Shown here: piece by piece, positions 1 to 62,637 of the stretch
Numbering within the stretch: the first letter of the stretch is position 1
Layout: the number at the start of each line of letters is the position of its first letter
Assembly (NCBI GenBank): GCA_958430865.1
Contig: CAUDNR010002569.1
Coordinates: 13,795 to 76,431, forward strand
DNA from: Entrophospora sp. SA101
Lineage: Eukaryota; Glomeromycota; Glomeromycetes; Entrophosporales; Entrophosporaceae
Direction: 5' to 3'
DNA length: 62,637 nt
The notes under the pieces: model-generated
Seen by the model: the letters and a program-made list of their open reading frames with translations, nothing else
Told to the model about the DNA's origin: nothing
Databases searched by the model: none
Translations under genes and position numbers: made by a program

Positions 1-310
1 TACGGCTTATTTTTTTGGTGTTACATTTCCATTTTTGGAGTTAGAGAAGGATCTACAAGGCCAATAAAAAGTTGTGGTACTAGGTCTTGCACTATAATAT
101 CTTATAAAATCTTTAATAAAATTCTCTCGCAACTATATATTTGTTACACAAAAATAGAGTTATATAAACATATATATACACAAGAGCTATACATTGACCG
201 TTATAGAGTAGAGTTTTTATATACATAGTAAAAAATTGGGATTCAATTCTCAGTTCGTTATAAAGTGTAAACCGTTATAGAAAAGGCCGTTATAGAGAGA
301 GTGTACAGTA
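1..310. repeat. pogo/Tigger-like DNA element, right end
   Basis: Several copies of a GTTATAGAG-type motif occur here, ending in a GTTATAGAGAGAGTGTACAG terminus followed by TA at about 309-310. Reverse-complemented, that end begins CTGTACACTCTCTCTATAACG, close to the terminal inverted repeats of pogo/Tigger elements that target TA. The same arrangement, including the 'AATTGGGAT' core, is present inverted at 35385-35540 and again at 48752-48907. The left end lies outside the window or is lost. No coding sequence is seen. Confidence 0.6.
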
Positions 311-352
311 TTATCAAATTTGCGTTTAAACTTCATTTTTTCACATATTCAA

Positions 353-481
353 ACAAAAATTGACTGAATAAGAAATTTCGTTCCCTGTAAATCCTTTAAT
401 GACTTTCGGTCTTCTTCGGTTAGAAAGACTATTGTCTCTTTCCTCACGAATCAAAGCCGGAGGGAATAAAGTTAAAGTTTT
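353..481 (-). pseudogene. Decayed fragment of endobacterial SNF2-type helicase gene inside fungal DNA
   Basis: About 129 bases align almost throughout with 29378-29509 of the bacterial block, within the C-terminal half of the SNF2-type helicase gene. The identical core includes TCAAAGCCGGAGGGAATAAA. Read on the minus strand it gives LTLFPPALIREERD, then after a small indel FLTEEDRKSLKD, against LTLFPPALIHEERD and FLTEEDRKSLKD in the bacterial gene. Indels break the frame, so it cannot encode a protein. It lies in AT-rich DNA, 43 bases from a fungal transposon end and upstream of fungal U2AF. I infer transfer from the endobacterium to the fungus followed by decay. The similarity is certain from the sequence; the direction is inferred. 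Confidence 0.82.
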
Positions 482-805
482 CCTTTAAAACTGATTATTC
501 GCCGTATTCGTTGGCTTCAACTCTTTTTTGTTCGTTCGCGCATATTCTTTAATTTTTTTATATATATTCGTTTCGTATCATGCGTGTAATAAATATATGA
601 CAACAAATTCTTTTCGAAAATATATTTGTTAAACGCGATGATCATCACTTATTATTATAATAAGATGGTTAGGACTCCATCAACTGGTCCTAGTATTATT
701 ATACAAAATCACGTGACTATACTCTTAATTTATAACATATTTTATTTTTAAATCTAAATTAAGTAATTGACAGATAATATAAATATATAAGGAAAAAAAT
801 AATAA
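482..805. other. Intergenic, no gene seen
   Basis: AT-rich sequence between the helicase fragment and the stop codon of U2AF. It contains short TATA runs and will include the 3' untranslated region of the U2AF gene. I see no open frame, RNA gene or strong repeat. Confidence 0.5.
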
Positions 806-3924
<3,119 letters not shown>

Positions 3925-4267
3925 TAAGAATAAATTTTTTGCTCTCAAATTGATAAAAAAATATTTTATTTACAAGTTTTTATCATGTGACCTGCATCAA
4001 TTCTTACCTTTGACGGAAATTAAATATTTTATGCTATTATCTATGTCACGTGACCGTCATTGAAAATAATGGAATTATGCGCTGAATTCAATTAATATTA
4101 ATATCAATGTGTGTCGTAGCACTTCGGATTCCGTGTATAAATTAGTATTAGTATTGAAATTTTCAAATTTCGTCGTGTAACTAGTATAAATTTAGAAACT
4201 ATCTTCTGGAATTCAAAATTTGATTGGAATGTAACATTACATCCATTCCCCATACTGAGTTTTCAAC

Positions 4268-4440
4268 AGGACTGGTAACCTTTTTTCATAGCGAATCAGC
4301 GTAACCTGTGGACATTTTTCTTTGCGAATTATAGTGTAACCGGTAACCTTTTTTTCTTCCTTATTAATGCGAATATAAGGTGGGCGGTAAATTTTAAAGT
4401 ACTTTTCGAATCATAGTGTTGGCGGTGACGTTCAATAGTC
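4268..4440. repeat. Degenerate short direct repeats upstream of U2AF
   Basis: Three to four imperfect units share a pattern like GCGAAT-A-AGTGTAACC-GGTAACC-TTTTTT (for example near 4290, 4325 and 4405). They lie in the region upstream of U2AF. They could be a decayed minisatellite or repeated regulatory sites; nothing here decides which. Confidence 0.45.
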
Positions 4441-4476
4441 TTCCCGGTTCTTTTTTAATACTGCAACCGACACCAT

Positions 4477-4739
4477 ATGCGGACGATTTCCAGGTAGGTC
4501 TGACCTTTATCCCTGTGTTCAGAGGGATACAGCTTTTAGTCTGGCGAGGGACAAATATAAATGCACGGATATATCTCTGATCACCTAGTCCGTAGATCTT
4601 GAGTGAATTATTCGACCGATACCCAAAGATCGATAAGATCGATAAGGGGGGAATATCCCTCTTATATGTTTTCCCAGGCTGAGACTCTATCCCTACGAAC
4701 TAAGGGATAAAGGTGTAACCTTTCGGAAATTGTCCGCAT
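4477..4739. mobile_element. MITE/foldback element with about 40-bp inverted ends
   Basis: The left end reads ATGCGGACGATTTCC and the right end GGAAATTGTCCGCAT. Homology continues inward to ACCTTTATCCCT on the left and AGGGATAAAGGT on the right, giving imperfect inverted repeats of about 40 bases. The interior (about 180 bases) holds further short palindromes such as GATCGATAAGATCGATAAG and has no open frame. This is the structure of a non-autonomous DNA transposon. I could not fix a target duplication. The remaining 340 bases up to the COG4 stop show only AT-rich sequence. Confidence 0.7.
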
Positions 4740-5081
4740 GGGTTGAGCTTTGAAATGTAATGCATATTTTGAATAACTATAGCTTTACATAGAGGGCTTT
4801 TTTCAATATTAGGAAGGATTCATTAGAAAGCTTTAATGGCATAGTTTTATTTTGTATTGATAATAGTATTTGAATTTGTGATATCTGATTGATATAAAAA
4901 ATTGGTATGTATAATTACTATGAAGGTTATCCTATTTCCATTTTACATTTATTTGTTGCATAATTAAATGTCATTGATAACAATAACGTCAAGATTCCGT
5001 AGCAATTCCAGGTAACAAATATAAAAATCATGCTTCTTATTAAATTAAATATTAACTCTATATTATTATAATAAATATAAT

Positions 5082-8000
5082 CTATAACTTTAATGTTGAA
5101 ATTTCTTCATCATTAAAATCAACCCTAAAAAATAAATAAATTATAAATTAATGTGTGTAATTTTTTTTATATCAAATCTAATTATTAATAATAAATTTAC
5201 CTTAAACCAACAATCCTTTTAACCTCCATGACAGTTAACCTCCAAGTTATAAAATCTGATGATGATTTTGATGAACCACCCCAATATTCATGAATTTCAT
5301 CAATCTTTTTTTTTAAAAAAATTAGGAATGAGAAAATGCACAAAAAAAGTTTTTTTCTAATAATGACTTAATTAGATTTTGCTTACAGTTTCCAGATTTA
5401 ATAAAATTGATATTTGATTTAGTCTAGTGAATCTGTCTCTGAATGGCCATTGCATTTTTGACAAAAAATAATTTGTAACTGATCTTAAATCTTTATCAAA
5501 TCTTAAAGCCCCAAACTAGTAAAGAAATTAACCAAACAACAAATCAATAATTTAATTATTGATCCATACTGAGTCTTTCAATTGATTATGGGTTGATATA
5601 ATTAATCATTTACCTGATTAAATCTAGTCCCAAACACAGTTTTTTCCCACATGTTTGTCAAAGATTCAATGATATGAATCATGATTTGATTGTAATTATT
5701 TTCTGTAAATGTTGTCTAAAAAACATTTTTGATTAAATTTATTTTTTTTGAATTTATCAAAAAAGAGTAATGATAATCAAACCTGATAAACTTTTATCAA
5801 ATTATCAAATCCAATAACAAATCTTTTAGCAAAGCCATCATTTGCTTCTTGTTCATGATATTCATCTTCATTCAATACATATTTGATGTCTTTATATGCT
5901 TCTTGTAATATTGGACGTAGTTTTTGTTTAATCATTTGAGTAAAAAGTTGTTCTAATCCACTCTAAATTTATATTTAAATTTATATTTATTGCTAATTTA
6001 TTAAAACAATCTTTATTTTTACTTTAATAAAAACAATGAGAATTATTATTATTACTTGTAAGATTTGTGTGAATTTATTAAGTGTTGATTCACTCAACCA
6101 ATTAAAACTTTTTTGAATTTTTTCATAATCTTCTTCAACAATTGATGGTAATGAAGTTAATTCAGATGTTAATCTTTGCATATAATCACAACTAACATCT
6201 AAATTATTTAATAAAATCTTTTTTTTTGGAATAATTAATTAAATATTTAATTAAATTATAATGATGATGATGATAATTAATTAATTACAAACCATGTATC
6301 CCATTTTTGCATCCTTTGATTCAGTTGCAGCAAATGAAGTAAAAAGCCTTCTTTGAATTAAAGTAATATAATCATTTTCTAAACTTTGTATAATTTGATT
6401 AACAATTGTTGTTAAACAGTCAACATCAGATGTTGAAATTGCTCTGTTTAAACATTCTTTTAATATATAGAAAACATCTCCAACACAACTTGATGTTTTA
6501 TTTACTTCTTCGTAATTATCAATAGACATTGCCTAATTTCAAAAAATTTAAATAATTAGTTACTTGAGTTAACATTTCATTCAAATACATGTGCATGCAA
6601 TAAAATTATTACTTTTTCAATTGCTTTTCTAAAAAAATATTCTTCCATTATAACAAAATCATTCATTAATGATTTCAATTGTTTAGCCAGACTGCTGGAT
6701 TTTATTATATCTGTAGAAACAATGTTATTGACAATTTGATACTTATTTTGTAATAATGAAACATCTACTCCGATATTTTTCATTGCTTCAATTTCTAGCT
6801 AATAAAAAAAAAAGTAAAATTTAATTTCAAATTAAATAATAAAACAATAACAATAACAAAACAATAATTTATTTTAAATACCTGTGCTCTAGATTCCATA
6901 AACCTAAGATATAAACATGACCTTGCACTAATCATTGCTAATTCTGATAATATTAAATCTAATTCTCTTGGGTCAGGATTAGTTTCATTGTTTTTTGATG
7001 ATTTGCCTGAATGTTGTGAATTAGTAATAGATTTTTTAGATGCACTACTATTATAAGTTCGAACATCTACTACCTAAAAAAAATTATCAATATAAGAAAA
7101 AAAATATTGAACTAATTTTAATATTTGTTTTCATTATTACCATTATTTATTTATTGATTGATACCTTTCTTTCGAGATTTCTTTCATCACTAAAACTGTT
7201 TATAATAATTATACTTTGTTTGTCACATTCTTCTTGAAGTCTTTCAATAACTCTTATCATTTTACCAGATCCATAATGATTTTCTACAACAGGTTGATGA
7301 TGATCAATAATCATTGCAATATTTTCAAATAATTTATTTAGAGCATGCCCATAGAAGTTTGGTCCTGTGACTAATAACAATAAGATTATTATTTAATCAT
7401 AATAACAACAATAATTATTGTTGTTGTTATCACTATGATCATAATCATCATAATCATCATCATCAATATTACCTCTTTCTGCAAGATTAGCTCGACTTTT
7501 ATCAGCAATGATTCCACAAACAAATTTTGAATATTTATCCAAACCTTCAGTTTCTTTACCAATTAAAGGAAATAATCTAAAGAACCTACTAATACTTTTT
7601 TCATCCTTTGATTGTATGGCTAAATCAAATTCTCTTGAAAAGATAGTAAATAAAGCCTCTCTAATATCTGTTAAAGTTTTAGTTGGTATTTCTGGATATT
7701 CTGATGACGGCGCAGCCATTTCTGCAAATTTCCCATTTAATATTTTTTTGTCTATTGAAAAAGCCTTATTGACATAAGATGCTGCTGTTTCATAATCTTT
7801 TCTATACATTGATTGATGCATTCCTGTTATACAATGTTTTAATTCTTGTACGATCTCAACTTCATTTATTGCTTCTTGTACCCTTGATTGCTCTAAATCT
7901 AATTGTCGAACTTGTGCACTTATTCTTTCTGCTACATTGGATGTTTCTTTTATTATGTTTATCAAATTAGTAGCTTGAGAATTAAGTAATCCTAATTGCG

Positions 8001-8333
8001 GTCTTTTGAATAAATTTTGCTATAGTTATATGTGTGTGTGTATATATATCAAAATCAATCACTATGAAAACAAATTAACTTTTGTCACCTTAAAACTTCT
8101 AAATTATCTAATTCCGATTCTAATTGCAACCTTTTTTCCAATAATTCATCTAAATTTAAATCAACTTGATTTTCTTCAGAATCCAATATTCTTAAGCATT
8201 CTTGGATATCTTCAATATTTGTTAATGTTTTTAAATATGAAAGTGAAAGTTTAGAAGAGTCTGTTGCTGTTTCTGCTATTGTAGTTTTTGATGATGTTGA
8301 TTCTTTTAATTGCGGAATAAACAGCGTTGTCAT
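5082..8333 (-). CDS. COG4: Conserved oligomeric Golgi complex subunit 4 (COG4), 12 exons
   Basis: COG4 is a lobe A subunit of the tethering complex for retrograde transport within the Golgi. Twelve exons join in frame to about 772 residues, matching the usual length (human 785): 8333-8089, 8002-7473, 7370-7165, 7073-6882, 6798-6613, 6532-6293, 6217-6056, 5962-5783, 5715-5614, 5515-5387, 5304-5201 and 5124-5082. Recognisable family sequence includes SAQVRQLDLEQSRVQEAI near the N-terminus, FREFDLAIQSKDEKSISRFF-type helices (exon 2), GPNFYGHALNKLFE (exon 3) and MQWPFRDRFTRLNQI (exon 10). All introns have GT-AG ends and are short. The start is ATG 8333, the only in-frame ATG before the conserved region. 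The upstream 8334-8475 stretch holds no gene. Confidence 0.92.
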
Positions 8334-8735
8334 TATTTATTTATTTCAGAAATTCATCAAACAGGTTACACGATTTTTAATGAAAAAATTACCTTAATTT
8401 AGGAAATTGAGTGCGGGATTGTGTTACATTAAAGGTGGCCAATAATCTATTGGCAAGATTTGTGTGTAACAAATTGGTTTCCATGTTAGCAAAAAGGACC
8501 TCGGGAAAAAAGGGGGTTTTGAGAATCAGCTGATTTTGATTTTCTCCCCATTTTTCTGTCAAAACAATCCCTGATTTTTACTCCAAAAATAAATTACTAA
8601 CCCCTTTTTTGTCCCACATAAAAAAAATTTTTTTTATTTACAGTGTGTGTCACAATAATACATCCACTTTTATATAGAGGGGTCAAATTTCATTTGTAGA
8701 TCTGAAGATCACGTGTGGCAAAAATAAAAAAATTT

Positions 8736-10110
8736 TTAAAATTTTATTTTTGTCAAGATTGAATCTGGTATTTTTCTGTGAGACTTATATCTTTTCACAG
8801 CATACCCAGCCTGTTTCATATCCAACCCTTTTCTATAACAATCCATATAACAAGCTGATTTCCTTTCAAATTTGTGAATTGAATATAAGGAAACAGAGTC
8901 CAAAGCCAAAGGAACAGTTTTCAACAAACCTGCCCAGGTATAGTTACAATTTTCTCTTGCAAACCTCTTGGCTGCACCCCAATATATCTCTATGTAATTT
9001 AATTCACAGTGATATTTTGGATAAAATATCACCTTGTGACCATGAGCTTCAATGATTTCTTGAATCAAAGGTACTTGAGCCATAAAATCTGGTTGTGCTC
9101 CTAATCTATGTCTTGCACAACAATTTGGATAACTTGTGTTTGCTTCAATATTCTTATTATTGCAAGTTAATCTCAACCCTTCTTTTGGCCATAATCCACA
9201 CTCTTCTAAAATTAATTTTATTCCTTTGGGTTTTCCATCAGGAAAATTCATTGTTTGAATTTTTCCATCAAAGATTGTATCTCACATTTTAGGTTTTTTT
9301 TCATTTCCGCCTGAATTTAAATTCATATTGTTTACATTTAAAGCATTGTCTGCAACTTTTTCATGACTTGAAGAATTATCAAAAGCAAAAACTGCAACTG
9401 CATCTGGGTGAGTGGCCTCAAATATTGGAATTGCACAATTAATTATCTATAATAAAAATGGTTTTAATTTTCTATTTCTATTTAATAAAATTAAATAGAA
9501 AAGATTACTTACTTGATCAATTAATTTTTCAACATTCCACCATCCATCAAAAATTTTTCCTGGATTCATCATCACTCTTGCTTCATGAGGAATTGACTCT
9601 CCAAATTCATCAATTTGCTGCTGATTTAGTTTTAATCTTCCAATAGTGTTAGTAATAAATTCACTTATATGGATTGATCTGCCTTGTCCTTTTTTTTTTA
9701 GTGGTGGTTCTCCTTCATTTAATTCTGGATTGATTGGACATCAAGATTATCACCTGAAAATATTGGCATTAATTTTTGAAATCTATTAAAAATCAAGTAT
9801 TAATTAACTATGTTTTTTTAGTGATAATCATTATAATAAATTCACAACTCACAACTCCATTTCCTCCAAAAATTTATTTCTATATTCAACCACATCACTT
9901 CTTTCATGTCTATCAAAATAAAGACCTTTTTTATATTTATCATATATATAACCCATCTTCTTTAACCATCTGTTTGCTGTTGATAAACTTTTAAAAAAAA
10001 TTTTGTTAATTAGGAATAATTTGTGAAAAATAATTGTTTTGTTTTCTCACCTGATTTTCATTTCATTTTCAACCCCTATACTAGGAAATACATCTTTAGC
10101 ACAATGCCTC
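8736..10110 (-). pseudogene. DDE transposase remnant (Tc1/mariner-IS630-like), inactive
   Basis: Translated pieces in order on the minus strand: a segment ending DVFPSIGVENEMKI, then KKGLYFDRHERSDVVEYR, KGQGRSIHISEFI, VFAFDNSSSHEKVADNAL, and the longest open part (9251-8736) with QPDFMAQVPLIQEIIEAHGH and YPKYHCELNYIEIYWGAAKR. The FDN and HCELNYIE segments fit the second and third acidic residues of DDE enzymes. An in-frame TGA at about 9283 lies where relatives have Arg (KPKM-x-DTI), so it is probably a CGA-to-TGA change. Short introns or indels separate the pieces. It is a fossil of a family that appears highly multiplied in such fungi. Confidence 0.75.
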
Positions 10111-10257
10111 AAGTGGTATAGTTGTAAATATTTCTTGTATATATTCTTTTTATTTTATTATCCTAGGCTAGTGCCAGCAGTACTTAACATTAGTACTATA
10201 GAGAGAGAATTGTGCAAAGGAGCAAATACTGCAAATATTTGCAAAGAATGGTAAAAA

Positions 10258-10692
10258 AAATTTACATATAACTTGTGATAATTGCTCTGGACAAAATAAA
10301 AATAACTTATCTCTTTGGTTTTGGACACATAAAAAAATTATATAGAAATAGTAAAGTTAATCAAATTAAAGGCATTGAAAATATTATTAATAATTCTTTA
10401 GAAGGAAATGAATCAATACAATATAAAAATGGCTTGGGGTGGAAATAGTACAATTTTGGAGAATTATTTGAAAAAAAATTTAAAACTTTACCTAATATAA
10501 AGCAATATCACCATTTTAGATTTAATAATCTGCCTGAAAACAAAGGAAAAAAGTATTTGTTTCAACAAAATCTGGTGGTGAGGAAAAATGGTTTAATCTT
10601 TTAAAAGATAATAACTTTAGTCATAATGAACCCATTAATATTATTCCAATTAATATAGATTTGGAAAGAAAATTATATTTATACAAAAATTA
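10258..10692 (+). pseudogene. Second transposase fragment
   Basis: On the plus strand the sequence reads CDNCSGQNKNNLSLWFW, a motif typical of DDE-type transposases in which DNC-GQNKNN surrounds the second acidic residue. It continues through frameshifts to FKTLPNIKQYHHFRFNNLPE and SGGEEKWFNLLKDNNF before a stop near 10692. At least one frameshift (about 10560) and the lack of a start show it is dead. Its strand is opposite to the neighbouring transposase, suggesting nesting of two elements. Confidence 0.55.
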
Positions 10693-10945
10693 GGAATTTT
10701 GTAGAGGAACTTCATAAGGATGTTCATTTTTCAATCCTGATTCTAACGAATTAAAAATTGTAAGATTATCATTTCCTTTTTTGTCTTTATAAAAATTTGG
10801 GGATCAAAATTGTAAACAAATTGTACACTTTTCTATTAATTGAATGTTGACAAAAATTATGCCGAATTATAATCATCACTTCAAAGAATATAACAGTGTC
10901 AATAACCCATTTTGGGGTTCTGTCCTTTTTGCTAGCATGGAACCC

Positions 10946-11655
10946 AAATGTCCCATTATGTAATATAATAATAATAATAATAGTAATGTAAATTATGAAC
11001 AAAATGCATATAATCATGCAACATCATTGGATGCATGATCATTTATTTTTATTATTAATGTTATTACAGTATAAAAATCCAACCTTTTTTGTGTCATAAA
11101 ATTTGTAAGTTTATGTTGATTATTCTTATTGTGTTTATATATATGGCTTGAGGTGACATTTTTTTGTTAGGTGTTACAAATATTTGAATATTCAAAAGTA
11201 TTACAAATATATAAAATTATTTTCAAATATACTAATTAATGTGAATATTAATAAGAACATTAATTTATTTTTTTAATAACAATAATTGATTGATTAGTTT
11301 GATAAAGTTTTACATATATGTCAATTATGTGATGATATATGACATACACATTTAGTTAAAGGTATTATAAAAGAACAAAAAAAAGTATCCCCAATCAAAT
11401 GTTTCATTTGCGTTGAACATATGAATATAAGTGAAGATGAAAATGAAGGTGGTTGCAATGATTGATTATCAAGTTTTGGTATGAAGATTAATTTGTAGTG
11501 ATATGACTGTTTAAAAAAAAAACCATTAATTGTTATATAGAGATAGATAGATAGTGAGCGTAATTAATAAAATAATTGTTGCATGGTCACTGACCTCAGG
11601 ATAAGTTGGTTGAATATTTTTGGCTACAGTAAGAATATGAGTAATTTTATGATCG
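10946..11655. other. Transposon-rich intergenic DNA without a clear gene
   Basis: AT-rich sequence. A short degenerate frame near 11370-11466 contains CFICVEHMN and ends at a TGA; it has no start and an upstream stop, so I do not call a gene. A GATA-type microsatellite lies near 11540. Confidence 0.4.
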
Positions 11656-11659
11656 GAAA

Positions 11660-11850
11660 GCCATGCTTTATCGTTTGCAGCCATTTTGCTCTAAGACAAA
11701 TAATTATAGATGCTGGTTGCAATTCTTGGTGATGGTTGCAACCATATTTGTGACATATAAAAATGGTTTGCAACACCTGGTTGCAACCACCTTTGCAACC
11801 ACTCTGGTTTCCTTTTTTGGATTGCGACATGGAACACTACAAATAATGAA
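11660..11850. repeat. GGTTGCAACC-rich element, family also at 45.5 kb
   Basis: Repeated GGTTGCAA/TTGCAACC words form a dyad-rich stretch ending in TTTCCTTTTTTGGATTGCGA and then CATGGAACACTA. Nearly the same end occurs at 45535-45570 (with GATTGTGACATGGAACACTA). This is probably the end of a non-autonomous DNA transposon present in at least two copies in the window. Confidence 0.55.
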
Positions 11851-12244
11851 CATAGTCAAAGTGATCAGTCAAAAGAACATATTTCCAATAATTCTTTAGA
11901 TTATATTAAATCAGTTTCCAACTGGCATACAATTGGATTGAATTAGTTGAAGATGAGGAAATAGACCTTTAGGATAGTGTAAATATATTAGAAAACACAA
12001 TGCTTGTAGATTAATACTTGGAATTTGTTGATACCTCTAACATTACATATCCTGCTGATGATGTTGAAGCAAAGTGGAAATTACAAGATCTATTTAAAGA
12101 TTCTCTTGGGAAACCTGCATATTTAACTTTGTTAATAAATGAATAAAAGAGAAAATTTGGTTTTAAATGTATTATGAAATAAAATTAAAAGATTATTTTG
12201 TTTTAGTTATTTGATAAAATCCATTATAAATTAAGTTTAATATG

Positions 12245-12365
12245 TTATGACATTATGGGCTAATTGGACTTATAATGTCCAATTAGTTTTCTTTTAGCCC
12301 TTTTGTCCTTATGGTCAATTAGCTTGTGTCCAAAAGGTCAATTAGCCTGGGCCAATTGACTGACA
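12245..12365. repeat. Palindromic cluster of GGCTAATTGGAC / GTCCAATTAGCC words
   Basis: GGGCTAATTGGAC is followed seven bases later by GTCCAATTAG, then by TTTTAGCCC, GGTCAATTAGC and GGTCAATTAGCCTGGGCC. The words pair with each other as inverted repeats, giving a strong hairpin just upstream of the TnpB/Fanzor-like fragment. It may be a transposon end or a structured RNA. Confidence 0.5.
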
Positions 12366-12593
12366 ACACTGGTCAGAGTCTACAAGTCAATATGTCTGAC
12401 ACATTGGAATCAAGATGTTAATGCTGCCCATAACATAAGGAACACTTTTTTGCACACAAACACTTATGGAGAGAGACCTGATCAATTTATAAGGGGACTT
12501 ACTGACCTCTCTGCTGCCATTTTAACATTGATGACTTTATATGAAGCCACAATTAGCTATAGGGAGGATTTGGATCTTCCTGATTTAGTGTAA
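12366..12593 (+). pseudogene. Fragment resembling the C-terminus of a TnpB/Fanzor (OrfB) protein
   Basis: The open plus-strand frame reads ICLTHWNQDVNAAHNIRNTF, then GERPDQFIRGLTDLS, and ends at TAA 12591-12593. TnpB and Fanzor nucleases end in a zinc ribbon followed by a RuvC-III motif of the form D-x-N-A-A-x-N; here the Asp codon is at 12414-12416. Only one Cys of the ribbon is visible and the upstream 400 bases are broken (a short frame with YPADDVEAKWKLQDLF near 12060 may belong to it). Family assignment rests on this short motif, so it is tentative. It would be an inactive remnant. Confidence 0.45.
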
Positions 12594-12698
12594 TAAGGTT
12601 TACTTGTTATCTGTCCATAAAGAACTTCTGCTAATTGTAAAATAATCTAAACCTAATTGATTATTACCATACAAAAAAAATAATAATAAAATCATATG

Positions 12699-12727
12699 GT
12701 GCAAGTCACTTAGTCGCTGAACTTTTT
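12699..12727 (+). repeat. 29-bp transposon terminal repeat, left partner
   Basis: GTGCAAGTCACTTAGTCGCT and following bases match the reverse complement of 32351-32379 at 28 of 29 positions. The two copies face each other across the gaps and the bacterial block, as the two ends of one inverted-repeat transposon would. After 29 bases the sequences diverge. Confidence 0.7.
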
Positions 12728-12771
12728 ATTGGCTGTGTAGATCCTATATCCTCTCCAAAAATGGAAATGTA

Positions 12772-12781
12772 NNNNNNNNNN
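12772..12781. other. Assembly gap, 10 N; fungal-to-bacterial junction
   Basis: Ten Ns separate AT-rich fungal transposon sequence on the left from a bacterial recombinase gene on the right. No read-through sequence links the two sides, so the join is a scaffolding decision and not observed sequence. Confidence 0.97.
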
Positions 12782-13525
12782 GGGTGTATAGTCATTGTGG
12801 ATGTAGCCGAGAGTAGTTTGGATGTGAGAATGTCCCAACTGCTTCTGTATCGTTTCTAGTTTGCCCCCTCGGTTATAAAGATTAGTGGCTAAACTTCTCC
12901 GGAAAGTATGAGGAGTAATTCATTTTTTCAAACCTGCTAATTTAACCCTCTTTTGGATGGTCTTTCGAACTTGGGGAGCATCGATTCTTTTTCCTTCACT
13001 AAGAACAAATAAATATCTTGGAGAACCAAACTTAAAATGCTTAACCAAAAAATCAGGAACAAAAACATATCTCACCTTATTTCCCTTACCGTGAATTCTT
13101 AAAGAATTGCCTTGATAGTCCCGATGACGAATATTAATTATTAATCCCGAATAAAAAAGTAAATCCAATATTAAATTATTTCGTTCATAAAGTCAATCAC
13201 TTCCTTCAAAACGGGCTTTTTTTAATAACTCTAATTCGGCTTGGTTAACAGTAGTGTAAAACTTCTTTTGGATTTTCGGAATTAAAACTTTTACTCTTTC
13301 TCAATCAATATCTTTAATTCCTTGAAATTTAGTGTAGGAAGCCAGAGCAGCCAAATAAGCTCGACAGGTGGCTGGTTCTTGCTGTTTATTTATTTTTTTT
13401 GCAAACAGAATAATATTTTCGGTAGTGAGGGACTGATTGCCGTAATACCTAACTACTTTATTATAAATTTCAATAGTATTAAGAGAAAAATTTTTGTTTT
13501 GTAATCATTGGGTGTAGTTATTCAT
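12782..13525 (-). CDS. Tyrosine recombinase/integrase (XerC/XerD-like), 3' end cut by the gap
   Basis: Site-specific recombinase that would cut and rejoin DNA through a tyrosine. Start ATG 13525 (MNNYTQ). With TGA read as Trp the frame is open to the contig edge, about 248 residues. The N-terminal SAM-like domain is followed by the catalytic part: Arg in SGLIINIRHRDYQG, Lys in RIHGKGNK, the HTFRRS box, GHS in QLGHSHIQTTLGY, and a candidate nucleophile in LGYIHND. Trp codons written TGA include those in GLKKW and GSDW. Four small genes and an OB-fold-like gene lie immediately upstream on the same strand with overlapping ends, so it probably belongs to a mobile element. Confidence 0.88.
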
Positions 13526-13527
13526 AG

Positions 13528-13680
13528 TTATTTATTTTCCTCCCGGGCTTTTTCGATAAATTCTTTACAGCTTCGACAAATATAACCCTTATCTATTTTC
13601 ACTGATCCTAATTTGAGAATGTGTTGATAGGTGGCTGTTTTTTGGCAATTGGGATGATTGTATTGACACTTATTTTTCAT
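13528..13680 (-). CDS. Small zinc-ribbon-like protein, 50 aa
   Basis: An unrecognised small protein with four Cys in the pattern C-x7-C and later C-x2-C (CQYNHPNC and CRSC), which could bind one zinc. The ATG at 13680 overlaps the end of the preceding gene by 11 bases, and the stop sits directly before the recombinase start. Tight coupling suggests one transcript with the recombinase. Function unknown; small zinc proteins next to recombinases are common in plasmids and integrative elements. Confidence 0.6.
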   Translation of the reverse strand: MKNKCQYNHPNCQKTATYQHILKLGSVKIDKGYICRSCKEFIEKAREENK

Positions 13681-13954
13681 GCTCAACTTCCTCTCAATCT
13701 ACTAAATGATACTGTCCCATGTAGTTCTGACAATAAAAGAGGTATTTTTTGTCAACATAAGCATTTTTCTCAATCTCTTGCCAAAGTTGAGAACTTTCTA
13801 ATTTGTCCTGGTAGACCCAAATTTTGTTCAGGTGAGGTTTACCTTTAATAGTCACTTCTAATTCATAACGAGCCCGACTTTTAGTGTCTTTTTGTTTTTT
13901 GCCTTGAATAGTGCCAATTAACTGATAAATATATTCACTTCGAGCCTTAGTCAT
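13670..13954 (-). CDS. Small protein, possible OB-fold, 94 aa
   Basis: Unrecognised. Start ATG 13954. One in-frame TGA (Trp, in HLVDWEEV) must be read through to reach the TAA at 13670. The predicted alternation of beta-like strands (YQLIGTIQGKK, ARYELEVTIKGK, NKIWVY) and the aromatic C-terminus (YLFYCQNYMGQYHLVDW) would suit an OB-fold nucleic-acid-binding protein, but this is only a guess from composition. It overlaps both neighbours (8 bases upstream, 11 downstream). Confidence 0.6.
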
Positions 13955-14117
13955 TTTTCCCTCCTTTGCAATCTTTACACTTGTCTTTAAGGGTAAATAT
14001 TCTTTTGAGGTTCATTTCTTGCTGGCAGCGGGAGCAGTTTTTGTTGATGGCTCAAAAGATAATTATCAAGGAGAGAAGGAAATTGAGAATGGTCAGGGTG
14101 AAGAGTAGTTTATTCAT
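13947..14117 (-). CDS. Small membrane-anchored zinc-ribbon protein, 56 aa
   Basis: Start ATG 14117. Residues 3-23 are hydrophobic (FTLTILNFLLSLIIIFW), one transmembrane helix, followed by a cytoplasmic-type zinc ribbon with two C-x2-C pairs (CSRC and CKDC). The single Trp of the helix is encoded by TGA. Overlaps its neighbours on both sides by 8 bases. No family recognised; an anchor plus zinc ribbon could tether a partner at the membrane. Confidence 0.6.
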
Positions 14118-14316
14118 GGTTGGCCTCCTTGGTTTCTGGTTCTGGTTCTTTATTGACCACCTGATAAGCTGTCTCAATGATTATTCGAAAGACTAATCGG
14201 AATTGTTGGTTTTCCGCTTTTAGTCGGTTTATTTCAGCTTGTAATTGGGCTTGGGTTTTTAAGTTTCTAGGCACGGGAGACCTCCTTGGCTTGCTCTTGG
14301 GGTTCCGGGCAATCAT
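14110..14316 (-). CDS. Small basic/coiled-coil protein, 68 aa
   Basis: Start ATG 14316. The N-terminus is very basic (KSKPRRSPVPR), followed by a short coiled coil (LQAEINRLKAENQQF) and an acidic tail (KEPEPETKEA). It shares 50 bases with the end of the gene before it and 8 with the next. Not recognised; the layout is like a small DNA-binding protein with a dimerisation helix. Confidence 0.5.
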   Translation of the reverse strand: MIARNPKSKPRRSPVPRNLKTQAQLQAEINRLKAENQQFRLVFRIIIETAYQVVNKEPEPETKEANHE

Positions 14317-14560
14317 AAGAATATCAAGGTTGCCCGTTAGTTTCTCCTTGGGAAAATTTATGGGTAATATCTCTCACCCAAACACTTAACCTTCACCAAC
14401 CCCCTATTTTGGGGCATTGGGTATCATCACCAGTAGTGTCAAATCAGAGGTCTCAATTGTCATTCTCTTTATCTTTGTCTGTGAACTTTTGCTGACATTG
14501 GCTACACTGGAATTTGGTAATATTCAGGTTAGTGTCTTGGATTTTAGGGGAGGCTCCCAT
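14267..14560 (-). CDS. Small Cys-containing protein, 97 aa
   Basis: Start ATG 14560, fused by TAATG to the stop of the OB-fold-like gene and preceded by GGAGG, a good ribosome site on that transcript. It needs four TGA codons read as Trp (in NDNWDLWFD, GGWWRL and QPWYS). It carries C-x2-C (FQCSQCQQKF) and a later TQCP, so a zinc ribbon near residues 20-50 is likely. Not recognised further. The density of TGA Trp codons is good evidence for genetic code 4 here. Confidence 0.6.
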
Positions 14561-15216
14561 TATTTTGGTTCCTCCTTTCAACCGGTCGCTAACATTTGCC
14601 TTTTAGTTATCTCTAACTCGGAAGCTATTCGGGCTAAATAACTGGCTTGGTTCAATTTAGCTTGCTCTAAATATTCGCTTTGATAGTTAGCATAGCGAGC
14701 AGATTTAGTGAGCAAGTGAGCTTTTAAATACTGTTCTCCTAATTGGCTGAACTTTTCTAGCTCTTTTAGTTCTTCTAGCTTGCGAAAGAAAAAGTCCACT
14801 GTTTGGCTTCATTCTTTTTTCTTTTCTTGGCTGGGGGTAAGGAGAGTTTGGATTTGCTCCCGTAAGGTTTGGGTGGTTAGTTCGGGTGGGTCGGGGAGGA
14901 GTTGGTAAGCATTGGCTGTGAAGGATGGTCGGTAGTTGGAGCTACTGGCTCATTTGCCGATTAATTCCACTTTGCTGCCTTTGGGGATTTCCGGTTTTTC
15001 TTTGAAGACTACCGGAATTTCTTGGTTTTGGGTTTCTAACTTAAAAAAACCGTAATGGTAAGTTTTGTTAGGAACTTTATCACGCTTGGTTTCGATACGG
15101 GAAGTAAGTATTCCTGTGATTTGCTCTTTTCTGTTGATAGGTTGAACTACCCCAGCGGTTCCTTTCTCAGCACTCGCCAGCTGTTCGTCAATTAAGACAG
15201 TATTTACTTTATTCAT
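14560..15216 (-). CDS. OB-fold (SSB-like) protein with coiled-coil tail, 218 aa
   Basis: Start ATG 15216. Residues 30-95 form beta strands typical of a single-strand DNA-binding OB-fold (ITGILTSRIETKRD, YHYGFFKLETQNQEIPVVFK, KGSKVELIGKWAS). The rest is a helical, charged region (FFFRKLEELKELEKFSQLGE). Three TGA codons are read as Trp, including GKWASS and KKEWSQT. It is the first gene of the leftward module ending in the recombinase, which supports a role in DNA transfer or replication of a mobile element. Divergent to rplE, with 43 bases between starts. Confidence 0.6.
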
Positions 15217-15259
15217 TTTGTTTTGCTTTTATAGACGAAATAAAGTTAAAAATTAAAAT

Positions 15260-15832
15260 ATGTTAATTACTAATGATTGGTGAGAAAAAAAAAGAAAAGA
15301 AGTAAAAAAAGCAGTAGGAGACAAGTTCCAACATGCTTCTCTGATGCAAACTACTGATGTTGAAAAAATTGTTCTCAACAGTGGAGTAAACCAAGCAATT
15401 ACTAGTCAGCAATATCTCGAAAGCACCGAAAAATTAATCCAACAAATCGGCCAAGGGCAAAAACCAGTTCGCACGCGAGCCAAAAAATCGGTGGTCTCTT
15501 TCAAATTGCGAGAAGGAATGCCGATTGGTTGCAAGTTAACTTTGCGGAAAAAAAGAGCCTGGCACTTTCTTTTTAATTTAATTAATCTTAGTCTGCCCCA
15601 AATTAAAAATTTTCGGGGTTTATCGAGGCAAAGTTTTGATCGTCAAGGAAATTATAATCTGGGAATCAATGATTTAAACATTTTTCCCGAAACTAGTTAT
15701 GATTTAACTTTTAAAAATCAAGGTTGCCAAATTACCATTGTTTTTACTTCTGCCAAAGTTGAGGAAAATAAATATTTTTTAGAGTTATTGCAGTTCCCTT
15801 TTCAAAGTGCCGAAACGACAGCAACAAGTTAG
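15260..15832 (+). CDS. rplE: 50S ribosomal protein uL5
   Basis: uL5 binds 5S rRNA in the central protuberance of the large subunit. Start ATG 15260 gives 190 residues (usual about 180); an internal ATG at 15344 would drop the N-terminal helix. Family sequence: VEKIVLNSGVNQAI, PVRTRAKKSVVSFKLREGMP, IGCKLTLR and NLGINDLNIFPE. Trp-8 is encoded by TGA. Unlike most bacteria it is not followed by S14: the gene stands alone, facing the OB-fold gene, and rpsN is 15 kb away. Its stop overlaps the convergent macro-domain gene by four bases. Confidence 0.93.
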
Positions 15833-16782
15833 ATAGATTTGTTTTTTAGCCTTTTGTTAAACTCCGTAATATGCTCCTTAATCTTTTTTTGAATTTTGCT
15901 TTTTCTTGAACCAGTTTTTTTAGCAATAAATCCGGAAAAACTTCCTGAACTAATAAATTCACCTTCCATATTGAGAGAATTAACAATTACTTCGCATTTA
16001 TGAGACGAATAATCAGTAATTGAATTATTTCCACAAAAGAGAATAGAAACTATACCCAGTTTTTTACGAAAATAACTTTCTGTTCCTATCTTTATGTTAA
16101 CTTCCATAAATGCCGTATTGCCAAAATCAACAAAAACAATTTTTTCTAAACTTTTTCTTTGTTCAACGGCTGATTTAATAATAATTTCAGCTAGTTTTAA
16201 TTGCTTTTCCTTTTTAGTTCCTTGGTTTGGAAAAATCCTGTCAAGAAAACTGCTTCCGACCAGACAAAAAGCAATGCTTTTATAGTTATTTTTTTCGGCT
16301 AAAATTATGGAATTTTGGACTGAATGAATAATTCCTTGAATATTTGGCTCAAATTCGGACCCCGCGTTTTTTTGAATTGCTCCGGGACAAGCATGAATAA
16401 TTGCTTTAATTCCTTGCTTTTCTAAATCACCTGAACCGGTTAAAATAGCAGAGCCACGTGGTAGCATATTAGCTTCAATCACTGCTTTTTTATATTCTGT
16501 CCCTGCTGAGGAAATTAATTTGTCTTGGTACTCCGCTTCATTTTTAATTGGCTGGTAATCGGTATTCGGCTTTCAATTTCCACTCCCCGGCGGAGAAGTA
16601 TTGTTTTCTTGATTTTCTGTCGTATTTGAAGGACTTTTTTCAATAACTTTGGCTGGCTTATCTTTGAAATGGCAAAAAAGAAAACAAATTAAAATAATGG
16701 CTAAGAAAAGAACAAAAAAAGATAAAAAAAATCTTTCAAGTGTTATTCTTTTTTCTTTCCCTGTTTGATAAAGAAAATTTAT
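15829..16782 (-). CDS. Membrane-anchored macro-domain protein
   Basis: Macro domains bind or remove ADP-ribose. The C-terminal 220 residues fit the fold: ANMLPRGSAILTGSGDL, IIHACPG, a helix with SVQNSIILAEKNNYKSIAF, and a later FVDFGNTAF. The usual NAAN motif is reduced to EANML. The frame is open upstream to 16782 and includes a hydrophobic segment (LSFFVLFLAIILICFLF) and a Pro/Gly/Asn linker (PPGSGNW, Trp by TGA), so the domain may sit outside or at the membrane. There is no in-frame ATG before 16482; a start in another frame with an A-run slip near 16750 is possible. Start therefore uncertain. Confidence 0.65.
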
Positions 16783-16824
16783 CTAATGTCATATCCAATT
16801 CTTAAATTATTTTTAGTATTAGTA

Positions 16825-17763
16825 TTAACTTATTAATTTGTCCAAATCAGCAACTAAATTATCTAGTTCCACCCATGCTTTTATTTTTGCTCCTGCGGCA
16901 AATTTATGTCCACCACCATTATATTTTTCGGCTATTTCACTGATAACATACTGGGAACTGCGAATACTTACTTTAATTAGTTCTTTTGCTTCTTCAATTG
17001 CCAACAATCAGATTTTAATCTCCTTGACATTAGCGAAAATATTAATTACTGATTTCGCTTCTAACCGGTTAATATTGTATTTTCTTAAAGTAGCAGCGGT
17101 GATTTTAAGAAAAGCCACTCCTGGCTTAGTTAAAATGAATTCTTTTAAAACATGACCTTTAAACTTTAAAAGATTGAGATTTTGTTGATAAAGATTGGTG
17201 CAAAGATAATTTGCGTCAGCCCCTTTTTGGAGCAGAAAAGAAGCAATTTGGAAAGTTCGCGAGGTAGTGTTGCTGTACAAAAATCTTCCTGAGTCAGTGA
17301 TTATTCCGAGCAAAAAAAAGTTAGCGGTCTTTTTGGAAACTTTTCAATTTGCTTTCATCGCTAATTCTCCTAACATTTCGCAAGTTGCTGCATAAGTTGG
17401 GTCTATTCATTCATAATCGGCATAGTTTTCTCCTTTGATGTGGTGATCGATTTTTATTTTTTCGGAAGCTAATTTTCAATGTTGACTATCTATTCTTTCC
17501 TGGCTGGCCGTATCACTGATTATTATTAAGGAGTTTTGGTAATCTCTTTTTTCTAACTGGTCGTTTTTTCCTAAAAAGCTGAGGCTGTCATTGTTTTTTC
17601 CATCCGTGAAAACTTTTTTTTCCGGAAAATTATCTTTAATTAATTGGGCTAACCCCATAGCTGAACCATAGGCATCCCCATCAGCATCGATATGGCGTAA
17701 ACAAATAATAGTAGAATGTTTTTTAATTTTCTTGGTTATTTTTTGGCAGGCTTCATTGGTCAT
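16825..17763 (-). CDS. nrnA: DHH phosphoesterase, NrnA/MgpA-like (nanoRNase / pAp phosphatase)
   Basis: Degrades short RNA oligonucleotides and dephosphorylates 3'-phosphoadenosine phosphate. With TGA as Trp the frame runs 312 residues from ATG 17763, the normal family length. Motifs in order: CLRHIDADGDAYGSAMGL (DHH motif I), ISDTAS (motif II), IDHH (motif III), GIITDSGRF (motif IV) and, in the DHHA1 part, YNGGGHKFAAGA. TGA-encoded Trp occurs after SQH, in YEW and ANW, and in IKIW. All metal ligands are present, so it should be active. No operon partner overlaps it. Confidence 0.92.
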
Positions 17764-17780
17764 TGATTATCTTTTTACAT

Positions 17781-17948
17781 TTAATGCTTAGTTTTTTTGG
17801 ATTTGGTTAGCCAATAAATTAAACCACTTACTCCGGCTAGAAAAACTACTCAAATTAGTCATTTTTTACTTGAATACTCTCTCTCTCTCTCTCTGTTTTT
17901 TTTGACCAGGTTATTAACACCAAAAAATTGAAAACTTATAGGCAGCAT
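17781..17948 (-). CDS. Small membrane protein carrying an in-frame GA repeat, 55 aa
   Basis: Start ATG 17948, stop TAA 17781. The frame is MLPISFQFFGVNN, then an Arg-Glu repeat encoded by the (AG)9 tract, then a Trp-rich transmembrane helix (KKWLIWVVFLAGVSGLIYW) and a Lys-rich end; two of the Trp are TGA. Loss or gain of AG units would change the frame before the helix. Unrecognised; the end resembles the C-terminal anchors of the coiled-coil proteins at 23.9 and 28.9 kb in layout. Confidence 0.5.
17877..17894. repeat. (CT)9 dinucleotide tract
   Basis: Nine CT units on the plus strand, lying inside the small membrane protein gene. It is the shortest of three GA/CT tracts in the bacterial block; the others are at 27116-27155 and 28339-28370. 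Confidence 0.9.
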
Positions 17949-17971
17949 AAATATAAAATTTATATTATCCC

Positions 17972-19261
17972 ATGGAAAAAACCAATAGCAATTTCACCAT
18001 TTCTCCTCTTCCTGCTCACAAAAAACCAAGAAAAAGCCGGGGCAAGTTAAAAAATGTTGCTTATTTAGCCAAAGATAACTTTTGAGCGGAAAATTTACCC
18101 GCTACGGCTAGTTCAAATTTTTTGCTGGATTTTGTGCCCGGTGAAAACGCCACAGTAATTCAATTATTAGCCAAAGAAGGAGCAATTTTCCAAGGAAAAA
18201 CGGCAATGGATGAATTTGCTTGCGGCGGCACAGGATTATTAGCTAATACTGGAATAATTACTAATCCGCATAATCCTCGGCATATTACCGGGGGTTCTTC
18301 TTCTGGTTCCGCAGAAGCAGTAGCCAGAGGCTTGGTTTCTTTTGCCTTAGGTAGTGATACCGGTGGTTCAGTGCGGCAACCAGCGGCTTATTGTGGAATA
18401 ATTGGTTTTAAGCCTTCTTACGGGTTAGTTTCTCGTTATGGACTTATTCCTATGGCTTCCTCTTTGGATACAGTGGGAATTTTGGCGAATTCTGTGGCTA
18501 CTACCAAGGAAGTTTTTGCGGTAATCGCCCAACCTGACCCTAATGACCTTTTAACTATTGCTGCTGAGCAAGCTAGAATTAAGCCAGTTTCTTTGACCAA
18601 AAAAATCGCTGTTTTAAAAGGCATAGAGAAACATTTGGCCCCGGAATTTGCTAGACTATACCAAAACACAATTGCTATTTTAAAAGGAAAAAATTATCAA
18701 GTGAAAACCATTGAGATTCCCCTGGAAATAAGGGACAATCTTCAACTTTGCTATTTAATTATTTGTTCGAGCGAGTTAGCCAGTCATTTAAATTCTTGCC
18801 AAGGAATAACTTACGGACAAAAAGTAAATAGTGCCAAGAATATTGGAGAAAAAGTGGGCCAAATGAGAACCGAATATTTAGGCAAATCAGTGCGGCAACG
18901 TTTGCTATTAGGTAGTTATTTTTTACAAAATAAACAAGGTTGCGAACAGGCTTATCTTTTTCGGCAAAAAGTAAAGAACTGAGCCGAAAAAATTTTTCGT
19001 CAATATGATTTTTTGCTTTTACCCAGCACGAATAGTGAAGCCCCAAAAATCGAACATAGTACTTTTTTTTTTACTGGTAGTGAAACGCATTGGAGCGATA
19101 ATTTACTACTTTTAGCCAGTTTGGGTGGCTTTCCTAGTTTAAGTTTGCCGATTGGCTTGGTGAATGGTCTGCCAGTAAGCATTAATATCAACGCTGCTTA
19201 TCAACAGGACAAACTATTATTTCAATTTGCTGAATTAATGGAAAAAAATACACTTGATTAG
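17972..19261 (+). CDS. gatA: Glu-tRNA(Gln)/Asp-tRNA(Asn) amidotransferase subunit A
   Basis: GatA is the amidase that supplies ammonia for converting Glu-tRNA(Gln) to Gln-tRNA(Gln) with GatB and GatC. Start ATG 17972, 429 residues. Signature: TAMDEFACGGTG, then ITGGSSSGSAEAVARG with the Ser-cisSer-Lys triad (Lys near residue 34, LAKDNF), and GSDTGGSVRQPAAYCGI. Trp codons TGA at 18083 and in VKNWAEK show code 4. It is about 50 residues shorter than typical GatA. The 200 bases after its stop hold only a weak frame. Confidence 0.95.
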
Positions 19262-19463
19262 AACTAAGCGTAGGAGAAGAATGTTTTTATGATTTACTTC
19301 CTGCAAATAAAAAAATCGGTATTGATATTGGCCGCAAAAAGCGAGAAGCGGAAAACCAACAACTAGCCCAAAAGCAAAGTAAGTTAAATGACCCTAACTT
19401 GGTTTTGATTACCATTCATACTTTTATCATATAAAAAAACTTGAACAAAGTAAAATTTTTAAT
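19262..19463 (+). other. Short unexplained frame between gatA and obgE
   Basis: A plus-strand frame without a clear start (ELSVGEECFYDLLPANKKIG and onward) is open to TAA 19432-19434 and overlaps the end of gatA. It could be a decayed small gene. I do not recognise it, and no ribosome site or ATG supports translation. Confidence 0.3.
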
Positions 19464-20747
19464 ATGAAATTCGTGGATGAAATTATTCTGACTACTAAAG
19501 CTGGTGAAGGTGGCAATGGTGCTGTTTCTTTTCGTCATGATTATCGTAATCCCAAAGCTGGTCCAGACGGAGGAAATGGTGGTAATGGCGGTCATGTCTA
19601 TTTTCAAGGGGATGAGCAAATAAATTCTTTTTTTTCGTTAAGCAGGAAAAAAGTTTGAGCAGCCGGTAATGGAGCCAACGGAGAAAATCAGTTAAAAACT
19701 GGCAAAAACGGAGAAAATATTTATATCAAAGTTCCCTTGGGCACAGTCATTAAATTAAGAGAAGAAAAACTTGCTTTTACCCAAATCAACAAGGAGTTAA
19801 TTCTTGGGGAAATTTTGTTTCCTCAACAAACATTATTAATTGCCAAAGGCGGAAAAGGTGGGTGCGGAAATGCCGCTTTTGCTTCTTCGGTTAATCGGGC
19901 TCCCCATTATGCCCAAAAGGGTAGTTTAGGAGAAAAAATTCAACTGCGACTAGAATTAAAAATTCTGGCTGACGTTGGCTTGTTAGGTTTGCCTAATGCT
20001 GGCAAAAGCACTTTAATCAACGCTTTAACTAAGGCCAAAGTAAGAACCGCGGATTTTCCTTTCACCACTCTCAATCCCCAATTAGGAGTTTTAGTCAAAG
20101 GAGAGCAAAGGATAACTATTGCTGATTTGCCCGGAATTATTGAAGGAGCAGCCCAAGGGAAAGGCTTAGGTTTACAATTTTTGCGGCACACCACGCACTG
20201 CTCCTTAATTATTTACGTTTTAGACGCCAACAAAGATAATCCTTGACAAGATTTAGACATTTTAGAAAAAGAATTAAAAAGCAGCGGAATTGCTGAACCC
20301 CAAAATAAGCAAAAAATAATTATTTGAAATAAAATTGACTTGCTTTCCCCAACAGAAAAAAAAAAATTACTAGAAAAAGTTCAACTTAAACTAAAAAACA
20401 AGAAGCATTTTTTTATCTCAGCAGCCCAAAAAACTAATTTAGGTTTATTAGTAAAAGAATTATTTAAATTAACCAAAAAAAGCCAAAAAACTACTCCTTT
20501 TTCTCTGCTCCATAAAATTTATGATTTTACGGTTCCCCTTGACTGGCAGATAACTTCCTTAAAACCCCATTATTGAAAACTGACCGGTTCTTTTATTGAG
20601 AACTTGAGCCAAAAATGTCACCACCAAGAAAAACTAATCCAAGAATTAAAAAAAACCAATCTCGGTGAATACTTTCGGCAAAAAGGAGTAAAAAGCAGCG
20701 ACGTAATAATTATCAATGACCAGGAGTTTTTTTGGCAATATGAATAA
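19464..20747 (+). CDS. obgE: Obg-family GTPase
   Basis: Ribosome-assembly GTPase. Start ATG 19464, 427 residues, full length. The glycine-rich Obg fold is clear (AGEGGNGAVSFRHDY, GPDGGNGGNGGHVYF, AKGGKGGCGNAAF), followed by the G domain: GLPNAGKST (G1), FPFTTLNPQLG (G2), ADLPGIIEGA (G3) and NKID (G4). The C-terminal OCT domain follows. Trp codons TGA occur after SRKKV, in NPWQD, IIIW and HYW. The stop overlaps a possible tiny gene by 8 bases. Confidence 0.95.
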
Positions 20748-20880
20748 TTTGGTGAAACTAGGAACTACCCTTGAAAGAGCAAAACGAGCCAAAACTCTCA
20801 AAAGCAATCTTTTTTGTAAACTAAAAATTATCACCATTATAACAAAAGCTGACCATCCTTCCAGCAAATTCAACTTTTAG
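20740..20880 (+). CDS. Possible small basic protein, 46 aa
   Basis: ATG 20740 overlaps the last codons of obgE (ATGAATAA), a common coupling layout, and runs to TAG 20880, overlapping the rpoA stop from the other strand by 4 bases. The product is Lys/Arg-rich (LERAKRAKTLKSNLF). No family recognised; it may be chance. Confidence 0.3.
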   Translation: MNNLVKLGTTLERAKRAKTLKSNLFCKLKIITIITKADHPSSKFNF

Positions 20881-21734
20881 TTGCTTTTTCCGACTGGCTT
20901 GGCTTTTTCTTGGCGTGGTTCAGAAGCAATTAACTGCCGAATGTTAAGCATAGACTGCTCTAAAAAGTTTATCACCGTTAGTAAACAATTGTTGGCGCTA
21001 ATGCTGCCATTAGTAGTAATTGTTAATTTTAAACTTTCCTCTTGCTTATCCAAGTCAACAATAACTGGTTCAACTTGTCAACTTACTGTTTTGACTGGAC
21101 AATAATCGCTATCGAGAAAAATCAGATTTTCTTCATTTTGGAGTTGAATTTCTTGTTTGTTATCGTCTTCTCCGTTGGAAGCATCGCTTTCATCTTTTTT
21201 TTTGTTCTCGAGGGAAAAAAATGATTTTTGTTCCTTGGCAGACCGGGAAACATAATGATAGGAGCAATACAAAGTAATTTTCAATTGGGCAGCAGGAGCA
21301 ACTGTCGCCAAATAAGTTTCGGGATTAAGGACAGTTAATTCTCCTTGGATATCCTTGCCAGTAACTACGTATTCTTCTTTACCTTGGGAATTATCAACGT
21401 TAATTTGTAAAGTGCAAATTTTTCCTTGGCGTAGATAATCCTCCGACGGGGATTGAAAAACTAATTTTTTGAGGTGGAAGTTCAAGTAAATAGGTATTTC
21501 TTTCACTCCTTCTAATTTAGCGATTTCGTTAGTAATGGTTTTTGCTTTATCACTGATTTTCACGGCAAAAATGGCTCAGCCAGGAACGCGCGTGAGTAAA
21601 AGTCGCCGGAAAGTATTTCCTCAGGTGGCCGCTAAACCAGTTTCTAAATGCTTAAAAACAAATTCGGTAGTCAGCGGAGATTTAATTGTTTTTTTGATTT
21701 CCATTGCTGGAAGGGGAAATAATTCTTGATTCAT
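20877..21734 (-). CDS. rpoA: RNA polymerase alpha subunit, C-terminal domain missing
   Basis: The alpha dimer is the scaffold of RNA polymerase. Start ATG 21734, 285 residues. The N-terminal domain is recognisable: TWGNTFRRLLLTRVPGWA (Trp by TGA), AITNEIAKLEGVKE-type dimer helix (KTITNEIAKLEGVKE), and the end SISANNCLLTVINFLEQSML. It then stops at ASEPRQEKAKPVGKSN, so the alpha-CTD, which usually contacts UP elements and activators, is absent. An acidic insertion (KKKDESDASNGEDDNK) sits in the middle. Lies downstream of rpsK in the usual alpha-operon order. Confidence 0.92.
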
Positions 21735-21738
21735 ATGT

Positions 21739-22149
21739 TTATTTACGGGGAGTTTTGCGGGGTCGACAACCATTGAAAGCCAGGGCAGTTTTGTCGACCA
21801 ATTTTTCTACTTGGAGACCAGCGGTATTACAAATTTTTTTGATTACGGCGTCCCGCCCACTGCCAATTCCCCAAACAATAATTTCGACTAACGAAATGCC
21901 AAATTCAGTTAGTTTTTCTAAGGCGGCTTCTGCGGCTTTTTGGGCAGCAAAAGGAGTAGATTTTTTGGTGCCCCGGTAGCCAGTGGCTGTGCGCGAACTA
22001 ACTTGTGCCAATTTGTCCCCGTTTGTTTGGGTGATGGTGATGATGAGGTTGTTGAAACTCGAATGGATATTCAAACAACCCCGACCACTCGGAATTTTTT
22101 TCACCTTTTTTACTTTTTTAGTTTTTTCTAAATTATCTTTTTTCATCAT
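21739..22149 (-). CDS. rpsK: 30S ribosomal protein uS11
   Basis: Platform protein near the Shine-Dalgarno helix. ATG 22149 (a second ATG follows directly), 136 residues. Conserved core: GCLNIHSSFNNLIITITQTN, WGIGSGRDAVIKK and the tail FNGCRPRKTPRK. The N-terminus is rich in Lys. Four bases separate it from rpoA and three from rpsM, so one transcript is expected. Confidence 0.95.
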   Translation of the reverse strand: MMKKDNLEKTKKVKKVKKIPSGRGCLNIHSSFNNLIITITQTNGDKLAQVSSRTATGYRGTKKSTPFAAQKAAEAALEKLTEFGISLVEIIVWGIGSGRDAVIKKICNTAGLQVEKLVDKTALAFNGCRPRKTPRK

Positions 22150-22152
22150 TGA

Positions 22153-22578
22153 TTATCCTTGCTGTGGAGCTTTTTTCTTGCCGGCAATCGCTAACCGCTG
22201 TTTAGTGATACTTGCTATTCCGTTTGGTCGGGTGCGATTATTATGCCGCGTAGGCTGACCCCGGACTTTTTTACCCATGGAATGCAGCCGACCTTGTAGA
22301 CAATTGATCCGAATTTTTTCTTCAATATTCTGCTTTTTAATTTGTTTCAAATCTCCTTCTACTTCAAATTGTTGAATCTCGTGATTAATTAAATTAATTT
22401 GCTCGTCAGTTAGGTCTTTGGCTTTCAAGAAAGGATTAATGTTTAATTTTTCGAGAATTTGCCGAGCCCGGGACTTTTTTTTAAACTTTTTGCCAATTCC
22501 GTAAATACCACTTAAAGCCACATAAATATTTTTCCGGGTGAGAATATTAACATTACTAATCCGAATTGTCCGAACCAT
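22153..22578 (-). CDS. rpsM: 30S ribosomal protein uS13
   Basis: Head protein contacting the P-site tRNA and the large subunit. Start ATG 22578, 141 residues, slightly longer than usual. Begins MVRTIRISNVNI and has the helix-two-turns-helix GIYGIGKKFKKKSRARQIL and LQGRLHSMGKKVRGQPTRH. The next part is NNRTRPNGIAS, where most bacteria have RTRTNARTRKG, a small local divergence. Second gene of the rpmJ-rpsM-rpsK-rpoA string. Confidence 0.94.
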   Translation of the reverse strand: MVRTIRISNVNILTRKNIYVALSGIYGIGKKFKKKSRARQILEKLNINPFLKAKDLTDEQINLINHEIQQFEVEGDLKQIKKQNIEEKIRINCLQGRLHSMGKKVRGQPTRHNNRTRPNGIASITKQRLAIAGKKKAPQQG

Positions 22579-22593
22579 ATATATTTATTTTTA

Positions 22594-22713
22594 CTAACCT
22601 TGCTTTTGTTTATGCTTAGGATTAGCTTTACAAATAACTCGTAAAACCCCTCTCCGGCGCACAAATTGGCAACCTTTTTTACAAATTTTTTCGACAGAAC
22701 TACGCACTTTCAT
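22594..22713 (-). CDS. rpmJ: 50S ribosomal protein bL36
   Basis: Small zinc-type ribosomal protein, 39 residues from ATG 22713. [20 protein letters not shown] followed by [18 protein letters not shown] is the bL36 pattern, with Cys at C-x3-C and a later Cys-x4-His, the normal zinc set (the first pair has one extra residue). Starts the alpha-operon order seen in most bacteria. Confidence 0.93.
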
Positions 22714-22784
22714 ATATTATTATTTTTGTTCTTTCAACTGAGCCAAAAGGTGAAAAAAGTTTTTCTCTCCCAGCAAACTAATTT

Positions 22785-22940
22785 CTACTTGCCCCGACTA
22801 ATCATCACCAAAGTAATAATTAACTGAATAATCGCGATAACCGTATTAAGCACAATACTTCAAACAGTTAATTCTTCTTTTCAATTGACTAATTCCTTAG
22901 TAGGTTTGGCCAGTTTTTTGGGTAATTTCTTTTTTGGCAT
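22785..22940 (-). CDS. secE: SecE-like small membrane protein, 51 aa
   Basis: Start ATG 22940. A basic N-terminus (MPKKKLPKKLAKPTKELVNW) leads into KEELTVW, then one transmembrane helix (VLNTVIAIIQLIITLVMI). SecE, the clamp of the SecYEG channel, has this size and the Trp-containing amphipathic helix before a single membrane span. Both Trp are TGA codons. SecE more often neighbours nusG than rpmJ, so the name is probable and not certain. Confidence 0.55.
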
Positions 22941-23201
22941 AATTAATTTTAGTTTTGAATTATATATAATAATTATTTTTGTTGTTTTGATCATAAATTT
23001 TTATTGATTGATTAACTCGGCTATAATTATTCAAAATACTTTCTCGTAGAATCGATATTAAACAAAAAATTAGTTGAGAAAAGAAAAAAACAACTTTTAA
23101 GGAGAGGGAAGAATAAACCAAAAAAAATAATTACGCCAACCAAAAACAAAAAGAATTATTTAATTATTGAGCAACAAACAATAAACATTAAAACAATATA
23201 T

Positions 23202-23423
23202 ATGAAAACATTAAGCATTAGTATTCAAGACAAAACTTATCAAGAGTTAAAACAACAAATAGGCTCCGGACAAATTAGCCAGTTAGTGGACAAATTAATT
23301 ACGGAAGAGCTAAGCCGAAGAAAACAAAAGTTAATTGCGGGCTACAAAAGAGTTGCCAAAAGCCAAGCAATGAAAAAAGAAGCCAAAGTTTGGGAAGGAG
23401 CCATTGAAGATGGCATTAACTAA
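23202..23423 (+). CDS. Antitoxin-like ribbon-helix-helix protein
   Basis: Start ATG 23202, 73 residues. KTLSISIQDKTYQELKQQI and SGQISQLVDKLITEELS resemble the beta strand plus two helices of ribbon-helix-helix antitoxins such as MazE9/CopG types, which bind DNA and neutralise the partner. It overlaps the downstream MazF-like gene by 14 bases, the usual antitoxin-first order, so the pair is probably autoregulated. The 260 bases upstream, divergent to secE, should hold the promoter. Confidence 0.75.
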   Translation: MKTLSISIQDKTYQELKQQIGSGQISQLVDKLITEELSRRKQKLIAGYKRVAKSQAMKKEAKVWEGAIEDGIN

Positions 23424-23847
23424 GCCTAATTTTCCCCACCGAGGAGAAATTCATTGAGTTGATTATAATTATAAAACCCAGCGGGGAGGAGAAATCAAAA
23501 AGACCCGTCCTTCTTTGGTGGTGAGTAATGATACCCAGAATGAATTTGACGACCAGATTATTGTGGCCCCTTTAACTACGGAGGAAGCGGAGCCGACCGA
23601 AGACTTTGAGGTGTTTATTGCTAACTCTCCGGATAATGGCTTAGAAAAACCAAGCAAGATTCTTTTAAATCGTTTACAAACCATTGACAAAGTGGTCCGT
23701 CTAAAAGGACTGGTAGGAAAAGTTAGTTTGGAAATCAAGCAACAAGTAAATAAAGCTTTGAAATTAGTTTTGGCTTTTTGGAATAAGATTAAGATACAAA
23801 CTACTAGAATTAGTAAATTAGTGTTAAATGGAGGAGGCAAATATTAA
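23410..23847 (+). CDS. MazF/PemK-type endoribonuclease, toxin of a toxin-antitoxin pair
   Basis: Family members cut mRNA at short sites and slow growth when the antitoxin decays. Start ATG 23410, 145 residues, with one TGA to be read as Trp in the first beta strand. Family signature: a G-E-I-x-W strand near residue 14, the KKTRPSLVVSND strand-loop near residue 35, and a strand with VAPLT near residue 58. The C-terminus is longer than usual. Convergent with the coiled-coil gene, 8 bases apart. Description from sequence only; activity not shown. Confidence 0.82.
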
Positions 23848-23855
23848 CCAACCAA

Positions 23856-26800
23856 CTATTGCTTACTCTTGCTTCCACCAATAATTTTTGATTTCATCAA
23901 CAATCCCCCAACAGTTAGCAAACTAGCCACTAAGCAACTAATTAAAATAATTCTTTCTTGGTTTGGCTGGGGAATTAATTCTTTTTGCGTTTGACTAATC
24001 ACCGGCAAAGATTGAACATTTTGTTTTTGCTCTAAATGTTTTTGAATGAAGGCTTGTCGGGCACTAACTACTTGCTGATAACTAGTTGCTTGGGTAATTT
24101 GTTGTTTAATAGCACTGTCTACTGTTTGGTTAAATAATTGCTCTAAACTTTCTAATTCTAGTTGTTTAATTACCGCTAAATCTTCCCCGAAAGGAGTAAG
24201 TTCTTTTTCGAGTTTAGTAATAGTTTGGTTAGCTTGGTTTAATTCTTGTTCTAAACTTTCAATAGTGCTATTATCAGTAATGGTAATTGGGTCTTGTTTA
24301 ATTAACTGTTGAATTCGGTTAATAACTTTTTTTAAATTAGGTTCTGGGAGGTTGAGGTTTAAATCGCGATTAAGTTCGTCAATGATTTTTTGTTCCTTAT
24401 TGGCTAATTGAACTTGGTAGTTTTCGTTTTCAGATTCAAGTTTTTCAGCCCGAATTTTTCAATTTTCTAATTCTTGCTGAGTAGGGCGGTTATCTCTTTC
24501 TCTTTCTCTTTCTGCTTGCTGTTTATCCTCGTTAGCCTTGGCGATTTGCTGTTGTCAATTAGAAGGAACAGCGTGTAATTTAGTTTTAGTTTGTTTGTGG
24601 CTTTCTTTTTCTGCTCTTATAATAATCTGAACAATCGCTGTTAGGGAATTGTTTACCCGTGTATTTAAATCGGTTTGACTAGTAGCATTTTGTAAATAAT
24701 TTTGTCAGGTATGACTGGTGTTAACAATATGTCCATTATCCTGTAATTGTTTTTTTAATTGAGAATGGTTAATACTATTAGCAGTAAGTAAAGTATTTAT
24801 TCGGTCAATGTGATTTTGACAACTATTATTATAGAAATTAACCAAATCAACTAGACTTTTCCCTGTATTATTACTTGGAAAATTATTAAAGTTATTTATT
24901 CCCAAAATGGTTTGAAGGTAATTCTCGTAGTTAGTGAGTTTGCTCTGCGTCGTGTTTAGTTCGCTTTTGACTGTGGCAAGGTTAAGTTCTTTCTCTTGGA
25001 CTTTGGCTTCTTGCTCTTTGGCTTTGTCCTCGGCCGTTCGCTTGTCGGTTTCCGCTTGCTCTTGGGCTTTTAGGGCTTGCTCGGCTTCTTTCACGGCCGC
25101 TTCCATTCGCTTGATTTCTTCTTTTGCTGTGTTTAAATCATTCGCATTGGCTTCATAATCTTTCTTTTCTTTCTCCAATTCAGCAGTTTTTAATTCCAAA
25201 GACTCTTGGGTTTCTTGTAGTTCAATTCTTACTAAATTAGCGGCTTCTGCTTCCCTATAAATTTCCGCTTCTTTTCTCGCAAGTTCCTCACTAATATTTT
25301 TATTTTCTGCCCCTAATCTACTTACTCTTTCTTCTAATTCTTTAATCAGTTCTTTTCTCTCATTAATTTCATGTTCATCAACATTAAAATCAGTTGGTTT
25401 TTGGTCTCTTGCTGATTGAGAAGTTTGTATAAGTGATTGAATTTGTTCTTTCATTTCCTCAATTCTTCTTTCGTATCTTGTTCTTTGTTCTTCTAATCGA
25501 GAAGTCGTGCTCGGTGCCTTAGAAAGAGCGACAGAACCAGCAGGCTTTACTGTTGCTTTAATTTTCTTGTATTCCTGACTAATCCAGTTAGAATTAAGCA
25601 AGGAGGAGGAGTTTGAGTTAGTCCTTTTCCTAGTAGAAGCTGAAAGGTTGTCATTAAATTTACTTGTTGGTTGCTCTTCTTCAACTGTGTCAAGGCTGAT
25701 TTGTGGTGCTATTAATTTGTTTGCTTCATCTATTTGTTTTTGCTTATACGATAATTCATCTCTTAATGCGTCAATTCTATTCTGCTTCTGAATATTTTCG
25801 TTGGTTAGGGCTTCGTTTTCTTTTATTTTGCGTAATTGTTCACTTTCTAAATTTCTTATCTCATTTTCTTTGGCTGCTAACTGGGATCTTAAATCGTCAA
25901 TCAACGGAAAATAATCGAGTTTTTCCTCTTCACTATCAGTATTTAGACCAGTATATACACTATCAGAAGTGTCTTGCCTTTGGTGTGTTGGTCTTTCGTT
26001 ACTCTTCTTACTCTCGTCGCTTATTTGGGGAGAGGAGGGAAAAAAACTCTTGTTTTCAACTGGACTGTCAAGGAACCTTTTCGCTTCCGTAAACAAATTT
26101 CCTCTAATATTTTCGGAAGAACTAGTGGAAACTCTATGAAGACGAAAACTGGTGTTTGAAATCAGGGAATTACGGCGGGATTGGTTAGCTAATTGTTCTT
26201 CTAATTCGCGGTTTATTCTTTGATAGGATTTAAGGCTTTTTACTAATTCTTTAACTTGGTCTTTATTATAAACTTTCGGGGTGCCTCCTCGCTCGTTATC
26301 AGTTTCTGTATCACTAATAATTACCTGTTCTTCCTGCTTTCTTATTTCTAATTCCTTGCTTTTATTGGCGAAATTTTGCTCTAATTCTCTCGTATAATTA
26401 GCTAATTCCGCATGACTATACTTAGTCTAGCAATTTCTTGCTCGTATCCTTCGCTTTGGCGCCGTAAGTTTTCAACTTCATTCGCATTTTGTAACGCTAA
26501 CTGGTTAAAATCATTTTCACTTTTCGTTATTTTCGCTTCTAGTTCTTCAACTTTTTTTTCTAATTCTAATTCTTTACGACTACTTGACTCATTGATTAAT
26601 TGAATTGTTTCATTTTCTTTCTGGGTTAAGAGTTTATTGATTGTCTCTAAGGCGTTTTTAGCTTCATTAGTTTCGCGTCGTAATTGGCTTGCTTCTCTAT
26701 CTTTTTCTTCAACGACCCTATTCAATTCTTCAATATCAGCGATTAGACGAGAAATTTCTCTTTTGTCTGCGTTAATTTGCCGTTCTGGCATTTTTTTAAC

Positions 26801-27114
26801 CACTTCTCGCTCTTGCTTTAATTCTTCTTCATTTGAAGCAATTCGTTCTTTTAAGGCGTTAATTTCTTCCTTTAATGTCTGGTTTTCTCTTGTAAGTTCT
26901 ACATTCTGTTCATTTAATCATACCCCGTTTTGGATAAGTGTAATTATTTTTTCTTTGTCTGTGAGTCCTTCGAATGATTCAGCTTGCTGAACCCCAAGAT
27001 CTTTATCTTCTCCTTCGTTGAAAAACTGTAAATCTAATTTAAATCAGCCCCGTGGTGGGATACTGAATTTCGCGGCTGTGGCGGTGTCCGTTTCGTGGTG
27101 GGAGGCTGAATTTT

Positions 27115-27158
<44 letters not shown>

Positions 27159-27226
27159 ATTGCTAGACAAAGAACTTTTGTTTTGAGAAGTTGAGGAAGA
27201 ATGGGATTGCTGGCAATTAGCAGCAT
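23856..27226 (-). CDS. Long coiled-coil protein with C-terminal membrane anchor (frame broken once)
   Basis: Reading TGA as Trp, one frame is open from TAG 23856 up to about 26425: heptad-rich Glu/Lys/Gln helices, a Ser/Thr-rich stretch (STRKRTNSNSSSLLNSNW), and a C-terminal transmembrane segment (RIILISCLVASLLTVGGLL) with a basic tail. At about 26405 the frame ends upstream in TAG, and the coiled coil continues in the next frame (EVENLRRQSEGYEQEIARL) back to the (AG)20 tract and, in that frame, to ATG 27226. A one-base shift, real or a sequence error, joins the two parts. Total about 1100 residues. Likely anchored in the cytoplasmic membrane. Unrecognised; see the tract and N-terminal module entries. 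Confidence 0.65.
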
Positions 27227-27514
27227 GTTCTTTTATTTCTTCGGTTTGGTCTCCGTGGCCGTTAGATTTAATTATTTTGATTACGGCTTGGCAGGAGGGG
27301 CATTTTTCGAAGTTGTAGTTATGACCTCCTGTTTCGGGATGCCTTACTTCGTCTTTTCTGTCTCTATTTCCTTGGTTAGGACAAAACCTAAACTCAAATT
27401 TTGATAACTCTTTTTTCTTTTAACTTCCCAATCTTCACATTCAGCTAAGTTTTCTTTTAATCATTCCTGACAGTCAGAACAATTATTATTTATGCACTTT
27501 ATTTTCTCATTCAT
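27039..27514 (-). CDS. Zinc-finger N-terminal module entering the GA tract
   Basis: ATG 27514 opens MNEKIKCINNNCSDCQEW (Trp by TGA). At a six-T run (27411-27416) a one-base slip is needed to continue as KFEFRFCPNQGN, HPETGGHNYNFEKCPSCQ and EHAANCQQSHSSS, giving two Cys/His clusters. The frame enters the (AG)20 tract as an Arg-Glu repeat and, with 20 units, ends 24 codons later at TAA 27039. With 18 or 21 units it would run straight into the coiled-coil body. It looks like the front of a longer protein whose joining depends on repeat number. Function unknown. Confidence 0.5.
27116..27155. repeat. (CT)20 tract, left arm of an inverted pair
   Basis: Twenty CT units on the plus strand, preceded by AATTTTG. 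With 28339-28375, (AG)16 followed by CAAAATT, it forms an inverted repeat of about 39 bases. On the minus strand it is read as an Arg-Glu repeat in all frames, so length changes never create a stop inside it but move the downstream frame by two bases per unit. Confidence 0.95.
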
Positions 27515-27555
27515 AATATTATAATTTTAGTTCTGACCTATCAGGATTGTTTTTT

Positions 27556-27879
27556 TTAATGGCAATCAGGGCAAATTCCATGTAAGCCGTCAGTAAACAC
27601 TTCTATTCCCACATGAGCATCAAGTTCCGGTCAAAAAATAGTTCTGCCATCCCAAACTTCATATTTTTCTAATTGTTTAGGTTTAACATTTTTATGTCCT
27701 CATTTGGCAAACCAGTCGGTGGGAATACTGGTTTTTCGACCATCATCCAAGAAAGCAGTTATTTCTGATTTGCTTATTTCCAGTTTCAAAATACGCGGGT
27801 GTTGGCAAGTTTCTTTCCGGACTGCTTTTAGTTTTGCCGGCTTTCTTATTTCTCGTTCAATTTCTCTTAACCTTGTCAT
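27556..27879 (-). CDS. DUF2442-like protein, 107 aa
   Basis: Partner of the upstream DUF4160 gene. ATG 27879 follows that gene's stop by 7 bases; an upstream TTG in the same frame is less likely. The family core is visible: ILKLEISKSEITAFLDDGR, TDWFAKWGH and WDGRTIFWPELDAHVGIE, matching the DUF2442 pattern of a strand with F-x-DG and a late I-x-W...D. Two Trp are TGA. DUF2442/DUF4160 pairs are widespread, often beside mobile elements, and have been proposed as toxin-antitoxin-like; the role is not established. Confidence 0.75.
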
Positions 27880-27886
27880 AATATTA

Positions 27887-28138
27887 TTAACTATTTTTAA
27901 CCTCTTCTCACTTATCAAGATATTTTGCTTTTCTTTCTTTGACTATTTGATAAAGTCTGCTTTTTTCTCCCTGGGGAAAGTTTTTAGGTTTTTTGCTTTT
28001 TAGCCGTAAAGGAGAAAGATAGTATTGGATTTCTTTCCCGTGTCCCCAAATGTGGATATGAGGTTCTTTGCCAAGCATTTTGGGCTCTCCTTCTTTGAAG
28101 TAGAAAATATAGCCATATTCTCGGTCGACAGTTGTCAT
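27887..28138 (-). CDS. DUF4160 protein, 83 aa
   Basis: ATG 28138, stop TAA 27887 after one TGA Trp (DKWEEVKNS). MTTVDREYGYIFYFKEGEP and KEPHIHIWGHGKEI fit DUF4160, which opens with a strand, Tyr/Phe-rich turn and E-P-x-H-x-H. It is followed directly by DUF2442, the common order. Both genes l lie between the inverted GA/CT tracts. Confidence 0.78.
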
Positions 28139-28149
28139 TATGGTTATTT

Positions 28150-28335
28150 TTAATCAGCATCATCATCGTCAGGGTCAAAGGGGTCGGGGTCAGAAGGGTC
28201 AGGGACAAAATCAGGCTCAGGAGTGGGGTCGTTTTCTCCGGGTTCAGGGACATTTACTTCGGGGTCAGAGAGAGGGATTTCGGTTTCTCCTCCGCTGCCA
28301 GGAGGTGGATTTCAGTCGAGTTGATTAAAAGCAAA

Positions 28336-28371
<36 letters not shown>

Positions 28372-28497
28372 AAAATTAAAGATAGAAATTCCTCCTCCGT
28401 GCCGGAGGTGTAAATGGCAAGACACTACTACTCCTAGTGCTAATAAGCAATTTAATTGAAATATTGACCCTAAAAAGCAAAATCCCTCCTTAGCCAC
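28150..28497 (-). CDS. Acidic Pro/Asp-rich C-terminal module, start uncertain
   Basis: The frame ends in PDPSDPDPFDPDDDDAD before TAA 28150, 12 bases upstream of the DUF4160 start, and contains NPPPGSGGETEIPLSDPE (Trp before it by TGA). Upstream it passes through the CT tract as a Leu-Ser repeat to ATG 28497, but that part lies antisense to a coiled-coil gene and is probably not native. The acidic part (28150-28338) looks real; like the coiled-coil genes it is joined to the tract and may be the back half of a protein whose front is elsewhere. Confidence 0.4.
28339..28370. repeat. (AG)16 tract, right arm of the inverted pair
   Basis: Sixteen AG units on the plus strand followed by CAAAATT, the reverse complement of the left arm's AATTTTG(CT)n. 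The outer flanks match for 7 bases beyond the tract; the inner flanks do not. The 1.18 kb between the arms carries the zinc-finger module, DUF2442, DUF4160 and the acidic module. Confidence 0.95.
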
Positions 28498-28910
28498 CGA
28501 ATTAAAGCATCTTAAAGAAGCCTATGAGGAATTTCAAGACCAAACTCAACAAAAAATATTAGAACTAAAAGGACAAATAAACTGATACGACCAACAAAAC
28601 ACCTTGCTAGAAAACCAATTAGAAGCATTCAAAGAAAACGAGGAGCATTTGTTGAACCTGATTGATTATTTACAAAACGAATGAGAAAAAAAAGAAAATC
28701 ATTATATTGAAGCAGAAGAATTTCAACTAGAAAGATTAAATAATTGTTGCCAAGCAGAATTTAAATAGTTTAGCGGTGGTTAATCCGCCAAAAGAAATAA
28801 TTCAGCCAGCAAATAAGGAAAGAATTATTTGAATTGGCTTGTTATTGACTGCTTTATTAACGATTGGTGGATTGCTGGTAAAAGTGGCAAAAAGGAAAGG
28901 TAAAAACTAG
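28371..28910 (+). CDS. Second coiled-coil body with membrane anchor, no start codon
   Basis: Begins at the right GA tract: KLKIEIPPPCRRCKWQD (C-x2-C), a coiled coil (ELKHLKEAYEEFQDQTQQ and ENQLEAFKENEEHLLNLI), then after a one-base shift near 28760 NKERIIWIGLLLTALLTIG and GLLVKVAKRKGKN to TAG 28910. Four TGA codons are read as Trp. No ATG precedes it in frame before the tract, and upstream across the tract the frame is open but without ATG to 28154. The anchor resembles that of the left body (ERII-I--L---LLT-GGLL-K). It appears to be a silent back half waiting for a front. Confidence 0.6.
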
Positions 28911-28933
28911 TTTTAAATGATTGATTAATAATT

Positions 28934-30568
28934 TTATAATAAATACTCGGGGTGAGAGGTAATTATTTTGGTAATATCTTTTTTTCGTTTCAGGAGAGTT
29001 AAAATTTTTTCGTCAATTGTCCCTTTGCAAACTAAATCAATAATTAAGCGAGTTTTGGGGTTTTCGCTCTCTTTGGTGGGTAAAAAACGGGCTTCGGCTT
29101 GTTCGTTGTCGGCCGGGGAATAACTGCGGTCGGCGAAAACAGCAATATCGGCTTGACTTAAATTTAGTCCCAGACCTGCACTTTGGATATTACAGAGCAA
29201 AATTTTAATTTTTTGTTGCTGAAAATCGTTAATGAATTCAATTCTTTGCTGGTGAGGAATTTTACCAGTAAGCAAAGCTACTTTTAGTTTTTTTTCTTGT
29301 AAAGCCTGGGCTAAGGGTTCCAAAAAGGTTTCGGTACGGGTAGAAAAAATGAGTAAACTTTGTTGCGAGTTGGTTTGACAAAAATTGACTAAATAAGCAA
29401 TTTTGCTCCCTGGACAATCTTTCAATGATTTTCGGTCTTCTTCGGTCAGAAAATCTTTTTTGTCTCTTTCCTCGTGAATCAAAGCCGGAGGGAATAAAGT
29501 TAAAGTTTTGAGTTTAGCCAGAAACTGCAAGGGATAATTTTTGTCTCATTTTTGGGTTCAGCGGGAATAAAGCAATTGCTGTTTTTTTTCCATCAATAAT
29601 TTTATTTCTTGTTGCTCAATTAAAGGCAATCAGGGCAAAACTTCTTTTTGTTTGCGGGCAACGGAGATTTGGTTCAAGCGCCTTTGTAATTCTTGGCTCA
29701 TTCTTTCATTTTTGAAGCCTAAAACTCTTTTAATTTTGAAAGCTCTTGGTGCTTTGGGGATTTCTGTTTCCTTCACTCAAAAAAACTCTTCGGCAAATTT
29801 TCAATAGGAAGCATAAATTTCTGGTTGGAGAAACTTTAAAATGCCAAAAATGTCGCTCGAATGATTAACTACTGGCGTTCCAGTTAGCGCCATTTTGTAC
29901 TCACTGTCTTTTAAGGTGTAAATACTTTTGCTTTGTTGAGATTGATAATTTCTTAAATAATGAGCCTCATCAATCAGTGAACAAAAAGTCGGTTTTTTAT
30001 TTTTTCGCAGGTTCCGAAAATATTTGCTGTCAATTTTAAAAATATCTTTGGAAACGATAATAATTCAATTTTTTTCTTGACAAAATTTTTGGTAAATAGT
30101 TTGTCGTTCAGTTAAAGACAAATAACTAAGCAGATAGGCCGGTTGGTTTAATCAATTTTCCACGGCTTCTTGTCATTGGGCTTGGAGAATGCTGGGACAA
30201 ATAATGACTAAATTAGGAACTTTTCAACGTTGAAAAATTGCCAAAGCCGTAGGAGTTTTTCCGGTTCGCATTTCGTTAAAAATGCCAATATTTTTTTGCT
30301 GGCTGAGAAAATTGACGTCTTTTTCTTGGTAAGGTCTTAATTTAAAGTCGGTTTTTTTTACTTGCCATTCCCCAGAAGGGAAGACATAATCAGAAAGTAT
30401 TTTTTTTAGTTTACGAAAATTAAGCAGATTTTTTGCCAGGTAATAACTTTGGGCCTTGCCATTGTACTCAGCATTTAAACAAACCGCCCAACTGTAATTA
30501 GTTTTCAAAAAAATTTTGTCATTTTCAATCTGGGTAATTTCAATTTTCAATTCGGGTAATTGAGGCAT
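28934..30568 (-). CDS. SNF2-type DEAH helicase/ATPase
   Basis: Swi2/Snf2-family ATPase that would move on double-stranded DNA. ATG 30568, 544 residues with many TGA Trp. Motifs: Q-like LRPYQEKDVNFL, I FNEMRTGKTPTAL, Ia VIICP, II SLIDEAHYLRN, III MALTGTPVVNHS, IV LLIFSTRTETF, V CNIQSAGLGLNLSQAD and VI DNEQAEARFLP (where most have an Arg-Gln pair). It lacks the long accessory domains of host-restriction or chromatin enzymes. Standalone SNF2 proteins like this are frequent in Mollicutes and phages. A decayed copy of its C-terminal half is at 353-481 in the fungal part. Confidence 0.9.
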
Positions 30569-30745
30569 TAATTTATATCAACTCAAAACTTTAAACTTCG
30601 ATTTTTTCCTTAATCTAAAACAAATTCAGAGATAGTTTTAAGTTTCCTTTTTTGGTCTATATTATAATTTTAGGTGTTTGATATATCGGCGGATGATTGC
30701 TAAAAATAATAAATAAAATTTGCAAAAAGACGTAAAAATAACAAT

Positions 30746-30931
30746 ATGGCCAGAAAAGCACTAATTGAGAAAGCCAAAAAGACACCCAGATTTGCGGTGA
30801 GAAAATATACCCGTTGCTTGCAATGTGGTCGCTCTCGGGCGGTTTTTCGTAACTATTTACTCTGTCGAATTCATTTTCGCGAGTGAGTTTACAAAGGCTG
30901 AGTACCAGGCTTTAAAAAACTTTCTTGGTAG
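30746..30931 (+). CDS. rpsN: 30S ribosomal protein uS14 (zinc type)
   Basis: Start ATG 30746, 61 residues. [20 protein letters not shown], then [19 protein letters not shown] and CRIHFREWVYKGWVPGFKK. In this type the zinc ligands are normally C-x2-C and C-x2-C; here the fourth is His (CRIH), a conservative zinc ligand. Two Trp are TGA. It is separated from rplE, its usual upstream neighbour, by 15 kb. The 240 bases after it contain no recognised gene. Confidence 0.93.
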
Positions 30932-31168
30932 ACAAAAATAAACTAATTTTTAGCAAATTTCTCTATCTGAAAACAGTCCATAATGCCGAGAATAGGGGGA
31001 TTATTATCGTCTAAGCACTAGGTTAATTTATAGGTTTGTTTATTTTATAAGGCATAATAGCAAGCGTTTATTAATACTACTATAATTTCTACTTCACTAT
31101 CTAATTGGGAATTAATACTTTTCTAATTAAATCATCGGTGATTAACTTGGTGATTAATTCTCTTCCGG

Positions 31169-31284
31169 TTAGATTATTTTCTTTTTTTTGCCATATAGAT
31201 AAAAATCAAAAAGAAAAAGTAAAAATATTAATAATAAGAAACCTTGTTTCGCTAAAATCTGCTTAATTAACTTGCGCCCATAGT
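31169..31284 (-). CDS. C-terminal end of a membrane protein, cut by the gap
   Basis: The minus-strand frame enters from the N gap and ends in a hydrophobic helix (GFLLLIFLLFLFDFYLY) with a Lys-rich tail and TAA 31169. It is the far end of a gene whose rest lies in the unsequenced part. The longer X-filled frames across the gap are artefacts. Confidence 0.45.
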
Positions 31285-32284
31285 NNNNNNNNNNNNNNNN
31301 NNNNNNNNNNNNNNNNNNNNNNNNNNNNNNNNNNNNNNNNNNNNNNNNNNNNNNNNNNNNNNNNNNNNNNNNNNNNNNNNNNNNNNNNNNNNNNNNNNNN
31401 NNNNNNNNNNNNNNNNNNNNNNNNNNNNNNNNNNNNNNNNNNNNNNNNNNNNNNNNNNNNNNNNNNNNNNNNNNNNNNNNNNNNNNNNNNNNNNNNNNNN
31501 NNNNNNNNNNNNNNNNNNNNNNNNNNNNNNNNNNNNNNNNNNNNNNNNNNNNNNNNNNNNNNNNNNNNNNNNNNNNNNNNNNNNNNNNNNNNNNNNNNNN
31601 NNNNNNNNNNNNNNNNNNNNNNNNNNNNNNNNNNNNNNNNNNNNNNNNNNNNNNNNNNNNNNNNNNNNNNNNNNNNNNNNNNNNNNNNNNNNNNNNNNNN
31701 NNNNNNNNNNNNNNNNNNNNNNNNNNNNNNNNNNNNNNNNNNNNNNNNNNNNNNNNNNNNNNNNNNNNNNNNNNNNNNNNNNNNNNNNNNNNNNNNNNNN
31801 NNNNNNNNNNNNNNNNNNNNNNNNNNNNNNNNNNNNNNNNNNNNNNNNNNNNNNNNNNNNNNNNNNNNNNNNNNNNNNNNNNNNNNNNNNNNNNNNNNNN
31901 NNNNNNNNNNNNNNNNNNNNNNNNNNNNNNNNNNNNNNNNNNNNNNNNNNNNNNNNNNNNNNNNNNNNNNNNNNNNNNNNNNNNNNNNNNNNNNNNNNNN
32001 NNNNNNNNNNNNNNNNNNNNNNNNNNNNNNNNNNNNNNNNNNNNNNNNNNNNNNNNNNNNNNNNNNNNNNNNNNNNNNNNNNNNNNNNNNNNNNNNNNNN
32101 NNNNNNNNNNNNNNNNNNNNNNNNNNNNNNNNNNNNNNNNNNNNNNNNNNNNNNNNNNNNNNNNNNNNNNNNNNNNNNNNNNNNNNNNNNNNNNNNNNNN
32201 NNNNNNNNNNNNNNNNNNNNNNNNNNNNNNNNNNNNNNNNNNNNNNNNNNNNNNNNNNNNNNNNNNNNNNNNNNNNNNNNNNNN
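31285..32284. other. Assembly gap, 1000 N; bacterial-to-fungal junction
   Basis: Exactly 1000 Ns, a standard placeholder length, between bacterial sequence on the left and fungal sequence on the right. No base links the two. Confidence 0.98.
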
Positions 32285-32350
32285 TGACCATACAAATTTT
32301 ATTGCATTTTTGATTGGAAATTTTTTTCTCAAAAAATGGCGGTGTAGCAC
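32285..32350. mobile_element. Inner part of a fungal DNA transposon end
   Basis: AT-rich subterminal sequence leading into the 29-bp terminal repeat at 32351-32379. The element's body lies in the gap. Confidence 0.5.
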
Positions 32351-32379
32351 AAAAAGTTCAGTGACTAAGTGACTTGCAC
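32351..32379 (-). repeat. 29-bp transposon terminal repeat, right partner
   Basis: Reverse complement of 12699-12727 with one difference in 29. It is followed by a short CTATAG at its outer edge, consistent with a TA target. Confidence 0.7.
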
Positions 32380-32479
32380 TATAGTAGGATAGGTTTTTGC
32401 CAATTTCGAGAGATCTGCGTCAATATTTACCAAGTATATTCATTTATATAATTACCCGAAATTTATCCATCATTAAAAA

Positions 32480-32600
32480 AAAACTTGTATAATATATATA
32501 TATATATATATATAGGTAGATAGATATATATATATATAGAGAGCCAAAAAATATATTACTTACATAAATTATAAATATATATATGCTCTATGCTTTTAGA
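32480..32600. repeat. TA / GATA microsatellite
   Basis: (TA)n, TAGGTAGATAGATA and TATATATATATATAGAGAG runs. The second copy of the duplicated block begins inside this same repeat, right after the gap at 45881, so assembly of both copies broke here. Confidence 0.85.
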
Positions 32601-32690
32601 CGCACTCTATTATTATTAAGATATAGTAACAGTTCATTTATTGAGAAAAAGAAACTCGCATTAAATTTTTACGATAAAAATTTTTCAATA

Positions 32691-34368
32691 ATGTCTTCTA
32701 ATTCTTCACAAGATCATAAATTATGCATGATTCCAGGTAATATTTCGTGATTTAGTGAGAAATGAGATATAATTCCTTATGAATTGATTGATTGACTTTT
32801 GATTATTGACCATTAAGTTTTTTATAAACAATCAAAAAACAGGTCCAGTGGAATTTCATGATGATGTTTTAAGATCGATAGCTACACCTGCAACATCTCA
32901 CGTTTCACCTGCTTTCATCAATGCGTTTAGTGAATGTTTTGAGCTTTTACGCAAATTATTTATTACAAAGAGTGCTCAACCATTCGTTGTATCTGGTTCA
33001 GGCACGCTGGGTTGGGATATGGTTTCTTCTAATTTGATCGAACCTGGTGAAGATGTACTTGTTTTACATACCGGATATTTTGGTGATTCCTTTGCTACCT
33101 GGTAAAACTATGATTTTAAAAATATTTTAAGTTTTATATTGTATGTAAATTAATATAATACATAATGTATGAATGTATGGATGTATATAGCCTTAAAACC
33201 TATGGTGCACAAGCGACTCAACTTAAAGCAGACATCGGTGATCGACCATCACTTGAAGATATTTCTTCGGCTCTTGATAACAAAAGATACAAAGCCATAA
33301 CAATTACTCATGTTGACACATCAACCGGGGTGCTATCTGATATAAAAAACATTGCACAACTAGTTAGACAAAAATCACCGGATACATTGATAATTGTTGA
33401 TGGAGTATGCTCTGTTGGATCTGAAGAAATTCGTGTAGATGAATGGGGGCTTGATATTGTGATGACAGCAAGTCAAAAAGGAATAGGAGTACCACCAGGA
33501 TTATCCATTTTGGTTGCAAGTGAAAGATCAATGGTATGTATGGTTATTATTATTATTATATTTTGAAAAAGAAAAATTGATAATTAATTATTTATTTAAA
33601 AAAATAAAAGCAAGTATTTAAAAAACGTAAATCACCAATTACAAGTTATTACGCTTCATGGGCTAATTGGCTACCAAGTAATATATATATCTAATATATC
33701 TTTGAATAATAATAATAGTAATGATAAAAATAAGATTCTAACTGTTTTTTATTTTATTTCTTATAATAGTCATGAATGCATATGAAACGCGTAAAGGAAT
33801 GTATTTCGCCACACCGCCAGTTCAATTAATATATGCACTTCATGCAAGTTTAAAACAAATAATGTCAGTGCCAATTGAAACACGTTTTGAACAACACAAG
33901 CAAGCTAGTGCATCGATTAAAAAGGCTGTTGAAGAATTAGGGTTAAAATTTGTAAGTTGACAATTTTTCACTAAATATAAAATTTTTTGATTGATTGATT
34001 GATTTGTTGGTTGATTTTGTTAGGTTCCTAAATCTAAAGAAACTTCAGCTAATGGCATGACAGCTGTATATTATCCTGATGGTATAGCAGCAACTGATTT
34101 ACTTCCTAAAGTTTCTTCACATGATGTTGTGATTGCTGGTGGATTGCATAAAGAAATAGCTACTAAATATTTTAGAATCGGGTATGATAAAATACTTAAC
34201 TTTCTTTTTTTTTAACAAAACATATTAAATGATTGATTAATTGGTTGATTGATACAATATAGACATATGGGTGTTAGTGTTACTGAACCAGAACGAAAAC
34301 ATGTTGAAAAAACCATTGAAGCATTACGTCTTGGGTTAAAAGAACTTGGATATTCATGTAATAAATAA
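32691..34368 (+). CDS. Alanine-glyoxylate / serine-pyruvate aminotransferase, 7 exons, copy 1
   Basis: Class V PLP enzyme that converts glyoxylate plus alanine to glycine plus pyruvate. Exons 32691-32736, 32843-33101, 33191-33533, 33611-33677, 33770-33951, 34024-34181 and 34263-34368 join in frame to 386 residues. Signature: GPVEFHDDVLRSIATPATSH, VSGSGTLGWDM, VDGVCSVGSEEIRVDEWG and the PLP lysine in TASQKGIGVPPG. The last exon ends YSCNK, which is not a peroxisomal targeting signal, so cytosol or mitochondria are more likely. Introns are short with GT-AG ends. Confidence 0.93.
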
Positions 34369-34808
34369 AGAATAGATAATAATAAATAATTTTTCGATTT
34401 TTCGATTTTTTATGTAAAATTTTATTATAAAAAAAATTATAAATAATACAACAAAATTTTGTTAACTTTTGTATTTTTTTTAGGTCTTTTAATATCAAAA
34501 TTATAATAAGTGTTTACAAAAAGTATTTTTAAATTGAATCATTGAACAAATATTTCTCTCGATGTCAGTCAGTCACTCGTTTATCTCAATCGACCAATAT
34601 ATATGTCTGTCTATCTATCTATATCTATATATCTATATATACATACATATCTTGTTTTTATTTTGCTGTTATTACTATATACTACCGTTTTTATTACAAA
34701 ATAAAGTAGCAAAAAAACCATTATGTAAGTACAAATGCTGTATATTTATTTGTTTAACTCACAATCAACAGGGCCCAGAGCAATACATATAGAGGTAACA
34801 CGCAAATT

Positions 34809-35540
34809 TTATAATAACTCAAGCAAGGTTTTTAATAAGATGAATAAGCAAACTTTAAACATGACCTCAATAATATCGTCCTGACCAAAATATTCATTAT
34901 AATATTTCTTCTCATCTCCTAACAATTTGAGAATATTACCATCAATTAAAACTTTTAATTCTGAAATATGATAAATTACATTAGATGGTACATGATGTGT
35001 TAAAATATTCCAGTTCATTTGTATAACAATGCTTGCCATATTGCACAATTGATGTTTTTGTTTTGTTATTATCTATAATAAGTAAGAGATGAGATTAGAG
35101 TATCATCATTTATTTCATCTAGGAATAAGTCATCATCATCCATATTATCATATACATTAGGATCAAACCCTTATTCTGACTTTCTGTATTTTCAATTTGA
35201 GCAGGTTGAAAATTGTTCTTTGCCCCACTTTTGCTTTATTTCATCCCAGAATCTACTAAGCTTAATTGTTTTACCACAAATTCAAACAACCTTCTTACAC
35301 AGATAATATGGCACGATATGGGTGTTTTAAAAGTCACTTTTACAATATTTCCATAAAGACATGGTAAAAATGATAAATTTAAGTATTTTTACACACTTTC
35401 TATAACAGCCTTTTCTATAATGGTCTCCACTCTATAACAAACTAAAAATTGGATCCCAATTTTTTCTATATAAAAACCCTACTCTATAATGGTCTTCTTA
35501 ATTAAATTTCCTACGCTGTAGAGTGGCCTGTCTCTGAAAT
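34809..35540. mobile_element. Pogo/Tigger-like transposon remains
   Basis: Minus-strand frame 35048-34809 (NWNILTHHVPSNVIYHISEL and onward) and a degenerate acidic piece upstream (YDNMDDDDLFLDEIND near 35100) look like the tail of a transposase. Next comes, at 35385-35540, the CTCTATAAC-rich terminal pattern shared with 1-310 in inverse orientation. No intact gene. Confidence 0.45.
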
Positions 35541-36162
35541 TCACCAACACATAAATTTCAAAATTCGTTATACCAAAATTATACTAATCACGTTTCAACG
35601 TAATACAAATTCTTATTCGTTTTATTCGAATAGAAACCCCAAGTTGAGCAGGCTCGAGTTAAAACTTGAATTTTCAAGAAAATAGGCTCTTAAATCGGTT
35701 TTTAGGTGATGGATGGATTGCATAAATAAAATAAAATAGTAGAGTTCAAAAAAATTTTGTTTTTTAAATAGTAATCATATAATAAATTTTATTGTCCCTT
35801 CTGTGCTTTTTTTGCGTTTTTGAACATGGTCGATTTTGATGTTGACAAATAAATATTGGACCATCATTCATCATCGGACCCATGTTAGAAAATAAAGATG
35901 ACAAAAACTTCTGTTAAAGTCATAGACACCGTTTCAATTAATTCCTGATTAATAAATCCTGAACTAGTTTTTTTTTTTAAATACAATAATTGGAATTGAG
36001 AAAAAATAAAATTGCTTACCGCTTTTCTCTTTCATCATTCAAATGAGCCAATCAATCCCTTATTATATTGTTTTTTTCATCAACAATATCTATAAATTTG
36101 TGTAAAATTTGATAATCATGTTGATCAAATTTATCAAATTTTTTTCCTCCTAAATTTTAAAA
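35541..36162. other. Intergenic region upstream of TIM8
   Basis: AT-rich sequence with no gene. A GAACATGGTCGATTTTGATG segment near 35822 is a short open stretch only. The last 100 bases should hold the TIM8 promoter. Confidence 0.4.
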
Positions 36163-36447
36163 ATGTCTTCTGATTTTTCTTTAACAACATCTCCCTCTTC
36201 AAATCTGGAATTCGATGAAGCTTCACAAAAAGAACTCACAAAATTTTTAGAAGGTGAAAATGCAAAAATGCGTCTTCAACAATCTGTTCACACTTTTACT
36301 GATCTATGTTGGGACAAATGTATTACCAAGGTTGGTAATAAGATTGAACGTGGTGAAGAAACTTGCTTAACAAATTGTGTTGAAAGATTTTTGGATACAA
36401 GTATGTTTATCATCAAGAGATTAGAAAAAACAAAAAATCAACTTTAA
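36163..36447 (+). CDS. TIM8: Mitochondrial small TIM chaperone Tim8-like, copy 1
   Basis: Chaperone of the intermembrane space that, with Tim13, escorts membrane proteins to the TIM22 complex. A single uninterrupted frame of 94 residues. Twin C-x3-C motifs (CWDKC and CLTNC) 14 residues apart form the disulfide-linked hairpin of all small TIMs. QQSVHTFTDLCWDKCITKV and VERFLDTS fit Tim8. The start ATG 36163 gives a short Ser/Thr-rich N-terminus. Confidence 0.92.
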   Translation: MSSDFSLTTSPSSNLEFDEASQKELTKFLEGENAKMRLQQSVHTFTDLCWDKCITKVGNKIERGEETCLTNCVERFLDTSMFIIKRLEKTKNQL

Positions 36448-37697
36448 AAATTTTGTCTCCAAATTAGATGATGATGATGATAAGTATTAGAGGCAATGAG
36501 AATTTTAAGTAATTTTTTTTGGGTTTTTTAAAATAAAAGAATTGTTAAATGCAATATATTAACAATAATATGTAAATTTATTAGATCTTATAACAATGAC
36601 AATGATAACAACTTATAGCAGATAATTAGATTAATGATTTGTTCATTTGTGTATTATATTATTATTAGTATTTCATTCTGAAAACATGGTTATTTATATA
36701 CATACTATGTGAATATATATTATTTTATTATTGTCACTAATTTAATCCACAATAAAACATTCTATTACATTGTTTATAATTTATAATTTCTGAGAAAAAA
36801 CCAAATGAATTCTAAATACCAAGAAAAAACATGTTAAAATTTAGATCATTATTCATAGAAGGTGGTGAATTTGATCTAATTGTTGATTGTGTTAAAGGTG
36901 CGGTTAGTATTGTGTTAATATTAATATTAATAATAATAATATTATTAGAGTAATTTTGTAAAATTGTTCAATTTAAATTTGTTTGTTGGTTATTATTATT
37001 AATAGATCTATTAAACATAGGACTGTCTGATGCAATAGTAGAACTTGAGAAAGGTGATTGTAGAGGCAGAGATGATGGTTATGTGCCAATGTTTGTAGTA
37101 AATCTATCAATAGATGAAGGAATACAGAAGATGATGGAAATCCGGAAGGAGGTCGGAATGCAGAAGTTGACTGGAATGCAGGAGCTGATCGGAATGCAGA
37201 AGTTGATTTGTGTATAGGACTTGATTGGGATATGGGAGATGTTGAAGATAAATAAGATGATGATGACGTTGGTGTTGTTGTCGTTGTTGTTGCAAAGATG
37301 GGAGATGTTTGTGACCAAGAAAGTGATAGTTGATGGTGATATGGTAGATGATGTAGAATCGGGAACTCTAGTATTTACGGGTTTAATTGGTTTTAATTCA
37401 TCAAGTATTGCAGGATTTGATAATTCTATTACAAAAAAAATTTTTTTTAAAATTTATCTAAAAGTAAATTATTTATAATGTGTAAAAAACAATAATGCCC
37501 AATTACAAATTTTTTCTTTTAAATCTCGAATGTTTTTTTCTTCATGTTTATATAATGAACATTCATATAATGTCTTTATAATGTTGCCAATAAAATACAT
37601 TATAAAAGTGATTTCTGTTCGATAAGTTAATTATTGAGTAAAAATTTATTCATATTATTAAAAATATTATATGTATCATCATTTATATTATTTATAC
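36448..37697. other. Low-complexity region, no firm gene
   Basis: AT-rich, with a GGAATGCAGAAGTTGA-type imperfect repeat near 37150-37210. In one minus-strand frame the same stretch is Ser/Thr/Pro-rich (TSAFRSAPAFQSTSAF), which could be exons of the gene at 37698-38136. I could not find joins that keep the frame. Confidence 0.35.
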
Positions 37698-38136
37698 TTG
37701 TCCATTGTAGCGAAAGATTTCCAGTCTCTCCACTCTATCAATAAAATATCAAAATGAATATTTTTCAAGAAAAAACAAAATATCAGTTCATACATATAGA
37801 TAAGCATACAAGTAACAAGAATATTGAAAAATATATATTGTTTATCTATCACCTATTAAAAATGATTGAACTAATCATCAGAATTACCAAAAAAGCACTA
37901 TTTGAAGTGATTATTTGTATCAAATAATAATAAGCATAATGGTACTTATTTTCAGGCAATTCTCTTTCTGCTACAAGTTTATGTTCCAAAGGAGATAAAC
38001 AATATGTTCTAGGAGGTAGGCCAAGAGAATATTGTGGTTTTGGTCTTGATATTGGAATAGATTGAACAAGAGATGAGTCCGCAACTCGATTCTTAATGTT
38101 GATTCTGGAGTATTTCCTAATCATTTGTCCTACCAT
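37698..38136 (-). CDS. Uncharacterised fungal protein, 5' exons, copy 1
   Basis: Two exons, 38136-37946 and 37734-37698, join in frame through GT-AG ends: MVGQMIRKYSRINIKNRVAD, then PKPQYSLGLPPRTYCLSPLE and KLVAERELPENKVERLEIF. The 3' part is not resolved and may include the Ser/Thr-rich region at 37040-37440. The family is not recognised. The sequence looks like a nuclear or cytoplasmic fungal protein; nothing in it indicates function. Confidence 0.4.
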
Positions 38137-38579
38137 TCCAAAGATTATATTGATTTGATAAATGTTGATTATTCATTTTCTTTAAAATAAAAATCTAAGA
38201 TTTTGGCCGATCATGTCCATTTTGAAAGACATTATCACTAAGGGATGAAAGGATTACCTACAGTATATATGAAATTTACCAAGAAGAAAGAAAACCATGA
38301 AGAATTTAGAAAGGAAAAAAAATTGGAAAGGAAATGATTTACTACCTAACTTAACATAGACGAGCATATGTTTGTTATCTTTTATTTAAAGAAATTAAAA
38401 ATAAATTTGGTAAAAAAGAATTAGTGTGGGTTGGTTTGGCCTGCTTCGATTATTTGCTCTTGTTTCTTTTTTTAGGAGAATTTTCTCATTTATCTTTTTT
38501 GTATATAACTGCAGATCACAAATAATTTTCTCACGACTACTATATTTGTGACAGCTGTATCTATTTACGGCAAGTATCT

Positions 38580-38902
38580 TTATTTCCTGATTCTTAACCG
38601 TTTCCAATGCTCTAATTTCTCAGCTAATCTTCTTCTTCTTCATTCTTGGGCTACTTTTAAGGCTTCAAGACAAGTTTCAGCTTGCATTCTTGCATCTTTA
38701 GTTTTTTTTTTTTTTCAGTCTTCAATAATTTTAATAATTTTAATTATTGTGCTATTTCTCTCTTCATTTCTTAATTTCTTAATAAATTCTTCTTTTCAAT
38801 TATCTTTATCTGTTTCTATTTCTTCACCAATTGGCTCATCATATTTTGAACCTACTTCAGCAAATGGTTTTTTTAATATTCCATTTCAATTCTTTCTTTT
38901 TT
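38580..38902 (-). pseudogene. Coiled-coil gene remnant with TGA at Trp positions, endobacterial-like, copy 1
   Basis: A minus-strand frame of about 107 codons contains four TGA but no TAA or TAG until 38580, although the DNA is very AT-rich. TGA falls in places where Trp suits the coiled coil: KDN-x-KEEFIKKL, IED-x-KKKKTKDA, AQE-x-RRRRLAEK. The product would be Glu/Lys-rich like the coiled-coil proteins of the bacterial block. Further pieces in other frames continue to about 39060 (KKKIEELEEML). I infer a second, decayed endobacterial gene in the fungal genome. The source gene itself is not in the window. Confidence 0.5.
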
Positions 38903-39150
38903 CTTAATTTGTGCTTTTCTACTTTTAAGTTTTCTTTTTCTAATTCAATTTTGTAGCTATTAAATTATCAATTATACCCTAACTAACATTTCTTCTAATT
39001 CTTCAATTTTCTTTTTTAATTTTATTAATTCTTGATTATTTTCAGGTACTTACTTGAATTCCTTTTAATACTACCATAATATATTATGACTTTAAATTTT
39101 TTACATATTAGAACTATTTTACTACATAAATTTGGATAAATTTACATATA

Positions 39151-39303
39151 CAGTTCTCTCTCTATAACGTACCTTATGTGTAATTTTTTTACTTCTATTC
39201 ATTATAGAGAGCATTTACTAAAATGTTCATTATAAAGAGAGAAATTAATATAAAAAATTGAACTGGAAATAAAAATGAAGTTCATTATAGAGAGTGTGAG
39301 CTG
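39151..39303. mobile_element. 153-bp pogo-type MITE with TA target duplication
   Basis: Begins CAGTTCTCTCTCTATAACG and ends TTATAGAGAGTGTGAGCTG, imperfect inverted repeats, with TA immediately on both sides. No coding content. A second, single end of the same type (CAGTTTCACTCTCTATAATG) lies at 39440. Confidence 0.75.
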
Positions 39304-39766
39304 TAACTATGTTACATACAATAGATGAGGGAATTTATTTATAAATTGTTAATGACATTATTTATTAATTTTATGATTTTAATAACAAGGATTCCTGATT
39401 AATGAGTGACAGGTTAATAAAACCAAACAACTCTTCATTACAGTTTCACTCTCTATAATGGACCATTTAGCTTACAAAAAATGTCTGTAAAGACTTCCTA
39501 AATTTTGCACAAATTAAAAAAATAGCATGATTAGTTGATAGAATAGGCCTTTAGTTTTAATGTAATAACGTGATTTTCTCAAAAAATTATTTGTTGTAGA
39601 GTTTTAGTACATGTATTTTACTATTATATACTACTGCATAATTGATTATGGTCAAAAAATTGCATTGTTGTATTGATCATCAGAATTTATGATTCATTGT
39701 GCATAATTCACTTTTATTGTCGCATAAATTCATCATCCTTGACTTGATATTTTTTGGTTTTGAAGG

Positions 39767-41236
39767 ATGTGTCGTTTTTTTAATAGTTGTCGTTTATTTA
39801 CAAAAATGATCAGTACTAATAATAATAAGGTATTTTATTCAAAAGTTATAAATATATATATATATATACACACACTTATATATATATTAATAATTTACTA
39901 GGTTTATTTTCATACCTCTGTAAAAACAGTATCAACTACAACTTCCAGTTTTTCCACCATCTCTACTAATAATAATAACAATGTTATTGTAAGAATTTAT
40001 TAAGATTGAGATATATATATATTTTTTTTTTTGCTTAATTAATGGTTTTATTTATTTATTTTTAAAAAAGAATCACAAAGTTGGAGTTATTGGAGCAGGA
40101 CAAATGGTTTTTCTAATTAATTAATTAGTTAATATTATATTTATTTGAATAATAGATTAAAATATTTTATTGTTAATTAAATAAAATTAGGGATTGGGAA
40201 TTGCATTTGTAATTGCAAATGTTAGTCGTTTACCTGTTAAAATCATGGATTCAAATCCAAATCAAATTGAAAAAGCATTGAGATTTATTGGTCTGATTTG
40301 AAAAATTACATATTAATTTCTCTCAGTTTTTTTAAAAAAGTTTATAATATGAACATATATAAATTCTTCTTAGATGGCCTACTTGAGAAAGACATTAAAA
40401 AAAATCAAATTACAGAAGAACATGCTAGTTTAACAAAATCATTAATTAAAACAACAGAAAATATTTCAGGGTTAAGTGAAATGAATTTTGTGATTGAAGC
40501 AGTACCAGAAAATCTAGAATTGAAAAAAAAGGTGTTTATTGATCTGGATAAGTCAACTAAACCAGATACAATTCTTGCCACCAATACTAGTAGTATTAGT
40601 ATTACTAAAATTGCAGCAGTTACAAATAGACCACAGAAGGTAATAATGAATTGGATGGATACAAAGAAAAGAAAGTCACTATTCTCAAAATAATCTTATG
40701 TTTGTTTAGGTGATTGGTATGCATTTTATGAATCCAGTGAGTGTGATGAAATTGGTTGAAATTATTCCTGGTTTAGCCACATCAGATGAAACTTTTGATA
40801 CAACCAAAAATTTAGCTATTTCCATGGGTAAAACATGTACATTGTCAAAAGATGTACCGGGATTTATAGCAAATAGATTATTAATGCCTTACATTAATGA
40901 AGCTATTATGGTATTAGAACAGGTAAAGTTTTTTTTTTTCAAAAAAATCAATTCAGAAATAAAAAATAATAACTACATTAACCATAAATTGTCTAGGGCA
41001 TAGCAACTTGTGAAGATATAGATACCACTATGAAATTAGGTACAAATATCCCAATGGGTCCTTTAACTTTAGCTGATTTCATAGGCCTTGATACATGTTT
41101 AGCAATAATGAAGGTGTTACATACAGAGATTGGTGATACTAAATATAGGCCAGCTATTTTATTACAAAAATATGTTGATGCTGGTTGGTTAGGCATAAAG
41201 AGTGGCAGAGGATTTTACATGTATCAAAAAAATTAA
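39767..41236 (+). CDS. 3-hydroxyacyl-CoA (3-hydroxybutyryl-CoA) dehydrogenase, 7 exons, copy 1
   Basis: NAD-dependent step of fatty-acid beta-oxidation. Exons 39767-39829, 39902-39988, 40071-40106, 40191-40290, 40374-40639, 40710-40922 and 40997-41236 join in frame to 334 residues. The first exon ([13 protein letters not shown]) is Arg-containing and aromatic, with no acidic residue, like a mitochondrial presequence. Core: [14 protein letters not shown] (NAD loop), [42 protein letters not shown] (catalytic His) and a C-terminal dimerisation domain ending [10 protein letters not shown]. It has the full family length and no broken residue. Confidence 0.93.
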
Positions 41237-41386
41237 ACAGTTACTGTTACACAATATTGATGAGATAAATTTGTCTTCATAAATTTCCTTTTATTATCTC
41301 TATTTTTTTTTTAAAATAATATTCTTGTTGTAACTGGCCCAAACTGCATTGACAGTGATAACAAAGAAAAGTCGTAATAGGTCATC

Positions 41387-42447
41387 ATGTCTTCACCAAA
41401 CCAACATTTCAATGATGCCAATGGTTATGAGATCCCTTTGTCTCATAATAATGATTACTCTAATTGGAGTGAAGATTTGGTGACCTCAGAAATAATTCCT
41501 CCTTCCTCTTCTGCAATTTCGTCTCCCATCATAACAAATAATGATGACTTTGCTCCTTTAACTTCAAAAATTAAATTACTTTCTTCAACTTCCACCACTT
41601 TAAAACCAATTCAACTGACATTTACTAAAAACATTATTCCAAATTCAAAAATCACATCAAACTGTTCGAGTAATTTAACTTCCATTAGTCAATTTTCATT
41701 TTCATCATCATCAGTAGTTGAAGAAACTAAAAAGAAAACTACTGGTGGTCAAAAGAGAAAGGTTGAAGGTATAGAACAAAGACAACATGAAAGGTGTGAT
41801 ATCATCATTCCATTATCAATTAATCAACGAAATAATTCATTAATTGATTTTTTGATAATAGAATACTTTGAAATCGACATGCAGCACAAATATCAAGAGA
41901 TAAAAAAAGAAAACAAATGACTGATTTAGAGGCACAGAACATGGTTCTTAAAGAAGAAAATATACATTTATCAAAAAGATTAAAGACTCTAGAAGAAGAA
42001 AAATCAGTTTTATTAGCTAAATTAGATACAATTTTAGAGCAATTTGCAAAAATTCGATCGCAACTTTCTGTTTCCAAGATGAATAAAGTCTTAGTTGATG
42101 ATGTTCACGGATCAGCAGTATCTGCGACCTTGGAAACTTCAGATTCTTTTAATAATGATGATCATAATAAAGAAGAATCATTAGTAAAAAAAAAGCAATA
42201 ATAATAATGATTATTTTAATCAATATCATCAAGAAATTGATGTTTCCAAGAAGTCCATGTCAAGTTCAGGAACCTTTATGGGTTCATCATCACAAATCCA
42301 TTTGTCATACAACCACCAGCAACATCAACAGAACCATCAGATCCTATCATTTCAACAAATACTGAAACAAGCCTTGTTGACCTTTTTGATAGCTTTTTGG
42401 ACTATGATTGGGGTTCAGGTGAAAATTCTTCATCAGTTCATCAATAA
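41387..42447 (+). pseudogene. HAC1/XBP1-like bZIP gene with a stop codon in the basic region, copy 1
   Basis: Exons 41387-41793 and 41862-42183, plus an optional third exon 42265-42447, join in frame through GT-AG ends. The product would have an N-terminal Ser/Thr region, the basic region NRHAAQISRDKKRKQ, a five-heptad leucine zipper (MTDLEAQNMVLKEENIHL and onward), and an acidic end (LVDLFDSFLDYDWGSG). The signature matches HAC1-type regulators of the unfolded-protein response. At 41869-41871, just before the basic region, TGA sits where relatives have Arg (ERIL-x-NR). Copy 2 shares it. It is therefore a pseudogene, or this codon is decoded or edited in some way I cannot see. Confidence 0.6.
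42108..42124 (+). promoter_or_regulatory. Candidate Ire1-type hairpin in the bZIP transcript
   Basis: CGGATCAGCAGTATCTG folds into five base pairs (one G-U) closing the seven-base loop CAGCAGT. Ire1 cuts C-N-G|C-N-G-N loops after the third base in HAC1 and XBP1 mRNA. The position, about 40 codons after the zipper and before the first ORF ends, fits the 5' site. A matching 3' hairpin was not found, and a normal intron (42184-42264) could give the same reading frame change. Confidence 0.4.
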
Positions 42448-42714
42448 TAACAATTTTCAAATGGTATTTGCTAAATGATGTTATCATCTTGGAATTTATT
42501 TGTTGTTGTTTATTAAATGAAAAACAGCAACATTTAAATCGCCCATAAAGACTTTACATGGTTGTACCTGAAGCATGTTCCACATGATTGGAGAAAATAT
42601 CCATCATTACAAACATTTATTTTTGTATATGATTAATATTTTTATTCTTTTTTTATTCTATTTACTATTACTATTACTATTATTGACAAATTAAGATTTT
42701 ATTGTTATATATAC

Positions 42715-42915
42715 CAAAGATTTCTCTACAGGAATTTCTCCTTTGTTTTTTTTATTAATGGTGTTAATTTCCAGATCAAAATTAAAAGTTTCTCCACAGA
42801 AATTTTCTTTGTTGATTTATATGAATTATTGTTAACAGTATTAATTCCCAGATCAAAACTACATATAAATGTATGACATTAAAGGTTTCTCTGCAGGGAT
42901 TTTCTCTTTTACTTG
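42715..42915. repeat. Imperfect tandem repeat, about 2.5 units
   Basis: Units of 75-95 bases share TTTCTCTACAGGAATTTCTC / TTTCTCCACAGAAATTTTC / TTTCTCTGCAGGGATTTTCT and ATTCCCAGATCAAAA. Downstream of the bZIP gene; also in copy 2. No coding role seen. Confidence 0.6.
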
Positions 42916-43790
42916 ACTATTTACATCAAATGACCCCATTTAATTTCTGTTGGATTGTTAATGTCATTATGATTAAAAAAAACTTCGTCCATGCTGCTAA
43001 TTTCACCTTCTCAAGGAGACTTATCATTTCAGTAATAGTAGTGTAAATATTATTGCTATTATCTACTGGTTGAGTTGAAGCAGATTTATCTGAAAATGTT
43101 AAATCCATTATAAATCTTTGAATGAGATGTTGAACAAAATATTGATGATTTTTTTTTTGTAAATCTTTGCTAATAAAACAAAATAGGGCCTAAATTTTTC
43201 ATAAATTTCTTGTTTAGAACAAGGAAAAAATTATAATATTGACAGAAACATGCACCAAATTTATTTGTATTATAATAATGATGATTATAATTATAAAGGT
43301 GATGGTGACGACAATAAGGATTCAATGAAAATGAAAGTGATAGGGTTGGTGGTATCAACATAACCAGATTTAAAAAAACATACTGAAAAAATCAATGTCA
43401 ACATGAGCCAGATGGTAAAACAGTTTGTATTCATAATGTTTGTTGTATTGATAAAAACTATTGAAGATTAGGAATTGCTACAATTTTATTGAGAGTATAC
43501 CAAAAGAACATTATTATTAATAATAAAAGATGGTGGTAATGATATAAAAAATTACATGAAAATATTTGTTTAATGGCTCATAAGTTGATTAGCAAGAGTG
43601 AAGTTGTTTGAAGTTTGTATATATTTTCTATTTTTTAACCTTTATAAATTTAATTATTTTTACCAATTTGAATTAATATTATATATACATGATTAAAGTA
43701 AAGTTTTTTAAATAACAAAGTATCTAGCAAATTTTTAGATTTTTTTTAGATTCTTCATATTTTTCTTCTTTTCATAACATCACAACTTAT
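42916..43790. other. Intergenic, no firm gene
   Basis: Two minus-strand frames (MDLTFSDKSASTQPVDNSNN at 43108-42926 and a His/Tyr-rich one at 43361-43170) are open but lack exon structure or known motifs, and the second is a microsatellite translation. I make no gene call. Confidence 0.4.
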
Positions 43791-44725
43791 CTATATTTCT
43801 TTATAATCTTTGAATTTCGCCCAAAAAATATATTCAAATCTCAAAACATCAGGAACCAAAGCTGAATCTCTTAAATAAAAAGATCTTGCCAAATCTGTAT
43901 TAATTAAATATTTATAGAATCCTAAAGGTCTAATTAATGATTCTATAATTATGTACCATACTAATGCAAATATTGATCCAAATAAATTACCAAATAATAC
44001 TTGTTTTGTTGTATGATAATTTAAATAAATTCTAATACAAATAAGTAATGTCAATTTTGATTAATATGTTGAGATATATATAAATAAATAGATAGGTATG
44101 TGTGAGAGATCCTTGCTTACCTTGAATAAGAAACTAATATTGAAAAAATTATTAAAAAACATGCAATTGGAAATTTCCATTTGTTATTCCCAAATGTTAT
44201 TTTATAATTATAATAATCACATTATTGTTATTATTTTATAAATAAATATATTATCACTTTTAATCATTTATTTCAGCTAATAAAAAAAGACCTGTTATAT
44301 AAATATAAAATTGCAAAAATTGCAAAAAGGCAATAAATTGTGCATGAGACAATGGCATACCATATCCAGTACCAAGTCTATCTATTATCCAAATAACAAT
44401 AATGTAAATATACAAAATCACTCACTCACTCACTCAACCAACCAACCAACCAACCAACCAACCAACCAACCATTACTAACTAACCTGTTGGTCTCTTTTC
44501 TCTCAGCCATCTTTTCAAAATGGCATTAAATAGTTCACAAATTGATTGTCCTATGAAAATGTTAATACCAGCAACTTCTCTTCTGGAAACTATTATGGTT
44601 ACATATGCCACCATGATTGCTAAAGGTGATAAAGTTATATATGCAAATATGTATGCAATTGAGTCAGTTGGATCGAATTCTACATGTGTTAATGATAATG
44701 AAGTCAATGAAATATTATTTGACAT
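43791..44725 (-). CDS. Dolichyl-diphosphatase (CAX4/DOLPP1-like), copy 1
   Basis: ER enzyme that recycles dolichyl diphosphate for N-glycosylation, a PAP2-fold membrane phosphatase. Exon 1 (44725-44485): SLTSLSLTHVEFDPTDSIAY, transmembrane helices and the first phosphatase motif KRWLREKRPTG. Exon 2 (44381-44292) gives LGTGYGMPLSHAQFIAF (second motif). A third piece near 44200-44120 ends SILVSYSR, and the last exon (44044-43791) gives IYLNYHTTKQVLFGNLFGS (third motif). The join between exons 2 and 3 is not resolved. All three catalytic motifs are present. Confidence 0.85.
44399..44472. repeat. (CACT)/(CCAA) microsatellite in intron 1 of the dolichyl-diphosphatase gene
   Basis: ACTCACTCACTCACTCAACC followed by repeated CCAA units. 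The same tract in copy 2 (57800-57837) is shorter, a length difference between otherwise near-identical copies. Confidence 0.85.
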
Positions 44726-44884
44726 TCTGCTTTTATTTGTTTCTTGGATAACAATTCAAATTTGGGAAATTATTTTTGTTACATATTAATTTTCTCCAAC
44801 CAAATTTGGTACATTTCCGAAATTTAAAATGTCGATCGCACATGACTGGAAAATTAAAAAAAGAAAATGTGTTTACATAATTTT

Positions 44885-45871
44885 AAGAAAAACGCATAAG
44901 CAAAAAATTGACTTTGTGTGCAGGAAGTTTTAGGTGTCATCTAATTTCTTTGATTGACTTTGAACCAAGGATGGCCTATAACTTCACAAATGAAGAGCTC
45001 GAATGGCATTGATTTATGAGGAATGTTGTATTGCATTTGTGTTTTTGATGATGATTCTAAAAAGGGTAAGTTTAATTGGTGCTTGACAAATCAATTTATT
45101 GTATAAAAAAGAAAATGCCAAACAGTAATGGTAATTACCTGTTTATTGTTTATGAATTATCATTCTTTCACTTAATACAGACATTTTCTAGTAGGCTTAT
45201 CCTATTTCCTCTGGCCATGGTGGAATAGGATAGATAACCTTATATGTGACAAATTCCAACAGAAAATCATCAGTTAATGGTAGAATACATTTAATACAAC
45301 AACAAATATAATTTATTCAGATATATGACCATTTGTTATTACAATTTGTCATTACAAAATAGATATATTACATTGACCTGTTGATAATTATTTATACCCT
45401 TTTAGCAGAACAGCCAAGCATTGTAGTTGTCCAAGTTTAGTGATATTTTTACCAACTTATTACCTTTCCCATGATCTATGTTAAGGATACTGACTGCAAC
45501 TTTGATGATGGTTGCTACCATCTTTACAACCATTTTGTTTCCTTTTTTGGATTGTGACATGGAACACTAGTGGCATTTCAACTTTTGAATATTAGTAACT
45601 TTCTATATTTTAAAAAATCTTGACCCATTACTAAATTTTGCCACCTCTTCTGTATATTGTTAACTATTAAGGTATGATCTTCATCCAAAAATTTCCAATT
45701 TTGCTACATAAAGCTGTATAATTAATATGATGATCATTTACATTTGTATAAAGGAGAATTTTCTTTGTAGTAGTAATACAGTCAGGGTTCTTTTCAAATT
45801 TAGAATTTCCAAATATGTAATGATCGACGTGGCTAATGCAAAAAATTGATCAACAATAAATATTCCGAATT
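44885..45871. other. Region unique to copy 1, transposon ends only
   Basis: A TATCCTATTTCC / GGAATAGGATA palindrome around GGCCATGG lies at 45196-45237, and the CATGGAACACTA repeat end (shared with 11.8 kb) at about 45535-45570. No open frame. Confidence 0.5.
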
Positions 45872-45881
45872 NNNNNNNNNN
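45872..45881. other. Assembly gap, 10 N
   Basis: Separates the two copies of the duplicated block. The right contig begins inside the GATA microsatellite, at the same point as in copy 1. Confidence 0.97.
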
Positions 45882-46057
45882 TAGGTAGATAGATATATAT
45901 ATATAGAGAGCCAAAAAATATATTACTTACATAAATTATAAATATATATATGCTCTATGCTTTTAGACGCACTCTATTATTATTAAGATATAGTAACAGT
46001 TCATTTATTGAGAAAAAGAAACTCGCATTAAATTTTTACGATAAAAATTTTTCAATA

Positions 46058-47735
46058 ATGTCTTCTAATTCTTCACAAGATCATAAATTATGCATGATTC
46101 CAGGTAATATTTCGTGATTTAGTGAGAAATGAGATATAATTCCTTATGAATTGATTGATTGACTTTTGATTATTGACCATTAAGTTTTTTATAAACAATC
46201 AAAAAACAGGTCCAGTGGAATTTCATGATGATGTTTTAAGATCGATAGCTACACCTGCAACATCTCACGTTTCACCTGCTTTCATCAATGCGTTTAGTGA
46301 ATGTTTTGAGCTTTTACGCAAATTATTTATTACAAAGAGTGCTCAACCATTCGTTGTATCTGGTTCAGGCACGCTGGGTTGGGATATGGTTTCTTCTAAT
46401 TTGATCGAACCTGGTGAAGATGTACTTGTTTTACATACCGGATATTTTGGTGATTCCTTTGCTACCTGGTAAAACTATGATTTTAAAAATATTTTAAGTT
46501 TTATATTGTATGTAAATTAATATAATACATAATGTATGAATGTATGGATGTATATAGCCTTAAAACCTATGGTGCACAAGCGACTCAACTTAAAGCAGAC
46601 ATCGGTGATCGACCATCACTTGAAGATATTTCTTCGGCTCTTGATAACAAAAGATACAAAGCCATAACAATTACTCATGTTGACACATCAACCGGGGTGC
46701 TATCTGATATAAAAAACATTGCACAACTAGTTAGACAAAAATCACCGGATACATTGATAATTGTTGATGGAGTATGCTCTGTTGGATCTGAAGAAATTCG
46801 TGTAGATGAATGGGGGCTTGATATTGTGATGACAGCAAGTCAAAAAGGAATAGGAGTACCACCAGGATTATCCATTTTGGTTGCAAGTGAAAGATCAATG
46901 GTATGTATGGTTATTATTATTATTATATTTTGAAAAAGAAAAATTGATAATTAATTATTTATTTAAAAAAATAAAAGCAAGTATTTAAAAAACGTAAATC
47001 ACCAATTACAAGTTATTACGCTTCATGGGCTAATTGGCTACCAAGTAATATATATATCTAATATATCTTTGAATAATAATAATAGTAATGATAAAAATAA
47101 GATTCTAACTGTTTTTTATTTTATTTCTTATAATAGTCATGAATGCATATGAAACGCGTAAAGGAATGTATTTCGCCACACCGCCAGTTCAATTAATATA
47201 TGCACTTCATGCAAGTTTAAAACAAATAATGTCAGTGCCAATTGAAACACGTTTTGAACAACACAAGCAAGCTAGTGCATCGATTAAAAAGGCTGTTGAA
47301 GAATTAGGGTTAAAATTTGTAAGTTGACAATTTTTCACTAAATATAAAATTTTTTGATTGATTGATTGATTTGTTGGTTGATTTTGTTAGGTTCCTAAAT
47401 CTAAAGAAACTTCAGCTAATGGCATGACAGCTGTATATTATCCTGATGGTATAGCAGCAACTGATTTACTTCCTAAAGTTTCTTCACATGATGTTGTGAT
47501 TGCTGGTGGATTGCATAAAGAAATAGCTACTAAATATTTTAGAATCGGGTATGATAAAATACTTAACTTTCTTTTTTTTTAACAAAACATATTAAATGAT
47601 TGATTAATTGGTTGATTGATACAATATAGACATATGGGTGTTAGTGTTACTGAACCAGAACGAAAACATGTTGAAAAAACCATTGAAGCATTACGTCTTG
47701 GGTTAAAAGAACTTGGATATTCATGTAATAAATAA
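46058..47735 (+). CDS. Alanine-glyoxylate aminotransferase, copy 2
   Basis: Identical to the gene at 32691-34368 in exons and introns as far as I compared, with the same seven-exon structure shifted by 13367 bases. The PLP lysine motif TASQKGIGVPPG is intact. Confidence 0.92.
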
Positions 47736-48175
47736 AGAATAGATAATAATAAATAATTTTTCGATTTTTCGATTTTTTATGTAAAATTTTATTATAAAAA
47801 AAATTATAAATAATACAACAAAATTTTGTTAACTTTTGTATTTTTTTTAGGTCTTTTAATATCAAAATTATAATAAGTGTTTACAAAAAGTATTTTTAAA
47901 TTGAATCATTGAACAAATATTTCTCTCGATGTCAGTCAGTCACTCGTTTATCTCAATCGACCAATATATATGTCTGTCTATCTATCTATATCTATATATC
48001 TATATATACATACATATCTTGTTTTTATTTTGCTGTTATTACTATATACTACCGTTTTTATTACAAAATAAAGTAGCAAAAAAACCATTATGTAAGTACA
48101 AATGCTGTATATTTATTTGTTTAACTCACAATCAACAGGGCCCAGAGCAATACATATAGAGGTAACACGCAAATT

Positions 48176-48907
48176 TTATAATAACTCAAGCAAGGTTTTT
48201 AATAAGATGAATAAGCAAACTTTAAACATGACCTCAATAATATCGTCCTGACCAAAATATTCATTATAATATTTCTTCTCATCTCCTAACAATTTGAGAA
48301 TATTACCATCAATTAAAACTTTTAATTCTGAAATATGATAAATTACATTAGATGGTACATGATGTGTTAAAATATTCCAGTTCATTTGTATAACAATGCT
48401 TGCCATATTGCACAATTGATGTTTTTGTTTTGTTATTATCTATAATAAGTAAGAGATGAGATTAGAGTATCATCATTTATTTCATCTAGGAATAAGTCAT
48501 CATCATCCATATTATCATATACATTAGGATCAAACCCTTATTCTGACTTTCTGTATTTTCAATTTGAGCAGGTTGAAAATTGTTCTTTGCCCCACTTTTG
48601 CTTTATTTCATCCCAGAATCTACTAAGCTTAATTGTTTTACCACAAATTCAAACAACCTTCTTACACAGATAATATGGCACGATATGGGTGTTTTAAAAG
48701 TCACTTTTACAATATTTCCATAAAGACATGGTAAAAATGATAAATTTAAGTATTTTTACACACTTTCTATAACAGCCTTTTCTATAATGGTCTCCACTCT
48801 ATAACAAACTAAAAATTGGATCCCAATTTTTTCTATATAAAAACCCTACTCTATAATGGTCTTCTTAATTAAATTTCCTACGCTGTAGAGTGGCCTGTCT
48901 CTGAAAT
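48176..48907. mobile_element. Pogo/Tigger-like transposon remains, copy 2
   Basis: Same sequence as 34809-35540: minus-strand transposase-tail frame and the CTCTATAAC-rich end. No difference noticed. Confidence 0.45.
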
Positions 48908-49529
48908 TCACCAACACATAAATTTCAAAATTCGTTATACCAAAATTATACTAATCACGTTTCAACGTAATACAAATTCTTATTCGTTTTATTCGAATAG
49001 AAACCCCAAGTTGAGCAGGCTCGAGTTAAAACTTGAATTTTCAAGAAAATAGGCTCTTAAATCGGTTTTTAGGTGATGGATGGATTGCATAAATAAAATA
49101 AAATAGTAGAGTTCAAAAAAATTTTGTTTTTTAAATAGTAATCATATAATAAATTTTATTGTCCCTTCTGTGCTTTTTTTGCGTTTTTGAACATGGTCGA
49201 TTTTGATGTTGACAAATAAATATTGGACCATCATTCATCATCGGACCCATGTTAGAAAATAAAGATGACAAAAACTTCTGTTAAAGTCATAGACACCGTT
49301 TCAATTAATTCCTGATTAATAAATCCTGAACTAGTTTTTTTTTTTAAATACAATAATTGGAATTGAGAAAAAATAAAATTGCTTACCGCTTTTCTCTTTC
49401 ATCATTCAAATGAGCCAATCAATCCCTTATTATATTGTTTTTTTCATCAACAATATCTATAAATTTGTGTAAAATTTGATAATCATGTTGATCAAATTTA
49501 TCAAATTTTTTTCCTCCTAAATTTTAAAA

Positions 49530-49814
49530 ATGTCTTCTGATTTTTCTTTAACAACATCTCCCTCTTCAAATCTGGAATTCGATGAAGCTTCACAAAAAGA
49601 ACTCACAAAATTTTTAGAAGGTGAAAATGCAAAAATGCGTCTTCAACAATCTGTTCACACTTTTACTGATCTATGTTGGGACAAATGTATTACCAAGGTT
49701 GGTAATAAGATTGAACGTGGTGAAGAAACTTGCTTAACAAATTGTGTTGAAAGATTTTTGGATACAAGTATGTTTATCATCAAGAGATTAGAAAAAACAA
49801 AAAATCAACTTTAA
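49530..49814 (+). CDS. TIM8: Tim8-like small TIM, copy 2
   Basis: Same 94-residue frame as 36163-36447, with both C-x3-C motifs. Confidence 0.92.
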   Translation: MSSDFSLTTSPSSNLEFDEASQKELTKFLEGENAKMRLQQSVHTFTDLCWDKCITKVGNKIERGEETCLTNCVERFLDTSMFIIKRLEKTKNQL

Positions 49815-51064
49815 AAATTTTGTCTCCAAATTAGATGATGATGATGATAAGTATTAGAGGCAATGAGAATTTTAAGTAATTTTTTTTGGGTTTTTTAAAA
49901 TAAAAGAATTGTTAAATGCAATATATTAACAATAATATGTAAATTTATTAGATCTTATAACAATGACAATGATAACAACTTATAGCAGATAATTAGATTA
50001 ATGATTTGTTCATTTGTGTATTATATTATTATTAGTATTTCATTCTGAAAACATGGTTATTTATATACATACTATGTGAATATATATTATTTTATTATTG
50101 TCACTAATTTAATCCACAATAAAACATTCTATTACATTGTTTATAATTTATAATTTCTGAGAAAAAACCAAATGAATTCTAAATACCAAGAAAAAACATG
50201 TTAAAATTTAGATCATTATTCATAGAAGGTGGTGAATTTGATCTAATTGTTGATTGTGTTAAAGGTGCGGTTAGTATTGTGTTAATATTAATATTAATAA
50301 TAATAATATTATTAGAGTAATTTTGTAAAATTGTTCAATTTAAATTTGTTTGTTGGTTATTATTATTAATAGATCTATTAAACATAGGACTGTCTGATGC
50401 AATAGTAGAACTTGAGAAAGGTGATTGTAGAGGCAGAGATGATGGTTATGTGCCAATGTTTGTAGTAAATCTATCAATAGATGAAGGAATACAGAAGATG
50501 ATGGAAATCCGGAAGGAGGTCGGAATGCAGAAGTTGACTGGAATGCAGGAGCTGATCGGAATGCAGAAGTTGATTTGTGTATAGGACTTGATTGGGATAT
50601 GGGAGATGTTGAAGATAAATAAGATGATGATGACGTTGGTGTTGTTGTCGTTGTTGTTGCAAAGATGGGAGATGTTTGTGACCAAGAAAGTGATAGTTGA
50701 TGGTGATATGGTAGATGATGTAGAATCGGGAACTCTAGTATTTACGGGTTTAATTGGTTTTAATTCATCAAGTATTGCAGGATTTGATAATTCTATTACA
50801 AAAAAAATTTTTTTTAAAATTTATCTAAAAGTAAATTATTTATAATGTGTAAAAAACAATAATGCCCAATTACAAATTTTTTCTTTTAAATCTCGAATGT
50901 TTTTTTCTTCATGTTTATATAATGAACATTCATATAATGTCTTTATAATGTTGCCAATAAAATACATTATAAAAGTGATTTCTGTTCGATAAGTTAATTA
51001 TTGAGTAAAAATTTATTCATATTATTAAAAATATTATATGTATCATCATTTATATTATTTATAC

Positions 51065-51503
51065 TTGTCCATTGTAGCGAAAGATTTCCAGTCTCTCCAC
51101 TCTATCAATAAAATATCAAAATGAATATTTTTCAAGAAAAAACAAAATATCAGTTCATACATATAGATAAGCATACAAGTAACAAGAATATTGAAAAATA
51201 TATATTGTTTATCTATCACCTATTAAAAATGATTGAACTAATCATCAGAATTACCAAAAAAGCACTATTTGAAGTGATTATTTGTATCAAATAATAATAA
51301 GCATAATGGTACTTATTTTCAGGCAATTCTCTTTCTGCTACAAGTTTATGTTCCAAAGGAGATAAACAATATGTTCTAGGAGGTAGGCCAAGAGAATATT
51401 GTGGTTTTGGTCTTGATATTGGAATAGATTGAACAAGAGATGAGTCCGCAACTCGATTCTTAATGTTGATTCTGGAGTATTTCCTAATCATTTGTCCTAC
51501 CAT
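51065..51503 (-). CDS. Uncharacterised fungal protein, 5' exons, copy 2
   Basis: Same two exons as 37698-38136 (LGLPPRTYCLSPLE core). The 3' part is likewise unresolved. Confidence 0.4.
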
Positions 51504-51946
51504 TCCAAAGATTATATTGATTTGATAAATGTTGATTATTCATTTTCTTTAAAATAAAAATCTAAGATTTTGGCCGATCATGTCCATTTTGAAAGACATT
51601 ATCACTAAGGGATGAAAGGATTACCTACAGTATATATGAAATTTACCAAGAAGAAAGAAAACCATGAAGAATTTAGAAAGGAAAAAAAATTGGAAAGGAA
51701 ATGATTTACTACCTAACTTAACATAGACGAGCATATGTTTGTTATCTTTTATTTAAAGAAATTAAAAATAAATTTGGTAAAAAAGAATTAGTGTGGGTTG
51801 GTTTGGCCTGCTTCGATTATTTGCTCTTGTTTCTTTTTTTAGGAGAATTTTCTCATTTATCTTTTTTGTATATAACTGCAGATCACAAATAATTTTCTCA
51901 CGACTACTATATTTGTGACAGCTGTATCTATTTACGGCAAGTATCT

Positions 51947-52269
51947 TTATTTCCTGATTCTTAACCGTTTCCAATGCTCTAATTTCTCAGCTAATCTTCT
52001 TCTTCTTCATTCTTGGGCTACTTTTAAGGCTTCAAGACAAGTTTCAGCTTGCATTCTTGCATCTTTAGTTTTTTTTTTTTTTCAGTCTTCAATAATTTTA
52101 ATAATTTTAATTATTGTGCTATTTCTCTCTTCATTTCTTAATTTCTTAATAAATTCTTCTTTTCAATTATCTTTATCTGTTTCTATTTCTTCACCAATTG
52201 GCTCATCATATTTTGAACCTACTTCAGCAAATGGTTTTTTTAATATTCCATTTCAATTCTTTCTTTTTT
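51947..52269 (-). pseudogene. Endobacterial-like coiled-coil remnant, copy 2
   Basis: Same frame with TGA at Trp positions as 38580-38902, without any difference that I saw. Confidence 0.5.
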
Positions 52270-52517
52270 CTTAATTTGTGCTTTTCTACTTTTAAGTTTT
52301 CTTTTTCTAATTCAATTTTGTAGCTATTAAATTATCAATTATACCCTAACTAACATTTCTTCTAATTCTTCAATTTTCTTTTTTAATTTTATTAATTCTT
52401 GATTATTTTCAGGTACTTACTTGAATTCCTTTTAATACTACCATAATATATTATGACTTTAAATTTTTTACATATTAGAACTATTTTACTACATAAATTT
52501 GGATAAATTTACATATA

Positions 52518-52670
52518 CAGTTCTCTCTCTATAACGTACCTTATGTGTAATTTTTTTACTTCTATTCATTATAGAGAGCATTTACTAAAATGTTCATTAT
52601 AAAGAGAGAAATTAATATAAAAAATTGAACTGGAAATAAAAATGAAGTTCATTATAGAGAGTGTGAGCTG
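52518..52670. mobile_element. 153-bp pogo-type MITE, copy 2
   Basis: Same element and TA flanks as at 39151-39303. Confidence 0.75.
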
Positions 52671-53133
52671 TAACTATGTTACATACAATAGATGAGGGAA
52701 TTTATTTATAAATTGTTAATGACATTATTTATTAATTTTATGATTTTAATAACAAGGATTCCTGATTAATGAGTGACAGGTTAATAAAACCAAACAACTC
52801 TTCATTACAGTTTCACTCTCTATAATGGACCATTTAGCTTACAAAAAATGTCTGTAAAGACTTCCTAAATTTTGCACAAATTAAAAAAATAGCATGATTA
52901 GTTGATAGAATAGGCCTTTAGTTTTAATGTAATAACGTGATTTTCTCAAAAAATTATTTGTTGTAGAGTTTTAGTACATGTATTTTACTATTATATACTA
53001 CTGCATAATTGATTATGGTCAAAAAATTGCATTGTTGTATTGATCATCAGAATTTATGATTCATTGTGCATAATTCACTTTTATTGTCGCATAAATTCAT
53101 CATCCTTGACTTGATATTTTTTGGTTTTGAAGG

Positions 53134-54603
53134 ATGTGTCGTTTTTTTAATAGTTGTCGTTTATTTACAAAAATGATCAGTACTAATAATAATAAGGTAT
53201 TTTATTCAAAAGTTATAAATATATATATATATATACACACACTTATATATATATTAATAATTTACTAGGTTTATTTTCATACCTCTGTAAAAACAGTATC
53301 AACTACAACTTCCAGTTTTTCCACCATCTCTACTAATAATAATAACAATGTTATTGTAAGAATTTATTAAGATTGAGATATATATATATTTTTTTTTTTG
53401 CTTAATTAATGGTTTTATTTATTTATTTTTAAAAAAGAATCACAAAGTTGGAGTTATTGGAGCAGGACAAATGGTTTTTCTAATTAATTAATTAGTTAAT
53501 ATTATATTTATTTGAATAATAGATTAAAATATTTTATTGTTAATTAAATAAAATTAGGGATTGGGAATTGCATTTGTAATTGCAAATGTTAGTCGTTTAC
53601 CTGTTAAAATCATGGATTCAAATCCAAATCAAATTGAAAAAGCATTGAGATTTATTGGTCTGATTTGAAAAATTACATATTAATTTCTCTCAGTTTTTTT
53701 AAAAAAGTTTATAATATGAACATATATAAATTCTTCTTAGATGGCCTACTTGAGAAAGACATTAAAAAAAATCAAATTACAGAAGAACATGCTAGTTTAA
53801 CAAAATCATTAATTAAAACAACAGAAAATATTTCAGGGTTAAGTGAAATGAATTTTGTGATTGAAGCAGTACCAGAAAATCTAGAATTGAAAAAAAAGGT
53901 GTTTATTGATCTGGATAAGTCAACTAAACCAGATACAATTCTTGCCACCAATACTAGTAGTATTAGTATTACTAAAATTGCAGCAGTTACAAATAGACCA
54001 CAGAAGGTAATAATGAATTGGATGGATACAAAGAAAAGAAAGTCACTATTCTCAAAATAATCTTATGTTTGTTTAGGTGATTGGTATGCATTTTATGAAT
54101 CCAGTGAGTGTGATGAAATTGGTTGAAATTATTCCTGGTTTAGCCACATCAGATGAAACTTTTGATACAACCAAAAATTTAGCTATTTCCATGGGTAAAA
54201 CATGTACATTGTCAAAAGATGTACCGGGATTTATAGCAAATAGATTATTAATGCCTTACATTAATGAAGCTATTATGGTATTAGAACAGGTAAAGTTTTT
54301 TTTTTTCAAAAAAATCAATTCAGAAATAAAAAATAATAACTACATTAACCATAAATTGTCTAGGGCATAGCAACTTGTGAAGATATAGATACCACTATGA
54401 AATTAGGTACAAATATCCCAATGGGTCCTTTAACTTTAGCTGATTTCATAGGCCTTGATACATGTTTAGCAATAATGAAGGTGTTACATACAGAGATTGG
54501 TGATACTAAATATAGGCCAGCTATTTTATTACAAAAATATGTTGATGCTGGTTGGTTAGGCATAAAGAGTGGCAGAGGATTTTACATGTATCAAAAAAAT
54601 TAA
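53134..54603 (+). CDS. 3-hydroxyacyl-CoA dehydrogenase, copy 2
   Basis: Same seven exons as 39767-41236, including the presequence-like first exon and the [14 protein letters not shown] motif. Confidence 0.92.
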
Positions 54604-54753
54604 ACAGTTACTGTTACACAATATTGATGAGATAAATTTGTCTTCATAAATTTCCTTTTATTATCTCTATTTTTTTTTTAAAATAATATTCTTGTTGTAA
54701 CTGGCCCAAACTGCATTGACAGTGATAACAAAGAAAAGTCGTAATAGGTCATC

Positions 54754-55821
54754 ATGTCTTCACCAAACCAACATTTCAATGATGCCAATGGTTATGAGAT
54801 CCCTTTGTCTCATAATAATGATTACTCTAATTGGAGTGAAGATTTGGTGACCTCAGAAATAATTCCTCCTTCCTCTTCTGCAATTTCGTCTCCCATCATA
54901 ACAAATAATGATGACTTTGCTCCTTTAACTTCAAAAATTAAATTACTTTCTTCAACTTCCACTGCTTTAAAACCAATTCAACCAACATTTACTAAAAATA
55001 TTATTCCAGATTCAAAAATCACATCAAACTGTTTGAGTAATTTAACTTCCACTAGTCAATTTTCATTTTCATCATCATCAGTAGTTGAAGAAACTAAAGA
55101 AAACTACTGGTGGTCAAAAGAGAAAGGTTGAAGGTATAGAAGAAAAAGAACAAAGACAATGTGAAAGGTGTGATATCATCATTCCATTATCAATTAATCA
55201 ACGAAATAATTCATTAATTGATTTTTTGATAATAGAATACTTTGAAATCAACATGCAGCACAAATATCAAGAGATAAAAAAAGAAAACAAATGACTGATT
55301 TAGAGGCACAGAACACAGTTCTTAAAGAAGAAAATATACATTTATCAAAAAGATTAAAGACTCTAGAAGAAGAAAAATCAGTTTTATTAGCTAAATTAGA
55401 TACAATTTTAGAGCAATTTGCAAAAATTCGATCGCAACTTTCTGTTTCCAAGATGAATAAAGTCTTAGTTGATGATGTTCACGGATCAGCAGTATCTGCG
55501 ACCTTGGAAACTTCAGATTCTTTTAATAATGATGATCATAATAAAGAAGAATCATTAGTAAAAAAAAAGCAATAATAATAATGATTATTTTAATCAATAT
55601 CATCAAGAAATTGATGTTTCCAAGAAGTCCATGTCAAGTTCAGGAACCTTTATGGGTTCATCATCACAAATCCATTTGTCATACAACCACCAGCAACATC
55701 AACAGAACCATCAGATCCTATCATTTCAACAAATACTGAAACAAGCCTTGTTGACCTTTTTGATAGCTTTTTGGACTATGATTGGGGTTCAGGTGAAAAT
55801 TCTTCATCAGTTCATCAATAA
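54754..55821 (+). pseudogene. HAC1/XBP1-like bZIP gene, copy 2, further decayed
   Basis: Same layout as copy 1 and the same TGA before the basic region. In addition two bases are missing near 55097 (EETKENYWW instead of the copy-1 frame), which ends the first frame early. CGA in the basic region has become CAA (NRHAA to NQHAA), and there is a nine-base insertion near 55140. The hairpin loop CAGCAGT is kept. More damaged than copy 1, so no functional product is expected. Confidence 0.6.
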
Positions 55822-57171
55822 TAACAATTTTCAAATGGTATTTGCTAAATGATGTTATCATCTTGGAATTTATTTGTTGTTGTTTATTAAATGAAAAACA
55901 GCAATATTTAAAATCGCCCGTAAAGACTTTACATGGTTGTACCTGAAGCATGTTCCACATGATTGGAGAAAATATCCACCATAACAAACATTTATTTTTG
56001 TATATGATTAATATTTTTATTCTTTTTTTATTCTATTTACTATTACTATTACTATTATTAACAGATTAAGATTTTATTGTTATTCCTACCAATGATTTCT
56101 CTACAGGAATTTCTCCTTTGTTTTTTTTATTAATGGTGTTAATTCCCAGATCAAAATTAAAAGTTTCTCCACAGAAATTTTCTTTGTTGATTTATATGAA
56201 TTATTGTTAACAGTATTAATTCCCAGATCAAAACTACATATAAATGTATGACATTAAAGGTTTCTCTGCAGGGATTTTCTCTTTTACTTGACTATTTACA
56301 TCAAATGACCCCATTTAATTTCTGTTGGATTGTTAATGTCATTATGATTAAAAAAAACTTCGTCCATGCTGCTAATTTCACCTTCTCAAGGAGACTTATC
56401 ATTTCAGTAATAGTAGTGTAAATATTATTGCTATTATCTACTGGTTGAGTTGAAGCAGATTTATCTGAAAATGTTAAATCCATTATAAATCTTTGAATGA
56501 GATGTTGAACAAAATATTGATGATTTTTTTTTTGTAAATCTTTGCTAATAAAACAAAATAGGGCCTAAATTTTTCATAAATTTCTTGTTTAGAACAAGGA
56601 AAAAATTATAATATTGACAGAAACATGCACCAAATTTATTTGTATTATAATAATGATGATTATAATTATAAAGGTGATGGTGACGACAATAAGGATTCAA
56701 TGAAAATGAAAGTGATAGGGTTGGTGGTATCAACATAACCAGATTTAAAAAAACACACTGAAAAAATCAATGTCAACATGAGCCAGATGGTAAAACAGTT
56801 TGTATTCGCAATGTTTGTTGTATTGATAAAAACTATTGAAGATTAGGAATTGCTACAATTTTATTGAGAGAGTATACCGAAAGAACATTATTATTATTAA
56901 TAAAAGATGATGGTAATGATATGAAAAATTACATGAAAATATTTGTTTAATGGCTCATAAGTTGATTAGCAAGAGTGAAGTTGTTTGTGGTTTGCATATA
57001 TTTTCTATTTCTTAACCTTTATAAATTTAATCATTTTTACCAATTTAAATTAATATTATATATACATGATTAAAGTAAGATTTTTTTAAATAACAAAGTA
57101 TCTAGCAAATTTTTTAGATTTTTTTTTTAGATTCTTCATATTTTCCTTCTTTTCATAACATCACAACTTAT

Positions 57172-58091
57172 CTATATTTCTTTATAATCTTTGAATTTCA
57201 CCCAAAAAATATATTCAAATCTCAAAACATCAGGAACCAAAGCTGAATCTCTTAAATAAAAAGATCTTGCCAAATCTGTATTAATTAAATATTTATAGAA
57301 CCCTAAAGGTCTAATTAATAATTCTATAATTATGTACCATACTAATGCAAATATTGATCCAAATAAATTACCAAATAATACTTGTTTTGTTGTATGATAA
57401 TTTAAATAAATCCTAATACAAATAAGTAATGTCAATTTTGATTAATATATTGAGATATATATAAATAAATAGATAGGTATGTGTGAGAGATCCTTGATTA
57501 CCTTGAATAAGAAACTAATATTGAAAAAATTATTAAAAAACATGCAATTGGAAATTTCCATTTGTTATTCCTAAATGTTATTCTATAATTATAATAATCA
57601 TATTATTGTTATTATTATATAAATAAATATATTATCACTTTTAATCATTTATTTCAGCTAATAAAAAAAAACCTGTTATATAAATATAAAATTGCAAAAA
57701 TTGCAAAAAAGGCAATAAATTGTGCATGAGATGATGGCATACCATATCCAGTACCAAGTTTATCTATTATCCAAATAACAATAATGTAAATATACAAAAT
57801 CACTCACTCACTCAACCAACCAACCAACCAACCAACCATTACTAACTAACCTGTTGGTCTCTTTTCTCTCAGCCATCTTTTCAAAATGGCATTAAATAGT
57901 TCACAAATTGATTGTCCTATGAAAATGTTAATACCAGCAACTTCTCTTCTGGAAACTATTACGGTTACATATGCCACCATGATTGCTAAAGGTGATAAAG
58001 TTATATACGCAAATATGTATGCAATTGGGTCAGTTGAATCGAATTCTACATGTGTTAATGATAATGAAGTCAATGAAATATTATTTGACAT
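57172..58091 (-). CDS. Dolichyl-diphosphatase, copy 2
   Basis: Same gene as 43791-44725 with five substitutions visible in the exons I read: P to S and S to P in EFDPTDSI, I to V in YVTII, S to L in IIIESLI and A to V in FWAKF. All come from transitions. Phosphatase motifs are unchanged, so it may still be functional. Confidence 0.83.
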
Positions 58092-58466
58092 TTTGCTTTT
58101 ATTTGTTTCTTGGATAACAATTAAATTATTTTTGTTACATATTATTAATTTTCTCCAACCAAATTTGGTGCATTTCCGAAATTTAAAAATGTCGATCGCA
58201 CATGACTGGAAAATTAAAAAAAGAAAACGTGTTTACATAATTTTTTAGAGAAAAAAAATAAAAAAAAATTTTTTTTATATTTATAAAAAAAAAAAAAATA
58301 TATAATTATAAAACACATAAAATAATAAAAACACAATTCTTTGTAGTAAATACCCTGTCTAGAAGGTTTCTGTGGTTCATAAATACTTTTTCTGAATTAA
58401 AGTATATATATACTTGTATGTCTGCCAATTCCTTGGTAGACAATTAATTACCTAAAAATTAATACA

Positions 58467-60113
58467 ATGGAAAATCATGAAAACTCTGCAAGATTGCAAA
58501 ATGGACTTGAAAATGTCAGTAATAATGATGTTGATTCTGATATGAATTTAGATCAAAGTGAAGATAAGGATTGGACTGTTGTCAAAAGAAAGGAACGTTT
58601 TATTGTTCAAATTGAAGCTGAAAATGTCCCTGGTGGTAATAATAATGCAAAACTTGCATCAGCTTCAAAAGTATTATCAAACATTCAGCCCCTTGTTGGC
58701 TTAAATATTAAATATATTAAAGGAATCAAATATATTGTAGCAACCTTTGGAACAAAAGAAAATGCAGATAAGGCATGTGAACTACCTTTTGCAGAAAATA
58801 GTGACTTTAAATTTCAAACACATGAAGAAATATCTGTCCAAGATTATCGACAAAGAACTATTAGCATAAGAGATTTACCCTTAACTGCAAAAAAAGAAGT
58901 TTTAATGAATATTCTATCTTCTTATGGAGAAATTACAAATATTAAAATGAGAGCACAAGGAACTTGGTATAAAGCACAAATTACATTCAAAGATAAAGAA
59001 TCCATGAGCAAACTTGGTGATAAATGGTCAATTATGTACTTAAAAGATAGTTGTAGAATTGCACCATTGGATGTTACCAAAGAAGAAATAGACGAAAGAA
59101 ATAGTCGTACTCTAAAACTCACTAATCTGCCATATGGCACAACAGCATATGATTTACATGATATTATGTTAGCAGTAAAGGCTAAAACTTGTTTTATTAC
59201 AAGAACAAGACAACAATACACCAGAAAAAGATTTGCTTACATAACTTTTGAAAATGATGAAGATATGAAAAATGCATGTCTGACAAATTTTGCCTTCAGA
59301 AACAATAATCTCTCTTGGGAAAGTGATGAACACAAAACATGTCATAAATGTGGTAACAGTGATCATTTAATAGCTGTTTGTCCAGAAAAAGAAAAAAATG
59401 ATGAAATTAAACAAAAAAATGCACGTCTGCAAGGACTTTATCATAAATATAGAGTTCCTCAGCCAAAATCAAATTCACAAAAAGCTCAACAAAGATTTAT
59501 TGAACCAAATAATTCAATTAAAAGAGTTTCTTATGCAGAAAAAACAAAAAATTCAAAACAAATATTTAAACAAAATGAATCAAATTTAAAAATGAATGTT
59601 AATAATAATATTAAAAAAAATGAGAACATAGTAGAAATCATGAAAAACATTCAAAAAGATTTAAAAAAAATAATGCTAGACATAGAAGAAGTAAAGAAGA
59701 GAGTAGAAGCATTGGAGAATAATGCTGGCACAAATTTATCAAATACTTCAACTCAACATAAAACAACTGAAAATAAATTTCAAAATAACTCATCTAAAGT
59801 TAATTCACAAAAAGGAAATAATAAATTAGATATTTCAATTTTGTCAAAAGGAAAAAATATTCCTTCTACATCCAAACATACACAAAAAAGAAAAAAAATG
59901 AATGAATCAAGTGATGAATCTCTTAATGCAGAGATTAATGATGAAATAAATGATGAAATAAATGAATTGAAAATTAAACAAAATAATATTGAACACAACA
60001 CAAAACAAATGAACAAAAAAATAAACAAAATCCTCAATATTTTTGAAAATCAATACCAAAATAATGATGAAATGGATCAAGGTGCTATTAGCACCAGTCA
60101 GAATAAATTTTAA
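58467..60113 (+). CDS. LINE ORF1 protein: RRM-like domains, CCHC knuckle, coiled coil
   Basis: RNA-binding ORF1 protein of a LINE, 548 residues, single exon. Order: a region with NIQPLVGLNIKYIKGIKY, RRM-like repeats (RTISIRDLPLTAKKEVLMNI and RTLKLTNLPYGTTAYDLHDI), a zinc knuckle CHKCGNSDHLIAVC (C-x2-C-x4-H-x4-C), then a coiled coil (MKNIQKDLKKIMLDIEEVKK) and a Lys/Asn-rich end. It would coat element RNA and act as a chaperone. Confidence 0.85.
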   Translation: MENHENSARLQNGLENVSNNDVDSDMNLDQSEDKDWTVVKRKERFIVQIEAENVPGGNNNAKLASASKVLSNIQPLVGLNIKYIKGIKYIVATFGTKENADKACELPFAENSDFKFQTHEEISVQDYRQRTISIRDLPLTAKKEVLMNILSSYGEITNIKMRAQGTWYKAQITFKDKESMSKLGDKWSIMYLKDSCRIAPLDVTKEEIDERNSRTLKLTNLPYGTTAYDLHDIMLAVKAKTCFITRTRQQYTRKRFAYITFENDEDMKNACLTNFAFRNNNLSWESDEHKTCHKCGNSDHLIAVCPEKEKNDEIKQKNARLQGLYHKYRVPQPKSNSQKAQQRFIEPNNSIKRVSYAEKTKNSKQIFKQNESNLKMNVNNNIKKNENIVEIMKNIQKDLKKIMLDIEEVKKRVEALENNAGTNLSNTSTQHKTTENKFQNNSSKVNSQKGNNKLDISILSKGKNIPSTSKHTQKRKKMNESSDESLNAEINDEINDEINELKIKQNNIEHNTKQMNKKINKILNIFENQYQNNDEMDQGAISTSQNKF

Positions 60114-60124
60114 TTAATTAACTT

Positions 60125-62637
60125 ATGATTAACAACAATAATTCAAATAATATGGGTATAAACAACATAACCAATACCCAAATAAATTTTAACAATAATG
60201 AAAATAACATAGAAATTGATGGTAACTTATTAAAAATAGCAAATCATAATGTAATGGGCATGAAAGACCCAGTTAAACAAGAACAAATTATTAATACAAT
60301 AGAAACTTTACAATTAGATGTTTTAGGTTTATCTGAAACAAATTTAAATAATAGAACTGCGTCACATATATATAAAAATAATAAAAATTATTCATCTTTT
60401 TGGAGCTGTTCAGAAGACAAACCAATAGGTTCTGGGGTTGGGATAATTATACACAATAAACTAGCAAAATACATTCAAAAATCAACTGAATTCAAAGGAC
60501 GTACAATATTTATAGATTTATTTTTACGAGGAAATGTTAAGATTAGAATTATACAAATTTATAACTATGCAAATTTAAGTATGAAAAAAGAAAAATTGGA
60601 ATTATATGAATACATTATAAATATCATAAAACAAGCAAAAAATGAAAATTTCTACATAATCACAATGGGAGATTTTAACTTATCACCAGAAAAAATGAAT
60701 GAATTAAAAATAAAAAATAGAATACTTCCTTATCAGTACAAACTAATAGAGGAACTTGAAAACACAAATTTCACAGATGCATATGAAATTTGTCACGAAC
60801 AAAAAATACCAACATACAAAAGTGGAGAAAACAGCTCTCGAATTGATTTATGTTGGTTTTCAAATAATTTGCTATCAGACTTCCTTTATTGTAGCAACTA
60901 TCACATTTATTTATATCCTTCAGATCACAATATGATCATCACATACTTTTCAACTGATGGTATATTAAAATATCAACAAGAAGCCAAAGCTAAACGTTAT
61001 CAAACTAAGAGAAGAATTTTTAAATATGATAATATGTCCAAAGAAAAATGGAAAGATTTTGCAAACTACTCTAATGAATTATTCAAAAAAAGTTTCTTGT
61101 ATAAAGAAAATGCTAAGATAATTAATCAAATAACACTTGACAAAACATGGAATAAAATTAAAGAGATAATTTTGCAAGCTGCAGAAAAACACATTCCCTA
61201 TAAATGGACAACTAATATAAAATCAAATCAAAAAGATAAATCACCAGCATTAAAACAACATTATTTTCATTTAAAATCTATCAGTAAAATTCTACTAAGA
61301 TTAGGAAAACGCAAAATTAGCAGTAAAGGTTTTCCAAATAATATAGAATGGAATGAAATGAAAACAAATCTTGAGAGCATTTCAAATAACATTAAATATC
61401 CACTAGAAGAAATTGATATAAATATTAATGTCAATAATATCAGCAAAATAAAAAAAATCACTTTTAAAATATATAACACACTATCTACAATATGTAAAAT
61501 AAAAGAAAAACAAGTAAAACAAGAACAAATTAATTTATTAATCAATAAAAGATGTGAAAACTACAAGGATGATCAAAGCACAATGATTGACTCCATTTTG
61601 GAAAGAAATCATAAACGAATAATTCTAGACAGGGTTCTTTTTAAAGAAAATAACAACCTAATCTTAACAACAGATCCTGAAAAAATTAAAGCAATAACAA
61701 ATCAACATTTTCAAAATGTAGCTAGAGGAAAAAATGAAATAAAACAAATCAATAATTATTGGAAAAATCAATATCTTCCAAAAGAAGAAATTAACTCTGA
61801 TATTTATAAAAATGTAATGGATCCACCCACATACAAGGAATGGAAACAGGTAATAACAACTCTACCAAATAACAAAGCTACTGGTCCCTCTAAAATCAGC
61901 AATGAAATGATCAAACATCTGGGAAAGAATTTTGGAAGATGTCTCTGGAAATTAATTTCTGCATGTTTTGAGATGAATGAAATACCAAACCAATGGAGAA
62001 TAGCAACAATTTACCCCATCCCTAAACCAATGGATTGGGAATGTTTTTTAGATAAAACAAGACCTATAACTCTTTTGGAAACAGTAAGGAAAGCAATGGT
62101 GAAAATCCTAAATAAACGACTTTCTGAAATATTAGCAAAAAATAATATCCTAAAAGGAGATAATTTTGCTGGATTACCTGGTGGTTCAACTTTTGAACCA
62201 ATCAGAGCACTTAATTCCATAATTGAAGAGTCCAATGAATACAAAAAAGAGATTTGGATTTTATTTCAGGACCTTTCCAAAGCATACGATTGTGTTAATA
62301 TCAGAATGCTAGAAAAAGCTATGCAACGTCTCAAATTTCCTCAAAAATGCATAAATCTCATAATAAACCTTTTTACAAAAAGGAAAAATAAAGTTATCAC
62401 ATGTCATGGCGAGACAGATCCATATGAAGTATTGGTTGGAATTGACCAGGGTGAGGTCATTTCACCACTTTTGTGGTGTATTTATTATGATCCACTTTTG
62501 TGTGAAATAAAAAAACAAAAAAATATTGGTTACAAAATGGAAGTAAATTGGAAAGCAGACATATCAAAACCTGAAATAGCAAAAATATCTGCAGAAATAT
62601 CAACACTCGCATACATGGATGATACAACCTGGATCAC
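60125..62637 (+). CDS. LINE ORF2 protein: AP endonuclease plus reverse transcriptase, truncated by window
   Basis: Start ATG 60125, open to the last base (837 codons). Apurinic endonuclease: IETLQLDVLGLSETNL, MGDFNLSPEK and YPSDHNMIIT. Reverse transcriptase: ATGPSKISNEMIKHL, RPITLLETVRKAMVKIL, FQDLSKAYDCVNI (first catalytic Asp) and AYMDDTTW (YxDD). All catalytic residues visible so far are intact, so the element may be active. Clade not assigned; any RNase H lies outside. Confidence 0.92.
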   Translation, partial: MINNNNSNNMGINNITNTQINFNNNENNIEIDGNLLKIANHNVMGMKDPVKQEQIINTIETLQLDVLGLSETNLNNRTASHIYKNNKNYSSFWSCSEDKPIGSGVGIIIHNKLAKYIQKSTEFKGRTIFIDLFLRGNVKIRIIQIYNYANLSMKKEKLELYEYIINIIKQAKNENFYIITMGDFNLSPEKMNELKIKNRILPYQYKLIEELENTNFTDAYEICHEQKIPTYKSGENSSRIDLCWFSNNLLSDFLYCSNYHIYLYPSDHNMIITYFSTDGILKYQQEAKAKRYQTKRRIFKYDNMSKEKWKDFANYSNELFKKSFLYKENAKIINQITLDKTWNKIKEIILQAAEKHIPYKWTTNIKSNQKDKSPALKQHYFHLKSISKILLRLGKRKISSKGFPNNIEWNEMKTNLESISNNIKYPLEEIDININVNNISKIKKITFKIYNTLSTICKIKEKQVKQEQINLLINKRCENYKDDQSTMIDSILERNHKRIILDRVLFKENNNLILTTDPEKIKAITNQHFQNVARGKNEIKQINNYWKNQYLPKEEINSDIYKNVMDPPTYKEWKQVITTLPNNKATGPSKISNEMIKHLGKNFGRCLWKLISACFEMNEIPNQWRIATIYPIPKPMDWECFLDKTRPITLLETVRKAMVKILNKRLSEILAKNNILKGDNFAGLPGGSTFEPIRALNSIIEESNEYKKEIWILFQDLSKAYDCVNIRMLEKAMQRLKFPQKCINLIINLFTKRKNKVITCHGETDPYEVLVGIDQGEVISPLLWCIYYDPLLCEIKKQKNIGYKMEVNWKADISKPEIAKISAEISTLAYMDDTTWI

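What the first reader, a model, noticed from the sequence alone, without database searches (positions are those of the whole stretch)
27109..28375. Possible invertible switch: inverted GA/CT tracts joining one front to two alternative coiled-coil bodies
AATTTTG(CT)20 and (AG)16CAAAATT form an inverted repeat around 1.2 kb. The inner segment carries a zinc-finger N-terminal module reading out through the left arm into a coiled-coil body. Outside the right arm, on the other strand, lies a second coiled-coil body with a related membrane anchor and no start codon. Inversion would swap bodies: with (AG)20 or (AG)17 the module reads in frame into the right body, and with (AG)18 or (AG)21 into the left. 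This is the layout of a phase-variable surface protein locus; I know of no such system described for these endobacteria.
Basis: partly seen in the sequence, partly recalled or inferred. Interest (0 to 1): 0.9.

Follow-up and report, generated by a model that had tools for sequence, protein, structure and literature searches.

The report
Slippery joints in modular endosymbiont proteins
In bacteria that likely live inside a soil fungus, runs of repeated AG letters sit at the joint between front and back halves of many different proteins, and changes in run length would likely switch each protein between a membrane-anchored and a cut-short form; the two runs found here face each other, but nothing shows that the DNA between them flips.

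Summary
The window is a chimeric scaffold of the fungus Entrophospora sp. SA101 holding an 18.5-kb contig of a TGA=Trp, mollicute-type bacterium. The tracts are not special to this locus. I read all 34 listed tracts whose AG strand ends in C. Of 33 counted (right arm left out), 16 join a front ORF (>=45 aa) to a back ORF (>=60 aa): 8 in frame, 8 not. Homologous backs carry unrelated fronts: 27 back pairs, 9 front pairs, 3 shared. Proteins from other public data show the same joint; one reads such a back out of frame. I conclude C-terminal phase variation by slippage: in frame, the front would be anchored; out of frame, it ends in a short tail. The inversion switch is unsupported: one orientation, no recombinase nearby, a right arm that is a rearrangement scar, three further frameshifts, and such a pair arises by chance in 29-36% of placements.

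The parts
12782..31284 (.). Bacterial contig (18,503 b, TGA=Trp) lying between a 10-N and a 1000-N gap in a fungal scaffold
   Evidence: N runs; uS11, uS13, RpoA, ObgE, GatA-like amidase, NrnA; the matching NCBI protein lies on an 18,503-b contig of Entrophospora sp. SA101; fungal COG4 outside it
27109..27155 (-). Left arm: AATTTTG + (CT)20; on the coding (-) strand (AG)20CAAAATT, reads (RE)n
28338..28377 (+). Right arm: (GA)16.5 + CAAAATT, in front of the right body on the + strand
27156..27514 (-). Front module with Cys pairs (predicted zinc binding), ATG at 27512-27514; split by a frameshift at A6 about 27404-27422
   Evidence: weak CEP104_ZnF match below the Pfam cut-off; upstream leader 87% identical over 62 bp to C743; DWE-type motif shared with P0002 and P0022
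23856..27115 (-). Left back: coiled-coil body with an L27-like KLDLQFFN motif near its start and a C-terminal hydrophobic anchor; frame break at 26402-26426
   Evidence: N-terminal stretch homologous to the C1178:35691 back (64% over 28 aa)
28371..28910 (+). Right back: coiled-coil body with C-terminal hydrophobic anchor, no ATG of its own upstream; frame break about 28740-28768
   Evidence: homologous to L098:5054-6319 (34% over 155 aa), which follows ATG(GA)7 in C1799
28150..28337 (-). Severed C-terminal acidic Pro-rich tail of a longer gene; homology to C743 stops at 28329, next to the right tract
   Evidence: 85% identity over 122 bp to C743; relatives listed
27887..28138 (-). DUF4160 gene
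   Evidence: Pfam PF13711, 26.4 bits against cut-off 23
27556..27879 (-). DUF2442 gene
   Evidence: Pfam PF10387, 32.9 bits against cut-off 23.9

Best explanation
The two tracts belong to a genome-wide set of (AG)nC(AAA) joints that link front modules to back modules in many bacterial proteins, and slippage of the AG run is predicted to switch each protein by frame. Shown: the same kind of joint at many loci, homologous backs behind unrelated fronts, one long frame after the tract and two short ones, mixed in-frame and out-of-frame states. Inferred: the tract gains or loses AG units during replication. In frame, the front (often Cys-rich, predicted zinc binding) continues through (RE)n into a back that often ends in a hydrophobic anchor with a basic tail, so it would be held at the membrane. 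Out of frame, the front would still be made but stops after a short tail and would be released. This is C-terminal phase variation; where the tract directly follows an ATG it would be ordinary ON/OFF translation switching. At this locus the tract is out of frame for the left body. The inverted second tract belongs to a neighbouring back whose upstream part was replaced by a rearrangement; inversion is not needed to explain it.
For: All 34 listed tracts whose AG strand is followed by C (of 75) were read: CAAA follows 21 of 34. Of the 33 counted (the window's right arm was left out, its upstream ORF being antisense to another gene) 16 have a front ORF >=45 aa and a back ORF >=60 aa, 8 in the same frame and 8 not; after the tract the best frame is 178.5 aa (median) against 20 and 8. 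Among 31 loci or proteins with both parts, at blastp E <= 1e-3, 27 back pairs and 9 front pairs are homologous, 3 in both. C295 and C1178:87314 backs are 70% identical over 108 aa while their fronts give no hit to each other. Other public data: P0015, P0020 (JGI) and P0022 (Logan) are front-(RE)n-back; P0003 and P0013 (Logan) carry the same back type behind two different fronts without an (RE)n run, so the swap is no assembly join at a repeat. P0006 has the C295 type of front, (RE)n, then a 16-aa tail that best matches the out-of-frame readings of two B1 backs (scores 60 and 50, next 25, among 49 tracts in three frames). 13 of 23 backs listed from the assembly have a 19-aa hydrophobic segment ending within 15 aa of the C-terminus. 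Published genomes of this group are reduced in mismatch repair (PMC10507103, passages), which favours slippage (inference).
Against: No reads were available, so length change within a population is unseen. 8 of 16 in frame does not differ from the one third expected of random lengths (p 0.19), and one of the 8 called out of frame (C780:4218) is ambiguous, since a second upstream frame of 98 aa is in phase. 17 of the 33 counted lack a clear front or back at these limits. The tract is not needed for the back: of 11 matches to the B1 back in the assembly only 3 adjoin one of the 34 tracts, and P0003 and P0013 lack it. SA101 DNA was MDA-amplified from nuclei (PMC6987183, passages), and amplification can itself alter dinucleotide runs. 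P0006 and C295 are different lineages, not one strain in two states. Zinc binding, membrane anchoring and the side faced are predictions; the one model was of low confidence (pTM 0.26). This locus has three further frameshifts and may be decayed.
Confidence: 0.7

Rival explanations
1. Invertible switch: recombination between the two arms flips the 1.2-kb segment so that the module is joined to the left or the right body.
For: 40-nt perfect inverted repeat; at the present n=20 the module would read 132 aa into the right body; both bodies are followed by C-terminal hydrophobic segments.
Against: Module and right body found once each, one orientation only. The arms are of a tract class present at 34 listed places. 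Chance of at least one such close inverted pair 0.29-0.36. No recombinase nearby among the 19 ORFs scanned; endobacteria of this group are reduced in homologous recombination genes (PMC10507103, passages). Both bodies and the module are frame-broken.
Confidence: 0.1
2. Artefact: the inverted arrangement is an MDA chimera or a wrong join at the repeats, and the true locus is front-(AG)n-left body with the right body elsewhere.
For: SA101 was sequenced from single nuclei by MDA, with several assemblers merged and scaffolding by Chromosemble (PMC6987183, passages; that the window comes from this work is inferred from the strain name); the scaffold is chimeric; the right arm abuts a severed gene; some contigs begin or end at such tracts.
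Against: A severed tail also occurs elsewhere (C743:12342). A chimera should leave one flank in two contexts; the module and the right body have no second identical copy. The fusions P0003 and P0013, which lack the repeat, show that module exchange is real.
Confidence: 0.3
3. Decayed locus: a former front-tract-body gene and its neighbour now drifting as pseudogenes, the tracts merely relics.
For: Three frameshifts besides the tract frame in this locus, while the uS11, uS13, ObgE, NrnA and SNF2-helicase ORFs in the same contig match their families within one open frame.
Against: At 8 of 16 loci front and back are in frame and long. The family-wide pattern does not depend on this copy, and pure dinucleotide tracts of 33-40 nt are unlikely to last without renewal (inference).
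Confidence: 0.4

Closest known systems
C-terminal phase variation by simple repeats (Helicobacter canadensis, PMC2823697; abstract and passages)
   Same: A repeat within the reading frame changes the C-terminus, not whether the protein is made
   Different: There: homopolymers near the 3' end, in most cases changing a few residues. Here: an AG dinucleotide run in mid-gene that adds or removes a whole coiled coil and anchor, at many loci with exchanged modules
CT-repeat phase-variable outer-membrane genes of Helicobacter pylori (babB and relatives; recalled, search listing only)
   Same: CT/AG dinucleotide slippage in a paralogous surface gene family
   Different: There the tract lies at the 5' end (recalled); here it mostly joins two domains
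Mollicute contingency genes and PARCEL modules (PMC2996958, passages)
   Same: Mollicutes; variable-number repeats with membrane-protein genes; modules embedded in different frameworks
   Different: There the dinucleotide tracts are in the 5' flank and the module is a 25-residue repeat; here the tract is the coding joint
Invertible surface-protein loci of mycoplasmas (vsa, vpma, vsp; recalled; a paper on their tyrosine recombinase stands in the reference list of PMC10507103)
   Same: One front with alternative bodies is the model proposed
   Different: No recombinase nearby, no second orientation, arms are microsatellites

Membership tests
Simple-sequence contingency (phase-variable) locus | Pure repeat tract inside a coding frame, far longer than chance | tested here: met
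   40 and 33 nt against a maximum of 14 in 300 shuffles
Simple-sequence contingency (phase-variable) locus | Unit gain or loss changes the reading frame and the product | tested here: met
   By sequence:
Simple-sequence contingency (phase-variable) locus | Same locus seen in both states | tested here: inconclusive
   C295 in frame against metagenome P0006 out of frame, but different lineages
Simple-sequence contingency (phase-variable) locus | Length heterogeneity within a population | not testable with these tools
   no reads
C-terminal phase variation | Tract inside the frame, so that a length change alters only what follows it | tested here: met
   By sequence: front ORF runs into the tract and the two off frames close after median 20 and 8 aa
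C-terminal phase variation | Both protein forms are expressed | not testable with these tools
   no expression data
Recombinase-driven invertible surface locus | Dedicated recombinase gene in or next to the locus | tested here: not met
   19 ORFs of the contig scanned; only a Xer-type ORF at 12710-13525, about 13.6 kb away
Recombinase-driven invertible surface locus | Both orientations found | tested here: not met
   One orientation in the assembly; reads not available
Recombinase-driven invertible surface locus | Specific recombination sites | tested here: not met
   Arms are (AG)nCAAAATT, of a tract class listed at 34 places
Recombinase-driven invertible surface locus | Intact alternative bodies | tested here: not met
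   Frame breaks at 26402-26426 and 28740-28768

The most novel reading that the evidence does not exclude
The (AG)nCAAA tracts are at once frame switches and exchange joints. Endobacteria of arbuscular mycorrhizal fungi keep a combinatorial stock of Cys-rich fronts and coiled-coil, membrane-anchored backs, recombine them through the shared tract (at this locus by inversion), and set each one to anchored or released by slippage, giving a phase-variable interface with the fungal cytoplasm.
Probability: 0.25. Interest if true: 0.85.

Novelty: new variant of a known kind. Interest (0 to 1): 0.62.

Why it matters
Endobacteria of this group are uncultured (recalled), and what they show to the fungal host is an open question. 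At least 16 tract-joined front/back loci in one fungal assembly, with relatives in other public data, name concrete candidates for that interface and make a clear prediction: tract lengths should differ between cells or spores. It would also be an unusual case in which the slipping repeat is the domain boundary, so that slippage decides whether a protein is anchored or released. I found no report of phase variation in these bacteria, within these limits: a search for endobacteria + Glomeromycota + phase variation gave one paper, a Ureaplasma review, seen as a listing; the 12 papers listed of 1,242 are on other organisms; 'phase vari' does not occur in the main text of PMC10507103. Two papers on these genomes, of 2015 and 2016, were not held.

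Tried and rejected
Related genomes: a scan of the genome-contig collection with the SNF2 helicase gave only two distant clostridial matches, no endobacterium. The IMG/VR scan for (AG)8CAAAW gave 2 contigs, neither of this kind. The alignment search in IMG/VR was not possible. Structure: low confidence (pTM 0.26), so no fold search was made; only the helical reading of the (RE)n stretch (within helix 271-355) is mentioned, as a prediction. Xer-mediated inversion was set aside for want of a recombinase nearby and of site-like arms. A selection test by excess of in-frame tracts was negative (8 of 16, p 0.19). Synteny (right-body homologue next to rpsM in C1799) was not used as proof of swapping, because the lineages are too diverged (uS13 42%).

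Not read: 26 of the other 41 tracts (those whose AG strand is not followed by C); 15 of the 41 were read. Tracts that begin with TC on the CT strand are not in the list (for example C72:39763 and two more on C458; L098:3629-3662), and tracts under 19 nt were not listed either. Left out of the in-frame counts: the window's right arm (with it, 17 loci, 8 in frame, 9 not).

Full report
What the window is. The window is part of scaffold C1387 of a 101-Mb assembly. Between a 10-N gap (12772-12781) and a 1000-N gap (31285-32284) lies an 18,503-b piece that reads as a bacterium with TGA=Trp and encodes uS11, uS13, RpoA, ObgE, NrnA, a GatA-like amidase, a macro-domain protein and a SNF2 helicase. Outside it lies a fungal-type COG4 gene. 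The left-body protein matches an NCBI entry of Entrophospora sp. SA101 on a contig of exactly 18,503 b. A strain SA101 (then Claroideoglomus claroideum/luteum) was sequenced from MDA-amplified single nuclei and scaffolded with Chromosemble (PMC6987183, passages only); that this window comes from that work is inferred from the strain name, and it would explain the chimeric scaffold. That the bacterium is a mycoplasma-related endobacterium is inferred from host, code and gene content; no 16S gene was examined. Of 7 uS11 matches in the assembly three are on contigs taken as bacterial (C1387, C748, C1799; two of them with an in-frame TGA), the other four taken as host genes, so several bacterial lineages seem to be present.

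The observation. Both arms are real, with 40 nt of perfect inverted repeat, and far beyond chance. The module, however, is split by a frameshift at a run of six A, and both bodies are split before their hydrophobic anchors, so no tract length alone gives a full anchored protein in this assembly.

The tract is a genome-wide joint. One search lists 75 GA/CT tracts of 19 nt or more that start with CT on the CT strand. I read all 34 whose AG strand is followed by C (32 plus the two window arms) and 15 of the other 41. CAAA follows 21 of the 34. In the count of frames the window's right arm was left out, because its upstream ORF is antisense to another gene. Of the remaining 33, 16 have a front ORF of at least 45 aa running into the tract and a back ORF of at least 60 aa leaving it; 8 are in the same frame and 8 are not (C780:4218, counted as not, is ambiguous: a second upstream frame of 98 aa is in phase). 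With a back limit of 30 aa the figures are 21 loci, 10 in frame and 11 not. Neither differs from one third (p 0.19 and 0.17). After the tract one frame is long (median 178.5 aa for the 16) and the others short (20 and 8). In some loci the tract directly follows an ATG (C544:3896 in frame, C295:30037 out of frame; C1799:13279 with (GA)7, out of frame).

Fronts and backs assort separately. Among 31 loci or proteins with both parts, 27 pairs have homologous backs, 9 have homologous fronts, 3 have both (blastp, E <= 1e-3, low-complexity filter on). Some back pairs are short, and coiled coils and anchors can match loosely, so the 27 are an upper figure. The B1 back (coiled coil plus anchor) follows different fronts in C295, C1178:87314 and C1992; B2 backs, linked through P0017, occur in C743, C1178:17221 and C1908; the B3 back in C792 and C295:30037. 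The start of the window's left body matches the back of C1178:35691 (64% over 28 aa), which is in frame with a front of its own that gives no hit to the window's module. The tract is not obligatory: of 11 matches to the B1 back in the assembly, 3 adjoin one of the 34 tracts. Thirteen of 23 backs listed from the assembly have a strong hydrophobic segment ending within 15 aa of the C-terminus, followed by a short, mostly basic tail; three of the other ten run off the end of the fetched stretch. Several, not all, fronts are rich in Cys pairs, which I read as predicted zinc binding.

Other data. Searching with the C295 protein gave 14 hits, among them entries from Funneliformis geosporum and Ambispora gerdemannii assemblies and from JGI, ENA and Logan data. 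P0015 and P0020 (JGI) and P0022 (Logan) are front-(RE)n-back proteins. P0003 and P0013 (Logan) carry B1 backs behind two different fronts with no (RE)n run, so the swapping of fronts is not a misjoin at a repeat. P0006 (JGI, Logan, ENA) has the C295 type of front, then (RE)n, then INFNLNNPNYLLKSCN; among 49 tracts in three frames the best matches to this tail are the out-of-frame readings of the C1178:87314 and C295 B1 backs (scores 60 and 50, next 25). This is the best evidence that the same kind of joint exists in both phases, though in different lineages and from protein letters only. Several NCBI gene models leave the tract out, as if it were an intron (P0004, P0005 against L011).

The right arm. 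On the minus strand the right arm is followed by the acidic, Pro-rich C-terminal tail of a gene that is longer in C743 and C555; homology to C743 stops at 28329, beside the tract. A second severed tail lies at C743:12342-12434, followed, as read by eye, by DUF4160- and DUF2442-like frames and by the leader of a front gene (34 bp, 97% identical to the window). On the plus strand the arm belongs to the right body, whose homologue in C1799 starts after ATG(GA)7 directly before rpsM, rpsK and rpoA. So the right arm marks a rearrangement, real or introduced by amplification, that removed the first part of one gene and whatever stood before the right body.

Inversion. Nothing shows it. Module and right body occur once. 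One close inverted pair among 34 tracts is expected in 29-36% of random placements, taking whole contigs as available. The only recombinase among the 19 ORFs scanned is about 13.6 kb away at the contig edge.

How it likely works. Replication slippage changes n (inferred). The front would be translated either way. In frame, it continues through a charged (RE)n stretch, helical in a low-confidence model, into the coiled coil and the anchor; out of frame it ends after a short tail. The reduced mismatch repair reported for this group (PMC10507103, passages) would favour slippage. Which way the proteins face is unknown.

Verdict. The inverted pair is probably incidental; the joint is the finding. 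Mechanistically it is a known kind (simple-repeat phase variation, C-terminal type) in a new arrangement and, as far as my limited searches show, a new group of organisms.

Noticed in passing
12772-12781, 31285-32284: The bacterial contig is scaffolded into fungal sequence; NCBI carries bacterial genes as fungal gene models that skip stretches (P0001, P0004, P0005).
   Followed up: yes
32513-44909 and 45882-58270: A 12.4-kb direct duplication, 99% identical, in the AT-rich part taken as fungal, next to a 10-N gap: tandem duplication or unmerged haplotypes.
   Followed up: no
12710-13525: Xer-type tyrosine recombinase ORF running over the contig edge.
   Followed up: no
27556-28138; L100: DUF4160 and DUF2442 neighbours, resembling a toxin-antitoxin pair (recalled), seem to recur beside a severed acidic tail in C743 (the latter by eye).
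   Followed up: partly
about 27017-27043: The left body and its C1178 relative carry KLDLQFFN/A, like the L27 and phage motif cut by the Prp protease (recalled); Prp-family genes occur at 4 places in the assembly. It could cut the front from the body.
   Followed up: partly
G000 C458, C923: Contigs C458 (both ends) and C923 (one end) begin or end at or within about 100 b of AG tracts, as if assembly broke at variable or repeated joints.
   Followed up: no
L084:9628-9648: An IMG/VR contig carries (AG)12 inside a long open frame that looks like a DNA methyltransferase (DPPY motif, recalled), possibly phase variable.
   Followed up: no
23335-23847: MazF-like ORF (27.1 bits, under the cut-off of 120) on the opposite strand, next to the left body.
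   Followed up: no
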